From Chrysophaeum taylorii (taxonomy: Eukaryota; Sar; Pelagophyceae; Pelagomonadales; Pelagomonadaceae): 64,000 nt of DNA. A program made the translations under genes and the position numbers. This document shows, one piece after another, positions 1-64,000 of the stretch; position 1 is the stretch's first letter; each line of letters begins with the position of its first letter. The notes beneath the pieces are model-generated. The model had not been told where the DNA came from and made no database searches. It saw nothing but the letters and a program-made list of their open reading frames with translations. The DNA lies in contig JAQMWT010000212.1 in assembly GCA_029834535.1 (NCBI GenBank), forward strand, positions 21,383 to 85,382, given 5' to 3'.

Positions 1-2790
1 ATTGTGATTCCTTTAAACCCTATTTATCTCAGCATGCTATAACCCTCTTCCGTGTGGGACATGGTATTAATATGTCCGCGTTCCCCCCTTACTTACATGT
101 CTTTAATCGTGAAGTCGAAGCCGCTGTTGGTCACATAGCCACTGCCGCGTCTATACGACTCAGGCATATGCTTAATGTATCCTATAAAGGTCACCCCCTA
201 ACAGATCCGGCACCACACTACCCGTGGGCTGTTATACATGCTATCCAATCATATAATCTCCTCCCTAACGTTTCCCTCGAGCGTATTTACAATAAAGTCA
301 TAAGCCCCCAACAAGTTTTGTTAGACCAATGTAATGTTCCCCAACAAGACTACCTCAAACCGTTTGGTTCTGTTTGTTATTTGCATTTGGAACCTAACGA
401 ATTTCATAAATATGAACCCCGATGTCGTCCCTACATCTACTTATGCGGTGCTAACGTTATAAACCCTTTAATAACACCCCATGTTAATCATTTAACCGAT
501 GTTGTCCTTAATCCTGAAAACGGTCAAGTCCGTGTTTCCTCTAAACGGACTTTTCCTCATCTTACTTCTAAATCTCCTCCTGATTATGAACAACATCCAC
601 CTCCCGCACCTTCACCCGACATTCACTTCTCTGTTCGCAGCACCCCCAATGATGCGGCCCACAGGGGGAATGCTATGCCTACCGACACTGACAATGAGAG
701 GGGGACTCCTTCTTCTCATCTCCATGCTCCCTCTCCCGCTCCCGCATTTGCTCCAGCTGCTCCTGCACCCGCTACTTCCGCCACCACACCTACATCTGAA
801 GTGTCTCCCGGCACTCTGCCACTTTTACCATCTTATCGGTCTCTATTCCCAGGATGTCCTCCGTCTCACCCGTGGTCCTCATCACCCTCAGCCTCGTCGC
901 AAAACCAATCTCAAGGATGTTCTTACTCGTATTGCTTCGCCTACTGTTGCCGCTTATAAACAAGCCGGTGGTACGCTTGCCGACTTCAAGTATGACCTCT
1001 CCAAGCAGTAAATAACATTCTGCGACCCCACCCTCCACTCCCTTCATATCGCTCCTGGCATCCACTGGACGGCTATACCGCCAGAGGGGGAATTTACACC
1101 ATCCCTTCATCACCATGTGCACCAAGCGATTTCACAGTCCTATTCAGTTATGTGTCATAGGAGCCATAGCCACCCATCGCCTGCTGCTCCCCGTGTTCAC
1201 TTCTACGACGACGTCAACCTTGCAGACTTTCACCTTCCTCAAGCTCTCGTTCATTTAATTTCTGAACATGCTCACGCCTTTCAAGTTCTTCCCGCTCAAT
1301 ATGCTTATGCTTTGTTCACGCCCCACTCCATTTTGGATCATAATGACGCTTCTTATGGTGCTTCCGAGCCTCATCTCTCCGCCATCGAAGACTATATCAC
1401 CGTGCAATCGCATTACATTGAAGTTCACATTGGTGATGCTCCTCTACTAGTCGTTCAACTCGTCGAAGATCCCGATCACGCTCATCTGCCCGATAATGTC
1501 GCTTCTTACGCAATTACTCATCTGACGACGACTCATGACCCCAGCACGGTTGGTTCGGACGAATACAAGATTCAAGCCAAAGATATCAAAATTGATGAAT
1601 ATGAGTTGAACTGCCTCAAAGGTCTCTCAGACGCTGATCGCAAAGCTTATGTTGCTGCCATCTCCAAAGAGATTTTTGACATTGTTAAGTTTGGCTGCTT
1701 TAAACTAGCGCTGCCAATGGTCAACTCAAAGCCTATTGACACCCGTCTCGTCCTACGTATAAAAAACAACGCTGCTGGTCAGTACATTAAACATAAAGCA
1801 CGCCTGGTCCTACGAGGATTCTTAGCCTCTCTGGGCACCGATTTCTTCAACACATTCAGCCCTATGGCACAGCTTACCGGCATCCGTTGTGTTTTGGCGC
1901 TAGCAGCTCATCTGCGACTTCCCGTCTATCATGTCGACGTCCCTAACGCTTTTGTTCAAGCTCCCATCGATTCTCATGTCTATGTCAAACTGCCACAAGG
2001 CATTTGCCTTCTCGATCCCGAAGATACTAAATACCAAGGTCGCCGTCTCCCAAAGCTACTTAAATCTCTCTATGGATTGCGTCAGAGCCCTGCCCTTTGG
2101 ATTCAAACCATAAACGGCTTCTTTGATTCATTAGGCTACACACGATTTCGAACAGACACATGCATTTACGCTAAAGTCCAAGCTGGCGCTACATTTCTAA
2201 TTTGCACGCTCTCAGTAGACGACGTCGTCATTACTTGTACTTCGGAAACTCTACGTCGTGAGTTCCAGCAAGCCCTGAAAAAGGAATACTCAGTCGACAC
2301 CTTCGAGGAAGTCCATACTCTCCTAGGCATGCGCATAACGCGTCCAACTGATGGCTCTATATCACTGCACTGTCAGGCTAAACTTGACGCATTGTTCGAC
2401 GAGTACCCCATTTTAATGCAGTTACGTCCCACTTCCACACCGATGTCACCATCAACCACGTATAAAACTGGAGAGCCATCTTCTGATATGGACAAGTTTG
2501 TTCTTCATACCTTCTCCACCTTACTCGGCAAGCTCGCGTTTGTCCAATTGGCCTGTCGCCCCGATCTATCCCAAAGTCTTAGTCGTTGCTCTCGAGGAAT
2601 GCATAATCCAGCATTTATACATGTTCAAGTACTAACAGGGACGCTCCGCTACTTGCGCAAGCCCGAAAATCGTAATCTTCGCCTCTGGTACTACTCTGGT
2701 TCTTCCGCTCTAGTGGACCATCTTCGACTTCTTATCGGTAATCGTACTGACATGGCCACCATGTTGGACTACACTAAAGAACAAGTTAAT
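1..2790 (+). mobile_element. Ty1/copia element A, 3' half of pol (integrase to RNase H), cut by the window edge
   Basis: This block encodes the integrase core, the integrase-RT linker, RT and the start of RNase H of a copia-type element. It aligns colinearly with element C from about 17685 onward. The 5' part lies outside the window. The 3' part stops at about 2790, inside the region corresponding to C's early RNase H, where sequence similar to the opposite strand of element B begins. No LTR or polypurine tract follows, so the 3' end is lost. Its relation to C is my inference from shared protein blocks such as PYLSQH, FPPY and NPENGQ. Confidence 0.85.
3..1011 (+). pseudogene. copia integrase, C-terminal part (element A)
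   Basis: The reading frame opens at the window edge with CDSFKPYLSQH, the block around the second catalytic Asp of the copia integrase. It continues through FPPYLHVFNREVEAAVG, which holds the catalytic Glu. A Pro/Ser-rich linker follows, typical of the tail between integrase and RT. Near position 846 the frame shifts by one, because the homologous text (TVAAYKQAGGTLADFKYDL) continues in the next frame. That frame is then stopped by TAA at 1009-1011. After the stop it stays open into the RT entry, so this is one pol frame with a frameshift and a nonsense mutation. Confidence 0.8.
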
Positions 2791-2814
2791 AAAAGAATCC
2801 TGAAGCACAGGTGA
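1117..2814 (+). pseudogene. copia reverse transcriptase and start of RNase H (element A)
   Basis: The frame encodes a copia RT. The entry block is DEYKIQAKDIKIDEYELNC, followed by KHKARLVLRGFLASLG, then VYHVDVPNAFVQ with the first catalytic Asp. KSLYGLRQSPALW follows, and the catalytic pair lies in LSVDDVVIT, where Ser replaces the usual Tyr of YxDD. RACRPDLSQSL-type and LRYLRKPENRNLRLWYY blocks lead into RNase H. Similarity to element C ends around DYTKEQVN (about 2790). The last codons belong to the neighbouring inverted element B, so RNase H is missing. The apparent start at 1117 is only an ORF start. The protein would be made as part of a polyprotein. Confidence 0.85.
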
Positions 2815-4146
2815 AGTGAAGGAGACAAGTGTTTGCACGAGGCGACGGGTGTCTTGGGTTTCATTATTGTGGTGGTAAGCTTGACACAACCAAAGAAGGC
2901 CGGTCACAGGATAGAGAGTAGCGGTCTTATCGATTCCTGATTCGTGCGTTTGGAAGGTATAAGTTTCACCAAATGAATTAATGTGTGCCTGGTATTTAGA
3001 GGAAGGATTGGTAACTGTGATGTCTCCACCTGTATGTCTTCCGCCTGTGATGTAGATAATGGAGGAGCTAGAGGATCTATTTAAAAATAACCTGTGAGAT
3101 GGTTGGTTATATTCGATAGTTGTAATACGAAAAGACACGGGCAAGGTGGTAGAGTTTGGGAACAAACGTCCCATAAAATTATAGAGGATGACAAAGGCCT
3201 TGAGTTCAATGGGCGAAGTCATACACGTAAGGGGTTTCCTTGAATTCGTTAAGAATCCCAAGTGAAAGTTAGAAATGCCCTCCATTTCGTCTTGGGATGA
3301 GTGTTCGGTTGTTTTATATGAATGTAACCGGAGAAACAACATAGTTAGCGTTTCTAACTCGGTAACAGTTAGGCGAACGGACCCCATGCGACTGAAGGTG
3401 CTGTAAGTTTTAGGTATGGAAACAAATGGTACGTCATAGAAGACTTGTGTCCATGGTTCATCGACAAGTAGCTTTCGACTTATAGTATTAGCGTGATCCG
3501 CAATGTCCAGGAATGAAGTAACTCTCTTATCAGGCCAAGACAGCAAGTCCAGCGGGCCGATGTTATACTTGCAGGCAACGAGGATACATCTTTCCCGTGC
3601 TTGGTAGTCTCCACACGAGTAACCGGGAAAGCGACCGCATATATCCACTGTGTAATGCATTGTAGAGAAGATCAGGTTGGCAACTCGTATATGATATTCA
3701 TAGGATGCAGAGTGTGGTGGTGTCATCCCCATAAAAAGAACAAGGGGTTTTTGAAGCTCGGGTGCACTTAGAGCGCTTGGGAACAAGGAATCATCCATAT
3801 CTCGCTCGAAGGTTGTTGTAGGTCCACCGTTGATTATGTTGCGATTAGTACATGGGGAAGTCAACTCCACAATATCAGAGTAGTATCGAGTGCGTTCTGC
3901 GTATGATGCGCGATGCAGATAGGTTAAAAACCTTGGAAGGGACGGAAACACTTCAATAGAATTGCCAAACCGTCTTCGAAGCATATGCGTAAGGTTTTCA
4001 TCGCTCTCAACAAGAACTTTAACGTTAATGTTGATTCGCAAGTCATTGGAGGCGCAAGCCAAGAATGCAGGAGTAGACAACCCGGAGCAAAGTAGTGTTA
4101 CAGTGGGTACGCGTGAACAAGAGTTGGATGTTATGGTATGAAGCAA
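2710..4146 (-). pseudogene. DNA cytosine-C5 methyltransferase-like domain of copia pol (element B)
   Basis: The protein begins with a motif I-like block LLCSGLSTPAFL. KVLVESDENL (motif II-like) and DIVELTSPCTNRN follow, the latter carrying the Pro-Cys catalytic pair of C5 methyltransferases (motif IV). PLVLFMGMTPP stands where motif VI (ENV) should be and lacks the Glu. CGDYQARERCILVA matches motif VIII (Q-x-R-x-R). A motif IX-like stretch SVRLTVTELETL comes later. Similarity to element C runs through QDSFIN at about 2795. The last 28 or so residues come from reading into element A. The order protease, methyltransferase, then lost integrase is the same as in C. The missing motif VI Glu suggests weak or no catalysis. 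Confidence 0.7.
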
Positions 4147-4164
4147 ACTTGGGTTAAACTTGCG

Positions 4165-5385
4165 TCATATAGGGGGTGAGAAATGTTTGCGAACATAAGG
4201 CAACTGTGAATGCATGGACTCCAGAATGGTTTTAAGCAACGGGATGTAGATAACACGTTCTAGTAATTTGGAGTGGAGTATTGGCATCTCACGTTGTTCA
4301 TTGAAAGCACTTAATTTTAACTGTAAGGAGCGAAGTTCCATCTTTCGTGCTTTATCTTGCTGTAGCGAATAGATCGGGAGCATAGGTAAGTGGCTGTTTA
4401 ACCTGAACAGAGTAATCTTGACGTTGTCGTCAATCTTGCTCTGGATAGTTGACTGTCCTTTGAATTCAACCACCACATAAAGATGTATACCAAGTTTATC
4501 TTCTCCCCACTGAGTCATGCTGATGATGTGCAAATCAGGATCATTATGCGGATGTTGCTTAGGTAGGAAAAGAGCAACATCTAGCTTGACGTACCCAACG
4601 TTAGGATGCTTTGGGAGAGCGGGAATAACTGTTATTGTTATCATTGCGTGCGTGGTGCTTTGAGTGTCCGTAGCCGTCTGGATGGCGGGCGACAAGGATT
4701 CGGGCAATTTAACGATGTGTATAGGACCGGCATAGCGCTTAAAGTTAAGGACATGATGTGATGCACATGTGTCTGCATACCCAGGTGTAGTCATTAATGG
4801 CAAGTTGTACTCATCATACAACTTCAACATGGTTGCATAACATGCATGTGTAGAGCTGTGACCAAAAACATACTGCGTCATAAAACTTTGAGCTTGTTCG
4901 GAAGGTACAACAACGAGTGTAAAACCATTATCTAATTTCGGAAGCAACCTAGGGGGCTCTGTGCCATCCAAGTTCTCTCCGTTATGTTGGTTATTGGAAA
5001 GTTCAGAGTTATGAGGAGCTTCCCGAGCTTGACGGCGAACGATAGCACTCTGTGCTTTGGCGTTTAAGTGCTGCAGTAATGGTTGAGGAATGTTGCCGAT
5101 TTCTTCGTTTTTTACAGAGAGAAAAGTATAAAACATCTTTCCCGTTTCAGCAGTCCCCCTCTGCTCCGCATCGCTGGGGGGCGCTATAGGAGCAGATGTA
5201 TCAACTTGATCCTTTTCTTCTACGATGTAAGACTCTTTATCTGTTTCTAGTAAATTCGAGATGGTATTAGACATTGTATCAACGCGTGATAGGTATAGGT
5301 GAACTTGAGTTGCTTCCTCAGGATCAAGAGTCTGCGTAGAAGCTTGAGAAGCAGTGGTCCAGAGGGTACTTCGTAGGCTCTTCAT
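4165..5385 (-). CDS. copia aspartic protease region of gag-pol (element B)
   Basis: This 406-codon frame carries the retropepsin-like motif YADTCASHHVLN (Asp-Thr-Cys-Ala, where Asp-Ser/Thr-Gly-Ala is usual). The flap and fold region KHPNVGYVKLDVALFLP follows. It aligns with C's ORF at 13867-15114 (FDSCATISLM, HPQVGYVKIDFALCL). The N-terminal 180 residues are acidic and Gln/Thr-rich with no recognisable domain. It would be part of a polyprotein that releases gag and pol proteins. Its ATG at 5385 lies 26 bp before the SINE insertion, so the natural upstream joint to gag is broken. Confidence 0.7.
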   Translation of the reverse strand: MKSLRSTLWTTASQASTQTLDPEEATQVHLYLSRVDTMSNTISNLLETDKESYIVEEKDQVDTSAPIAPPSDAEQRGTAETGKMFYTFLSVKNEEIGNIPQPLLQHLNAKAQSAIVRRQAREAPHNSELSNNQHNGENLDGTEPPRLLPKLDNGFTLVVVPSEQAQSFMTQYVFGHSSTHACYATMLKLYDEYNLPLMTTPGYADTCASHHVLNFKRYAGPIHIVKLPESLSPAIQTATDTQSTTHAMITITVIPALPKHPNVGYVKLDVALFLPKQHPHNDPDLHIISMTQWGEDKLGIHLYVVVEFKGQSTIQSKIDDNVKITLFRLNSHLPMLPIYSLQQDKARKMELRSLQLKLSAFNEQREMPILHSKLLERVIYIPLLKTILESMHSQLPYVRKHFSPPI

Positions 5386-5400
5386 TTCTTATTGTACCAC

Positions 5401-5807
5401 TTTAGAGTCGATCGCTAACCGTCTTGTTGCGATGGAGGACGGCGCCTAACGCGCTTGCTCCTTGCGGCGGCCTCGGCCGTCCCGGAGTGAGACGGTGCCT
5501 GCTCGCCTCCCGGGCTGGCCGGTTAGCACCCGGAAAGTCCGCGCTGGGATGGGGTTCGCGCGGTTGAGCAGAACGCGACGGACAGGTCGATTGTTTGTGG
5601 ACCAACACGTTCGCGGCCGGCGACGTCTTTGCACGACCTCGCACAAGACCGTGTGCAATGGCGGTCCGCCATCAACACTCCTCGCCCCTCGTCTCTGCCC
5701 CAACTGCGCGATTTCGCTCTGAGATCCCGCACCGGCTCCTGCCGGTCCGGCCTGGCTCCCATGCTCGGGAGAGGTCTGAAGTCAGTTAGTTAGTTAATTT
5801 AGGGTCG
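5401..5807 (+). mobile_element. SINE-like retroposon copy S1 with target duplication
   Basis: The body is 5411-5797, flanked by TTTAGAGTCG (5401-5410) and TTTAGGGTCG (5798-5807), a 10-bp target duplication with one mismatch. It starts with a GC-rich head (GTTGCGATGGAGGACGG) and ends in the shared 3' domain GAGAGGTCTGAAGT followed by a (TTAG)n tail. No ORF is shared among copies. The central part belongs to the same subfamily as S3 at 43366. Tail repeats and variable-length duplications indicate LINE-type target-primed insertion. A pol III A/B box is not clear to me. Confidence 0.75.
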
Positions 5808-6871
5808 GCAGAAGGATGGGGATTCGCTTCCTGTAATTTACCAAACAGATGGCGAAGACGGTCGACTTGACAAGTAGCCCGATCCATTAATGACATACTG
5901 GAGCGTGAGTTGCGGTTAGTGGACTGTGAATAGACAGGACGGTCGAAACTAGTGCCTTTAACACTATAATAACCAACGTTTATAATAACCAACGGGCACG
6001 GCGGCTGGGCACACCCACGACAAGGGCTACGCGAAGTGGGACAGATTTGACGTCGCGCCGATTTGAAGGTGGACGATAGTGAGACGTGTCTCGAGGTGAG
6101 ATTGTAGACGCTTTCTCTTTAGCGTTGCGCAGTTTGCGAGTGTTAAAACCAGATTGTCTAGCGACTGTTGCAAACAATGAGTAGGCATTGTTTAACGAGT
6201 CATGGGACTGGTGAATGGTATCCATTAGCAGTACTTTAGGTGGTTTGGTAGCGGTAGTACCATAGATGTGAGGAATCCAAGAAGCTGGTTTATCCAAGCG
6301 TCGGTTAGTTGAAAACTTCGTCTCATTATATACCTTCAATAAGAACTCCAGTAACGGGCGAACATCAGTAGGATCCACTAATTTCAAAACATCAGGATCA
6401 CGAGTAGAGGTGTTGCTTGAACGTGATTCATATAGTTTACACCAGTCTAATAGAGATTGTGCATAGCGTTCATGATCGGTGGGGTTGGCATACAAACGAC
6501 AAGTCTCCTCGTGAGCCTCGAGGGCTATTATTGAGTCGTTAAACTGAATTGAAGCTTCTTCTTTATTAAGTTGTTTGGCCTGAGTTTGAAAAGCAAGAAG
6601 TTGTTCAACAAATACATGAGCGTACCAATTAACATTTAAGGACATTCGATTGAATTGTGATTTAAGTTCAGTAACATCCGTACAAGATACAGTCTCGTAG
6701 TAATAATAGGACAATAACATTATTGCTCTGGTTTTGTTTGGGTGCGCAGTTAGCGCATAACTTTCTTTGAGTTGTGCCCACATAGCGAGGGCGGGGCGAT
6801 CTTGAGATTCTGATTGAAAAACGTGCACAAGAACCCCGTGTATGTCTCGGAATATTTATACCAATCGGCAT
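5808..6871 (-). pseudogene. copia gag, C-terminal part (element B)
   Basis: The main frame (6828-5980) contains HPNKTRAIMLLSYYYYETVSCTDV, which aligns with LPNKARAIMLIAFSHYESVTTTDV of C's gag, and NVNWYAHVFVEQLLAFQTQAKQLNKEEASIQF. The C-terminal tail DRPVYSQSTNRNSRSSMSL (5992-5808) is in another frame and is interrupted by the SINE. There is no zinc knuckle. The protein would form the virus-like particle shell. It is broken by at least two frameshifts. Confidence 0.7.
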
Positions 6872-7101
6872 TAGACAGACCTGAGAAGGATATATTGGTC
6901 AGAGATGGATCATATACAATTGATTTAGGGAATTGGGCGTTTAAATTCTCAAGTACAAGTTTAACATCGTCGTTTAATTCGGGACGAACAAGATTAAAAG
7001 ACTCTTGAAAGAAGAGTCGTTCAAGATCATTACGCTCATCGACAGATAGTCGATGGGTGTGATTTATATGCCACGTCTTGAGGTGGTCAGGGAGTGCATC
7101 T

Positions 7102-7449
7102 TCATCTGGAAGATGAAGTTCGTTGACTTTCTCTAATTTCCATCGGGAAAAAAATGATATTAGCTTCGTGGTCGATCAGTTGGTTGTACTCCGGGGCATT
7201 CCGCGTGTAAGCTTCATATGAATCGATGCAAAACAACGCGTCCGCATATGGGCCTGTCATGTGCCTACGAAGCATTTCGAGTTGCAGACTGACCTTAGTT
7301 GAATTGTATTGGAAACGAAGCCCTTCGTTTAACTTATCAACTAGAGGCTGTTCCTGCTTACAAATATCCGTGGTGGATATCGGTTTGAGTCTTGACATTG
7401 TTATGACGTACTCGAGGTACGTTAGAGGATTGATAGACAGATTCGACAC
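7102..7449 (-). pseudogene. copia gag, N-terminal part (element B)
   Basis: The frame encodes RFQYNSTKVSLQLEMLRRHM and IDSYEAYTRNAPEYNQL, which match RFQLQTRKVSLQIKHIKQLL and YDSYEAYTRSCKDYEIL in element C's gag. The internal Met at MSRLKPISTTDI may be the natural start. The frame breaks near 7102, and gag resumes downstream in other frames (about 7100-6830 contains ERLFFQES-like and DLPDEDAL-like stretches). Confidence 0.7.
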
Positions 7450-7878
7450 ATAGGAAGAAGGGGTTTATAATGTGCGGGTGCGTATGTACATTACGATATA
7501 TTTAATCGTGGGTTTATGTACAAGACCAAACAAAGCAACATGCCATTTAAACATGATGATTTGAGACTGAAGAATGGATTAATTCTCTAGCAGTCAGTCT
7601 TTTGTTGGGGAATGCAAGGAAAAAACCAGCAATTCCCGCGGCTTGTGTAGGGGAAATTTAGTTTTATTAGTTATGCGAGTGCACGTGACCAGTGACCGAC
7701 CCAACTCGGTCATGAACCAACTTAACTGGTGGACACGCACCGTCACACAACAAATATGTACAGTAGACCACCGCCAAACACATTGTCGCGTTGTACTCGT
7801 GATCAGGCGCAAACTGATCACTCCATTATACGCACAACACAGTTGGGCTGACACACCTACGCATCTGGGCCCATAACC
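7450..7878 (-). promoter_or_regulatory. leader and half-tRNA(iMet) primer-binding site of element B
   Basis: On the minus strand the LTR end CTCCCCA is followed at once by GGTTATGGGCCCAG (7878-7865). This is the reverse complement of the initiator-tRNA(Met) anticodon arm CTGGGCCCATAACC. Drosophila copia uses the same internal tRNA segment as primer. The remaining ~400 bp are an untranslated leader without a convincing ORF. Confidence 0.75.
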
Positions 7879-8142
7879 TGGGGAGATTTGACCCTCTCCG
7901 GGTACATTGTAGAGACCGCGTGCGGTCTTAGGCGTGTACCGACCGTTCCGCTTGTCACATGCTACTACACAAGGTAGGGATTTAGGCCCTAACTCCTAAA
8001 GGACATTAGGTCCCATAGAAGCGTTTACACTGACAACGAGGAACGAAGCCTCTGTTAATTAAACAGAAAACCCCGCACCTAACGGTACGCACCTGGAGGA
8101 CTTCTCCTTGTTGGAAGAGGACTTCAGACTCATTTCTCCACA
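7879..8142 (-). repeat. 5' LTR of element B
   Basis: On the minus strand it begins TGTGGAGA and ends TCTCCCCA, so it has TG...CA ends with a short imperfect inverted repeat, 264 bp. The primer-binding site follows directly. The partner 3' LTR is missing, so the outer boundary rests on the inverted ends alone. Confidence 0.65.
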
Positions 8143-8296
8143 GTCATGAAATATATAATTGCGGAAGGGTAGGGAAGAAGGAAGGTATGAGGGAAAGCCG
8201 TATTACGGATAGAAAACCCTCATGTAGAAGGAGTAAGAAAAGTGGTGCGAAGAACTCCAGTGTCGTACACAAATAGTGCAGCGCTCTGGAATGTTG
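8143..8296. other. short unassigned spacer
   Basis: About 150 bp between the element B LTR and the gypsy remnant. I see a purine-rich run and no coding or repeat signal. Confidence 0.4.
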
Positions 8297-9594
8297 TCAG
8301 GGATCTTGTCGATGAATTCCTTTTGTAGTCCGACGTCGGTCCGCAACGGTGGCTTGCGTGCGCGTAGGGCCACTTTCTTTGCGTTGTTGCGTGGCGTGCG
8401 ACGCGGCGTATCCCATCGGATCGTCTGGAGGGTCTTCGAGGTCTTCGGGGATCTCGGTCTGCATCAAGTTGAGGATGACGTGACACCCGGCTTCGCCTTT
8501 GGGGAGAGGCAGCTTTTGCACGACCAGGTACGCGTGATTGAGCGGCTCTCCGGACTCGTCGGTCTCGATGACGTGGTCGTTCGGATTCCTCGAGGGGCAG
8601 TCGGGGATACTCATTCCCGGGGACTTGCCAGGCTTATAACCGAGTTCGGGGTCGAAATTGGCCAGTCGCACATCGGGCGAGCTGCCCGGTGGAGTGGGTC
8701 GTGTTACGGAGGAACGTCAGATTCCGATGGTTGGTTTCGAGAACGGTTCGGTGGCCTTCGATGAACGGGCGGAAGTGTCCGAGAGACAGGGTCACTCCCA
8801 GGAGTCTATACGGCGCGGCTCGTAATTGCGCATCTCTTTGGGCGCCGCTCGGCTCCAGTAGTCGATCACCCGTTCTTCGCGACACGTGTGACCATTGTCG
8901 TCCTGGACTTCGGCGATTTGGAAGAGATACTCTCCGAGACCGTCTTTGGAGGCATCGGTCCTGGTGTGGAATGGAAGGTCGTAATCCGGATGATACACTC
9001 CGCGGGAATCCGCCAGCGCTTCGATGATGGTGTCTCACGCTTCCTGGCACTCCGGTGTCCATTTGAACGGCACTTCTTCGAGCGTCAGTCGTCGCAAGGG
9101 ATCCGCAATCTTATAGTAGTCCTTGATGTATCTCCGGCAGTAGTTGCTCATCCCGATGAAAGAGCGGATCTCCGCTTCGGGGAGGTTTTCGGCAGCGTCC
9201 CGGGAATCGGCATCTTCCGCAGCGCATCCAACGTTATGGAATTTGGCTTCAACCCGTCGGGGGTCGAGATATGACCAAGGAACTCGATGTCGTCTTGGAG
9301 CGAGTCGAATTTGGCTGTCCGGCCGCTGTATCCTTTGGAGGCCAGGTGAGAGAGGACTTCGACCAGGCACTGCAAATAATCGTGGATGTTGTCCGTTCCC
9401 ATGCTGATGTCGTCGATGAAGCTGACCAGATCTCGGTACATCCATTTAACGAGGCCGGCTGTCATCTGTTTGCAGAAGAGGGCGCCCGCGGTCTTCACTC
9501 CCATGGGCAGTCGGAGAAAGCTGTGGGCTCCGAGCGGACTGACCATCGTTGCGGCGTCCTGTGCCTGACTACTCACTACCAGATCGCTGATCAT
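8297..9594 (-). pseudogene. Ty3/gypsy RT and RNase H remnant
   Basis: Minus-strand frames in order: RLPMGVKTAGALFCKQM and LVSFIDDISMGT (RT with the F-I-D-D catalytic motif), FLGHISTPDGLKP, then MSNYCRRYIKDYYKIADPLRRLT, then the RNase H entry HTRTDASKDGLGEYLF and YWSRAAPKEMRNYEPR. MRLANFDPELGYKPGKSPGMS closes the block. The text switches between three frames, so there are several frameshifts. The same protein family is present at 59038-59884. The block has no LTR of its own. It abuts copia sequence at about 9590. Confidence 0.8.
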
Positions 9595-9887
9595 TTTTCA
9601 AAACTTATTCCCGCAACTTGTTCCACAAGTTCTAGAGCGCCTACGGTGTTCATTCCACCTCTTCTTCACCACCATCTCATCAAGTTTATCTTTCCGCTAC
9701 TATTCCACTGTACAATTCCGCCCAGAACACTCTCCACATCCTTGTCGATGGAAAGTCGATTCCTGCTTAGTTTGATCCAGATTTCGCTCACCGAGTTCAA
9801 TCTGTGAGGGCGTAGAGATAGAAAATTTGATTTAGGGTTAGTACCCCCCTACCCTAGGGCTAGCTCTCTTACTTCTAGCACATGTCA
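9585..9887 (+). mobile_element. 3' end of an E-family copia copy (E5): RNase H tail and LTR start
   Basis: The text YQIADHFSKL and the following 200 bp match, in opposite orientation, the pol end and 3' UTR of E2 (10083-10330). At 9813 an E-family LTR begins (TAGAGATAGAAAATTTG) and runs to 9887, where E2's own 3' LTR begins in the reverse orientation. The two make a near-palindrome. A matching LTR remainder lies at 37320-37457 on the far side of E2. E2 may therefore have landed inside this LTR. Confidence 0.65.
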
Positions 9888-10082
9888 TAGATAACAGTAA
9901 TCACAACTGTGTTACCCTTCAGCAGAGCGCGAGAACAGTGGTAGTCTGTCCTCGAATCTGTCTCTTAATCGAGGACAGCCGGTGTGAATAACACAGCGTT
10001 TTCTTAAATCAAAGGTGGCAAAGTTAAGTGAACTAACCCTAGAATAGGGGGTACTAACCCTAGTTCGGATTTTCTATCTCTA
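9888..10082 (-). repeat. 3' LTR of E2
   Basis: 195 bp matching 36075-36267. The E-family LTR has unusual ends for copia: 5'-TAGAGA...TCTCTA-3' (an inverted hexamer) and not TG...CA. It contains telomere-like TAGGGTTAG near its start. Confidence 0.8.
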
Positions 10083-10124
10083 CGCCCTCACAGATTGAAC
10101 GCGGGGAGCGAAATCTGGATCAAA

Positions 10125-11499
10125 CTAAGCGGGAAGCGCCTTACCGTCGACAAGAATGTAGAGAGTGTTCTGGACAGAGTCGTACGGTGGAAGAGTAGCC
10201 GAAAGAGCAACTTGATGTGATGGTGGGGAGGATGAAGTGGAGTGAACGCCGTAGGCGTTCTTGAACTTGTGAAACAAGTTGCGTTGAAGGAGCTTCGGAA
10301 AATGATCAGCGACCTGGTAGAGAGTAGGACACCAGAGAGGTCTAATGATCGAATTAGCTTGGTAGTCACGAATGCGAAATTCCCGTAAGTTGATATGACG
10401 AGAAGGAGCACTGACTTTAGGATGATTAGCGACATGTAGTGCGCTAGCGTTGTCAATAAGCAATGGGATAGCGTGAGCTTGATCACACGAAAACAGATAG
10501 GGGTGGGACGAGAAGAGCTTGTAGAACCAGTGACATTCATCAGCGGCTGCGCTGGCGGCGATGAGTTCAGCTTCCATGGTGCTCTTGGCAGTGAGAGTCT
10601 GGCGTTTGCTAGACCAAAATACGAGACTGCCAAAGACGAATATACATGCACCAGAGTTGGATCGTAAGCGAGGGTCAGAACGATCAGCAAAGCTTGCATC
10701 AGTAAAACAGATAATAGGTGAACGAAGATGATGCAGTTCAGGATAGTGAGCGATCAGATGCTGAATAAAGGGGGTGATAGGCGGGCTGTTGGATGAACAG
10801 TCAAGGGAGTCATTCGGAGTGCCCTTTAAATAGCGAAGTAAAACATATAAGTGCAGAAGGTGTGTTTGGTCGGGGTTGTGCATCCCTTTGCAGCATTTGT
10901 TGCACAAGGTGGTGATGTCCGGCCGACATGTGACAGACAAATAAATGCTGGTGCCACAATAGAAAGGGAAGTTTTGGCGTAATACATATAAGGTAGTAGC
11001 CAAGTCTGAGAGAAGTTTAGTAGAAGGTTTTTGGACGAGGATGTCCGAATAGGGGACGTCTAGGCTATGTAGGTTGAGCTTATGCTCAGCAAGCATCTTG
11101 TTGATCTTCGCTGCTACATTCATAGTGAGATGACCAGCGGAGACATTATAGTGGAAATCGATGCCAAGAAAGGATCTGATGTTGTCATGCCATGTACCCT
11201 TGCCATATTCGGTCTCCAGAGCGGTGCGAAGAGACGCAATTTTAGCAGTGTTGTTACCAGTGATCAATAGGTCATCGACTGAAACGGATAGTAATACCCA
11301 TTGGTTGATATATCGATCCCAATTAATATAGAGACAAGAATCGACTTGTGAGCGTTCGAACTCATGGTGTCGAAGAAACGAGTCGAGCTTAATATTCCAC
11401 AACAAAGCTGACTGTTTGAAGCCATAGAGAGCCTTGACGAGTCGGAGAGCGAGCTGCGACTCTGGATGGTTCTTCTGTATCTGCTGGATATGATTTGGC
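10125..11499 (-). pseudogene. copia RT C-terminus and RNase H (E2, distal part)
   Basis: The frame holds VKALYGFKQSALLWN, then VSVDDLLITGN (catalytic Asp pair, with Ser in place of Tyr). TCRPDITTLCNKCCKGMHNPDQTHL and LLRYLKGTPNDSLD follow. RNase H shows CFTDASFADRSDPR (Asp), SKSTMEAELIAASAAADE (Glu), LLIDNASALHVANHP (Asp) and the end block QVADHFPKL. All expected RNase H acids are present. The ORF begins at 11405 only because the upstream codons lack a start. The frame is open to about 11508 and joins the RT fragment at 28456-28640 with one frameshift. Confidence 0.85.
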
Positions 11500-11504
11500 G
11501 AGAC
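11500..11504 (+). repeat. left target-site duplication GAGAC of element C
   Basis: GAGAC directly precedes the left LTR of C, and the same five bases directly follow its right LTR (28451-28455). A 5-bp duplication is the size expected for copia integrase. Confidence 0.95.
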
Positions 11505-11819
11505 TGCAGAGAAATCTGCTGCCTCTTACCCTTATCCATCCGTTGAGAACGTGATCTCTTCCTTACCCACCTTCTTCCTTTATACACAATCGAATAGTCC
11601 TCTGATTTGTGCCTACGCTCATCATCCTGGTCTAGCGCGCCCCGAGGTATGTAGCACTATACACTTTACCTTTCTCGTGCAGTTCTAGATGCCGCCTGTC
11701 GTGTTCTGGGGATATAGGGAACATACCTTTTCATTCCCCGAATTAAATACTTCCAGACGTTCATGATGAGACGGGATGGTTTCCCAGGTGACTTACCACT
11801 GCTTGCAAAATGCTCTGCA
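11505..11819 (+). repeat. 5' LTR of element C
   Basis: Begins TGCAGAG and ends CTCTGCA (perfect 7-bp inverted ends), 315 bp. Other copies lie at 28136-28450 (plus) and 60880-61188 (minus). Confidence 0.95.
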
Positions 11820-12339
11820 GGTTATGGGCCCAGGCGTGTCCCTGAGAAACCATGTGTTAAAACGTGCACGTAACCTATGGGTATTGGGCCGTTACCGCGC
11901 CGGCTCAGCCTCGACACGTAAACACACTTGTGAATACAACGCCATTACCATTGGGCTGTATATAATACTTTTTTGCACACGTGATCGTGTAACCTTGTGT
12001 GCACCTGTTCATAGTATCGTATTGTCATGTCAATGTTGATGTGTGTGTAGTTGGCTAACCTGTACTCTTGCACACATGTTGTGGAATATTTTGGGTACGT
12101 CCACTCGTAAATTCCATGGCAATGCACTTAACAAGCTCCTTGAGAGCACCAAAACTAACCAGCTGCCTGAGTGACTGCGCTTAGCGACACTACTCTGGAC
12201 TCACAGCTTGCACAGTCGTCAAATATACATCTTTCCATCGAAAACGATGAGTGTACATTGACACCGATAGACAGACCCCCTTAGAATGTCTAGACAGTGT
12301 CAACTGCGTGACTGAACCCACAGGCTCCCGTCAACTGCT
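11820..12339 (+). promoter_or_regulatory. primer-binding site and leader of element C
   Basis: GGTTATGGGCCCAG (11820-11833) immediately follows the LTR. It is complementary to the anticodon arm of initiator tRNA(Met). The next ~500 bp hold no long ORF and lead to the gag ATG at 12340. Confidence 0.8.
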
Positions 12340-13762
12340 ATGGCAGAACACGCAGCACGAGCCGCACCCAAGGCGATCACAGGTGCGGATATATTGAAGC
12401 TCGAAGCTCCTGTAGTTGAGTTTCTTAACGATGGAAATCGATTTCAGCTTCAGACTCGCAAGGTATCCTTGCAAATCAAGCACATTAAGCAATTGTTACG
12501 GTCCAGTCATGCCGATGCCTTCCTCGAGTACGACTCGTACGAAGCATATACTCGGTCATGCAAGGACTACGAGATCCTCCGGAATCAAATTCTCGATCGC
12601 GTTTTCCTGGAATGGAAGACCGATAGGGCTGCTGATCTCCGTTTCGCTGTTGATGAATTGCCCCCTGAGTATCAGGAATGGCATTTCACCAACGAAGCTT
12701 TCCCCCACTTACCTGATGCAGAAGTAGCTCAGCTAGCTACTGTCTGTTACGACTATGAAGTCAAGGCATTACGTCCTGAAAGCAATGCCCGTTTCTTAGA
12801 AGAGGAACGAATATTAAATCGCGCGCACCCGAAGGCATTAGCTTTCGACACCCGTGTTCGTGCCCCTGTTACTATGTTTTCGTTAACTGCTGCTGACTGG
12901 CACACTTATCAGAACACGTATGCTACATTCTTGCATACTTACTTCAATCTTGAAAGTGTTGGAAAACCAGCACTTGCGGCCTGGCCCGCCATCAATGAGG
13001 TATATAACAAAAGTTATTTACCCAACAAGGCTCGAGCCATTATGCTCATCGCCTTTAGTCACTACGAGTCTGTTACGACTACTGATGTGTCCTATTTGAA
13101 ACAGCAATTTAACTCTGTTGTTTATAATCCTAACTGGTATGTCCATGTATTTATCGAAGCTGTCCTGGCATTTAGGCAAATCTCTTACCAACTTAACCAG
13201 GAAGAGACTGACCTTCAATTCGACTTTGGCACTCTTTGTAGAAAAAATATATGAAGAGATACATCGGCATTATGCCGATAATACCAGCAACAATCGTTAC
13301 GATCGTGGTTGGGTAGATTGGTGTTATATGTATGAAACCCGATCTTCATCTCGGCCTGTGCCAGAAGCTGAACGATTGTGTCACCCTACCAACCCTAGCT
13401 ACATTTTAGAATACGCATTAGACCTGTACAATGTAGTATCAAATGGGTCGAACAAAAGACGCTTAGAACGCCCCGTTTCTTGGCAACCCTATGTCGAAGG
13501 TTTATCATCTCAACCAAAGCCAAAGTTACTACTTACAAACATTCTGGATCTAGCAGACAAAAGTCTGACTCAAACTGCTAACACACTCGCCTTCATCACT
13601 TCGTCTCAACCTGGTACATCTTCCACGTTCAATGCTAGACGCTTGCGTAACTCTAATGATGCTCGCCAGCCTTTCTCTCGCAGCGATTTATCGTATTATC
13701 GTTCTGGTGATTCTTACGTCACCAAGAAAACTGCTGGACAGTCCCATGACCGTCCAATTTAA
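12340..13762 (+). pseudogene. copia gag (element C)
   Basis: The protein starts MAEHAARAAPKAITGADIL at the first good ATG after the leader and has VSLQIKHIKQLLRSSHADAF, YDSYEAYTRS, LPNKARAIMLIAFSHYESV and NPNWYVHVFIEAVLAFRQISYQLNQEE. At about 13225 the frame shifts: the first frame runs to 13254 and the second continues from RKRLTFNSTLALF to 13762 with HYADNTSNNRYDRGWVDW. There is no zinc knuckle. It is the capsid precursor, homologous to B's gag and unlike E-family gag. Confidence 0.8.
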
Positions 13763-13866
13763 CCCCGCACTTTTGACAGGTCCTCTCGGTCTAACATGAA
13801 ATATTAGAACGAACAAATCACACCTTAAACACCCTGCGAGAACAGTGTAGTGAACTTACAAAGCAT

Positions 13867-15114
13867 GTGACAGATAATGATACCACGGCTCAGCTACAAC
13901 AGAATATCAACAAGTTATTTGAGACTCTATTACAATCAGCTGACATTCTGTCAACGACATCTACTGAGGACAACAGTAGTTTACTTCGTCTAAACGAACA
14001 GCTCATGTTTGCAGAAGACATCATTTGTGATGTAGACGTTCATCTATCCTCGACCGAAAAGTCGTTAAACTACGTGGAGCCACAACACCATACTGTTGTT
14101 ACTGCTCCCACCCCAAAGGCAACTCCTCCTACTACAAACACACAGGGTTATCCTTCCAATACCGTGCCTAACCTCTTTGCCGCTTCCGCCATCTCGGCTT
14201 TACTACCAGCGTTATTGTCCTCGCTATCTTCACAGGTCCAATCTGCCCTCAACCTACCATCACAAGCCGAAACCAAAAGGGAAGCCGATCATACTTCGCT
14301 ATCGTCATTTGATGAAAAGCACGGCATGGCTGATGAGGCTGACGAACCATCACCACCTGTTCAACCGATTATTATTCCAACGAATCTACTATTGCTGGAG
14401 AACTTCTTCACAGCCAGTCTCTCCACCACGTGCACACATTCAGAAAACGCCTTCCTCGCCAACTACATGAAGGTAAACAGTGTCCCTCCACATTGTTCTT
14501 TTCTATATTTTGACTCTTGTGCTACCATCTCATTGATGTCCACTTACGATTTTGCAATACCCAATCACATTATTCCACTGGACTCCAAATATGCGCCGAT
14601 TGTTATTCAAACGGCCACAGGACAGCAACGTGCCTCACAAATGATGTTAGCACGTAACATTGTTGTTCCCCTACCAGATCATCCACAAGTTGGCTATGTT
14701 AAGATCGACTTCGCTTTATGTCTTCAGCCAGTGCATGACCGACATCTCGCTATCCTGAGCATGCTCGAGTGGAACCAGACGAACCTGACCACTGTGTTCA
14801 ATGATCGAGCTGAGCCAAAGCTCAGCGCTGTCGCGAGCCGCATAGACAAAGATGTACGTACACCCATACATTATGTAGCAGCTAATTTACCCGCTCTCCC
14901 TTGTCTCACTTACAACATCGCGCGCGACAAGCGGCTGGAACTTCGCTCTCTCGCATTTCCCCTCAAGCGATACCATGAAAACAGGGATCTACTGGCATAC
15001 TACAACTACCTACTCCAAAGAGTTTTACCAGATCGCCCGTGGATTCGCCCTTTGGTTCTCAATCTTCGGAAACAGAACAAGTTTGTTCAGCAAAACACGC
15101 AGCCATTAACCTGA
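13867..15114 (+). CDS. copia aspartic protease region (element C)
   Basis: FDSCATISLM is the protease active site (Asp-Ser-Cys-Ala-Thr in place of Asp-Ser/Thr-Gly-Ala), near residue 217. HPQVGYVKIDFALCLQP follows, as in retropepsin folds. The N-terminal part contains a copy of the S-L-N-Y motif (residues 62-69) at the gag/protease side. The C-terminal tail RDKRLELRSLAFPL is also conserved in B (RKMELRSLQLKL). The frame is intact for 415 codons. It ends just 15 bp before the next ORF, so the two were probably one polyprotein. Confidence 0.75.
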   Translation: MTDNDTTAQLQQNINKLFETLLQSADILSTTSTEDNSSLLRLNEQLMFAEDIICDVDVHLSSTEKSLNYVEPQHHTVVTAPTPKATPPTTNTQGYPSNTVPNLFAASAISALLPALLSSLSSQVQSALNLPSQAETKREADHTSLSSFDEKHGMADEADEPSPPVQPIIIPTNLLLLENFFTASLSTTCTHSENAFLANYMKVNSVPPHCSFLYFDSCATISLMSTYDFAIPNHIIPLDSKYAPIVIQTATGQQRASQMMLARNIVVPLPDHPQVGYVKIDFALCLQPVHDRHLAILSMLEWNQTNLTTVFNDRAEPKLSAVASRIDKDVRTPIHYVAANLPALPCLTYNIARDKRLELRSLAFPLKRYHENRDLLAYYNYLLQRVLPDRPWIRPLVLNLRKQNKFVQQNTQPLT

Positions 15115-15129
15115 CTACTCTCACGCCCA

Positions 15130-17240
15130 GTGTTTCTCTCACAAGAGTCCAATCTCCGCAAACCCTCTGTCATGTTACTTTGTTCTGGTTTGTCAACTCC
15201 GGCGTTCCTGTCTCAAGCCACTAATGACTTAGGCTTAAATATCAATGTAAAAGTTGTTGTTGAGTCTGATGATACGCTTGTTCGTATGTTACGCCACCGT
15301 TTCCCTACTGTATTATTATTTGAATCTCTCCCCGCCTTTATTAACCATCTTCACCTAATCTCACCAGAGGAAAGGCGCACATTCTATTGTGATATAATTG
15401 AGATCACTCCCCCCTGCACGAACAGGAATTTACTAAAACAGCATAAGACAGAAGACTTACACAGCCTGCTGGACGATTCTCTTTTCGACAGCATGTTGTC
15501 TGTCATCAAGTTACTCCAGCCCTTGGTACTACTGGCTGAGATGACGCCTCCACATAAGTACTGTCATCAAGACCACATCACAGTGGCCAATCTTATCCAT
15601 GCAACACTTGATTACTGTGTCGATGTTGTTGATAGGTTCCCGACCTACCTCTGTGGCGACTACCAATCTAGAGAAAGATGGATATGCATCGCACGCAGGT
15701 ATTCTACTGGACCAATTAAAATATTGTCGTGGCCTATCCTCCATCCACGCCCCTTCCTAAAGATCGTGGATGATCTACAAGCTATTCCCAAGCGCCTTTG
15801 GCTACCTAAACACGTATCCAAAGACTGGATCCGGGTGTTCCCCGATCCTCCATATATCCCCGTTCCTAAAACGTTTGCACCTTATTCTCGCACAGGTTCT
15901 GTTCAGCTTACTATGGCTGACCTTGAATCCCTCAATATGTTACTGCTTCGCCTTCACTCACAACAGGCTCACGAGCAACGTACTCACTCTGTTCAATCCG
16001 AGTGTACTTATCATCAGCTGTGCTTTAAACGCTCCTCTATGGAGCCGCTACCCAATGCAACCTACCCTATACACGTCCAGGCTTTTACAATACTCTATAA
16101 CTTGTTTGCCAGCTTGCACACTAACTCACCCACTCCTGTGTCTTATTACATAACCGTTTTCGAAACTAACCAACCGTCACACAGGTTACTACTTACAACC
16201 TCATCAACATCATACAACCCCCACTTCTTAACTGGTGGCCACCACTCTGACGGCAACCTCACCATAGAGAACGCCACCACCAAATATCATGCTTCTATTG
16301 ACGCGCTTGGAAGCACGTATACGTTCACTGCTTCCGACATTCCCCGCGACCGCGACAGGTCCATATATTTGGAGTTTGTGGGTTACTTGTGGATAGTCCA
16401 AGCCCTTCCCCAAGTTGGCTCCGCTGCCACCTATGGCACCGCCATACAAAAGCTCTTGTCCATGTGCTCTCTTGTGATGCCTGGCTGCCTTACCTACAAG
16501 GCCACCGACAACTCTTTCGACTACAAGGATTCTCATTTTGCTCTGGAAGATCACCACTTATCTCATAGTCGCTATATAGGGTACCTTCGTGGAAGTGACC
16601 GCAAACTCGGCTCTAAAATCCACTCCATGCATGCTCCATTGCCCACCGTCCGAGGGTACGCCAATATTATTTTACTTGACCCCCGCAACGGGAAATTACG
16701 CTACCCCACTCGACCGGAGTTGATTCGTGCTAACAACCACACCAAACAACAGGAATCTTTCCTCTTGTCTCTACGCCATGGCCTTTGCTGTGGCATGCTC
16801 AGCAATGCTCTGCCTGCCGGTACGTACAGTACTCTGTACAATCACCTCTCGCTCCTCGTTGCCGATATTAAATCCCTTATGTTGGACCCTACCTTCCAAC
16901 ATACTGCTGCCGTGACGAAGAAATCCTATGTATCCAATTTCATGACCGTTGATCAAGCTTCCACCACGTGCAGCACAGATACCTTGTCTTTGGCACAAGC
17001 TTTTATGATGTCTATTTCCAGCAACTGCTTGACCGAAATGTCGTTAAACTATATATCTTCGTCCTACGAAGATACTCTCGTTACTCGTGATGATGAGGAT
17101 GCACCTCCAAGTGACCCTGCTGCGCACCAGGATGACGACGCACCGCCTTCCCCTGCCTTAGACACCGAACTCAAGTTCGATGTTCGGCGCAAACGGCATA
17201 TTCCCGCTCATCCCATTCCTCGTAAGTCCTCGCACACGGA
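15130..17240 (+). CDS. DNA cytosine-C5 methyltransferase-like domain of copia pol (element C)
   Basis: Motif I: VMLLCSGLSTPAFL (residues 14-27). Motif II: VVVESDDTLVRML (42-54). Motif IV: DIIEITPPCTNRN with Pro95-Cys96, the attacking Cys of C5 methyltransferases. Motif VI-like: LVLLAEMTPP, with Glu137. Motif VIII: CGDYQSRERWICIARR (174-189). A motif IX-like SVQLTMADLESLNML lies later. The remaining ~400 residues show no domain I recognise. They end in an acidic linker that includes the S-L-N-Y motif (17031). The open frame runs to 17502, but from about 17240 the pol text continues in another frame as integrase. The Gln/Asn that normally follows Pro-Cys is Thr here, so activity is uncertain. 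Confidence 0.75.
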
Positions 17241-17249
17241 TCCACCGAA

Positions 17250-20200
17250 TATCTCAATGCCAAAGAACGTGCCAATCGCTTCCACCGGGTGCATCACTGC
17301 CCCGACAACGTCGCTGCCAAGGCCCCCAACGTACTTGCTCGCCCTGGATTCTCTGCTTCTGACATACCATATCGCGACTTATGCACCGACTGCATCGCAC
17401 ACAACAAGCGCCACCCGCACAAGCATTTCAATGCGACCAAGCCTTCTTTTGAGCAAACTCACAAAGCCGGCGAAGTCTGGGCGTGCGACGGCGGCTATGT
17501 GACCATCCCATCCGAATGGGGAGGCTTCACACATATCATCGTCTTCAAGGAACTCATTTCGAAATTTCTCTTGGTGTACTTTACACGCACCACCAACGCC
17601 ACGGAGTTCACTCAAGCTCTGGATTTTGTGTATGACTTCTGTCGTACACAACTCAACGTGCACATGCGCACCCTCTACTCCGATGCCTTCAAGCCCTACT
17701 TTAGCCAGCACATTACCTCCCCGTACCGCGTCGATAAGGGCATTCAACTCATCGCCTTCCCGCCGTACATGCACCACTTTAACTTTGAAGTTGAGTCCGC
17801 CATCGGTTTCATCGCCTCCGCCTCCTCAACTCGCCTTCGTTCTCTCCTTGATCCTCACTATCGTGGCGCCAAGATCGTGGAACCAGCCATCATGTTTCCG
17901 TGGGCGGTGATACACACCGTTCAAAGCAACAACCTTCTCCCGAACGCCACGCTCGAGCGCATTCATTATGCTATCCTGAGTCCGCAACAGCTACTCTACA
18001 ACCAACTCAACACTCCCCAACATGATATGCTCAAGATTTTTGGCGCTGAATGTTACCTTCTATTGGAGCCCCATGAACACCATAAGTGGGGACCGTGCCG
18101 CCGCAAATATTTATATCTCTGTTGCGCCAACGCGCAAAACCCGCTCGTCTCCCCACGCGTCGACCATCTCGCTGACGTCGTCCTCAACCCTGAAAACGGA
18201 CAAATTCGTGTTTCGTCCAAGCTGCAATTCCTCTACATGTTGCAGCATCCTACTCCTGATCTTGAACTAGCTCCTCCGCCACACGCTCCTTCCGCGCCTT
18301 TCTCGCTCACACCCCACACCACTATGCAAGATCATGTCATTCAGAGGGGGACAAGGACTTCTCATCCTCAGAGGGGGCACTCCCCACCTCCTTCAGCTCC
18401 TCCTTCTTCGTCCCCTACTCCGGCCTCTTCTCCATCTTCTAACGCTACCGCCGACGAATCTGGCTCTATGTCACCGCCACCCTTGCTTCCTTCTTACAAA
18501 GACCTTTTTGCACAAGATGACCTCATTCTTGTCCCGGGTTCTAAACAGCCCAACACCCACAAGGCCACTTATATGAAATCTATTCAAGCCCGGTTGCAAG
18601 CGTCTACTATTGGTGCTTACAAAGCCGCTGGTGGCAAACTCGCCGATTTCCGCTGGGATCTTCGCCACCACTTTCTTGCGTTCGAGTCTCCCGCCCTCTC
18701 CGCCCTTCATCTCAGTGGCGGTATCCTCTGGTCTGCTATCTGCTCAGAGGGGGAACATGCGTTGTTAGCTCGTCTTCTTCTCCCGTTGCGCACTGACTTA
18801 CTTGCCCGCTACCCGCACGTCGATGGTTACTTCGCCCACGCCAAGTGCGCATCCAGCATCCCAGCTGCAACCTTTTTAACTGCTGATGGTTCACCTGCGT
18901 GCCCCATTCCTCAGCCCCTTTTATCTGCGTTCACTGAACACGCTGCTGCCTTTGGCACTTCTTCCTTACAATATGCACTTACGTACCTGGCGCCGACCAG
19001 CTTTATTGATCACAACTCCGAGTTCGGCGCTACTTCTGCATCTCTGGCTGACTTGGAGGAATACCTTCTGGTCTCTACAGAGTTTATCACCCAGGTCTTA
19101 CACACCGACCCTACTATCCATATTCAACTGGAATCTGCTTCTCCTACTCCTACTGACGCTGTTTCCGCTTATCCCGAAGTTGCGCACACTGCCTCGACCG
19201 CAACGTCGCTAAACTATAATTCACCAGCCATTGTTGGTCCTGACGAATATAAGGTCCAAGAAGCTGACGTTTCCATTGACGAATATAAACTTAAGTGCCT
19301 CCACGGTTTGTCGCCCGAAAACGGGCACGCCTACCTCAAGGCCATCGCCAAGGAACTCCACGACATTATCCGCTTTGGCTGCTTCAAACTTTCCTTACCC
19401 GACGGTGTCTCTCGTCCTATTGACAGCAAGATGGTGCTGAAGATTAAAACAGACTCTGCAGGCAAATACGTTAAGCACAAGGCTCGCCTCGTACTACGTG
19501 GCTTCCTAGCATCTCTTGGCGCCGATTTCTTTGGTACCTTCAGCCCCATGGCCACCATGACCGCAATCCGGGTACTACTAGCTATTGCAGCATACAAGCA
19601 ATTGCCTGTCTACCATGCCGACGTCCCGAACGCCTTCGTTCAGTCTGACATTGATGCCAACGTCTATGTTCAGTTACCAGACGGCATCAAGCTTATCGAC
19701 CCCGATGACGCTAAGTACAAGGGCCGACGTCTACCGAAAGTGCTGAAGTCACTTTATGGACTTAGGCAATCACCATCCCTTTGGAACAAAGAGATAGACG
19801 GCTTCTTCCGTAGCCTTGGTTACAAACGCCTGCATTCGGACTCTTGCCTATATGCTCGAGTATCCGCACATGCTAAGTTCGTCGTATGCAGTCTGTCTGT
19901 AGACGACATTGTTATTGTGTCCAACGACGACCCTCTTCGTACTGAATTACAGGATGCCCTCCACAAACGGTATGCTGTAGAGCAGTTTGAACCTGTCCAT
20001 ACCCTCCTATGCATGCGTGTGTGTCGCACATCTGACGGTTCCATTTCACTGGATGTGCAAGCCAAGCTGGATGAACTCTTCGCTGACCACCCAGTCATGC
20101 AGCAACTGACCCCGCTCAAATATCCTAGGTCATCGTCCTTCAAGTATAAAGATGGCACTCCCAGCACTGAAACAGAGTTGTACGTCATTTCGCACTTTGC

Positions 20201-20303
20201 CACCCTCCTTGGCAAGCTGGTGTTCATGCAAGTTGCCTGCAGACCTGACTTCTCGCAAGCCTTGGGCAGATACCCTTACCCTGATCGCCGACTGCGGTTG
20301 TGA
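17250..20303 (+). CDS. copia integrase and N-terminal two thirds of RT (element C)
   Basis: The frame is entered by a frameshift near 17240-17285. The zinc motif is NRFHRVHHCPDN...CTDCIAHNKRH. The catalytic core has VWACDGGYVT (Asp), TLYSDAFKPYF (Asp) and FNFEVESAIG (Glu). A Pro/Ser linker with three AGAGGGGG tracts follows, then an S-L-N-Y motif at 19196. RT begins at GPDEYKVQEADVSIDEYKLKC and shows KHKARLVLRGFLASLG, VYHADVPNAFVQSDID (Asp), KSLYGLRQSPSLW and LSVDDIVIVS. The RT is interrupted after DFSQALGR by the SINE insertion. The codons after 20271 are SINE sequence. Confidence 0.88.
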   Translation, partial: YLNAKERANRFHRVHHCPDNVAAKAPNVLARPGFSASDIPYRDLCTDCIAHNKRHPHKHFNATKPSFEQTHKAGEVWACDGGYVTIPSEWGGFTHIIVFKELISKFLLVYFTRTTNATEFTQALDFVYDFCRTQLNVHMRTLYSDAFKPYFSQHITSPYRVDKGIQLIAFPPYMHHFNFEVESAIGFIASASSTRLRSLLDPHYRGAKIVEPAIMFPWAVIHTVQSNNLLPNATLERIHYAILSPQQLLYNQLNTPQHDMLKIFGAECYLLLEPHEHHKWGPCRRKYLYLCCANAQNPLVSPRVDHLADVVLNPENGQIRVSSKLQFLYMLQHPTPDLELAPPPHAPSAPFSLTPHTTMQDHVIQRGTRTSHPQRGHSPPPSAPPSSSPTPASSPSSNATADESGSMSPPPLLPSYKDLFAQDDLILVPGSKQPNTHKATYMKSIQARLQASTIGAYKAAGGKLADFRWDLRHHFLAFESPALSALHLSGGILWSAICSEGEHALLARLLLPLRTDLLARYPHVDGYFAHAKCASSIPAATFLTADGSPACPIPQPLLSAFTEHAAAFGTSSLQYALTYLAPTSFIDHNSEFGATSASLADLEEYLLVSTEFITQVLHTDPTIHIQLESASPTPTDAVSAYPEVAHTASTATSLNYNSPAIVGPDEYKVQEADVSIDEYKLKCLHGLSPENGHAYLKAIAKELHDIIRFGCFKLSLPDGVSRPIDSKMVLKIKTDSAGKYVKHKARLVLRGFLASLGADFFGTFSPMATMTAIRVLLAIAAYKQLPVYHADVPNAFVQSDIDANVYVQLPDGIKLIDPDDAKYKGRRLPKVLKSLYGLRQSPSLWNKEIDGFFRSLGYKRLHSDSCLYARVSAHAKFVVCSLSVDDIVIVSNDDPLRTELQDALHKRYAVEQFEPVHTLLCMRVCRTSDGSISLDVQAKLDELFADHPVMQQLTPLKYPRSSSFKYKDGTPSTETELYVISHFATLLGKLVFMQVACRPDFSQALGRYPYPDRRLRL

Positions 20304-20646
20304 TGGAGGACGGTGCCTCATGAATCCTGAGCCTTGCGAGGGCATCCGCCCTCGCGGCGTAGGTTGGCACCTATTCGCCTCCCGGGTGGGCCGGTTGGCA
20401 GCCGGAACGTTCGCAGTGGGACGGGGTATGGCCGGGGGGCGAAGACGGAAGGTTATCGACGAGTTGGTTGTCAGTCACAACGCGGTCTCCTCGTCGCATG
20501 GCGACAAGCTTGATGGTCACTCTCCGCCGACCGAGCTTTCGGCGCTCCTCGTCTACAGGCCCGTGATTCCGGACTGGCTCCTGTCGGTCCGGCCTGGCTC
20601 CCATGCTCGGGAGAGGTCTGAAGTTAGTTAGTTAGTTTGGGCAGAT
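20262..20646 (+). mobile_element. SINE-like retroposon copy S2 with perfect 10-bp target duplication
   Basis: The body 20272-20636 is flanked by TTGGGCAGAT on both sides (20262-20271 and 20637-20646). It is a near-complete reference copy: head ACCCTTACCCTGATCGCCGA, a GC-rich centre, 3' domain GAGAGGTCTGAAG and tail (TTAG)n. It interrupts the RT codons of element C exactly between SQALG and the SRGMHTP block. Confidence 0.9.
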
Positions 20647-21461
20647 GTTCGCGTGGTATGCATACACCCACGTATGTTCACGTCCAAATGCTAGAGTATT
20701 TGCTTCGCTACCTCAAGAAGCCGGAAAACCGCTCACTTCGCCTCTGGTTCCATCCTAAAGGTAATGCCATTGAAGCTCACCTTCGCACTGTTTCCGCTAA
20801 TCGAATTGATCTATCCACTGTGGTCGACTACCAACCGCAGGATGTATCTACTGGACAGTTTGATCCCTTAGTTGCCATGGTTGACGCTGACAACGCCCCT
20901 TCCTTAGCACAGGAAGATAGGAAATCTACCACCGGGTTTGTCTTCTATCTTTTCAACTGCCTTATTGGTTGGAAAAGCAAACTTCAACCGATTGTCTCCT
21001 GCTCAACTCACGAAGCTGAGTTGATTGCCCTCAGTATTTGTGCTGATGAAGCTGTTTGGCTACGCAAGCTGCTGTTGGAACTCTCCTTTGTCGTCAACCC
21101 CACCTTCTACGTCAACAATACTATTGGTGAGAACACCGCTGATCCTGTCGACTTCGATGACAATGACAACCCAATAGCTGAAGATGTGCGCTTCATCAGA
21201 AGCCTACCTCACTTGTCTGACAATGCTGCCGCTGTTCGCACCTCTAATAACCCAGATGGGCCCTCTCGATCCAAGGCACTGTCGACTAGATGGTTTAAGA
21301 TTCGTAAGTACATATCGCTTCATAAAATACGAGTCCATCATGTTCCCGGCAAGCTGAACGTGGCGGATGGTTTTACAAAGCCACTTGCTGCTGAGTTCAC
21401 CACCTTTCGCTCTCTACTCGGTATGCATCATGCCTCTGACGACAGTCCTTTACAGGATTGA
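20637..21461 (+). pseudogene. copia RT C-terminus and RNase H (element C, distal part)
   Basis: After the SINE the text resumes with RGMHTPTYVHVQMLEYLLRYLKKPENRSLRLWF. RNase H follows: AMVDADNAPSLAQEDRKSTTGF (Asp), SCSTHEAELIALSICADEAVW (Glu), SLPHLSDNAAAVRTSNNP (Asp), and the tail RWFKIRKYISLHKIRVHHVPG, NVADGFTKPL. The frame ends at TGA 21459-21461. The same frame stays open beyond it and contains another S-L-N-Y motif (21479-21500), so the stop may be a mutation inside a longer polyprotein. Confidence 0.85.
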
Positions 21462-22554
21462 AGATGCCTAACCCTAGTGACCGCAACGTCGTTAAACTAC
21501 CAAACTAGCCCTGGCCCTACCTTCTTTTACCACAATATTATTTGGATCCGTCAAGTTTGGTCAAAAAGTTTGGTGAATTTCTTTCATGTTTGCTCGATTT
21601 TGATGTATGATTAAGGAAAAACTCACATGTGTGGTCACTTTCCATAGAAGTTATCGTCCGCCATTCTTCGGCAAGAGGCAGACGCCAAAAGACAAAGGTA
21701 AATGGTCGGGGTGACACGGATCACCCCATTCTGGATCCCAAAATCCGAGAGGGAGAGCGTCTTTGCGAATCGATTCAGGGTCGAGAGCGCGCATCAGAGG
21801 TTCTAAGGAGGGTGCCTCTTGATAGTGTTGTGGAGGTTGTCGTTGGCGGTCTTGTCGAGGCAACCACACGGCTATGTCGAAGTGCCCCCCGGGCGTTAAT
21901 GAACCATGGATTTGAAGTCGACGCGGGAGCTTTGAAATAAACAAGTCATCTGTGAGCCTTGTTGAACGAGCGGAGAACATGGCGCACTGGGTCCTTTTCT
22001 TGGAGCGAGGCTTTCCGGCCGGTGGAGCACGCGTAGGCCGTCCTGATTGATTGGATTTCTGCACGAAGCCTGTTGTTTCCGTGTCGAGTGCGTTGGGTGT
22101 ACATGCCCGATAGGACCGTGGGGTCACACGAACTCGCTGCTACAAACATTCTTGGACACTCCCATAAAAACACACATCATTGAACTCGGCTTCAAATATC
22201 GCACCGAATCGTTCTCGAAAGGTAAGAAGTACCCCATACTCAGCTCGGCAAGGATTCCCTTGTCTTCGTCGTTCGCATCATATCGCTCCGTATCGTCCCC
22301 GTTGTCGTACGTGACGGCGAACTTGTTTCTGGCGTAGGTGACTGTTCCAGGAACGTAGTGTTTAGGCTGCGCAGCGGGATATGGGACATCCGAAGCCATC
22401 ACCCGGACTGATTTGACACTCCTTCCGCGCGCCGTAAGCATATTGAGGGTGGTGGTGAGCTCGGCGCGCGCACGGTCCCACGCTTCTTTGTCTGTTGGCC
22501 ACCAGGGAGGAAACGAGCTTGTAGACGACTCTTTCTGCTGCTTGTTTGGGGGCT

Positions 22555-22740
22555 CGGTCGACGCGGGAGGCTCGGCTCGGTAGACGCGGGAGGCTCGGTA
22601 GACGCGGGAGGCTCGGTATACGCGGGAGACGCGGGAGGCTCGGTATACGCGGGAGACGCGGGAGGCTCGGTAGGCTCGGTAGACGCGGGAGGCTCGGTAG
22701 ACGCGGGAGGCTCGGTAGGCTCGGGAGGCTCGGTTGCTTT
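22555..22740 (-). repeat. coding minisatellite in the MULE C-terminus
   Basis: Tandem copies of a GC-rich 9- to 15-bp unit encode a run of EPPAST/EPPASPAYT repeats on the minus strand. Arg/Gly-rich ORFs on the plus strand across this stretch are shadows. Confidence 0.8.
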
Positions 22741-24806
22741 GCGGCCTCCTTTCCTCCGCTTTTTACTGGCGACCCGGGCTGCAGTTCCTTCTGGGTCCAA
22801 CCCGGCGAACGTCTTGGCCATTTCTTTTCGTGCTCGCTTCCGGTCCTTCTTTGACCCCGACCCCGTATTCTTCCGCAGCGAGGATTCTTGGCGTTGGTCG
22901 GTCTTTGGCCTGCCTGTCCGTCGGGGCCCGATCGCGGATGGCAGCCAAGGCTCAAACTCCTCACCAGCTTCTTTCCATTCGGCTTCAATTTCTCCTTGCG
23001 CCGATTCAATTTCCGTTGCGTTGAGAATCGGAAACACCCCCCCGACCAGATATTGATTTTCCCAACACTGCGTCGTGGTCCAAAGTGGATAGAGATCCTC
23101 AGCATGCTCACCGCGAGCTATCTGAGCTCCAATCATGCAAACGCACGGCAAGCGAGAGAACGCGTAGTTGCCACAGCTACAGGAAAGTACGTCGAGTTGC
23201 TCCGAATCTTCAAAATTCACGTATCCCTTCTGCCCGATAACAACGACGGACGTAAGTTGCTGATTGTTGTCACCTTTGACATACACCAAGAACGTCCCCT
23301 TATTGGCCCCAGCGCCGCCGCCGTAAGGCTGAACTCTTGTTATCCGGGTCTTGCTTTTGGGCATCATTATTGTAGTTGGGCCTACGGTTCACGCTTAGAT
23401 ATCACATAGAACAACCCGACAAGTGTGAACATAACAACGGGAGTTTGATCTGAAAAGACAAAGGCCCGTAGGCCCGTAAGTATTTGAGATGGTTGAGACC
23501 CTTGAGATTATTGGCCGAAAACACGCCATTCTGATCGAAGACAAGACGAAACTAATGACGCAACAATTTGCATCCGAACACGAGGAACACTCACGTGAGC
23601 CTCTCGCCAGTTTTTGCGCACCGGATGGCCGCTGCGCTCGTATCCGCGTAGGTCGTTGCCTGCTCAGCGAACAAGGTCTGGAGGGACTTGGGTCCGTTGC
23701 ATAACCTCGCGTTGATGTGCTTCTTGTTGAAAGCCTCCGCCGGGTTGTTCGTACTCGTGCCAAAGAGTGCCCTGGGCCCGTCTAACACTGTGACGGTGTC
23801 TGCTTCCTGATCGTTCAGATGCTTTCGCGCATATTCGCGCCGACTGGCAACCTGTAGTGCCAGAAACCTCAATGCCACGAGGAGATTATGACTCACCCAA
23901 CGCTGGGCCTTGGGAGAAAGTTCGGCATGAAAAGCGTCGCTGGCCGCCTTCGTAGGCGCCTCAACAAAGCGACGAAAGATAGCGGCGTCCCCGGATTCCG
24001 CGATCTTTGCGATGTTCTCGCTGCCGTGGTTCACTGTGAATAGGACGTATTCACGAAGAGTAAACAGTTCATCAAAGACTTACTGCACGAGAAGGCGTCG
24101 GCCTCGGGCGTATGCTGCGCAGGAATCGGAATTAGACGAGGAATCAAATGGTGCTAGCGAGGTCACTCACGGTGACGTGCGCTATGAGGCCTCCCTTTTG
24201 GAAGTCCTGTACTATGACGAATCCCTGACAGTTTCTGTGCGGGATGTTCTCGACGGTCAGTTTAATGACCTTGCCGATCGATTCCGCAGACTCGGTCATG
24301 TTCCACCGCGAAGTGGATATCATCACAAGGTGGTTGTTGGCATCACGGCCGGTCACAGAAATCATCACCTGGTTGTCGAGGCAGTGAGCGCCGTCAATAA
24401 ACGCCTGCCGGCGCAGGAGGCCCGCATTCATCATGCGTATGGCGGGTTTCAACACGACGACATAACCTAAGAAGAACTTCCTATCAGCCAAGGCAGGTGA
24501 CTGCAGCGTTTCAGGGATCTTGTAGTCGTTGAGGTCTAAGCTCTTGTACCGGCTCCTGTCGGAGCCATGCCTGAACTCTTGTTCCGACTTGTGCTCAGAC
24601 TTGAGCCTCTTCATGAATACCTTCAGGAGATCTCCTTGTTTCGCGCCATACAACTTAACCGCATGACCGTGGGCTCGCAACGCGCGCTGGCAAGTGTGCA
24701 ACTCCGCCTAAGAGAATGACAAGTGTGACTTTGATGCACACACGTGAATGTCGATGTGGCGAAGTATACTAACACACTAAGCTACGATTTTCGAGTGTGG
24801 TCACGA

Positions 24807-24996
24807 AACCAAAAGAGTTTGATCAGAAAGCTACAAGTTTAATCACAAAGTTTGATCACACGGACATAAGTTTGATCATAAAGTTACAAGTTTGGTCACC
24901 AAGTCAAAAGTTTGGTCATAAAGTCACACGTTTGGTCATACAGTCACAAGTTTTGTCACAAAGTTTGGTCAGAACATTACAAGTTTGATCACACAC
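24807..24996 (+). repeat. degenerate AAGTTTGGTCA array inside the MULE
   Basis: About ten copies of a loose ~17-bp unit (cACAAGTTTGATCAcaaag) lie between the zinc-module and catalytic parts of the transposase. The core AAGTTTGGTCA also occurs at both transposon ends (21553, 25900-25925). Confidence 0.75.
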
Positions 24997-25962
24997 ATGC
25001 ACCTCGCAGGACAACAGCCACAAACAAGACCTGCGCAAGACACCGCTGATACCGCGTTTCTCTCCTCGTTTCCAAAGAGCGCTAGGATGGACTTGAGCTA
25101 GATGTTCTCGACGGATGAGAGTGTATGCTCACGGTTCGTCATTTCATTGAGCCTTTCCTTGATGACGTTGTTGTGGACATCTACCAGACGCCTTTCCGAG
25201 TAGTGCCTCCTGACTTGCTCTCCATAGAGCCCTTCTTGATGATGGTCGTCACGGCCTCTAAGAAGTGCTCTGCGCGGTAGTTCGACTTGGGCTGGGTTTT
25301 CGTCGGTGTAATAACTCCTGTGTGAGGTTCATCATGCGTGACGACGAAGTCTATAAGCCCATCACGACGAGCAGCGCGCTTAAAGAAGCCGCAGCCCTCT
25401 ACTTTACACTTGAACGACAACGCCGTCGCGGTATTGATCATGTTATGCACGCTGTTGCTTGCCCCCCGTGTCGACCATCTTCTGCTGCAACTCGGCCTCT
25501 TCCCGAACGCACATACTAAATTCGGATTTCGTCGGGTAGCGTGAAAGCAGCGAAACGTGGTGCTTGAACATTCTGAGCTGCGACAGCGTACGCGGCGATC
25601 TGTCACAGTCGTTAACCTTCGTCAGGCCACGCTTGCCGTTCTTGGTGTCGTCGTCGCCCGACGTCAGCGTGATACCAGCACGGTCCCGCTCGACCTGAGC
25701 GAAGCCCTCGTCGATATCGACCTCCTCGTCATCCGTGTCGAAGTCGAAGGACGCTCCGGAGTCACGACGCGACATGCAGAACCTCCAAATGCTTGATCAC
25801 AGTGGGCCTTGTTTTGTCAGCGAGCCCTATCCTTGCTTTCCTCAAGCATAAGTTTAGTCAGCCAAGATACGGATTGACTAAACTTAAGTGACCAAACTTG
25901 TTGGGGATTTATGGTGACCAAACATACATGTTGGTTGGAAACTTGACTTTTCCCTATTATTT

Positions 25963-25999
25963 ATTTTTTTTTTTTGTACGTGTCGTGTGAGTGTCGCTC
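25963..25999 (+). repeat. T-rich run downstream of the MULE insertion
   Basis: A run of 12 T (25964-25975) lies between the RNase H frame and the 3' ORF of element C. A change in its length would alter whether the two are in frame. Confidence 0.7.
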
Positions 26000-27982
26000 A
26001 TGTCTTTTTCTTGGCACTCCCGTGGCCGTGGCCGTGGCATCTCTCCAGTCGTTCGAAGGACAATCCCACGCTCGCTTTCCACGCCTGAGCCTTCTCCCAA
26101 GTTGTCGCAAAAGCGACAACCCATGACCACTGTTGCTCCTGCTACCTCCCAGGCTGCTGCCGTCTCACAGACACCAGCTGAACATATCTTACATCAACCC
26201 CTAACACTCCAGGATGGCCTCAACATGGATTTTCCCCTGTTTGAACGAGGAATCTCTATCTCTGAGAACTTCCGTAGCCCTGCCACTCCCCTTCTCTCTT
26301 CTTTTATGCGAGCGGAAATCTCTACGGTACTCAACTCGATCTATCAGTCTACTGACTTTTTACTGTTTGTGGAACTAACAACAGTCATATCCATGCGCCT
26401 ACCCATTACTACATTTTGGGAAGCTGCTCCTGCTTTTGCTTCTATTGGCTGCTACAGAGGCCCCGAACGCGAACGTTTCATTCTGTCATCCTCCTGTACG
26501 CAATGCCTCAAAAATTTGGGACAACCGTCCTTCCTTGCCTCTACCACATATAATTCGAAGTGACAAGCACCTCGTGAACTCCCCACTGAAGTGCTGAGTC
26601 ACCTCAACACGGACGACCATAAGAAGAATGGTCACATCCCCATCTCGACTATCACTATGAATATTTGCTGCGCTTGTCACAACACCGATCAGGTGCCTAT
26701 GCAACGTATCGTATGTGCCCGCAATGCTACTTCCTTCCAATCCTCCTGTGATGGGTGCTCAGCTGGTCATATACGCGCAACCATCATACGCGCCTATCAT
26801 TGGCCAAGGGAGCTACATACACTTTTGACTAGCACTCTAACGCAACATCCGTAACTTGCTCATTTAGTCCTATCGGTACCCGATGCAGCCACAGACTCCA
26901 CCACTCAACTGCCATTCGCACTGGATCTTCGGCTTATTACTCCGATGCACCTTGAGCATCTTAACTTTCTTGTAACTCTTGTTCGAACACAGGCTCGTAA
27001 AGCCCAGGCTATGTTCAAGCCCTCCAAATACCACCGTGTGATTAATACTGTTGCCCAATCGTGGGCACAACATCTTGACGACTACGTATCATCCTCAGAT
27101 GATACAAAGCCGCCATCACTCCTGGATGTGATCTTCGGCCACATTTATACTCCGGCAGAATATCAAGACTTTCTGCACTTTCCAAACGCGAAATACCCCC
27201 TACTTGCACAACATGTGTTGACCGAAACGTCGTTAAACTACTCACTCTCCACATCAGAACCTACTCTGGAAATATCTTCGCCATCGACACACCCTGCTCC
27301 TTCTGCCTCGCCTGATGATGTCGATGCCTTGCGTCAACAAGTCGAGCAACTCCAGGAAACTCTTCGCCTACATACTCGCAAGGTCAACACCCTCAGCGCT
27401 GAGAATCTATCTCTGCGCACAGATCTGCAGGCTGCCATTGCTTCAATTACCTCCCTGGAGAACCGGCTCTTTCCTCCTACAGCCAATGCACACGTGTTGC
27501 TCCTAACTCTGTACAAGATCACAGAGGTGCTGTATCGCTTAACTCTTACAGCTCATGACCAATATGCCGCCAACCATTCCTCCCCGGACGATCACCTCCA
27601 TCATGTGCGTGATAAGTTGCTCTCGTGTATTCAAAGCATTCCCTTCACATGTGAATCAGAAGACCCTTCTATCTTCTCGGATCCGTTCGATGAGTCCAAC
27701 TTCTTGGAAAACCATCTGGACACCCTACAACTTGACTCGCTAGTGCCATCCATACTGAATGCTTTACTTGCACTCACGTTTCGTATGGTACCACACCATT
27801 CTGCTATTGGTGTTCACCACCTGACAGCAGAAGCTGACGAAGACGATACCGATACTCTCGAACCAGTAACGATGCCCACCACCTCAGATAGCCTTAACAC
27901 ACTGTCTGTCGTACCTGTGTTTCGTAATGCTCTGTTCGAAAGCGTCAAGTCGACTCTCAGCACCACCAAGTCCAAGTCCTAA
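26000..27982 (+). pseudogene. additional 3' ORF of element C (Cys-rich cluster plus coiled coil, unknown function)
   Basis: One reading frame runs from ATG 26000 to 27982 (about 660 codons) with only two breaks, TGA at 26561 and TAA at 26852. It lies between RNase H and the purine tract, where some LTR elements carry an envelope or accessory gene. The N-terminus is basic and Ser/Pro-rich (SWHSRGRGRG). In the middle is NICCACHNTDQ...VCARNATSFQSSCDGCSAGH, a possible zinc-binding cluster. An S-L-N-Y motif sits at 27220. A Leu-rich coiled coil follows (VDALRQQVEQLQETLRLHTR...LSAENLSLRTDL). No signal peptide or membrane segment is apparent, so it is not a typical envelope. I do not recognise its family. 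Confidence 0.65.
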
Positions 27983-28119
27983 GCCTTAAGACACCCTGCT
28001 ATACTCTTGTTGCTTTTTATGTGACCTCTGCGACCATCAAGGCTGTATGCTCCTTTCTTTCCTTCTTTTTTTATCATCATCTTTCTCAAGAGATGCTCTA
28101 TAGTCGCACCTTGCGCTTA

Positions 28120-28135
28120 AGACATCTCGAGGGGG
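28120..28135 (+). promoter_or_regulatory. polypurine tract of element C
   Basis: CTCGAGGGGG directly precedes the TGCAGAG start of the 3' LTR, the place where plus-strand DNA synthesis is primed. The same upstream text is present next to the minus-strand LTR copy at 61189. Confidence 0.7.
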
Positions 28136-28450
28136 TGCAGAGAAATCTGCTGCCTCTTACCCTTATCCGTCCGTTGAGAGCGTGATCTCTTCCTTACCCT
28201 TCTTCTTCCTTTCTACACAATCAAATAGTCCTCTGATTTGTGCCTACGCTCATCATCATGGTCTAGCGCGTCCCGAGGTATGTAGCACTGTACACTTTAC
28301 CTTTCTCGTGTAGTTCTAGATGCCGCCTGTCGTGTTCTGAGTATATAGGGAACATACCTTTTCATTCCCCGAATTAAATACTTCCAGACGTTCATGATGA
28401 GACGGGATGGTTTCCCAGGTGACTTACCACTGCCTGCAAAGTGCTCTGCA
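28136..28450 (+). repeat. 3' LTR of element C, followed by target duplication GAGAC
   Basis: 315 bp, TGCAGAG...CTCTGCA, matching 11505-11819 with about 14 substitutions and no length change. GAGAC follows at 28451-28455. Confidence 0.95.
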
Positions 28451-28455
28451 GAGAC

Positions 28456-29240
28456 ACGTATTCCTCGAGGAAGTCGATCCATACGGGGCGATCGAGTGCC
28501 GATCGGATTAGTGCATGAGGAATGTCCGCGTGCGCGACCGGGACCTTGTGCTTCACAGCGATGGCGAGCAGTAGCCGGTTGGTAGCGAGCATTGCGGTTG
28601 GTGAGGATGTGGCATAAAAGTCAATGCCTGCACGTGCCAAGAAACCTCGGGCGACTAGACGAGCTTCGTAGCGGTCTGGAGTGCCGTCAGCAAAATACTT
28701 GATCTTCAGTACGAGTTTCGTCGAGATGACGAACGGTCTGGTGGTAAAGGATCAAGCTTGAAGACACCATTGGAGCACAATCCTTCAATTTCCTTGCGAA
28801 TCGAGGCTGTGCTTTAACTTGTCTTCTTCGCTGAGTCCTTTGAGTTCGACAATCTTTTCAGGCTCATAGACAATATCTTCAGCGGTCACAAGTTGTATTT
28901 CAGGCTCATAGACAATATTTTCAGCGGTCACAAGTTGTAAAACGACATGATCGATGTGCTGCAAATCATAGTCCATGACTTCTTGTATAATGTCTTGATT
29001 CGGACCACTTTGACTTAGGAAGAGGTGTCCGAGTTCGCCAGAATCATGCATGAAGGCATGCCTGTGACGAGAAGCTAGATGGTAGTGTTGATGTGCGGAG
29101 ATGTCCCACAAAAGAGAGGAACCCATACAACAGAATTCTTGATTCCATTCACGCGCATAGTACTCTGTCGGTGACATTTCGTCATGGCACATGTAGTTCT
29201 CGATAACAGAACTGTCGTTATCAAGGTGGTCAACCAACAC
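28456..29240 (-). pseudogene. copia RT, N-terminal part (E2, proximal part)
   Basis: Minus-strand text in order: VELKGLSEEDKLK, then KYFADGTPDRYEARLVARGFLARAGIDFYATSSPTAM, then VPVAHADIPHALIRSALDRPVWIDFLEEYV, with the first catalytic Asp in HADIP. It stops at the GAGAC target and resumes at 11499. Upstream (29240-28785) is an acidic linker with a 42-bp tandem duplication encoding QLVTAE(N/D)IVYEPE. Two frameshifts separate the linker from the RT text. Confidence 0.8.
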
Positions 29241-29249
29241 AGACGAGTG

Positions 29250-30950
29250 TTATGGCTTCCTGGGAAAGTCAACGTACAAGAGTTCCGCGTCGGTTTCTCT
29301 CTGCAAATCCAGTGCGGTGCCGCCCATGATACCATAGTCTTGTGTGGTACGTGCTAGGAGACATCCTTTCGGGACATCATTAGGCGGCTTAGCATCTCTT
29401 CGAATGTTGAGAGCAGAGGCGATGCTGGCGGCGTGGCCCTGGTGCAGAGCGCTGACACTGATGAGGAACATCAATGTGCTGGACATGTCGGCTGTGGCGT
29501 GAGCCGTGGATTGCTCCTGCTGGTATTTCCAGTTGCGACCATACTCTGAGGCGATAGTGCGTCTGGTGAAGAGTTTTCCATCGTCAACACGTTTCACGAT
29601 GTAGAGTTGATCCTTAGGGATGCGGAATCCACGTTCGTCATTGAGATCTGCTTTGAGCTTATCGCTCTGGTTACGATGCTCGAGAACTGGAGTAAGACCT
29701 GAATCAACGAGAACAACCTCTAGGCGATCTTTTCGTTTGGGCATCGGAATGCTACCATTCGGCGGAGGTGGCCGGTTGAGGAACGAAAAATCCTGTTCAG
29801 GTGTCGCGTCGCTGACGGGACTTGAATCAGTAGCGGGAGTTGGATCCTGTTCTTTGTGTTCGTCGTCATCGCTAGGTTTATCATCGTGCTCGTCTTCGTG
29901 AGTCTCGCCCTCATTTTTTGATTCCTGTCTAATTTCCGGCATTTGCTGTTCGCTTATAGCTGGTAGCGGGTCCTCTTGTATCCGTTCGATCTCCTTGTTT
30001 CGGTTGGCTGGCATGTCCGCGTCGACATGAAAGTCGTTTGAGGTGACGATTTTCCCATGTCGCCCTTGATGTACAAGCAGGATAGAGCTGTGAACATCAC
30101 GGATAAATCGGTCCGTTCCGGGGAGGTTCGGGGGATAGTTGTTACTATGAAAGTAAGAGGCAGAGACGCTGGAGGGTTCCAGTTTGTGACTTTGAGGGTA
30201 GACAAAAGTGACAGGTTCGCCAAAGGGGAGAAGCTTCAAGAGCGGTGCCGTGGGTGACATGATACGCCGGGGAACGGTGCATGGCATGTGCGTGCGCGAG
30301 GGCAGGCCATGAGAGCGCGGGTTGTCGGCTTGGATCTTATGCAGGAGAGCAAATGGGTGATAATACTCAGCGGCAATAGACTTTCCTTCGATGCGTACAC
30401 TGCGAAGGTCGAGGAGACGAACCACGGTGCCTCGGGTGTTTTCTTTGATAATGTTTTCAGCAAAGTTCCGCTGGTGGAGGTGGCGACCAAGGATTTGGAA
30501 TTGGAGACCAAGCTGCACCTTGAGAGGGTGGAAGGCTTCAGAGCGAAAAGTCGAGAATGCGTCAGAGGATATAATCTTGACATGGACATCGAATTCGACT
30601 TTGATCACGTTGACCACATAGAGGATGCCGGCCAGAACATCTTGTGCGTCTAATTTCCGTAGGAAATAAACCCATTTGTGTGCTGAGATGGTACACACGA
30701 AGTGCATGATATAGCGAAATCCGCCGTAGCACTTGCGGATGCTCGGGTATGACACATCCATGTGGAGGTGTTGGCCAGGAGCATAGGCCAGTTCATCCTG
30801 TGACCAGGAAGTGTTTTTGTGACTGAAGCTTACATGCGATTGGCACCGCTTGCATTCACTGCAGTCTAGTAGATACCGATCATCACCCGGGCGGAGGTTC
30901 GTTACATAGCGGCAATCGTTCGGCGAAGAATCTCTGGTTGCTGGTGGTGT
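29250..30950 (-). CDS. copia integrase (E2)
   Basis: The open ORF is 30761-29250, but the same frame extends upstream to about 30910. There it encodes the zinc Cys pair DCSECKRCQSH before HLHMDVSYPSI, which holds the first catalytic Asp. The second Asp is in IISSDAFSTFRSE and the Glu in HQRNFAENIIKE, so the D,D-35-E triad is intact. The C-terminal 250 residues are acidic and Pro-rich (EDEHDDKPSDDDEHKEQ). They include NRPPPPNGSIPMPKRK and HRNQSDKLKADLNDERGFR, which are shared with E1. The product inserts the cDNA into the host genome. Confidence 0.85.
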   Translation of the reverse strand, partial: TPPATRDSSPNDCRYVTNLRPGDDRYLLDCSECKRCQSHVSFSHKNTSWSQDELAYAPGQHLHMDVSYPSIRKCYGGFRYIMHFVCTISAHKWVYFLRKLDAQDVLAGILYVVNVIKVEFDVHVKIISSDAFSTFRSEAFHPLKVQLGLQFQILGRHLHQRNFAENIIKENTRGTVVRLLDLRSVRIEGKSIAAEYYHPFALLHKIQADNPRSHGLPSRTHMPCTVPRRIMSPTAPLLKLLPFGEPVTFVYPQSHKLEPSSVSASYFHSNNYPPNLPGTDRFIRDVHSSILLVHQGRHGKIVTSNDFHVDADMPANRNKEIERIQEDPLPAISEQQMPEIRQESKNEGETHEDEHDDKPSDDDEHKEQDPTPATDSSPVSDATPEQDFSFLNRPPPPNGSIPMPKRKDRLEVVLVDSGLTPVLEHRNQSDKLKADLNDERGFRIPKDQLYIVKRVDDGKLFTRRTIASEYGRNWKYQQEQSTAHATADMSSTLMFLISVSALHQGHAASIASALNIRRDAKPPNDVPKGCLLARTTQDYGIMGGTALDLQRETDAELLYVDFPRKP

Positions 30951-31294
30951 ATGCGGTGCCAGCGAGTGACCAAAAGCACTCTTTTGGCGTGCTGAGTGGT
31001 GCCGGGCTGGTGCAAGGGAGGCAGAGCGGCAGTCGAAGCGCTGGGGGGGCTGGGTCGCTTGTCGACTCGGATTTTAGCAACGGCTGCCTCGGCAAGAAGC
31101 GTCTCGAGGTTTGTCGATTTGCTTGGTTTGCGGATCGCATCATGGTGAGCATCTGCAACGGCATTGCAGAGGGAGGTGAGGTTCAGGTCTTCCTCTGCTA
31201 AGAGACGGCTGGAGATGGCTGAGGAGAATTCTGCAACCTGGTGGAGGTCTCCGGGGCTGGGGATGCCATATTGTAGCCCATTCGACGTGAAGGT
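30951..31294 (-). pseudogene. methyltransferase-integrase linker of E2 pol
   Basis: The matching stretch in E1 (45470-45880) reads WATIRNGIPSPGDINQVAEFF...VRVDKRPSPRR...LVTRWHRIHH and contains the integrase His pair. E2 carries a 1-bp insertion in a CAC run at about 31300 that ends the methyltransferase frame. A second shift follows, so this stretch is read only in pieces (for example KECFWSLAGTAYTTSNQRFF in a shadow frame). Confidence 0.6.
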
Positions 31295-32905
31295 TCACGT
31301 GTGGTGGTGCGATTCGTGGGATGCGAGGACAGCGCTGTACTTTGCCTGCATCATGTGGTGCGGGACGGCGTTGGCCAGTGCCTTCAACGCGAAGTACGGC
31401 GGGTGCTGTTTGAAGAGTCGGATCAGTTCCGGGTCCGAGTGGTGTTCAAACTTTGCGATTTCGTTGAGGGTCGCATAGCGGATGTGGTCTGGAGATATCA
31501 GCAGCAAGGCATTGGAGTAGCTCGTGTTGGTGGGGTACGAGCCAGTGACCGAGTAGCACTTGGTGCTCTTTTGAAGCGTGTCTCCGATGTGGCCGACATA
31601 GTCCGCGTAAGTGGGACGTGCTTTGGACATTACGAGTCCCTTGGGGTCATCGAGAGCAATTCGCCCTTGTGAGTCGATCGCGGCAAAGCCAGGATGCGAA
31701 CGATTCACATAGTGGACCCAAGTGGACGGGCGCGAACAGTGAGCGGCGGCCAAGGAGGTGGTGTAAGCGACGACCAGAAAGGCGATGCCCTTGGGAACAT
31801 CCAGGGAAAACGAGTGCGTTGGGGAGAAGACTGCGGGTCGATGGGAACAGTCCAAAGTGTTAGGGGGCCTGGGATGGAGGGTGAGCGAGGCGCGCGGGAA
31901 GTAGCCACAGGCGACGGCAGTAGCGGCGGTGCTGGTGATGGCTCCATCCCAATGGTAAGCACATTTGGACTCTGAGGCATGAAAACAGCGGATGGTGTTC
32001 CAAGCGGCGAGAGTGGGGTGTTGCGACAAATGGTGGTGCAGGAGCGTGAAAACCAGTAGGTTGGAAATGGACGCCATTGTGGCGTAGGGGGTGCCGTCGC
32101 CATCGAGACCGAGGTCCGTGACGGGCTTGGTGAGACGTGCGAGCATTTGGCAGATGCGGGCATTATCGGAAATCGAGAGTTTCGAGGCGTTGGCAGGCTT
32201 GTAGGAATAGGTGGCCTTGTGCTGGTAGTAGTCCAATGTGGAACGGGGCACTGTACCACGAAGGGCGGGTTTGGCGATCCAGAGATCGTCAGGGATGGTG
32301 TGACTGGGATCCAGGAGAGGAACCATGCTCGGAGGCGAGGTTAACCAAGTAGAGGCGGTTTTCTCGAGGTTGTAGCCGGTGAGCGGGTGCCGGGCATACA
32401 CAGCGAGATAGCGTGTCTTGCTGATGACATCACCAAAAGCAGAGGCATTGTAGACGCCGGAGTGGCGGAAGTAGCCTAAGCGCTGATAACCTTTGGCGAG
32501 TTGAGTATACTCATGGTGAGTTCGGGGGTTGGGAGGTACGTTCTCGACAATGGCATAGGTCGGGAGCGTGCAACGAACGAAGCGGAGTTGTTCTTTGACG
32601 AAAAGGTCGGCGGTGACCGGAGTGGCATGACCGTCGTATTCTTTCATTACACTCAGATGCTGGCAGGGCAATGTAAAAACTGCCAGGTAGAATGTAGGGA
32701 GTCGTATTTTGCCGGTTTGGAGTGCGGCATTGAGTTTTCTGAGGTCCGCATAGTGCTTGGCATGCGGAAAGAGGTGTTGCGCACGGGTGCGCAGGATATC
32801 GTTGATTTCACAGGTGACTACGACAGTTAGGCGTTTGTCGAATCGTTTGCGAAAAGTGTCGAAACCTTCCTGGTGGAGTCCACCTGCAATAATGGCGGTT
32901 CTGAG
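31295..32905 (-). CDS. DNA cytosine-C5 methyltransferase domain of copia pol (E2), motifs I to X
   Basis: This open frame of 536 codons carries the full C5-methyltransferase signature. Motif I: AIIAGGLHQEGFD. Motif II/III: VVVTCEINDILRTRAQHLFP and YADLRKL. Motif IV: LAVFTLPCQHLS with the catalytic Cys in Pro-Cys-Gln. Motif VI: YAIVENVPPN. Motif VIII: YNASAFGDVISKTRYLAVYAR. Motif IX-like: HIRYATLNEIAKFEHHSDPE. Motif X: ALANAVPHHMM. About 330 residues separate VIII from IX, a long target-recognition region. The expected reaction is transfer of methyl from S-adenosylmethionine to cytosine C5 in DNA. It lies between protease and integrase. The upstream frame is joined after a C10 slip at about 32910. 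Confidence 0.88.
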   Translation of the reverse strand, partial: LRTAIIAGGLHQEGFDTFRKRFDKRLTVVVTCEINDILRTRAQHLFPHAKHYADLRKLNAALQTGKIRLPTFYLAVFTLPCQHLSVMKEYDGHATPVTADLFVKEQLRFVRCTLPTYAIVENVPPNPRTHHEYTQLAKGYQRLGYFRHSGVYNASAFGDVISKTRYLAVYARHPLTGYNLEKTASTWLTSPPSMVPLLDPSHTIPDDLWIAKPALRGTVPRSTLDYYQHKATYSYKPANASKLSISDNARICQMLARLTKPVTDLGLDGDGTPYATMASISNLLVFTLLHHHLSQHPTLAAWNTIRCFHASESKCAYHWDGAITSTAATAVACGYFPRASLTLHPRPPNTLDCSHRPAVFSPTHSFSLDVPKGIAFLVVAYTTSLAAAHCSRPSTWVHYVNRSHPGFAAIDSQGRIALDDPKGLVMSKARPTYADYVGHIGDTLQKSTKCYSVTGSYPTNTSYSNALLLISPDHIRYATLNEIAKFEHHSDPELIRLFKQHPPYFALKALANAVPHHMMQAKYSAVLASHESHHHT

Positions 32906-33771
32906 CAGAGGGGGGGGGGCTGCGCAGAGAGGTCTGCTGAGCCATTGAAGGTGTAGTGGACGACAGAAGATTGGATGTTGAGCAGTTCGGTAAGATACAT
33001 GGAATGATTTTGTAGCTTCGCGAAGTCAAGCGTGTGCGATTTTGAGCGTGTCTTTGCGACATGCTTTGTGATGTGTGCAATCTCATCTTGGAGTGACATT
33101 CGTTTTCTTGTGTGAAAGCTGACCACAGTGGCGAATGTTTGCTTGGGGTGGGATGGCAGGGACAACAGGGCGTTAGGCTTGCGAGTGGCAAGTACGACGG
33201 CGGTCTTTCCTAGAAGTGTTGCATAATTGTGGGGGTCTGAGGTTGAGGAATGTAGGAGCTCATAAAGGTAGGGCTCGTGGGTCGGTGGCGGGTCTGTTGC
33301 TTGTACATGCAGAGCTTTGAGCTGAGATGTTGCTATAACTTGAAGACCTGGTCTGAATTGCGGGACTACCATAAATACGAGATATAAAGCGCAACCGGTT
33401 TTGTCTTTTGTATCCTTGGAAGAGAGACCAGCAGCCTGCAGATACAACGGATTAACACCGATGAAGTGACTGGTAAGAGTGCCTCTTCCCATATGAATGG
33501 TGTGTTCGGGAATTCGGCGGATGGTCTCGGGAACAACATTTTGAATTGTGCGCGTAAAGCAAAAAGATGCGCCACCGTCTATCAATGAGGTGCCATTGCA
33601 TCCGTGCAGCGAACTAGTCTTCTTTGAGGTCTTTTCGGGGGTGTAAGCTGCACAAAGAAAATCTGCGGCTCTTGTGGAAATAGTTGATGAGGTCGGGAAA
33701 TGCGTCATCTGGAGGTTTGGTGCCTGATGAAGTAAGGTGTGGTTGGCGGCACAGGCGTCGTCGGCAACCAT
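32827..33771 (-). CDS. copia aspartic protease region (E2)
   Basis: SLIDGGASFCFTR is the protease site (Asp-Gly-Gly-Ala-Ser). It is followed by HTIHMGRGTLTSHFIGVNPLYL, and then by a region ending in ELLNIQSSVVHYTFNGSADLSAQPPP. At the poly-C run (about 32910-32919) the frame slips, and the true continuation is the methyltransferase frame. The ATG overlaps the gag stop (TGATG at 33771), a stop-start junction also present in E1. Confidence 0.75.
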   Translation of the reverse strand: MVADDACAANHTLLHQAPNLQMTHFPTSSTISTRAADFLCAAYTPEKTSKKTSSLHGCNGTSLIDGGASFCFTRTIQNVVPETIRRIPEHTIHMGRGTLTSHFIGVNPLYLQAAGLSSKDTKDKTGCALYLVFMVVPQFRPGLQVIATSQLKALHVQATDPPPTHEPYLYELLHSSTSDPHNYATLLGKTAVVLATRKPNALLSLPSHPKQTFATVVSFHTRKRMSLQDEIAHITKHVAKTRSKSHTLDFAKLQNHSMYLTELLNIQSSVVHYTFNGSADLSAQPPPLCSEPPLLQVDSTRKVSTLFANDSTNA

Positions 33772-35989
33772 CAGCGAAAAAGCCGACTCTTGTGGAGAGC
33801 ACGCATGTAGTCACTGTGACGTTTAGCGTAGTCTTCGGCGGAGTCATCTTCATCACTGGTTTCGGGAATGGCGTCGTCGTAGAGGTCTAGCTGACCTATG
33901 TCGTCATAGAAGCCGAGATGTCCTTTGTCGTCTTGTTCATCGGTTTCGGCTTCGCCCTCATCATATTGAGCGTCTTGGGGATCGGACGTTAACATCTGGA
34001 GGAATTCGGCGGCGTCATTTTCGGCTTCGGAAAGAAGTATATCGTCGGAAATGGTGGTGATGGGGTTGATTAGCTTGTTCATATGCTCGGAGCTGGACGT
34101 ATGTTGGCGACCGGCTTGGCTAAGATTCCGTATGGTTTGGAGCTTGCGACGGACTTCACGAAGGGGGACCTTGAAGCCCTGGTCTGGAGTAGACGGTTTT
34201 GGGGGATGAGGTTGTGTGGGGAAGGTGACCTTGCGAAGATGCGGGTGCTCTCGTTTGTCGGGGGTGACAGGAGGAGCGCGGGGACGGTGCTTGTTCTTCG
34301 GTGGGGTGACAGGGGTGGCCTTGGGCTTAGGACTGTCATTAACGTCGTAGTAAGACGGGGAGCGAGGATTTGGAGGCTTTTTGCCTGGAGGGGGCTTTTT
34401 GACGTGCCGCGAGATTTGCTTCTTGCGGTAGGCGCGTAGTTGGTGAATGAGGTCATTGTCTTCCTCTTGATGAAGATTGGCCTCCGTGAGAAAAACGGCG
34501 ACGGGGTCGGTGTCTTCAATGGGGTCCGGTGGGGTGTCGTCTTCAGAGGGAGAGGTGTCATCATCGTCTTCGGTGAGGTGGAGACCATGACGGCGGGAGC
34601 GAAAGCGGGGGTTGTCTTTGTCTTTTGTGGGCAGACGACCAAAGTCCGCAACGAAGCGCAAGGGCTTGAAATTAAGAGTGGGGTGAGGCTTGAGGTGAGC
34701 CCAAAAGTTGCGCTCGAACGTCGAGATGACGGTGATGCGAGCGATGAGCTTAGGAAGGTGGTGGATGGCGTCCTTGTCTTCGTCGAGTAACAGCGAATCG
34801 TCGGGTGTGCGCAGACAGTTGGCAAGACGTGCAAAGCCCTTTATGTGTGTTTGGGCGCGGGAGTCAAGCAAGCTTAGGGGTACTTGAATCGGAGAATTTG
34901 GTGAATTTATTCGAGGATCTTGTGGTCAGGAAGTTGGAGAGAAGTGTCCGTGGTTATCTGGCGGAGTTGCTGCTGGACATGACGCATGTAGTCGATGTAG
35001 TGAGCTGGCTCATGGATTTCAGGGTTGAACGGCGTGTCCAGAAAGGCAATGTAAACATAATGCGCATGGTGGATGTGGTTCTGGCCCGTATGCTTATCGA
35101 GTGCGAGGCGAACTTGAAGCACGAATTCGAGTCCTATCGGGTAGGAGGATCCGAGTGCATCGATTTCGTCGTATGCGGGGTGCTTGACGGAGTCGCTACC
35201 GGCATGTAGGAAACGACGAAAGAGGGGGTGTACAGTCTCGCGGAGATCTACGATCAAGTCGGCTTCTTTTCCTTGGTGATGTGGTTGAGTAGTTGGATAT
35301 AACTTGCCTTTTGTCATGTCGGTTGGGTCCTTGTATTGATCTTTTAGTTCTTGAGGTTTTGGCTCGTATACGTTGTCCAGGAAGTGCTTGCCGAACTTGC
35401 GGTATACACCCTTGTAGTAGACGTAACGGCCTTGGAAATCTTGCGTGTTCCCGGCGGTAGAGTGGCTGTCGGGGTCCTTGTCGTATTCGTCGATACAGTG
35501 GCTTAGGAGAGCGTCAGCGAGATCGTTAGATCCGCGCAGGACGGATTCCCACGTGTAGAAGCCCGGTAGGAAGTACTGAGTTATGCCTGTTTCCGGCATC
35601 CCATGTTCGACGAACAATTGCATGACGCGAAACGAAAGCACTTGGGGTGTGACTTGCGCCGAGGCCATGGACTTGAGAACGGCACTTGGTGGGTCACTAA
35701 AGGTCTTGATCTTAGACTTGGGATCTTATTGAGCCGGAGTGGGAGGCGGAGCCGCAGCAGCGACGGCAGGTGGTGGTGCTTGCGTTGCTTGCATTTGGGT
35801 GGACAAAGCGCGTATTTGAGTCATCAAGCGAGTTTCTTGGTCTTGCATCTCTTGTTTATGCCGAGCTTCGTACGCTCGAGCTTGTTGTTGCATGTCTCTT
35901 TGGTACTTGGCTTCTATACGAGCTTCTTGTTCTCTTAAACGAGCTTCTTGTTCTCTTATCTCCTTCTGGACTTCTTGGTTCGTCGGCAT
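33771..35989 (-). pseudogene. copia gag (E2)
   Basis: The start is ATG 35989: MPTNQEVQKEIREQEARLREQE, a charged coiled coil rich in Glu/Gln/Arg, then APPPAVAAAAPPP. An in-frame TAA at about 35727 is followed by VTPQVLSFRVMQLFVEHGMPETGITQYFL, YTWESVLRGSNDLADALL and DFQGRYVYYKGVYRKFGKHFLDNVYEP (to 34907). After a frame change, DSRAQTHIKGFARLANCLRT continues through an acidic C-terminus to RALHKSRLFR at 33771. Overall it is about 740 codons. It has no zinc knuckle and no detectable similarity to C-family gag. E1 (40400-42634) and E3 (60024-60700) share it. Confidence 0.78.
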
Positions 35990-36059
35990 TTTGCTTGGGT
36001 TCAGGAATGTCAGTGAGCTTGACTTGTCTGGAAATCCTGGGCCTCTGCTGATACCGGGA

Positions 36060-36074
36060 CTGGCGCCCAATACC
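36060..36074 (-). promoter_or_regulatory. primer-binding site of E2
   Basis: On the minus strand GGTATTGGGCGCCAG follows the LTR directly. It is a diverged version of GGTTATGGGCCCAG, the half-tRNA(iMet) site seen in B, C and at 49460. Confidence 0.6.
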
Positions 36075-36267
36075 TAGAGAACAGTAATCACAACCGTGTT
36101 ACCCTTCAGCAGAGCGTGAGAACAGTGGTAGTCTGTCCTCGAATCTGTTTCTAAATCGAGGACAGCCGGTGTGAATAACACAGCGTTTTCTTACATCAAA
36201 GGTGGCAAAGTTAAGTGAACTAACCATAGAATCGAGGGTACTAACCCTAGTTCAGATTTCCTAACTA
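36075..36267 (-). repeat. 5' LTR of E2
   Basis: About 193 bp, matching 9888-10082. On the plus strand it begins TAGAGAACAGTAATC. The outer end at TAGTTAGGAAATC is a mutated form of TAGAGATAGAAAAT. Confidence 0.85.
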
Positions 36268-36282
36268 CTAATCGACAGATGT

Positions 36283-36320
36283 TTGTCTGTCTGTTTGTTT
36301 GTCTGTTTGTTTGTTTGTCC
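36283..36320 (+). repeat. (TTTGTCTG)n-type simple repeat
   Basis: Short tandem array of TTTG and TCTG units just outside the E2 5' LTR. Confidence 0.8.
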
Positions 36321-36391
36321 CTCGATTTAGGGTAAGGATCAGGTAGGCGCGAGAGTAAGGATCAGGTAAAAGCGAGAGCCAGACAGTGATC

Positions 36392-36945
36392 CTCCAAGCC
36401 GTCTACGGCGACCTCGCAGACTATTTCCACGACCCGCGGCGGCTCTTTCAGCGCGCCATTCTCACGCCCCGTCGAAACGATGTTGTCGATGCTGACAACG
36501 CGCGCATGACCGCGGCCTTTTTTTCCCGGAGACGAGGCGTCGGAGTTCTTTTCGGCTGACTAGGCTGGGTCGGAAGACGACGCCTCGCTCTTTACAGTAG
36601 AGTTTTGAACTCCCTGACAACCAACGGCATGCTGACTTTGATCGCGAGCTTAAAGTCTTCGCAACCTCGACCCGTCGCACGGCCACTGCAACGGTACCAG
36701 ATACATGGTCGATCGTGTCGTTGTCACCGAGGCTCCTCCAACCTGTATCCCGTAAGGCCCGCCGACGCCAAACGATCAACAAGAGCCAGGGCCAGACGCC
36801 CCGCGAGGTCGGCGTCCTCTTGCCCAAGCCCGTCTTCTGCCACGTCCAGCTCTACGTGGCTCTCTGTCGATCGGCAACCCCGAGGATATCGTCTTCTGAG
36901 TCGACGACTCCACCCTACCCCACACGTGCTGCGCAATACCGATAA
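36392..36945 (+). pseudogene. Helitron Pif1-type helicase, C-terminal remnant
   Basis: The text LQAVYGDLADYFHDPRRLFQRAILTPRRNDVVDADNAR (36392 onward) matches the Helitron helicase block RAILTPxNxDVDxIN. Further on, QTINKSQGQTPREVGVLLPKPVFCHVQLYVALCRSATP (from about 36769) is the signature TINKSQGQT...GQLYVALSRV of the C-terminal helicase motifs. The two blocks are in different frames with a stop between. The Rep endonuclease part and Helitron ends are not visible. The Arg-rich minus-strand ORF here is a shadow. Confidence 0.75.
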
Positions 36946-36974
36946 GCCCCCTCCCGGCGTCTACACGCGCACGG

Positions 36975-37315
36975 TAGGTGAACTTACTGGGACCAGGTGA
37001 ACTTACTGGGGTTTGAGATTGGGACTAGGTGAACTTAGTGACCAGGTGAACTTACTGGGACCAAGTGAACTTACTGGGGTTTTTAGAGTGAACGCAAAGG
37101 CCAGCGGCGTGTACGGATCAAAGCAGCTTAGATTGGCGGAGGTGAGAGCGACGAGCTCGAAGGAGAGTGGGGTGAGTGGATGTGAGCACGAGTGGGCTTA
37201 CGCCGAACTTACTGGGGTTAGAGATTGGGACTAGGTGAACTTACTGGGACCAGGTGAACTTACTGGGGTTAGAGATTGGGACCAGGTGAACTTACTGGCG
37301 AACTTACTGGCCTGC
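36975..37315 (+). repeat. dispersed GTGAACTTACTGG repeat cluster
   Basis: About eleven copies of GAACTTACTGG, mostly as CCAGGTGAACTTACTGG (CCAG and CTGG ends pair) or joined to GGTTAGAGATTGGGA. They form two clusters split by a unique 130-bp segment. They lie directly downstream of the Helitron helicase remnant. Confidence 0.8.
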
Positions 37316-37319
37316 ACTT

Positions 37320-37457
37320 GTCTATCTCTATTTTAATTCAGAAATACGCTGTGTTATTCGCACCGTGCCGTCCTCGTTGTTATAGTACAGAACGAGGGCA
37401 GACTACCACTGCTCTCACTCTGCTGAAGGGCAACACAGTTCAAATTACTGTTCTCTA
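37320..37457 (+). repeat. E-family LTR fragment (3' two thirds)
   Basis: TTTTAATTCAGAAATACGCTGTGTTATTC through CTGTTCTCTA matches the E1 LTR from about 40170 to 40309. The first third is missing here and present at 9813-9887. The fragment and a GC-rich tail (to 37564) are enclosed by 17-bp direct repeats TACTGGCCTGCACTTGT (37305-37321 and 37565-37581). Confidence 0.7.
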
Positions 37458-37599
37458 CCACTGGCCCGACTCGCTCCGGACAGCTCCGAGGGGCGGGGCG
37501 TGCGTGCGGGGATGCGCGCAAATACAAGGCGGGGCGGCGGCGCGCGCGGGCGGGTCAAGGGACGTACTGGCCTGCACTTGTTTGATCGCAGCTCCTCCA

Positions 37600-37980
37600 A
37601 CTTTCACAGAATTTGCAGAGAAATCTGCAGACTCCTGCTCTTATTCCGTTGTGGCTGTGGCGGCAACTCCTGCTCGCTGAGGCTTACCCCACTCCTCGAG
37701 GCTTATGCGCGCTCAACGGGGCGCCTTTTCTTACTTCCCTTCTTATGTGATGGGATTTCATCCTATTGACGTCACACTGTTCTCTCGAGAAGAAAGTATC
37801 TTGCTATCCTAAATCAACTAGCCAGCCTCAAGTTGAGAGGCTTGGTGAGCGTGAGCAAGTGTTGTGGCGAGCGTATCCGACCCCGAGTCCGTATTGACCT
37901 CGAGTAGAGAGGTCACCGGCGTGTTGACGAGTTACCCCAGCGTCCGCGGGTCGATAAGGTTTTTTAGTACGCCACAAGTG
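37600..37980 (+). repeat. Ty3/gypsy LTR (5') with leader
   Basis: The stretch TTCTCTCGAGAAGAAAGTATCTTGCTATC...GAGCAAGTGTTGTGGCGAGCGTATCCGACCCCGAGTCC is repeated at 55700-56063 (inverted) and partly at 59885-60012 (inverted), both next to gypsy genes. The exact left end is not resolved. Confidence 0.65.
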
Positions 37981-38402
37981 GTGGAGTCTACGAGATCGTG
38001 CGACTATACCGGTCGCCGACGAACGAGTGCCCGCGTTGGACTACTATCTATTACGCGGTCCGAATCCACGTGCACGCCCTGATCAAGCGTGCCGATTCCT
38101 GATGGCCGAATTGCGTTGGAAAGTCCAACGCGAAATTTGTTTCGTTCGTGCGTCCCGAGAGACGACGAACACGCGCGAGTCGGAAATCGCAGCGCGGACA
38201 TCTGAATTTTTTCTTGCTGAACGGCGGAAGCTGTTAGCGAGTGGTAGCTACCCACACGGCATAAATCGAATTGCCGAGCGGATAAGAGTTCCGCGACCGT
38301 TCTCCCAGATTTGGATTGGGCAGCGAAGGATCACGTCAATATAGAGGACGTGTGCTACGACGAGTGAGCGAATCCTAATTGACTTAGAGATCCATCATCG
38401 AC

Positions 38403-40111
38403 ATGGAGGAGAGAGCTGACGAGCATGAAGAAGAACAGCCTCCATTGCCTCCCGCAGCCGCTGAAGTAAGCCGCGGAGAAGGCGAAATTCGCGACGACGA
38501 AAACGTCGACGCTATGGAAGTACCTGCCGTACCTGCTTTTTTTTCGCCGTTGAGCACGGAAGCCCCCGACCGCGGCGAGCGCGCTACGATCGAGCAGGAG
38601 ACGGAAAGCAGAAGACGGATTCGACAAGACCTCGAGCGGTTCCGGCGCGAGAACGAACGACGAACGCTTCACCCGTGAAAGGGCAGAAGCAGAAGAACGA
38701 TAACGCAATCAAGAGCTCCTCGAGTCAAGGACCACGCAGTACGGAGCGAGAGGATCGATCTCCCGCGAGGCGGACCGAACCGGAAAGGAACACGGAATCC
38801 CGTGATGAACCCCGTTCGAGAACCGAAACGGGGTCCGATGATAAGGCGGAACCCGAAGACGATGGGGCGAATTTTTTAAGGGGACTATCGGAAACTTTTA
38901 CGAACGCTTTCGAGAAGGCTATTCGGAACCGACCCCGCCGCCCTAATTCTGGCTTGAAGGCCGACAACTTTAAACTAGTGATTGATGGTCGTGATCAGCG
39001 ACAGCTCAATTTGGATTCAGCCGCCGTGATGAACACGTTGGTGGACGACCATTATTCGGTCGAAAATTGCGATATTTGTTGGCCGTGCATTTACGCGACA
39101 CGATTGCCCCGATTTTTGAGGAAATTTTGAAGAAATACGAGGAACTATGCGACGAGTTGACGCACGCTCCGTCCTTTTATCTCAAGTTTGATGCGGACGA
39201 CAAGGAGCACGGAGTCGCGGTTCGTCGACTCCGCCGCCTGAATAGACAAACAGTATTGTGACCGCGTTCTATATTACTTCAGATCGACCTGCCGGCCGCC
39301 GAGTACGCAGCAGGAGCTGCTCGACAAGCTCAGGAAGGTCACCCAAGCTTCGGTCCCCAAGAAGAGCGGGGAACGGCATGTGCAAACGTATTGCACGAAG
39401 TTCCAAACTGAAGCATTTGCATTTTGCACCGAGACCGGACGCACGATGGACGACGTCGATATTGTCGACCATCTCATCAGCGGGTTGGCATCTTAAGACC
39501 TACGAACCCGGGTGCGGACTATACGGAGCGGCCATCCAGATAGCTATCTGGCGTTTACGTCGACGGTGGCGCTCATTGCGAGACTAGAAAACGACTTTCG
39601 GAAGTGAATGGAAGAGGAAAAGGACCAAGGGACACGGCCAACCTCGAACCCGAAATCCAATAAACCGCCTCGAGGGCGGGGAGCTCGAGCTATGGCCTCG
39701 GATCAACAGTACAAAGATGATACGGACAAACCGTCAGGGAACGCAGCTGTACGAACCGAGCGCGATACCGCTGGGTGGTGCCAGATAACATGTGAACATT
39801 GCGGATTCCTCTGGTCTACACACGACGACGATGAGCATGGGAGTCGCGTGATTTGCAACCGCGACCCGGATCCATATTATTGTGCTATGTGGACGCGCAT
39901 CAAGAAGGAGAAGAAACAACCGACCCCCCGCACCGCCTGGGAGAAGCAAGAATGCGCATCGAATGCGCATGCTACGCGCGGATCGGAATCCAATCCGGAA
40001 ATTCAAACTGCCCCCTCCGAGCTCAGAACCACGATGGCGACGATGATGAATGAAGTCAGAAGTATAAAAGACGGCAAGTCGTCGTCTACAACATCGGGAG
40101 ACGGTCGGTCG
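38403..40111 (+). pseudogene. Ty3/gypsy gag-like region, truncated by E1
   Basis: Successive frames: an acidic, Arg/Glu-rich N-terminus (38403-38678), a charged segment with NFLRGLSETFTNAFEKAIRNRPRR (38675-39080), then LHLRDTIAPIFEEILKKYEELCDEL. Last comes a hydrophilic C-terminus with CEHCGFLWSTHDDDEHGSRVICNRDPDPYYC (39608-40111), a possible zinc cluster replacing the CCHC knuckle. The position after a gypsy LTR and the general make-up suggest gag. I do not see a strong family signature. It ends at the E1 LTR start. Confidence 0.5.
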
Positions 40112-40310
40112 TAGATATGCAAAATTTGATTTAGGGTTAGTTCCCCCCCCTATCCTAGGATTAGCTCTCTTACTTCTAGCACCTATTAATTTCAGAAAAA
40201 CGCTGTGTTGTTCACAAGGTGCTGTCCTCGTTGTAGGAAACAGGACTAGGGCAGACTACCACTGCTCTCACTCTGCTGAAGGGTAACATAGTTAAAATTA
40301 CTGTTCTCTG
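40112..40310 (+). repeat. 5' LTR of E1 and adjacent primer site
   Basis: It starts TAGATATGCAAAATTTGATT and ends TTACTGTTCTCT, about 199 bp. GGGTATTGGGCACCAG (40310-40325) follows as the diverged half-tRNA primer site. Confidence 0.8.
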
Positions 40311-40399
40311 GGTATTGGGCACCAGTCCCGGCATCAGCAGAGTACCAGTATTTCCAGTCGAGTTTCGCTCTCTGACGTTCCTGACCAACCAAAACCAAG

Positions 40400-42634
40400 A
40401 TGCCAACCAAGCAAGAACTTCAACAAGAATGGCCACTCAGAAGACCCAACATTAACAGCCATGAAAGACCAAGAAGATCGCTTAATGGCATAATTCAATG
40501 CTCAATTCACCGCGTTCGCAGCCCAGATACAGCAACACCAAAACATTCCACCACCTGCCGTCGCCGCTGCGACTGCTCCTCCCACGGCTCAACAAGACCC
40601 CATAAACAAGCCTAACACCTTTAGTGACCCACCAAGCTCTGTCATCAAGTCCATGGACGGCGCTCAAGTCACCCCCCACGTGCTCTTGTTTCGCGTTATG
40701 CAGTTGTTCGTTGAACATCTCATGCCCGAAACCGGCATTACACAATACTTCCTACAGGGCTTCTACACGTGGGAATCCGTCTTACGCGGATCTAACGATC
40801 TAGCAGACGCTCTCCTAAACCACTGCATCAAGGAATATGACAAGGACCCCGACGACCATGCCACAGCCGGCAATACTCAAGATTTCCAAGGCCGCTTCGT
40901 CTACTGCAAGGGCGTCTACCGCAAGTTCGGCAAACACTTCCTTGAGAACGTCTATGAGCCAAAACTCCAAGAACTTAAAGACCAAGACAAAGATACGACC
41001 GATACGACGAAAGGAAAGTTAGATCCGACCACGCAACCCCATCTCCAAGAAAAGAAGCCGACTTCGTCGTGTACCTCCGCGAGACCGTGCACCCCCAATT
41101 TCGCCGTTTCCTACATGCCGGTAGCAACTCCGTCAAGTACCCAGCATACGACGAGATTGATGCACTCGGATCCTCCTATCCGATAGGACTCGAATTCGCA
41201 CTACAAGTCCGTTTCGCACTTGACAAGCACGCGGCCAGAACCACGTCCATCATGCGCATTATGTCTTCAATGCCTTCCTGGACACGCCGTTCAACCCAGA
41301 GGTCCATGAACGAGCGCACTATATAGATTATATGCGCCACGTTCAACAACAGCTCCGTCAAATCACCGGCGACCCTTCTCTTCAACTTACCGACAACACG
41401 ATACAACAAAAAATCCACAAGATACTCCGTTTTAAATATCCCCCAAGCTTGCTTGACTCCCGCGTCCCGACCCACATCAAAGGCTTCGCACGTCTTGCCA
41501 ACTGCCTTCGCACCCCCAACGACTCGCTCTCACTCGACGAAGACAAAGAAGCGATAAGCCATCTGCCCAAGCTGGTCGCCCGCATCAGGCTATCTCCACC
41601 TTCGAGCGCAACTTTTGGGCTCACCTCAAGCCTCACCCCACCCTGAATTTCAAGCCGTTGCGATTCGTCACTGACTTCGGTCGTCTGCCGACCAAAGATA
41701 AAGACAATCCACGTTCTCACCCCACCCTGAATTTCAAGCCGTTGCGATTCGTCACTGACTTCGGTCGTCTGCCGACCAAAGATAAAGACAATCCACGTTT
41801 TCGCTCCCGCCGTCATGGCCTCCACCTCACCGAAGATGATGACGACACCTCACCCTCTGAAGATGATATTCCCCCAGATCCTGATGAAGCATCCCCAGAA
41901 ACAACGACCCCGTTGCCGTTTTTCTCACGGAAGCCAACCTCGATCCAGATGACGACACCGATCTCATCCAACATCTCCACGCTTACCGCAAGAAACAACT
42001 ATCCCGCCATCAGAAGAAAACCCCACCGAAAAAGCCTCCCAATCCTCGCTCACCGTCGTACAATGACATCAATGACAGCCCTAAGCCCAAGGCCACCCCT
42101 GTCACCCCAACAAAGAACAAACACAACCCCCGTGCTTCTCCTGTCACCCCAGACAAACGCGAGCACCCGCACCTCCGCAAGGTCACTTTTCCCACTCAAA
42201 CGCACCCCCCAAAGCCATCCACTCCTGACCAACGGTTTAAGGTCCCCCTCCGTGATGTTCGTCGCAAGCTCCAGACCATCCGGAATCTTAGTCAAGCCGG
42301 CCGCCAACACACCTCAAACTCAGAGCGCATGACCAAGCTCATCAACCTCATTACCACTATCTCCGACGAGATACTCCTCTCCGAGGCTGATTCCGACGCC
42401 GCCGAGTTTCTTCCGGTGCTATCATCCGATCCCCAGGATGATCCACCAGACGAGGGCGCAGCCGACGACGCCGATGACCAAGGCCACCTCGGTTTTTATG
42501 ATGATCACGGACAGCTATGCCTATACGACGATCACATCCCCGAAATGGAAGATGAAGACGACTCCGCCGAAGACAACGCACAACGCCAGAGCGACTATAT
42601 GCGTGCTCTACACAAGAGCCAGCTTTTTCGATGA
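40400..42634 (+). pseudogene. copia gag (E1)
   Basis: The start MPTKQELQQE matches E2's MPTNQEVQKE, but the coiled-coil part is frameshifted. Then VTPHVLLFRVMQLFVEHLMPETGITQYFL to DFQGRFVYCKGVYRKFGKHFLENVYEP (40653-41060), AYDEIDALGSSYPIGLEF (to 41210), RHVQQQLRQI...DSRVPTHIKGFARLANCLRT (41332-41600) and an acidic C-terminus ending RALHKSQLFR at 42634. Bases 41634-41801 hold an 84-bp in-frame tandem duplication encoding HPTLNFKPLRFVTDFGRLP twice. The final segment is in the original frame. Confidence 0.78.
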
Positions 42635-43365
42635 TGGTTGCCGACGACGCCTGTGCCGCCAACCAAACTTTACTAAATCAGGCACCAAGCCTCACGATGA
42701 AGAATTTCCCGACATCATCAACACTTTCCCCCAGAGTCGCAGAATTTCTTTGTGCCACTTACACTACAGGAAAGGCCCCCACAAAGACCAACTCACTGCA
42801 CGGATGCAATGGACCCGGCACTGAAGTTTCTTTGATTGACGGTGGCGCATCTTTTTGCTTCACTCGCACAATACAACATTTTGTTCCCGAGTCCATACGC
42901 AGGATTCCCGAACATACCATCCGCATGGGCAGAGGCACCTTAACCAGCCATTTCATCGGTGTCAAACCGCTGTATTTGCAGGCTGCAGGTCTCTCCTCAA
43001 AAGATATCACAGACTCCACAGGCTACGTATTATACTTCGTCTTTTTGTTGTCCCGCACTTCAGGTCAGGTTTACAGGTTATAGCGACCTCTCAACTGAAA
43101 GCTCTGAACGTCCAGGCAACAGACCCACCGCTGCTGCACGAATCATACTTGTACGAACTTCTGAAAACTCCCACTTCAGATCCTCACGATTACAAAACGC
43201 GTATAGGCACGACTGCAGTAGTTCTCGCCAATCGCCAAACCAATGGTCTCTTGTCACTGCCATCCCATCCAAAGCAAACATTCCGCGCTGTGATCAGTTT
43301 CCACACCGGAGCGAAAATGTCCCTCAAGGATGAACTTGCACACATAACGCAGAACGTCGCAAAGA
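42631..43365 (+). pseudogene. copia aspartic protease region (E1)
   Basis: MMVADDACAANQTLLNQAP starts on ATG codons overlapping the gag stop (ATGATGG). VSLIDGGASFCFTR is the active site, as in E2, but E1 has a 3-residue insertion before it (GPGTEVSL). The frame breaks near 43050 (VFLLSRTSGQ) and continues in another frame through SLKDELAHITQNVAKN to the SINE insertion at 43366. Confidence 0.72.
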
Positions 43366-43704
43366 ACTAACTAACTAACTAACTTCAGACCTCTCCCGAG
43401 CATGGGAGCCATGCCGGACCGGCAGGAGCCGGTGCGGAATCACAGAGGAAAATCACGCAGTTGGGGCAGAGGCGAGGGACGAGGACGGACTTGTTGATGG
43501 TGGACCGCCACTGCGCGCGGTCTTGTGGGAGGTCGTGCAAAAGCGTCGCGGGCCGCGGACGTGGTGGCCCACGAACAATCGACCTGTCCGTCGCATTCTG
43601 CCCAACCGAGCGAACCCCATCCCAGCGCGGACTTTCCGGGTGCTAACCGGCCAGCCCGGGAGGCGAGCATGCACCGTCTCACTCCAGGACGGCCGTCGCA
43701 AAGA
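43355..43704 (-). mobile_element. SINE-like retroposon copy S3 with 11-bp target duplication
   Basis: The body 43366-43693 is flanked by CGTCGCAAAGA (43355-43365 and 43694-43704). On the minus strand it ends in GAGAGGTCTGAAGTTAGTTAG. The centre matches S1 (5411), including GGACAGGTCGATTG. It interrupts E1 pol between HITQNVAK and the following TRSQSHHLDFAK, which rejoin exactly if the insert is removed. Confidence 0.88.
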
Positions 43705-43760
43705 CACGCTCACAATCCCACCACCTCGATTTCGCAAAACCACAGAACCATTCTGCATTT

Positions 43761-45480
43761 TTGACGGAGCTAATCGGAATGCCGCGTACTGTCGTCCAAT
43801 ATGCATTCACTGGCACGGCGGACCTCTCTGTTCAAGCACAGCCCCCTCCGCTGCACACAGCCATTATCGCAGTTAGACTCCACCAAGTGGGTTTCGCATC
43901 TTTCCGCACACGCTTCGACCAATGCATCATTGTCGTTGCCACCTGTGAAATAAACCCCATTATGCGCGCCCGCGCGCAGCAACTGTTCCCGCACGCTCTG
44001 CATTATAAGGATCTCAGAAAGCTCACTGCCGCTTTGCAAACCGGCAAAATACGACTACCTCAACTTGACCTGGCTGTTTTTACATTGCCTTGTCAACACC
44101 TGAGCGTAATGAAAGACTATGACGGCTATGCCACTCCGGCGACCGCCGACCTTTTCGTCAAAGAACAAATTCGCTTTGTTCGTTGCACGCTCCCGACATA
44201 CACCATTGTCGAGAATGTACCACCAAACCCCCGAACCCACCACGAGTACACCCAGCTCGCCAAATGCTATCAACGCATGGGTGACTTCAGACACTCCGGT
44301 GTCTATAATGCCTCCGCCTTTGGCGACGTCACAAGCAAGAACCGCTACCTCGCTGTCTTTGCACGACACCGCTAACTGGCTACAACCTCGAGAATACCGC
44401 TTTCCCATGGTTAATATATCCTCCGAGCATGGTTCCCCTCCTGGACCCAAGTCACACTATCCCCGACGATCTCTGGATAGCAAACCCCGCTCTTCGCGGC
44501 ACAGTGACCCGCTCCACCTTGGATTATTATCAGCACAAAGCCACTTTCTCATACGCACCCGCCAACGCTGCTCAACTCTCGATTTCCGAGAATGCACGCA
44601 TCAGCCAAATGCTTGCACGCCTGAAGAAGCCCTTCACGGATCTAGGACTGGACGCCGACGGCACCCCCTATGCCTCGATGACCACCATCCCACATCTCTT
44701 GGTATTTACATTGCTGCACAATCATTTGTCGCAACACCCTACTCTCGCCGCCTGGAACACACTTCGCTGCTTTTGCGCCTCCGAGTCTCAATGTGCTTAT
44801 CACCCGGATGGAGCCATCTCCGGCACTGCCGCCACCGCCGTCGCATGTGGCTACTTCCCGCGCGCATCCCTCACCTTGCATTCACGGCCCCCTCAGATAT
44901 TGGACTGCTCACACCAACCCGCAGTCTTCTCCCCAACGCACACATTCTCCCTGAATGTTCCCAAGGGCACCGCCTTTCTGGTCGTCGCCTACACCAACTC
45001 CTTGGCAGCCGCTCACAGCTGCTCGCGCCCCTCCACGTGGGTCCACTACATGAATCGCTCGCATCCCGGATTTGCTGCGATCAACTCACAAGGGCGGATA
45101 ATCCTCGATGACCCCACGGGACTCATAATGTCCGAAGCACGCCCCACATGCGCATACTATGTTGGCCACATCGGCGACACACTCCAGAAAAGAAAAGCAC
45201 AAAGTGCTACTCGGTCACTGGCTCGTACCCAACCAATACGAGTTACTCCAACGCACTACTGCTGATCTCGCCCGAGCACATCCGATACGCGACTCTCAAC
45301 GAAATCGCAAAGTTTGGACACCACTCGGACTCGGAACTGCACCGCTTGTTCCCACAGCATCCGCCGTACTTCGCGTTGACGGCACTGGCCAACGCCGTCC
45401 CGCACAACATGCTGCAGGCTAAGTACAGCGCTGTCCTCGCACTCCACGAATCGTATCACCACGTGAACCTTCACATCGAA
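43761..45480 (+). pseudogene. DNA cytosine-C5 methyltransferase domain of copia pol (E1)
   Basis: Motif order as in E2: HTAIIAVRLHQVGFASF (motif I, with E2's GG changed to VR), VVATCEINPIMRARAQQLFP and YKDLRKL, LAVFTLPCQHLS (Pro-Cys-Gln), YTIVENVPPN, YNASAFGDVTSKNRYLAVFAR (to 44375). The target-recognition region then continues in a second frame (44429-45230). HIRYATLNEIAKFGHHSDSE and ALANAVPHNML (motifs IX/X) are in a third (45148-45480). Two frameshifts and the lost glycines mean this copy cannot make an active enzyme. It does confirm that the domain is inherited by the family. Confidence 0.85.
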
Positions 45481-46614
45481 TGGGCAACCATACGCAATGG
45501 CATTCCCAGCCCCGGAGACATCAATCAGGTTGCAGAATTTTTCTTGAACATCTCCAGCCGTCTCTTAGCAGTGGAGGACCTCAACCTCACCTCCGTCTTC
45601 AAAGCTGTTGCTGATGCTCACCATGCTGCGATCCGCAAGCCACGCGAATCGCAAAACCTCGAGACGCTACTTGCCGAGGCCACAGTTGCTAAAGTCCGAG
45701 TCGACAAGCGACCCAGCCCCCGTCGCGCTTCGACTGCCGCCCTGCCCCCCTTGCACAAACCCGGCACCATTCTGCACGCGAAAAGAGTGCTTTTGGTCAC
45801 TCGCTGGCACCGCATACACCATTAACAACCCGAGATTCTTCGCCGCACGATTGCCGCTAATGTAACGAATCTCTGCCCAGGTGATGATTGGTATCTGCAA
45901 GACTGCAGCGAATGCAAGCGCTGTCAATCGCATGTCCGCTTCAGTCACAAGAACTCTTGCTGGTCGCAGGATAAACTGGCCTACGCCCCTGGCCAACATC
46001 TCCACATGGATGTATCCTACCCGAGCATCAGCAAATGCTATGGTGGATTCCGCTGCATCATGCACTTCGTGTGTGTTATTTCGGCACACAATTGGGTATA
46101 CTTCCGGAGGAAACTGGACGCGCAGGACGTTCTGACTGGGATCGTCTACGTGGCCACCGTGATTAAGGTCGAATTCGAAGTAAGTGTGAAAATCATCTCA
46201 TCTGGTTCTTTTTCCACATTCCGCTCCGAAGCTTTCCAACCGTTCAAGGTGCGACTCGGTATCCAGTTTCAAATCATTGGTCGCCACCTACACCAGCGGA
46301 ACTTCGCGGAAAACATCATCAAAGAAAATACTCGAGGCACTGTCGTTCGCCTTCTTAACCTGCGCAGCGTCCGCATCGAAGGAAAGCCTATTGGCGCCGA
46401 GTATTACCACCCGTTTGCTCTACTGCATAAGATCCAAGCAGACAATCAGCGCTCTCATGGACTGCCCTCGCGCACTAACATGACCTGCACCGTCCCCCGG
46501 CGCATCATGTCACCCACGGCACCACTCTTGAAGCTCCTCCCCTTTGGCGAACCTGTCACCTTCGTCAATCCTCAAAGGCCCGAATCTCCCTTGCACGGAC
46601 CGATTTATCCGTGA
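45481..46614 (+). pseudogene. copia integrase (E1)
   Basis: The linker VRVDKRPSPRR leads to LVTRWHRIHH (His pair), then after a TAA DDWYLQDCSECKRCQSHVRFSHKN (Cys pair), APGQHLHMDVSYPSIS (first Asp), IISSGSFSTFRSE and HQRNFAENIIKENTRG (Glu). The second catalytic Asp, present in E2 as SSDAF, is Gly here, so this integrase is dead by substitution as well as by frame breaks. Fragments of the C-terminal tail continue to 47130. Confidence 0.82.
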
Positions 46615-47130
46615 TGTTCACAGCACTATCCTGCTTGTACATCAAGGGCGATATGGAAAAATCGTCACCTCGAACGACTTCCACGTTGATGCGGACATGG
46701 CAGTCAATCGCAACAAGGAAATTGAACGGATTAAAGCACAGGCGCAGATCCCAGCAGAGGCACGGCAAGAGGACCCGCCCCCAGCTATAAAGCGAGCAGT
46801 CAATGCCGGAACTTAGACAGGAATCGCAAAACGAGGATGGGCCTCATGATAACAACCTGGATGACGAACCCGACGATGACGACGAGAACAAATAATCAGA
46901 TTAAACCTCTGCTACTGGTCCAAGTCCCGTCAGCGACGAGACACCTGAACATGACTTTTCGCTCCTCACCAGGCCACCTCCGCCGGATGGTAGCATTCCG
47001 ATGCCCAAGCTAAAGAGTCGCCTAGAGGTTGTTCTCGACGATCCAGGTTTTACTCCAGTCATCGTGCATCGCAACCAGAGTGACAAACTCAAAGCAGATC
47101 TCAAGGACGAGCGCGGATTCCGCTGGCTTT
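46615..47130 (+). pseudogene. integrase C-terminal tail remnant (E1)
   Basis: Pieces matching E2 appear in shifting frames: DRFIRDVHSTILLVHQGRYGKIVTSNDFHVDADM, then PPPDGSIPMPKLKSRLEVVLDDPGFTPVIVHRNQSDKL, and finally DLKDERGFR at about 47125. After that the sequence no longer matches E2. Confidence 0.7.
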
Positions 47131-48063
47131 TCAACCAAAGGTTGCTTGCTCGTTTTTACGCTAATAGTCCATACTTACTACGAATTGTATGCGCGTCTCG
47201 TTTTTCTTTATTTTCCCGCAAAATACCACTACGCATCCCCCACGACGGCACCCGAATCAATATGCTACGACGCTTACCCCTCCTTCTTACTCCCTTGATC
47301 GCAGCTAAGGGCAACGACGACTCCATCCACGCGCTCTACCAGCAACACGACCCTCGACGTCGGCGCGACGTTGCCACGCGCGCGACTCGCACTGAACCTC
47401 TCCAACCTTGACACAGATCTTGCATCACCACTACTACTAGTAGTACGGGTACAACGGGATTCGAACTCGAGATGTACCGCAAACTCCCCAGATCCTCACT
47501 CAACCTTCGTCGTTCTCTCCCATACCATACGCCAGCGCTCTCACGCACGCCGTGAAGAAAGGGCGCAAAACCGTTTATAAATAGCAAGGCTGTTGGCGCA
47601 TACATTAGCAAAAGAACAGAAAGTAGGGCCTGGGTGCGTTGTGAAATGAATCAGCTTCACAAAACGCACTTTTTCTCGGCCCGTTTCGAGCATACATGCT
47701 GCGAAGAACAGAAAGTAGAGTTCCGTTAATGTTTTGTGACTCACACACGGAGGTTTCCCAATTAATTATTGTGGTTATTGAGGTCAGACAGCCAACGCGA
47801 AATCGATCCTACGCGAGGCTCGTCGCCTCATGCCGCCGCCTGCGCTCGCAACATGCTCTTTCCCACAAACCACGCCTTCGCCGCCACCGCCCCTCCTCCC
47901 GCGAACATCCCAGAAAAATAAGCTCGTTACGTCTTACTGCCACGAACAGAAACACAAAACAACAAAAAATACAGAAACGCGCGCGGAAGCAGAGGCTAAG
48001 CAGGGAACAAAAATCCAATAGCAGGAGCAACAAATCCAGTCTCCTTCACCGTTCAACTCCATC
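47131..48063. other. unassigned region with a tRNA-like fragment
   Basis: No transposon or protein family recognised. A GGGATTCGAACTCGAGATGTACC block at about 47457-47480 resembles the T arm and long variable arm of a tRNA read on the minus strand. I cannot fold a full cloverleaf around it. GAACAGAAAGTAG occurs twice (about 47614 and 47706). Confidence 0.35.
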
Positions 48064-48960
48064 TTAAACATCCTGAGACTTGTCATCCTCGAACTCGAAC
48101 CCAACGCCCTTCATGGCTGCGCGGAACTCCCCTGCACACTTGGCGGCAGAACGCCGAAGTGAAACGGCCTGTTATTGTAACCCCAGACGAGCTCCGGGCA
48201 GTGCGGCACGTCGGTCCCAACAACATCCCTCGGAATCGCCTCATTCACCTGCTTCGACACACACCAAACCTTGCACGGTGACCGCCACAGCCTCAAAACC
48301 CTTGCCGTCGTCCTTCCCTAGGCGCGTCATCGTGAACGACCCTGGCGCGCACGACCCCAACCGAAAACCCGACGCCCCTCCGAGCACGAACTCGCCGTTG
48401 TCCACGAGCTCCAACCGCGAATTCGTCTCTCCAACAAACTCCTCCACGGCCTCCCGCACCTCGTCGAAAAACCCCGCCACGTGCAACTCGATATGTAACG
48501 CCTTCTTCATATCGAGCAACTCTCCGGCTCTGCGACACACCGCATCCAACTTCGCGTCTCCCTTCCACGCCACATATTCCGCAGAATACTGCAGCGTCGC
48601 CTTCCTCGCTCGCAGGAACACGTCCCCCTCGCGATGGCCACTCTTGAACTCGCCCCCACTCTACACCTCGTACTTCCCAAACACGCGCTTCGCAAACTCG
48701 TTCAGCTTGCTATCGTGCGCGAAACCGACGAAAAACACGGCGAGGCGCATATCACCCCTCGGCTCCTTCCTCACCACCACCATCTTGATGAGACTCTCAC
48801 CGCTTTCACGCACCGCTTCGCCATCTTCTTCGGCGTTACTAGCTCCGCAGCCCTCTCCGCATCCCTCTTCGTCACATTCACCATGTTCGCACTTCCAAAC
48901 CTTTACATCTGCTTTTTTCCATTCTTTGCAATATCTCTACAATACTCGCCTCTTCGCGAC
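48064..48960 (-). pseudogene. broken non-transposon-like gene of unknown function
   Basis: On the minus strand a protein-like text runs for about 290 codons through several breaks. VWKCEHGECDEEGCGEGCG and VRESGESLIKMVVVRKEPRG are followed by MRLAVFFVGFAHDSKLNEF and AKRVFGKYEV, then a TAG at about 48661. The same frame continues with FLRARKATLQYSAEYVAWKG, GELLDMKKALHIELHVAGFF and ELVDNGEFVLGGASGFRLG to VQGLVCV. A slip at a GTGTGTGT run (about 48250) moves to KQVNEAIPRDVVGTDVPHCP. A third shift reaches FRAAMKGVGFEFEDDKSQDV and a stop at 48064. Codon texture is unlike the surrounding elements. No family recognised. Unspliced short introns are an alternative to mutation. Confidence 0.5.
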
Positions 48961-49137
48961 TGACTTCTATAAACATCCCTTTCGTTTCTCGTGCTACTCC
49001 TTCACTTAATAGGTCCATGCCTAATGCGTCTAACTCACCTCCCTGAATTCGCCACCTCCTTCTCGCCGTCGCCAGCTCAGTAGTGCAGTATATTCCATAC
49101 TAAACGGATCGCAATAAACGATAAATCCAATATGCGT

Positions 49138-49147
49138 CTCTCTCTAC

Positions 49148-49220
<73 letters not shown>
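49138..49220 (+). repeat. (CT)n microsatellite
   Basis: About 70 bp of nearly perfect CT repeats. The Leu/Ser ORF across it is an artefact. Confidence 0.95.
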
Positions 49221-49221
<1 letters not shown>

Positions 49222-49338
49222 AGCGTCTTCTTCCGTAATTTCTTGCATCACCTTGTGCTCCTTTCGCCCTCCTCGCCCCCCCCCCCGCCCTTTCTAACTT
49301 TCATTTGTTTTTCTTTAACCAAAGCCCTACCGCGCCGG

Positions 49339-49459
49339 CCCTAATCACTGTATCGAACACCGTGCCGCTCATTGTGTCGTTAGAGACACGGGGTTAACGA
49401 CGGCACTACCACTGCCACAATTCTCTACCCGGGGCTCAGTGAATTTTTTCCTGTCTCTA
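49339..49459 (+). repeat. E-related LTR (second subfamily), probably 5' truncated
   Basis: The stretch AATCACTGTATCGAACACCGTGCCGCTC...CCTGTCTCTA matches 55198-55323. The first third seen at 55133 is replaced by unrelated pyrimidine-rich sequence, so the left end is uncertain. Confidence 0.7.
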
Positions 49460-52400
49460 GGTTATGGGCCCAGAGTCCTGCAGTGTGAACGGAGAGGAGC
49501 GAACCGGGTGCGTCATAAGAGCGTAATATGCAAGTTCAGTCTGAGCTGTGTCCGAAGCAGAATTCGGACAGTAATGTCGACAGAGGCGAAACGTGGACAG
49601 AACTGGACGAGGATGTCGCGTGAAGTCGTGTTGTAACCGAACCATAGAGGTGCAGAGCTTCAACGTCAAGCATAGTGCTGGGAGGGACGTTAAAAGAGGC
49701 GAGCAAAGGACTCTGCGTGCGGCTATCATTTTGCGGCGGGCATTTGTAGCGCGAGATTGGCGATAACTGCGACATGTGGCGTTGGCATGACATAACTTCG
49801 TTTGCATGTGGCTGCATGTAGGATGGAATCGAGCGAGCTGAACCTTGAGAGGTGTGACCTGCAAGAGACTAACGGAAGAGCGCGGGAAGCTCGGAATTGC
49901 CTTGATGACGGAACTTAGTGTCATCACAAACCGTCGGGAGTTGGATCGTCGGGAGTCGCGTCGAAGCGGGGAGGGACGACGAGTGCTCATCAGGTCTTGT
50001 CGTGTGGCAGAGGTCCTTAGGAAGAGGGACTTCGGTACGTGCCTCGAAGTGAGTTCAGATGTAGCCAGAGTAGCCATAGGAGACGTGAGTGATGCGAATC
50101 AAAACAGATCTTGTCGGCGGTGGAAAACGAATGCGTAATTTGAACTGGGTGAAATCTTCGAATTGCCGGTGAGGCGGAGAGACCGTGGTTGCGGAACGAG
50201 CGCAGAGCCGGGCGGCGGTCGGAGGGGGCGCGTAAGCGGTGACTGAGACCACAGTGTTGTGCTTATCCTGAACCAAAAGGTGTTCGGGCATCGTACTGTA
50301 CAACAAGCGAGCGTGCATCTCAGTTGACTGTGAGTGTACCATGAGGATGGCGCAATGTTGGTAGTCTAAACCGAGAGGGGCGGTGAACGTGCCGTCGCGA
50401 GTGCATAGGGGCCTGTGCGATGTCTGGGCTGTAATTGGAATGTGACGTATGGCGTCGTACAAGGCGATGGGAGCTGAATCAGACGTGATGGGACTGGCTA
50501 GTAGTGCCGGGAGCAGCATGTCGGGGGTAACGCTCAGAGATGAGGGTGGAACGCAGTCCACGTCTATCTTGGTTGCCGTGTGTGGCGGTACTATGAGCGT
50601 AAACATCGGACATGAAGGAAATGCTTGTGTCCCAAACGAGAATGCGGGAAACGTCGCATGGGCCGGTGGCATCTGGTCTCTGTTGCAGTCCAGAGTTATG
50701 ACGGAAACCAATGGATAAACCATGAGCGCATGGGTGGCGTCTGGTGGCCAAAGTTCCTGTGGGATTGGCAGAGGTGACTCCAAAGTAGGATTCCTTTTTG
50801 GGTATGACTCAAGCGTTGCTATGAGTTCGTGCTCGAGATCATAGTCGTCCAATATATGACATGAAGTGGTCGCGAAGGAGCGATGCGTCGACCTGGTGTC
50901 AGAGGAGACCGAGGTGGTGCAGTGACCTTTCTGGCGGAGGTGGCCGTGCTGGTAAGATTCCAGCGGGTGCGCATAACTCTGGCGAGTGCGGACATTGGCT
51001 TGTGCCTGATCTGCAGTCGTGCAGGGAGGCGAGATCGTCTGTGCTGGTGCGGATTGCAGCGACAGGGGCGGGTCGGGTGCCAGGGAGGCTGGAAGGCGGC
51101 CTTTGTCTTCCAGAGGCGAAGGGAGCAAGCAAAGCTGTAGATTCATCTCATCGTGATCAGATAGGCGCAATGAGCCAGTGCGCGTAATCGTGGTGCGCTT
51201 ACCTGTATCTTCATGATGTACCTGTGCGTCCTGCGGTGGTGCTTCTGCGAGCGGGACATAGCTGAAGGACTGATCCATCGGACGGGGTGCATCAGCTATG
51301 AATGAGACAGGAGCCAGTAGCAGTGCGAGGTCGGGTGACAGAACGTGTGCGTGGTCGAGCAATTGAGCGTTGGACCTGGGCATTGTCTGCATAGTCTGGA
51401 ACCGTGCTGTGCAGTTGGTTTGCATTGTCTCGTCTGCTACATCAATGGGCTGACTGGTGTTACATCAATGGGCTGACTGGTGTAACTAGCCGTTGTGGTC
51501 TTATTTTTCGTCTTGTCTTCCAAGAGAGACTGCGAGATAGTAGTCGTTGCTATGTGCGAGACTAGAAGTAGCTGTTGAGCAGCTGTGGAGAGCTGATTGC
51601 TTTCTTGCCTGGCAGTTTCTGTGGCTGTGGAGTTCCAGAGACATGGTTGCGCAGCGTCCGACGTCTTGGCATTGGGGATTGCCATAAAGTGACTCGTAAG
51701 TTCAAAGTCGGACGTCGGAGTATGCATCGAGAGACCTGTGAGATCACCAATTGAAGTACGCCCTCGTAAGGCGTGCGCGACTTGGTGCTGGCGCGAGCGA
51801 CTTATGTTTGTGATCGGAAGGTCGTGAGACACGTGGCGGCGCGGAGCGTCGGTGGAAATGACGAGTGCCTTGGTGTTAAAGGCGGTGACGCGGAGAGCAT
51901 CGAAAAGCGGGTCATGCTCCAAGAGCAAAATCGCGTGATGCGAGTGTTCCGAAGTCAGTGCCAAAAGAGGTGTGGTGCGCGGCTGACCTGTCTGCAAGGT
52001 AGTGCAGATGGGCGCGTAAGCTGAGATCCCGTGGTGGAGAATATCCGGCCTGGGATGCGTGGGGTCCAGTGCGGGAAATCGAAAAGGGGGATCGCCGAAG
52101 GAGAGTGCAAGTTCGCTGGGGTCATAGTACGTGAGTGCAGTAGAACCAAGGGCGGTGGAAGGGTCAGTCATGCTGGGTGCATCCTCAATGGCGGAGATGC
52201 GGGGACCAGAGCAGCGAGTGCCGTAGTGACCGGGGTTGCTCATAGGCGTGTAGTGCATTCGAAGGTGCGGACATGTGACATGCGTCCTCGAATGAGGAGT
52301 GACGTGCCGAGCGATAAGACGTTTTTGAGGCAGGCATCGTGCGTGACTAGGGTGCATGTTTGCGATGGAGCCGGCAGCTGGCATGGAACATTCGTCGTAC

Positions 52401-53987
52401 ATTCCTGTTATGCGAAAATGCGGACAGAAGCGGTTCAGGTGGAGCGAGTCTGTGCAGTGCGCGCGGAGAATGTCTCCTGAGAGCGCAATATCGATTTTCC
52501 GGAGGCAGCGCAAGCGTGTGGCGTCCAGAAGAGAGCTATGCAGGCGGACATAAAGGACCGAAGTGGTCGCAATAGGAGCGTGCATAATTTGCGGCTGATC
52601 GGGGCGTTCATAACTCTCGAAATCTATGTCTGTTACTGCGGCCATGGGAAAGGCGTGCCAGGAGCTTGGTCGCGGTGAGACATCAGGGTCTGCATGGAAA
52701 GGAGTGCGTCCTCTGACTGAGAGTTGAAGCGCGGGTGATCATATGCTGCGACTGATGCTCGTGCGATGACATCCATCGAATCGTGACGTGGTGATCGCAG
52801 ATGGGTCCATGCAACCTGCTGAGCAGTGTCATCCAGTGCATCCGGCCGAGAAGGTGGATGATGGGTGCAGCAGCGAGCGCCGGTGAGCGGCGGTGCGCGC
52901 CTGTCATCGGGGAGAGAAGGCAGCGAGGTGGAACCAGCTTCGAAGTGATCGGGAGCGGCTGATCGAGAGAACTCGAACAAGGCGGGGGTGCTTGGCGAAT
53001 CTGAGCTGATACTTGCAGGTGCGGTGAGTTCCTGCGATTATGGTGACCGTGGGACGTTGACAGCGTGGCTTGTCCTTGTGGATACGGCATTGCGGAGGCA
53101 TTGGAGATGGCGCTTGGACCAGGCGGCTGATCGGGAATGGTCGGGGAGACCATGTTCGAGGCTAGTGAAGTCGGGCTTGCTTCTTCACTGTATGCATCAG
53201 ACCAGGGGGCTGAATCCGAGAGGATGTTGTCAGTGGCCTGCGGCTCGGTTGCCTGGGGCATTGCATACGATGGGGCCATGGATTATTGAGTGTGGTTGCC
53301 ATAGTCGATATAGGCGTAGTACTCGGGAACATCTCGAAGTGTCTTGTTCTTTGACTTGTCGAACGTGGGAACGAGGTGGCTTGGCGTTCCGTCGGCAAGG
53401 CTGCTTCCTGGGCCGTTGTGCCCGAGGAGAGAAGAAGCCCTTGTGGCTGTCTTGGCAGCATGATGGTGATCATGACCATCCGGGAGAGAGCTATCTGTTG
53501 ATAATTCGGAATTTGTCGACTCTTGATCTACGTTGTTGTGCTTCTTGGTTTCACTTTGCACGTCGGCTGGGCTGCTGTCTGGGCCGTTGTGCCCAAAGGG
53601 AGAGGAAGCTTTTATGCATGCCGTGGCAGCTTGATGGTGTTCGTTACCATCGTAGATAGAGCTGTCTGTTGCTGATTCCGAAGTTGTCGAATCTTGATGT
53701 TGGTGGTTTTGTTTCTTGGTGTGACTTTGCACGTGGAGAACGTCGCCGGTGGTAGGGGTACGGTCGCCGGTGTTGGATGTGCGCCCTCGTAACTCGAACG
53801 CGGGGATGTGGTCGAGTTGGTATGAACCAGGTGGCTGAGAAGGCGAGCGGGTGCAAAGGGGTTCAGGGGGTGCCAGAGAGGCGAAGAGTGATTTGGCAGA
53901 GGAGCAGGGACCAGAGATGGCGGGGGTTGAGAGCCGTGGTCGAGCACTTCTACCACTGCGACAAGGACTCCGCCCAGGTGACAACAA
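49457..53987 (-). pseudogene. chain of unknown ORFs antisense to the flanking LTRs
   Basis: Five long minus-strand ORFs follow one another with almost no gaps: 53987-53283, 53279-52683 (same frame, one TAA between), 52645-51437, 51425-50055 and 50077-49457. They look like one long coding text with a few frame breaks. The proteins are rich in His, Pro, Ser and Thr. They include two ~57-residue repeats (HVQSHTKKQNHQHQDS / DVQSETKKHNNVDQES) near the start and LMVYPLVSVITLDCNRDQMP later. A 24-bp tandem duplication lies at 51437-51475. No RT, integrase, protease or methyltransferase motif is present. The LTR and primer site at 49460 face the other way. Function unknown. Confidence 0.5.
49460..49473 (+). 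promoter_or_regulatory. half-tRNA(iMet) primer-binding site
   Basis: GGTTATGGGCCCAG immediately follows the LTR end TCTCTA. This perfect copia-type site marks the start of an internal region that runs to the right. Confidence 0.8.
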
Positions 53988-54015
53988 ATTTTCTGTCTCT
54001 AGGTTTGGACCCAGT
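53938..54015 (+). repeat. LTR fragment and primer site of small element G
   Basis: GCACTTCTACCACTGCGACA...TTTTCTGTCTCTA matches the last ~65 bp of the LTR at 49459 and 55323. GGTTTGGACCCAG (54002 onward) follows as a degraded primer site. Confidence 0.6.
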
Positions 54016-55132
54016 CGGGTACTGGTTGAGAAACGTCCCTCCGAAAGACATCGATCTCGATCGACGTCTCGGACAAAGACCCAGGATTTCCAGGTAAGAG
54101 CAATCTCCTGAAGTTCCGGAAGTTTCTAAGACCGTAGTCAAGCCTCGTCGCTTGCTACTGGTGGAAAAGTGTGAAAAAGTGTGAAAGGCCACCAACAACG
54201 CGCAAAAAGCAACCCCAACAACATGGCGACTCACGACATACAAGTCCCGAGTCTGGAATTAGCGACGCAATTCGCTACACCACAAGAACAACAAGCTCTC
54301 TGGCAACAGCTCAAAGCTGATTTCTTTGATAAGCTCGCCGCAAGAATCGAAGCTCTGAACGACAAAAATGCCGCCTTACAAGCTAAGATCGCCGCAAGAA
54401 TCGAAGCTCTGAACGAGCAACTCGACCAGGACGAGCAACTTTAACTGGCTCCATCACCAGCGGAAACCCCCCTCAAGCAACAGCTCATCTTCCCACCCAA
54501 GATGCTGCATCGCATCTTTCACCTCCTTTCCCTATTCATCACCTACCTTGGTCCCCTTCCGAACAAACCTCCGATGCCTCTCTACCGAGTCTACCCGAGT
54601 ATCATCAACACATCTTCAACTTTCCTGGACCCGGACCCGGACGCGGACCCGGAACCCCGGACTCCTCCCACCATCTCATTCCTCCCGCACACGACACTCC
54701 TTGCCCCAAGTCCCCTCCCGACCGCATTCCTTCGCCTCCACCATGCCACCCACCTCCATCTTGTGCCGACTCCCCACTCAAACATTCCCTATTCCACACA
54801 ACGGACCCGGCCCCCTTACCACCTACACCCCTCCACGCCTTCTTCTTGCCGAAACCACGCTCCAACACCTCACTATCCGCATCACCCACCCCCCATGACT
54901 CGAACTTTCGACCTTATACAGCCTCTACGACGAAGACTACAACGACTACAACGCACCTTTCCTCGACCCTCCCCCTGATTCCATGGACGACTCCGTCGCC
55001 CGTCACCAAGCCCAACAACCAAGCCTCTCACGACCGCAACCTCTTTGCCGACTTCCCCGCCGTCCGCTCTTTTCCTTCGTCTACCTTCCTTGGTCCAGAG
55101 CTCCCTCCTCCCGAGTTCGCTATGTGAGGGCG
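54016..55132 (+). mobile_element. non-autonomous LTR element G, internal region
   Basis: About 1.1 kb between an LTR fragment and a complete LTR (55133-55323). The only gag-like product is the short coiled-coil protein at 54223-54444. Downstream sequence is Pro/Thr-rich in all frames without motifs. Such short gag-only elements depend on enzymes from autonomous relatives, here presumably the E family (inference from the shared LTR ends). Confidence 0.55.
54223..54444 (+). CDS. short coiled-coil gag-like protein of element G
   Basis: From the internal ATG at 54223 it reads MATHDIQVPSLELATQF, then KADFFDKLAARIEALNDKNAALQAKIAARIEALNEQL, with AARIEALN repeated. The Ala/Glu/Leu heptads suggest a coiled coil, like the N-terminus of E-family gag. 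The open frame starts at 54181, but the ATG at 54223 fits better. Confidence 0.5.
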   Translation: MATHDIQVPSLELATQFATPQEQQALWQQLKADFFDKLAARIEALNDKNAALQAKIAARIEALNEQLDQDEQL

Positions 55133-55323
55133 TAGAGATAGACAATTTGATTAAGGGTTAGTAACCCCCCCCCCCCTCACTCACACTCACACCCAATAAC
55201 CAACAAAATCACTGTGTCGAGCACCGTGCCGCTCTTTGTGTCGTTAGAGACAGGGCGTTAAAGACGGCACTATCACTGTCATCATTCTCCACCAGGGGCA
55301 CAGTGAATTTTTCCCTGTCTCTA
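55133..55323 (+). repeat. complete LTR of the second E-related subfamily
   Basis: 191 bp, TAGAGATAGACAATTTGATT...TTCCCTGTCTCTA, with inverted TAGAGA/TCTCTA ends. GTGAGGGCG precedes it, the same purine-rich stretch found before the LTR at 9813. Confidence 0.75.
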
Positions 55324-55340
55324 ATTATATACTGTCAGAT

Positions 55341-55690
55341 ATGCAAACGGGCCCTCGTCTTGTTCCCGAGGGCCATCTCGAAGTCACCGGGTCGGGATTG
55401 CGGCGCCCTCCCGAGTTTGGTTCTCCTTGTATTCCCACTCTTGCCGCCCATGACCTCAATCGCACAACAGCCGGCTTATGCTTTGTTGATGATGCTTTGT
55501 GGTATTCGATTACGCGCCGCGGCTTAGAGCCACGGGTCAGTGTTTGCAACCTCTTCTTTGAGTTCTTTGTCATCCAATTCGACATCACGAAAACCAGCGC
55601 GCTGGGACTCGACTGGTTCAAGGGCCTCCTCGATCTCGCGGCACAGAACTGGCGGCCTTGGGCATACGATACCGCCGTGTTATTTCGCCA
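55341..55690 (+). pseudogene. possible Ty3/gypsy protease remnant
   Basis: The frame reads VQFDITKTSALGLDWFKGLLDLAAQNWRP, similar to the GLDW block that ends gypsy retropepsins (xLGMDWL...I.W). The Asp-Ser-Gly site is not seen. Weak call. Confidence 0.35.
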
Positions 55691-55699
55691 TGGACGCTT

Positions 55700-56063
55700 A
55701 GGCTTGGCGACGGCCGCGTCCGGGGGGGGGGGGCGAGAACAGCGTTTTGCTAAGGGGGGGGTGCACCCCCTGGTGCTAGAGTTTCGTGCCCCGTGGGAGG
55801 TCTACGACCTCCCAGCACGAAAGTTTCGTGCAAGGGCGGGGTGTCTCACCACCGGGCGTGTGACGAAAAAGAAAAACGCTCCCGACCCTAGGGTGACAGA
55901 AGGTGGTACTCACCAACTCGCCGGTGACCTCGCTGATCGAGGCCAATGCGGACTCGGGGTCGGCTACGCTCGCCACAACACTTGCTCACTCCCCCCGAGC
56001 CTCGCAACTTGAGGATGGAGAGTTGATTTATGATAGCAAGATACTCGCTTCTCGAGAGAAACT
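55700..56063 (-). repeat. gypsy LTR (3' side of element F)
   Basis: Inverted relative to 37600-37980, sharing CAAGTGTTGTGGCGAGCG, GACCCCGAGTCC and the CTCGAGAA...AGTATCTTGCTATC block. It contains a 20-bp inverted repeat GGGAGGTC...GACCTCCC around 55795-55820 and poly-G runs at about 55720-55760. Confidence 0.65.
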
Positions 56064-56350
56064 AACTAACTAACTAACTTCAGACCTCTCCCGAGCATGG
56101 GAGCCAGGCCGGACCGACAGGAGCCAGTCCGGAATCACGGGCCTGTAGACGAGGAGCGCCGAAAGGTCGGTCGGCGGAGAGTGACCATCAAGCTTGTCGC
56201 CATGCGACGAGGAGACCGCGCTGTGACTGACAACCAACTCGTCGATAACCTTCCGTCTTCGCCCCCCGGCCATACCCCGTCCCACTGCGAACGTTCCGGC
56301 TGCCAACCGGCCCGCCCGGGAGGCGAATAGGTGCCAACCTACGCCGGGAG
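56064..56350 (-). mobile_element. SINE-like copy S4, 5' truncated
   Basis: (CTAA)n tail at 56066-56082, then the shared 3' domain and centre of the S2 subfamily up to CTACGCCGGGAG. The 5' head is missing. It sits at the edge of the gypsy LTR. Short flanking GAGAAA repeats may be the duplication. Confidence 0.75.
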
Positions 56351-56502
56351 AAAGGCATGACACAACTAGGAAACTGTGACACCACTAGGAAAGTAAGGAA
56401 AGGCGTCCCGTTAAACGGGTACAAGCCCCAAGGAGTGGGGGTGGGCCTTAGCGAGCAGGAGTTGCCGCCACAGGACTCCCCTAGTGAGAAAACGAGCTGC
56501 CC

Positions 56503-57805
56503 TCAGCGAGCTCGACGAGAATCACGAGCCTTGGCTGAACGAGCGTCTCGGGAATGGATTTTCTTGTATACGCGCTCGATGACAGGTCCGGGGACGCGTC
56601 CACTACGCAAAGTGAACTTAGGGATCAACACATCGATCTCATGCGGAGCGAAGTCGGTGACACAGGGAGTGGTACTGTTGTTGACCTTGGACTTGTCTAT
56701 GAAACTGCGACCGTCCACGTCCTTGTACTCCGGCTTAAGCTTGCGAGTAGAGAGATGTGAGGTGGGCTTGTAGTAAGAGACCTTATCGTGCGGACCGAGA
56801 TCGGCGTAGAAATGCAGAGCGACTCGATCATTCGCGAAATCATAAGGCTCATAAACTTCAGCCACATGGATCTTTTTGCGCCAATCAGACCGTTTGTTAT
56901 CGGGGATCCGAAAGACAACGAATCTACCGTGCTTGAAATCATCTCGGAAGGTCTCCTTGGGCTGAGGCACGGCTCGATCGACCACTGGAGAAACCATCAC
57001 AGGGGTGATCTGACGGACATGAACAGTACGGCGTCCCGGAGGAGAATCGAGAGACTCAATCCTGTAGGTGACCGGAGACAAGCGCTCCACAATAACAAAG
57101 GGCCCGCGCCATTCCGGTCGAAGCTTATTTTGGAGGAAAGGGATGTAGAGCAAAACATGCGACCCTTCCTCGTACTCCACATTGACATGGTCCGCATTGT
57201 AAGCAAGTCTTTGGTTCCGGAGGGCCTTCTCGCGAGCTTCATTCACCGTGGCGGTGTGGAATTTCAACCTCTCGCGAGTCTCTGCCACAACATGGGAACG
57301 AGTTTTCGGCAGGCGGCGGACATCGAGATCCATGATCGTATAATCCGTCGGCAATAGAGGCTGACGGTTGAGACGAAGCATGAAAGGTAAGATCTGAGTT
57401 CCCGGAATGCTCGCGATTGTAGCAAAATGCGATGTACTCCGCGAATTCGGGCCAGTCCGTGATTTTGCGGTCTCGAAGACACGCACGGAGGAAAGCCTGG
57501 ATAAAGCGGTTGACCCGTTCAGCAGGATTGGCCTGAGCATGATACGGGATCGTGGTACTATACCGAACATTGAAGAGGCGACAGAACTCCTCCATCAATT
57601 TATTGACGAACTCCTTACCGTTGTCGGTACGAATCCGCTGAGGTATAAGACCTTTCAGTAATATATTCGCGACAAAAGACTCGAGGATCGCCTCAGCAGT
57701 CTTGTGGTGCAGTACGTCGAGAATCGAGAAATGAGAAAATGGATAAAAGAAGACAATGAGACACGTCTCGGGACCTGCACTGGGCAAGGGCCCAAACAAA
57801 TCCAA
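56503..57805 (-). pseudogene. Ty3/gypsy integrase core and C-terminus (element F)
   Basis: The core has MDLFGPLPSAGPETC (first Asp), RIRTDNGKEFVNKLMEEF (second Asp) and YHAQANPAERVNRFIQAFLR (Glu), so the triad is intact. DYTIMDLDVRRLPKTRSHVVAETRERL and YNADHVNVEYEEGSHVLLYIPFLQNKLRPEWRGPFVIVERLSPVTYRIE follow, the GPY/F module of gypsy integrases. The Arg-rich C-terminus has no chromodomain that I can see. A frame change at about 57400-57260 separates core and C-terminal part. Confidence 0.88.
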
Positions 57806-57809
57806 CTAG

Positions 57810-57842
<33 letters not shown>

Positions 57843-58225
57843 AAACTAACTAACTAACTAACTAACCAACTAACTAACTTCAGACCTCTCCCGAGCATGG
57901 GAGCCAGGCCGGACCGACAGGGGCCAGTCCGGAATCACGGGCCTGTAGACGAGGGGCGCCGAAAGGTGGGTCGGCGGAGAGTGATCATCAAGCTTGTCGC
58001 CATGCGACGAGGAGACCGCGATGTGACTGACCACCAACTCGTCGATGACCTTCCGTCTGCGCCCCCCGGCCATACCCCGTCCCACTGCGAACGTTCCGGC
58101 TGCCAACCGGCCCGCCCGGGTGGCGAATAGGTGCCAACCTACGCCGGGAGGGCGGATGCCCTCTCAAGGCTCAGGATTCAAGGCACCGTCCTCCATCGCA
58201 ACCACGCGGTCGGCGATCAGGGTAA
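57806..58225 (-). mobile_element. SINE-like copy S5 with long TTAG tail
   Basis: The tail (CTAA)n extends from 57808 to about 57878, the longest in the window. The body matches S2 through the head (GCATGGTTGC-type start, inverted at 58180-58222). It splits the gypsy integrase between FFVL and DLFGPLP. Confidence 0.85.
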
Positions 58226-58758
58226 TACAAAGAACGGCGCAATCGCCATCATACACAGGATGCGGAAGAAGACCAGCTCTCTTGGGTTCAGGTGTGCGAG
58301 CTTTCTTGCACACCAGACATCCAGCAATGTAGGCACCCACCTCATTAGACATGTGGGGCCACCAAAAACGTTCAAGTATCGACTGCACCGTACTTTGACA
58401 ACCCAGGTGACCACCATTGAGAGGGGTGTCATGGTACAGTCGGAGGATGCGCGTCCGTAAAGTCCGGGGTGCGACTATCATCGGGTGCAAGTCGGGGGCG
58501 GCAGAGGACTCCCGTCACAACTTGATAACGAGAGTTGGCTCCGTACCGACGAAGAGAATGGCCCTGAGCCATGCGATAACGAACGTCTTCGCAAGTAGCA
58601 TCAGTGGTCTGCTCTTTGGCTATCTCTTCCAAAGTCAAATTGTCCGGAATCTTGTCGATGTACTCTTGGTAATCATCGGCATCACGGAAAAAGCTAGGTT
58701 GGGTCTGCATACGAGTCTTCTGACGTTGTCTCGTAGCGTGAGACGTATCCAATTGCAT
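58226..58758 (-). pseudogene. Ty3/gypsy RNase H-integrase spacer and integrase zinc domain (element F)
   Basis: The text DDYQEYIDKIPDNLTLEEIAKEQ, then LYHDTPLNGGHLGCQSTVQSILERFWWPHM and YIAGCLVCKKART, gives the His-His-Cys-Cys zinc finger of integrase (H-x7-H...C-x2-C). There is one frame change near 58450. SINE copies flank it on both sides. Confidence 0.85.
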
Positions 58759-58762
58759 CGGA

Positions 58763-59011
58763 TCGTCGCTACTAACTAACTAACTAACTTGAGACCTCCA
58801 TCGATCATGGGAGCCAGTCCGGAATCACGGGCCTGTAGACGAGGAGCGCCGAAAGGTCGGTCGGCGGAGAGTGAACATCAAGCTTGTCGCCATGCGACGA
58901 GGAGACCGCGATGTGACTAACAACCAACTCGTCGATAACCTTCCGTCTTCGCCCCCCGGCCATACCCCGTCCCACTGCGATCGTTCCGGCTGCCAACCGG
59001 CTCGTCGCTAC
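58763..59011 (-). mobile_element. SINE-like copy S6 with 10-bp target duplication
   Basis: The body 58773-59001 is flanked by TCGTCGCTAC (58763-58772 and 59002-59011). It is 5' truncated, with a short internal deletion of the CGGCCTGGCTCCC part of the 3' domain. Confidence 0.85.
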
Positions 59012-59037
59012 AATCTTCTTCTTCCTCTGCAGGCAAC

Positions 59038-59884
59038 TCAGTCGTGACAAAAGACAAAATGACACGACAATGGTAATGGTGCTCCTCTGTCATCAAGAGG
59101 CCGAGGAAGTTCTTGGCACACTAAGCAAGCGTGGTTCAAGGGCTCACCAAACTCATCCGTCTCGATGACATGATCGATAGGATTGCGAGAGAGGCAGTCA
59201 CGGATACTCATTCCCGGTGACTTTTCTGGTTTGTAGCCCAATTCAGGATCAAAATTGGCAAGCCGCATCGCCCATCGAGCCAACTGTCCAGACAAGTGCT
59301 TCGCCTTCCGTAAAAACGTCAAAATGCGGTGATCCGTTTCAAGGGTCGTTTTGTGCCCTTTAATATAAGAGCGAAAATGCTCGAGAGAAAGAATAACTGC
59401 CAATAGTTCTAGCCGGCGGGGCTCATAGTTCCGCATCTCTTTCGGCACAGCTCTGCTCCAATACTCAACCACTCGTTCCTCTCGTGTCACCTTGCCGGTG
59501 TCGTCTTTGACTTCCACGAGTTGGAAAAGATAAGCGCGCATACCATCCTTGGAAGCATCCGAGCGGATCGTCTTTGACTTCCACGAGTTGGAAAAGATAA
59601 GCGCGCATACCATCCTTGGATGCATCCGAGCGGATCTGAAAGTGAAGATCGTATTCCGGGTGATAGACTCCGCGAGAGTCCACCAAGGCTTCGATGATCG
59701 TATCCCACGCCTTTTGGCACTCGGGCGTCCACTCGAACGGAACGCCTTCAAGACACAATCGCCTCACCGGCTCTACAATCTTCGAAAAATTCTTCTCATA
59801 GCGGCGGCAATAGTTGCTCATCCGACGGAGGATCGAATCTGGGTCTTCGGAGGCGTATTCGGCAACGTACCGGGAATCGGCATC
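59038..59884 (-). pseudogene. Ty3/gypsy RT C-terminus and RNase H (element F)
   Basis: RMSNYCRRYEKNFSKIVEPVRRLCLEGVPFEWTPECQKAW is the RT connection. QIRSDASKDGMRAYLFQLVEVKDD follows, with the RNase H Asp. Then come VEYWSRAVPKEMRNYEPRRLELLAVILSLEHFRSYIKGHKTTLETDHRILTF and MRLANFDPELGYKPEKSPGMS. A 67-bp tandem duplication (59502-59568, 59569-59635) repeats the DASKDGMRAYLFQLVEV segment and shifts the frame. Confidence 0.85.
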
Positions 59885-60012
59885 TGAGCGTGAGCAAGGT
59901 GTGTGGCGAGCATATCCGACCCCGAGTCCGTGTTTGCCTCGTTCATTGAGGTCTAGGGCGAGTCGGTGAGTATCCCCTTTGTCACCCGGGGGTCGGGAGT
60001 GTTTTTTTTCTG
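59885..60012 (-). repeat. gypsy LTR/leader fragment (5' side of element F)
   Basis: GAGCGTGAGCAAGGTGTGTGGCGAGC...GACCCCGAGTCC matches 37848-37965. It joins RT sequence on one side and E3 gag on the other. Confidence 0.6.
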
Positions 60013-60704
60013 TGCCGCCGTAGTGATGTTGTGTGATCGGATACAACTTTCCTTTCGTCGTATCGGTGTGCTTGTCTTGGTTTTTAAGTTCTTGGAGCTT
60101 AGGCTCGTATACGTTCTCCAAGAAGTGTTTACCGAACTTCCGGTAGACACCTTTGTAGTAGACGCAACGGCCTTGGAAATCTTGCGTGTTCCCTGCTGTA
60201 GCGTGGTGGTCGGGGTCCTTGTCGTATTCCTTGATGCAGTGGCTGAGAAGAGCGTCGGCGAGATCATTAGATCCGCGCAAGACGGATTCCCACGTGTAGA
60301 AGCCCTGCAAAAAGTATTGCGCCATGCCTGTTTTAGGCATCAGATGTTCGACGAACAACTGCATAACGCGAACGAAAGCATTTGGGGTGTGACTTGTGCG
60401 GAGTCCATTGACGTGAGGACGGCGCTAAGTGGGTCACTAAAGGTGTTAGCCTTGGTCTTGTTGAGCTGGAGTGGGGGGTGGAGCCGCAGCAGCGACGGCC
60501 GGTAGTGGTGCTCCGTGCGCAGCTTGCATTTGTCTCAGCATATCGCAAAGGTCTTGAATGTCTTGTTTTTGTGCTGCCATCTCCCTCTGATGCCGAGCTT
60601 CGTACGCTTGAGCTTGTTGTTGCATGTCTCTTTGGTACTTTGCTTCTAAGCGAGCTTCTTGTTCTTTTATCTCCTTTTGGAGTTCTTGATTGGTTGGCAT
60701 CTTG
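60013..60704 (-). pseudogene. copia gag, N-terminal part (E3)
   Basis: It starts MPTNQELQKEIKEQEARLEAKYQRDMQQQAQAYEARHQ at 60700 (coiled coil), then APLPAVAAAAPPP. After a frame change it reads MQLFVEHLMPKTGMAQYFLQGFYTWESVLRGSNDLADALL and FGKHFLENVYEPKLQEL. It stops at about 60013 where gypsy sequence begins. The ATG lies only 5 bp from the LTR, so the primer site and leader are deleted. Confidence 0.8.
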
Positions 60705-60879
60705 TAGAGAACAGCAATCACAACTATGTTACCCTTCAGCAGAGCGTGAGAACAGTGGTAGTCTGTCATCGAATCTGTCTCCTAAACGAGGACAGCCGGT
60801 GTGAATAACACAGCGTTTTCTTAAATCACAAGGTGGCAAAGTTAAGGGAACTAACCCTATAATAGGGGGTACTAACCCT
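60705..60879 (-). repeat. E-family LTR (E3), interrupted by a C-family LTR
   Basis: TAGAGAACAGCAATCACAAC...GGTACTAACCC matches 9888-10050. The last ~20 bp are replaced at 60880 by a C-family LTR in the minus orientation. Confidence 0.82.
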
Positions 60880-61188
60880 TGCAGAGCATTTAGCAAGCAG
60901 TGGTAAGTCACCTGGGAAACCATCCCGTCTCATCGTGTACGTCTGGAAAAGGTTAATTCGGGGAATGAAAGTTATGTTCCCTATATCCTCAGAACACGAC
61001 AGCGGCATCTAGAACTACACGAGAAAGGTTAAGTGTATAGTGCTACATACCTCGGGACGCGCTAGACCATGATGATGAGCGTAGGCACAAATCAGAGGAC
61101 TATTAGATTGTGTAGAAAGGAAGAAGAAGGGTAAGGAAGAGATCACGTTCTCAACGGACGGACAAGGGTAAGAGCAGATTTCTCTGCA
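60880..61188 (-). repeat. C-family LTR, minus orientation
   Basis: 309 bp matching 11505-11819 in reverse, TGCAGAG...CTCTGCA. The text to its right (GGTGCAGAG preceded by CATCTCGAGGG on the minus strand) matches the polypurine side of C's 3' LTR. This is therefore the 3' LTR of another C-family copy. Confidence 0.9.
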
Positions 61189-61700
61189 CCCCTCGAGATG
61201 TCTTAAGCGCAAGGTGCGACTGTAGAACATCCTTGAGAAAAGATGATGATGAAGAGAAAAAGGAAAAAAGGAAGGAATTGTCTTGATGATCACAGAGGTC
61301 ACATACGAAGCATCAAGAGTGTGACCTTGACTTGACTTGGACTTGGTGGAGCTGAGAGTCGATTTGACCCTTTTGAACAGAACATTAAAAAACACAGATA
61401 CAACAGACAGTGAGTTGGGATTGTTAATCATCGTCAGCTTCTGCTGTGCGGTGGTGAACACCAATAGTTTGAGCGATGGGTGCCAAGAGAAGGGTGAGTG
61501 CAAGTGAACATTCCGCGGATATAATATTTAACTGAACAGAAGTACAGAACAGACAGTGATTGGGGACAGGGTGGGATTGTTGCAGGTTCATCGTCGACTT
61601 CTGCTGTATAGGTGGATGACACTCGCACATAGCTGGCGGGGGGGGGAGTGGCGTGATGTGTGCCAAGTGTAGTACGGGTGAGTGCAAGTCTAGTCCTTCA
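61189..61700 (-). pseudogene. 3' end of the extra ORF of a second C-family copy
   Basis: On the minus strand SLSVVSVFFNVLFKRVKSTLSSTKSKS matches the last residues of the ORF ending at 27982 (LSVVPVFRNALFESVKSTLSTTKSKS). TIGVHHRTAEADDD matches AIGVHHLTAEADEDD. The AIGVHH and AEADD segments appear twice in tandem, so part of the gene is duplicated here. The remainder of this copy is missing. Confidence 0.75.
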
Positions 61701-63280
61701 GTAGGGATGGCGATATTCGAGAATCTAGTTCTGAGAACGTTGTCCAGTTGGTTTCCAACACAAAAGGTTGGCTTGGCGTGAACGAACGAACGAAGATAGA
61801 ATGAGTCTTTTTTCGTCAGATTCTGGCATGAGAGCTGGACGTGAAGCTCTAAAGCATGTAAAAGAGTCTAGAGTCTTGTCACGTAGATGAAAAAAAGTAT
61901 GGTTAGTTTGATCGTCGGGGACGGAATGTCTTAGAGTAGTTTTGTCTTTGCCGTTAAGGTGGTTAGTCTTAATATTTTTTCATTATAAAATAAAATAAAT
62001 TAGCATTTTGATAATATGAGCGTAGGTCATAGTATTAGGCGAGACTTGAGCTAGCTCTGTGTATTAACTATGTATACAAGTGTATAAGCACACGTTGGTT
62101 ATGTGCTATTAGGAGGTCACATGTGAAACCGTTATCTCACAGTGTGTAATGAAAGGTTTATCCTGGATAAAAGGTTGGTCGACTTGTTGCTACATTTAAT
62201 TGTATTAAATAATATATTTCAGTGATTAAATAAAACACTAGGAAGTCGTGAAATCATTCAAGCGAAGCTCAGAAGGCTTGTAGGTAACGGTTGCGTCGAT
62301 CAATCTTCCAGAGTTAATGTGATTGAGCGTTCGGGAGCCGCGGAGGTGCATTGAGCCTGTAGAGGTTTAGCTTATCGGTATATAAACTAATACAACGCGA
62401 CGTTCGGTCAACGTCAAATCGAAAAGGACAAATGGGGTGTCAGGTTATAATTGAGCCTGACAATGTCGGCTCATGAAAGCATAACGTTGTGGCCGATACA
62501 GTATAATGTCCGGACAAGGACCAATTAGAGCGTGTCAACCGTATCATCAGAGGATAGAAATAAAAAGCGTAATTTGTATTAAGGACTGATAATTTAAAGG
62601 TTAGTAAAGTCATGATGCTCGCGAGGCATATAACCCTGTATGAATCATCACATAGGACATGGTGGTAGACAAGTATATATTAAAATTATGTGACTATGAA
62701 GAACATATAATCCTGGTTTTTTTACGAGCTTGTGTTTGGGCTCGATCGTTACAAGAAGGTTACAAATGAATAATTACATAGATGCTCAGGTGCATCCTGA
62801 AGTAATAAGTAGGGAGTGATGGCTGCTATCGGTGAGACTGATAAGACCTAAGATGAGCAGGTATGAACGAATGTTTTGCGTTAGCATTTCTGGTCAGATG
62901 CATATGTTTATTATCTCCTTGGTCAAATGATTACGTGCACATACGGTTACGCCGTTGTATGGCGCCACGATCGGTTGTTGTGACATAGCCACAAACAAAT
63001 GTTAGGCGTTGAATATGTTGAGATGGGAAATGTACCAATTCTCTTGTGTGTCATAGGTTTAAGGTGATCTCACACTATCAGCTCGGGGAGTTCACCTAGG
63101 TGCTTGTGACTTCGACTTATATGTGGTAGAAGCAAAGAAATGTAGGCTGTCCCTACAAGTCGTTGGTATCACACCTGCGATTACATCATAGGATGACAGG
63201 ATGAACGTTCACGTTTGGGGCCTCTGTAGCAGCCAATAGAAGTAATAGCAGGAGCAGCTTCCGCAAAATGTAGTATGGTG
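61701..63280. other. AT-rich stretch with no recognised feature
   Basis: About 1.6 kb of lower-GC sequence without an ORF of 60 codons, LTR, SINE or simple array that I can see. It is the longest such stretch in the window. Confidence 0.6.
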
Positions 63281-63289
63281 TCAGCGCAC

Positions 63290-63760
63290 TTCTCCCCTTC
63301 CCTGATCGCGACGCATGGTTGCGATGGAGGACGGTGCCGTCATCGAACTCCTGCGCCTTGCGATATCGGCAATCTCGCCCTCCGCGTAGGATTGGCACCT
63401 ATTCGCCTCTCGGCGGGCGGCGCCGTATGGCAGCTCGGCTATTCGCGCCGCGCAAGCGGTTCCCAGTGGGCGCAGGGACTGGCATCGGATAGTCAGACCG
63501 GTGGGTATGGCTGGGGGGCCAGACGGACGAAGGTTATCGCGACGGTGTGGTTGTCCCGTTCACATACGCGGTCGGGTCCCTCGTCGCATGTGTGTGGACC
63601 AGCTTGATGATGTCTCACTCTCCGCCGACACGGACTAACCTGTGTCGGTGTGTGTGCCTCGTCTATCCATGGCCCGGTGATTTCCAGGACTGGCTCCTAT
63701 CGGTCCGGCCTGGCTCCATGCTCGGAGAGGGAGAAGTTCTGAAGTTAGATTTAGTTAGCA
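63290..63760 (+). mobile_element. degenerate SINE-like copy S7
   Basis: Head CGCATGGTTGCGATGGAGGACGGTGCC, CACCTATTCGCCTC and the 3' part CCGGTGATTTCCAGGACTGGCTCC...CATGCTCGG are recognisable with many insertions. The tail is reduced to AGTTAGATTTAGTTAG. It is the most diverged copy here. Confidence 0.7.
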
Positions 63761-64000
63761 TAGCCGTCATCCAGGTCCCCGCGGAGATCCGGTAAGAATA
63801 TGAAGGTCGTAAGTCCCGCAACCAGTAAGAGTCATCAGATTCTATATATACGCGTTTGAGTGGCCGTATGGGGGAAGGTCCGCGGAGATTTCCGCTCGCA
63901 TAACAGAAGAGAGAAGAACGCGAAGGGCGTCCAGGAGTACGGAAAAAGCCTCCAGAACGGAGAGAATCCTGGTTCAATCAGGGCAATGATAATCCTGTTG
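63761..64000. other. unassigned right edge
   Basis: Contains TATATATACGCG at about 63844. No coding or repeat family recognised in the remaining 240 bp. Confidence 0.3.

Follow-up and report, generated by a model that had tools for sequence, protein, structure and literature searches.

Sequence analysis confirms that the minus strand at 32905-31295 of the window (the whole stretch of 64 000 nucleotides analysed here, from the pelagophyte Chrysophaeum taylorii) encodes, as part of the Pol polyprotein of a Ty1/Copia retrotransposon, a predicted C5 DNA methyltransferase (MTase) domain located between protease and integrase. The enzyme class, the Copia nature of the carrier and the place of the domain within it had been put forward in an original prediction, and all of them hold. 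The open frame consists of 536 codons and a stop, and sits in a 576-codon stop-to-stop frame at 33025-31295; the domain and its key residues are located as follows.

31295..32905, minus strand: C5 DNA MTase domain of Copia Pol (PF00145 above cut-off, residue conservation, dN/dS)
32665-32663, minus strand: MTase catalytic Cys81, in motif IV
32545-32543, minus strand: MTase Glu121, in motif VI
32413-32411, minus strand: MTase Arg165, in motif VIII
31372-31370, minus strand: MTase Asn512, in motif X

The window copy matches the Pfam profile PF00145 with an E-value of 5.2e-6 and 26.6 bits (cut-off 22) over profile positions 44-159 of 324, i.e. significantly, and to the very profile whose silence the original prediction had named as grounds against itself. 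In an alignment of 14 stop-free MTase copies (A1: the window copy and 13 loci of the C. taylorii genome), PF00145 is matched by all 14 at E <0.001 and its cut-off exceeded by 13, with 22.9 to 35.5 bits; the sole copy under it is L012 (19.6 bits). For TIGR00675 dcm, too, each of the 14 gives a match at E up to 1 (2.3e-8 at best); at 25.3 bits the window copy falls far short of the model cut-off of 100.65. Both phrog_116 and phrog_363, 'DNA methyltransferase', are likewise matched by all 14 (best E 1.5e-10 and 7.7e-10, respectively), the PHROG alignments of the window copy starting only downstream of motif I. Comparison of the A1 profile with the PDB returned just two matches up to E 1, both to C5 MTases and suggestive only: a 'cytosine-specific methyltransferase' (E 0.047) and M.HhaI (E 0.38). 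Two AlphaFold2 models, made from window sequences alone, are of very low confidence (mean pLDDT 30.6 and 39.5); at that level the order of strands and helices in both resembles that of C5 MTases, and the best Foldseek match obtained with the models has an E-value of 0.78, i.e. noise.

The motifs follow one another in the expected order, namely IV (LPCQHLS), VI (VENV), VIII (NASAFGD..SKTRYLAV), IX and X (LANAVPH). The catalytic Cys of motif IV is conserved in 42 of the 42 copies counted, the Glu of motif VI in 41 of 41 and the Arg of motif VIII in 42 of 42, while in motif X the Asn is found in 34 and the Val in 37 of 38 copies. Thus, the motif series of the original prediction stands for IV, VI, VIII and X. 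Its motif I (AGGLHQEGF) does not conform: the canonical motif I of C5 MTases, which serves SAM, is FxGxGG, and IIAGGLHQEGF is read at that place, with the GG retained in 41 of 41 copies. The acidic residues of motifs II and III (E33 and D54) are invariant across the 14 A1 copies. The aberrant motif I lowers confidence in MTase activity; the assignment is carried by the profile match and the catalytic motifs. Between motifs VIII and IX lies an insert of about 300-305 residues, without a Pfam match in any copy scanned; the long insert of the original prediction is thus real and constrained (dN/dS 0.30), at a length of about 305 rather than ~330 residues. The constraint and the missing Pfam match fit a region that might serve in target recognition.

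Purifying selection on the domain, with its catalytic residues kept, is shown by the comparison of coding sequences. Over 20 copies (190 pairs), pooled dN/dS is 0.26 for the MTase as a whole and rises along it from 0.20 (motifs I-VIII) through 0.29 (VIII-IX region) to 0.42 (motifs IX-X); in this first copy set, integrase has a pooled value of 0.15 and protease one of 0.29 (171 pairs). Ten disjoint pairs gave 0.20 for the catalytic half of the MTase (binomial P 2e-61), 0.26 for the whole MTase, 0.30 for the VIII-IX region, 0.14 for integrase and 0.29 for protease. In sliding windows over the second copy set, dN/dS of the MTase is lowest, at 0.14-0.15, over residues 361-480, which correspond to motifs IV to VIII. 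As all these values include decay after insertion, the active lineage may be more tightly constrained than they indicate. That the domain has lost catalysis, and persists within Pol in a structural or nucleic-acid-binding role, would be in keeping with the aberrant motif I, with Pfam matches confined to the middle of the profile and with the one copy of 14 under the cut-off; the strict conservation of Cys, Glu and Arg and the position of the dN/dS minimum argue against it, leaving this explanation a slim chance.

Synonymous divergence of the MTase (residues 601-840 of the L064 frame, for which see below) lies well below that of protease and integrase in the first copy set, and below that of protease only in the second. 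No inference is drawn from it because both sets were chosen by MTase score; biased copy choice, recombination or an overlapping signal could each account for it.

How the domain is embedded in the element is best seen at locus L064, where a single uninterrupted frame of 1952 codons contains, in this order, protease (SLIDGGASFCF, by motif reading), MTase, an HHCC finger (also by motif reading), integrase and reverse transcriptase (RT). In that frame RVT_2 is matched at residues 1686-1933 (E 1.6e-38) together with PF00145, and the integrase core profile rve at residues 1016-1110 (17.2 bits, under the cut-off). The presence of RVT_2, with integrase ahead of RT, supports the assignment of the element to Ty1/Copia. 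In the gag-like region of the same locus (L064:857-1291), a 218-bp tandem duplication is found, the two units being 99.5% alike. The window copy has two changes of the Pol frame, one upstream of the MTase and close to ten consecutive C (32919-32910), the other where the domain ends on its 3' side. The 536-codon open frame looks free-standing because the Pol frame changes on both of its sides; it is present as originally described, and, judged from the continuous frame of L064, it is a part of Pol and no autonomous gene.

The window element is also longer than was first apparent, its RT being split by a nested LTR element, beyond which the RT resumes at 11504 and the element ends in its 3' LTR. 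No target-site duplication was recognised at its outer ends. Its parts, together with the other elements concerned, are the following.

36075..36270, minus strand: 5' LTR of the MTase element, about 196 bp, 93.4% alike to 9888-10082
34907..35725, minus strand: gag-like region, part 1 (by position), an open frame with no Pfam match
33771..34925, minus strand: gag-like region, part 2 (by position), an open frame with no Pfam match
32827..33810, minus strand: aspartic-protease region (SLIDGGASFCF), in a different frame here and joined to the MTase in L064; motif reading, no Pfam match
29250..31294, minus strand: HHCC zinc finger (motif reading) and integrase core, in two frames (rve E 4.3e-4, 20.9 bits, under the cut-off of 32.6; position in the L064 polyprotein)
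28456..29249, minus strand: region before RT and N-terminal part of RT, interrupted by the nested insertion (by tblastn, L064 residues 842-1785 lie at 31301-28470)
11505..28450, plus strand: nested 16.9-kb LTR element within RT, with 316-bp LTRs 95.6% alike and the target-site duplication GAGAC
10128..11504, minus strand: remaining RT and, by position, RNase H, past the nested insertion (RVT_2 profile positions 108-232, 70.2 bits; L064 residues 1791-1952 at 11504-11019)
9888..10082, minus strand: 3' LTR of the MTase element (LTR pair comparison)
40122..47204, plus strand: second, frameshifted copy of the MTase family, with its MTase part at about 43845-45483

The nested element has a Copia RT at 17229-20300, and no MTase match at E up to 0.01 was obtained in the six of its open reading frames that were scanned; two open reading frames scanned beyond the RT are without a clear family, one of them giving a weak coiled-coil match (26858-27979). 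The second MTase-family copy contains a 331-bp piece (43365-43695) that is also present at 5474-5799. The window further contains several copies of a short repeat on both of its strands, 94-99% alike, at 20276-20637, 56064-56350, 57864-58225 and 58810-59001.

The C. taylorii genome searched comprises 70.8 Mb in 697 contigs, the published one being given as 71 Mb in 702 contigs (PMC10366177). At least 90 rows match the Copia MTase by tblastn at 57-100% identity (81 scored of 830 first-look candidates), and 16 of 90 are free of stops from MTase residue 1 or 2 through to residue 535 or 536. These numbers bear on the notion of an annotation artefact, either by chance motifs or by a contaminating bacterial MTase gene joined in assembly. 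The Pfam score of the single copy is indeed modest and partial; set against this are the spread of matches through the genome, the agreement of all 14 aligned copies in three profile libraries and the single frame shared with RVT_2, besides the fact that no relative was confirmed in viral contigs and prokaryote genomes, all of which makes an artefact hardly credible. Searches for homologues in other genomes yielded none, either with the domain alone (7998 candidates scored) or with the polyprotein (7990), candidates having to share 5-residue words; the null carries some weight because the same database holds eukaryotes, as seen from 871 matches to the DNMT5 region among 7991 scored.

The association of the domain with Pol appears to be stable within the family. 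For 87 of 119 typed protease places an integrase match lies within 6 kb on the same strand, at a distance never below 810 bases: 35 gaps measure 1585-1717 bases, that of L064 being 1660; another 47 exceed this range, lengthened by partial matches, and five fall short of it. Since no copy among these 87 pairs has protease directly beside integrase, the MTase looks fixed in this Copia family. Other Copia RTs are abundant in the genome, with 1670 first-look RVT_2 candidates and, among 150 of them scored, one (C58) recognised by its place as belonging to the MTase family. The pairwise distances of MTase and integrase are closely correlated (Mantel r 0.88, none of 999 permutations being as high), and those of MTase and protease less so (r 0.57, 2 of 999 permutations).

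LTR elements make their double-stranded cDNA inside a particle which also holds the Pol products. The MTase, released by the protease or remaining joined to integrase or RT, would be present in the virus-like particle, where it could meet and methylate the new double-stranded cDNA before or at integration, such that new copies would arrive already marked. Host DNMT5 could then maintain the mark written by the element. The gain for the element would probably be tolerance, with its cDNA protected, the new copy kept quiet and the host suffering less damage. That this Copia family, with a C5 MTase in Pol, methylates its own new cDNA, with host DNMT5 maintaining the mark and the element gaining tolerance, is a reading we hold in even balance. 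The original prediction had raised, as a possibility only, that the element methylates its own or host DNA, for instance to escape or remodel silencing. The aberrant motif I, the lack of a clear CpG footprint (see below) and the abundance of other Copia RTs speak against self-methylation, as do the mobility of elements without a DNMT and the one tested domain, that of SymbioLINE, which methylated no DNA in yeast (both PMC5890265).

The domain might instead act chiefly in trans on host chromatin, by silencing rivals or marking target sites, rather than on the cDNA of its own element. Such activity would be favoured by the hundreds of places with an MTase in a 71-Mb genome, and a spill-over of this kind has been raised for Symbiodinium (PMC5890265). 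However, the linkage to Pol and the agreement with integrase distances suggest action in cis within the particle, and the two host MTase loci are CpG-rich (observed/expected 1.26 for L021 and 1.42 for L057), so that an action mainly in trans is considered quite unlikely.

The base composition of the copies was inspected for traces of methylation. CpG is not depleted in the MTase copies (observed/expected 1.04 vs 1.01 for the window), and C/T differences at fourfold sites amount to 0.131 at CpG, 0.153 at CpC and 0.117 at CpT. Thus, no clear CpG-decay footprint of long-lived CG methylation is seen in the MTase copies by CpG observed/expected ratio or at fourfold sites, a test whose power is restricted by codon bias, repair and selection. 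Transitions relative to transversions are most frequent at CpG (ratio 1.43 vs 0.67-1.01), possibly a weak effect of methylation.

The lack of a clear footprint also fits a domain that methylates RNA rather than DNA, in the manner of DNMT2, with the genomic RNA of the element or its tRNA primer as substrate. Action of the C5 DNA-MTase fold on tRNA is established from DNMT2, as is the dependence of LTR elements on a tRNA primer. For SymbioLINE, methylation of RNA has been considered, its domain having methylated no DNA when tested in yeast (PMC5890265). The match of the Copia domain to host DNMT2 is not significant (hhalign E 0.29), which does not favour an RNA substrate. Nor does the long VIII-IX region, unlike the short one of DNMT2, and methylation of RNA is therefore judged unlikely.

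Copia elements are not the only carriers of MTases in this genome. Among 124 PF00145 rows, 102 fall in Copia or Gypsy MTase elements, two are host genes and 20 are unplaced. The 30 rows taken as loci comprise one DNMT2-like (L021), one DNMT5 (L022/L057) and 28 aligning to the Copia polyprotein; the other 94 comprise 15 rows in Gypsy-type stretches, 33 at Gypsy-MTase places, 13 at Copia-MTase places, 13 beside a Copia protease or integrase match, and the 20 unplaced, of which 18 resemble Gypsy rows and two Copia rows by their profile positions. Gypsy elements with a C5 MTase of their own before RT form two subfamilies, with at least 126 and at least 131 scored places, 41% alike in the MTase domain; a few places are 100% alike to the query and therefore probably young. 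RT was Pfam-confirmed in both stretches scanned, L056 and L058. Each of the seven Gypsy domains in the alignment exceeds the PF00145 cut-off; they have a canonical motif I (FSGAGG or FAGAGG), PPC in motif IV, a motif VI that retains its Glu but lacks ENV, and the Arg of motif VIII. Comparison of L056 with L054 gives a dN/dS of 0.07 at a dS of 1.7, near saturation, and the Gypsy profile finds four C5 MTases in the PDB at E 0.11-0.72. The Gypsy-MTase stretches are L051-L056, L058-L062 and L067-L069, some of them partial and some with open frames of 1800-3067 codons.

A common origin of the Copia and Gypsy MTases was considered and is without support (hhalign E 0.57); the two were apparently captured separately. 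The Gypsy domain aligns with host DNMT2 over general C5 motifs (E 5e-4), and the Copia domain with a 117-sequence DNMT5 profile over motifs II-VI (E 0.0015); these profile-profile links are insufficient to name the source of either MTase. With Gypsy elements of the same genome carrying their own C5 MTase, the trait seems to pay repeatedly here.

As to the host itself, L021 is probably a DNMT2-like tRNA enzyme, judging from a full-length PF00145 match and its motifs, and DNMT5 is encoded at L057:1468-7725 by a single 2086-codon frame that holds an MTase and a SNF2 domain. This DNMT5 shows full identity to C. taylorii CTAYLR_010750 across the region searched, and its nearest named relatives in other species, among the matches listed, are from Pelagophyceae sp. 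CCMP2097 and Aureococcus. No host MTase besides these two was recognised in a six-frame search, which may miss intron-rich genes and leaves 20 rows unplaced. DNMT5 is described, with reference to Huff and Zilberman 2014 and Dumesic 2020, as a maintenance enzyme in Cryptococcus, and as correlating with linker methylation in the pelagophyte Aureococcus (PMC9998398). Since DNMT5 is of the maintenance type elsewhere, a de novo mark coming from an element could persist in the host.

Retrotransposons are normally the targets of cytosine methylation. A broader proposition, that in C. taylorii de novo cytosine methylation originates from them, with Copia and Gypsy MTases marking the cDNA of their elements and a host in which no de novo DNMT was recognised merely copying by DNMT5, is rather unlikely on our assessment; if true, it would mean a methylation system split between a parasite that writes and a host that copies. 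C. taylorii NIES-1699 was sequenced by native Nanopore reads along with one whole-genome-amplified library (PMC10366177), the latter suitable as the control for 5mC calling if the raw signal is public. In any case, hundreds of retrotransposon C5 MTases, in both Copia and Gypsy elements of a 71-Mb genome, widen a trait that the literature searched details only for dinoflagellates and one charophyte, and suggest repeated capture; they also make the origin of new methylation in lineages having only DNMT5 a testable matter.

Retrotransposon-borne DNMTs are already known, including in algae and dinoflagellates, PMC5890265 being the one source in the literature searched that treats them in detail, in agreement with the precedent invoked by the original prediction. 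Some such domains, with SymbioDIRS-Dnmt3 named, are reported to perform de novo CG methylation in yeast, and methylation of the cDNA has been proposed for DIRS elements (PMC5890265). One sentence in another source mentions 'LTR Copia' and DIRS elements with DNMT3 (PMC12344493); the 2018 report it cites names Gypsy, so that the phrase could be either an error or a genuine Copia instance, and the word 'pelagophyte' is absent from the text of PMC12344493. No retrotransposon C5 DNMT in a pelagophyte or other stramenopile was found in passages of PMC5890265, PMC12344493, PMC9998398, PMC12477816, PMC3145265, PMC4522978, PMC9033089 and PMC11105155, most subscription journals lying outside the search. 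In Ectocarpus, the transposon-borne enzyme is of the N4C/N6A type, a different kind (PMC12477816). The text of the C. taylorii genome paper does not contain 'transpos' or 'repeat', and its lone uses of 'methylation' and 'methyltransferase' concern polyketide synthases (PMC10366177).

With a C5 MTase inside its coding frame, conserved by selection, the present element can be counted among the DNMT-encoding retrotransposons. It differs from the host DNMT5 at L057, with which it shares a C5 MTase domain, in its aberrant motif I and in the lack of the SNF2 ATPase, no match to SNF2 being obtained in the L064 Pol frame at E up to 0.01. The subtelomeric repeat of Mycosphaerella graminicola likewise holds many genomic copies of a DNA methyltransferase sequence, but it is an amplified host gene inactivated by RIP and not part of a retrotransposon (PMC4522978). 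Closer is Symbiodinium, as far as described in PMC5890265, with hundreds of retrotransposon DNMTs in a single algal genome and in several element classes (SymbioDIRS-Dnmt3 and SymbioLINE-Dnmt); the orphan DNMT type of SymbioLINE and a host methylation thought to be made by Dnmt5 and Dnmt6 are further likenesses. There, however, the carriers are DIRS and LINE elements with a tyrosine recombinase or an endonuclease, and Copia elements are without a DNMT, whereas Copia and Gypsy are the carriers in C. taylorii. KnitGypsy-Dnmt3 of Klebsormidium nitens shares with the present family a C5 DNMT in the Pol of an LTR element, conserved key residues and purifying selection (Ka/Ks < 0.2 in KnitGypsy), but it is a Gypsy element of a streptophyte with an enzyme of the Dnmt3 family, (PMC5890265), whereas the Copia MTase of this pelagophyte has been assigned to no family, is too diverged for a reliable tree, and stands apart by its aberrant motif I and its VIII-IX region of ~300 residues. 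What appears to be new here is thus a Copia Pol as the carrier, an MTase that combines this motif I with this ~300-residue region, and a stramenopile as the host.
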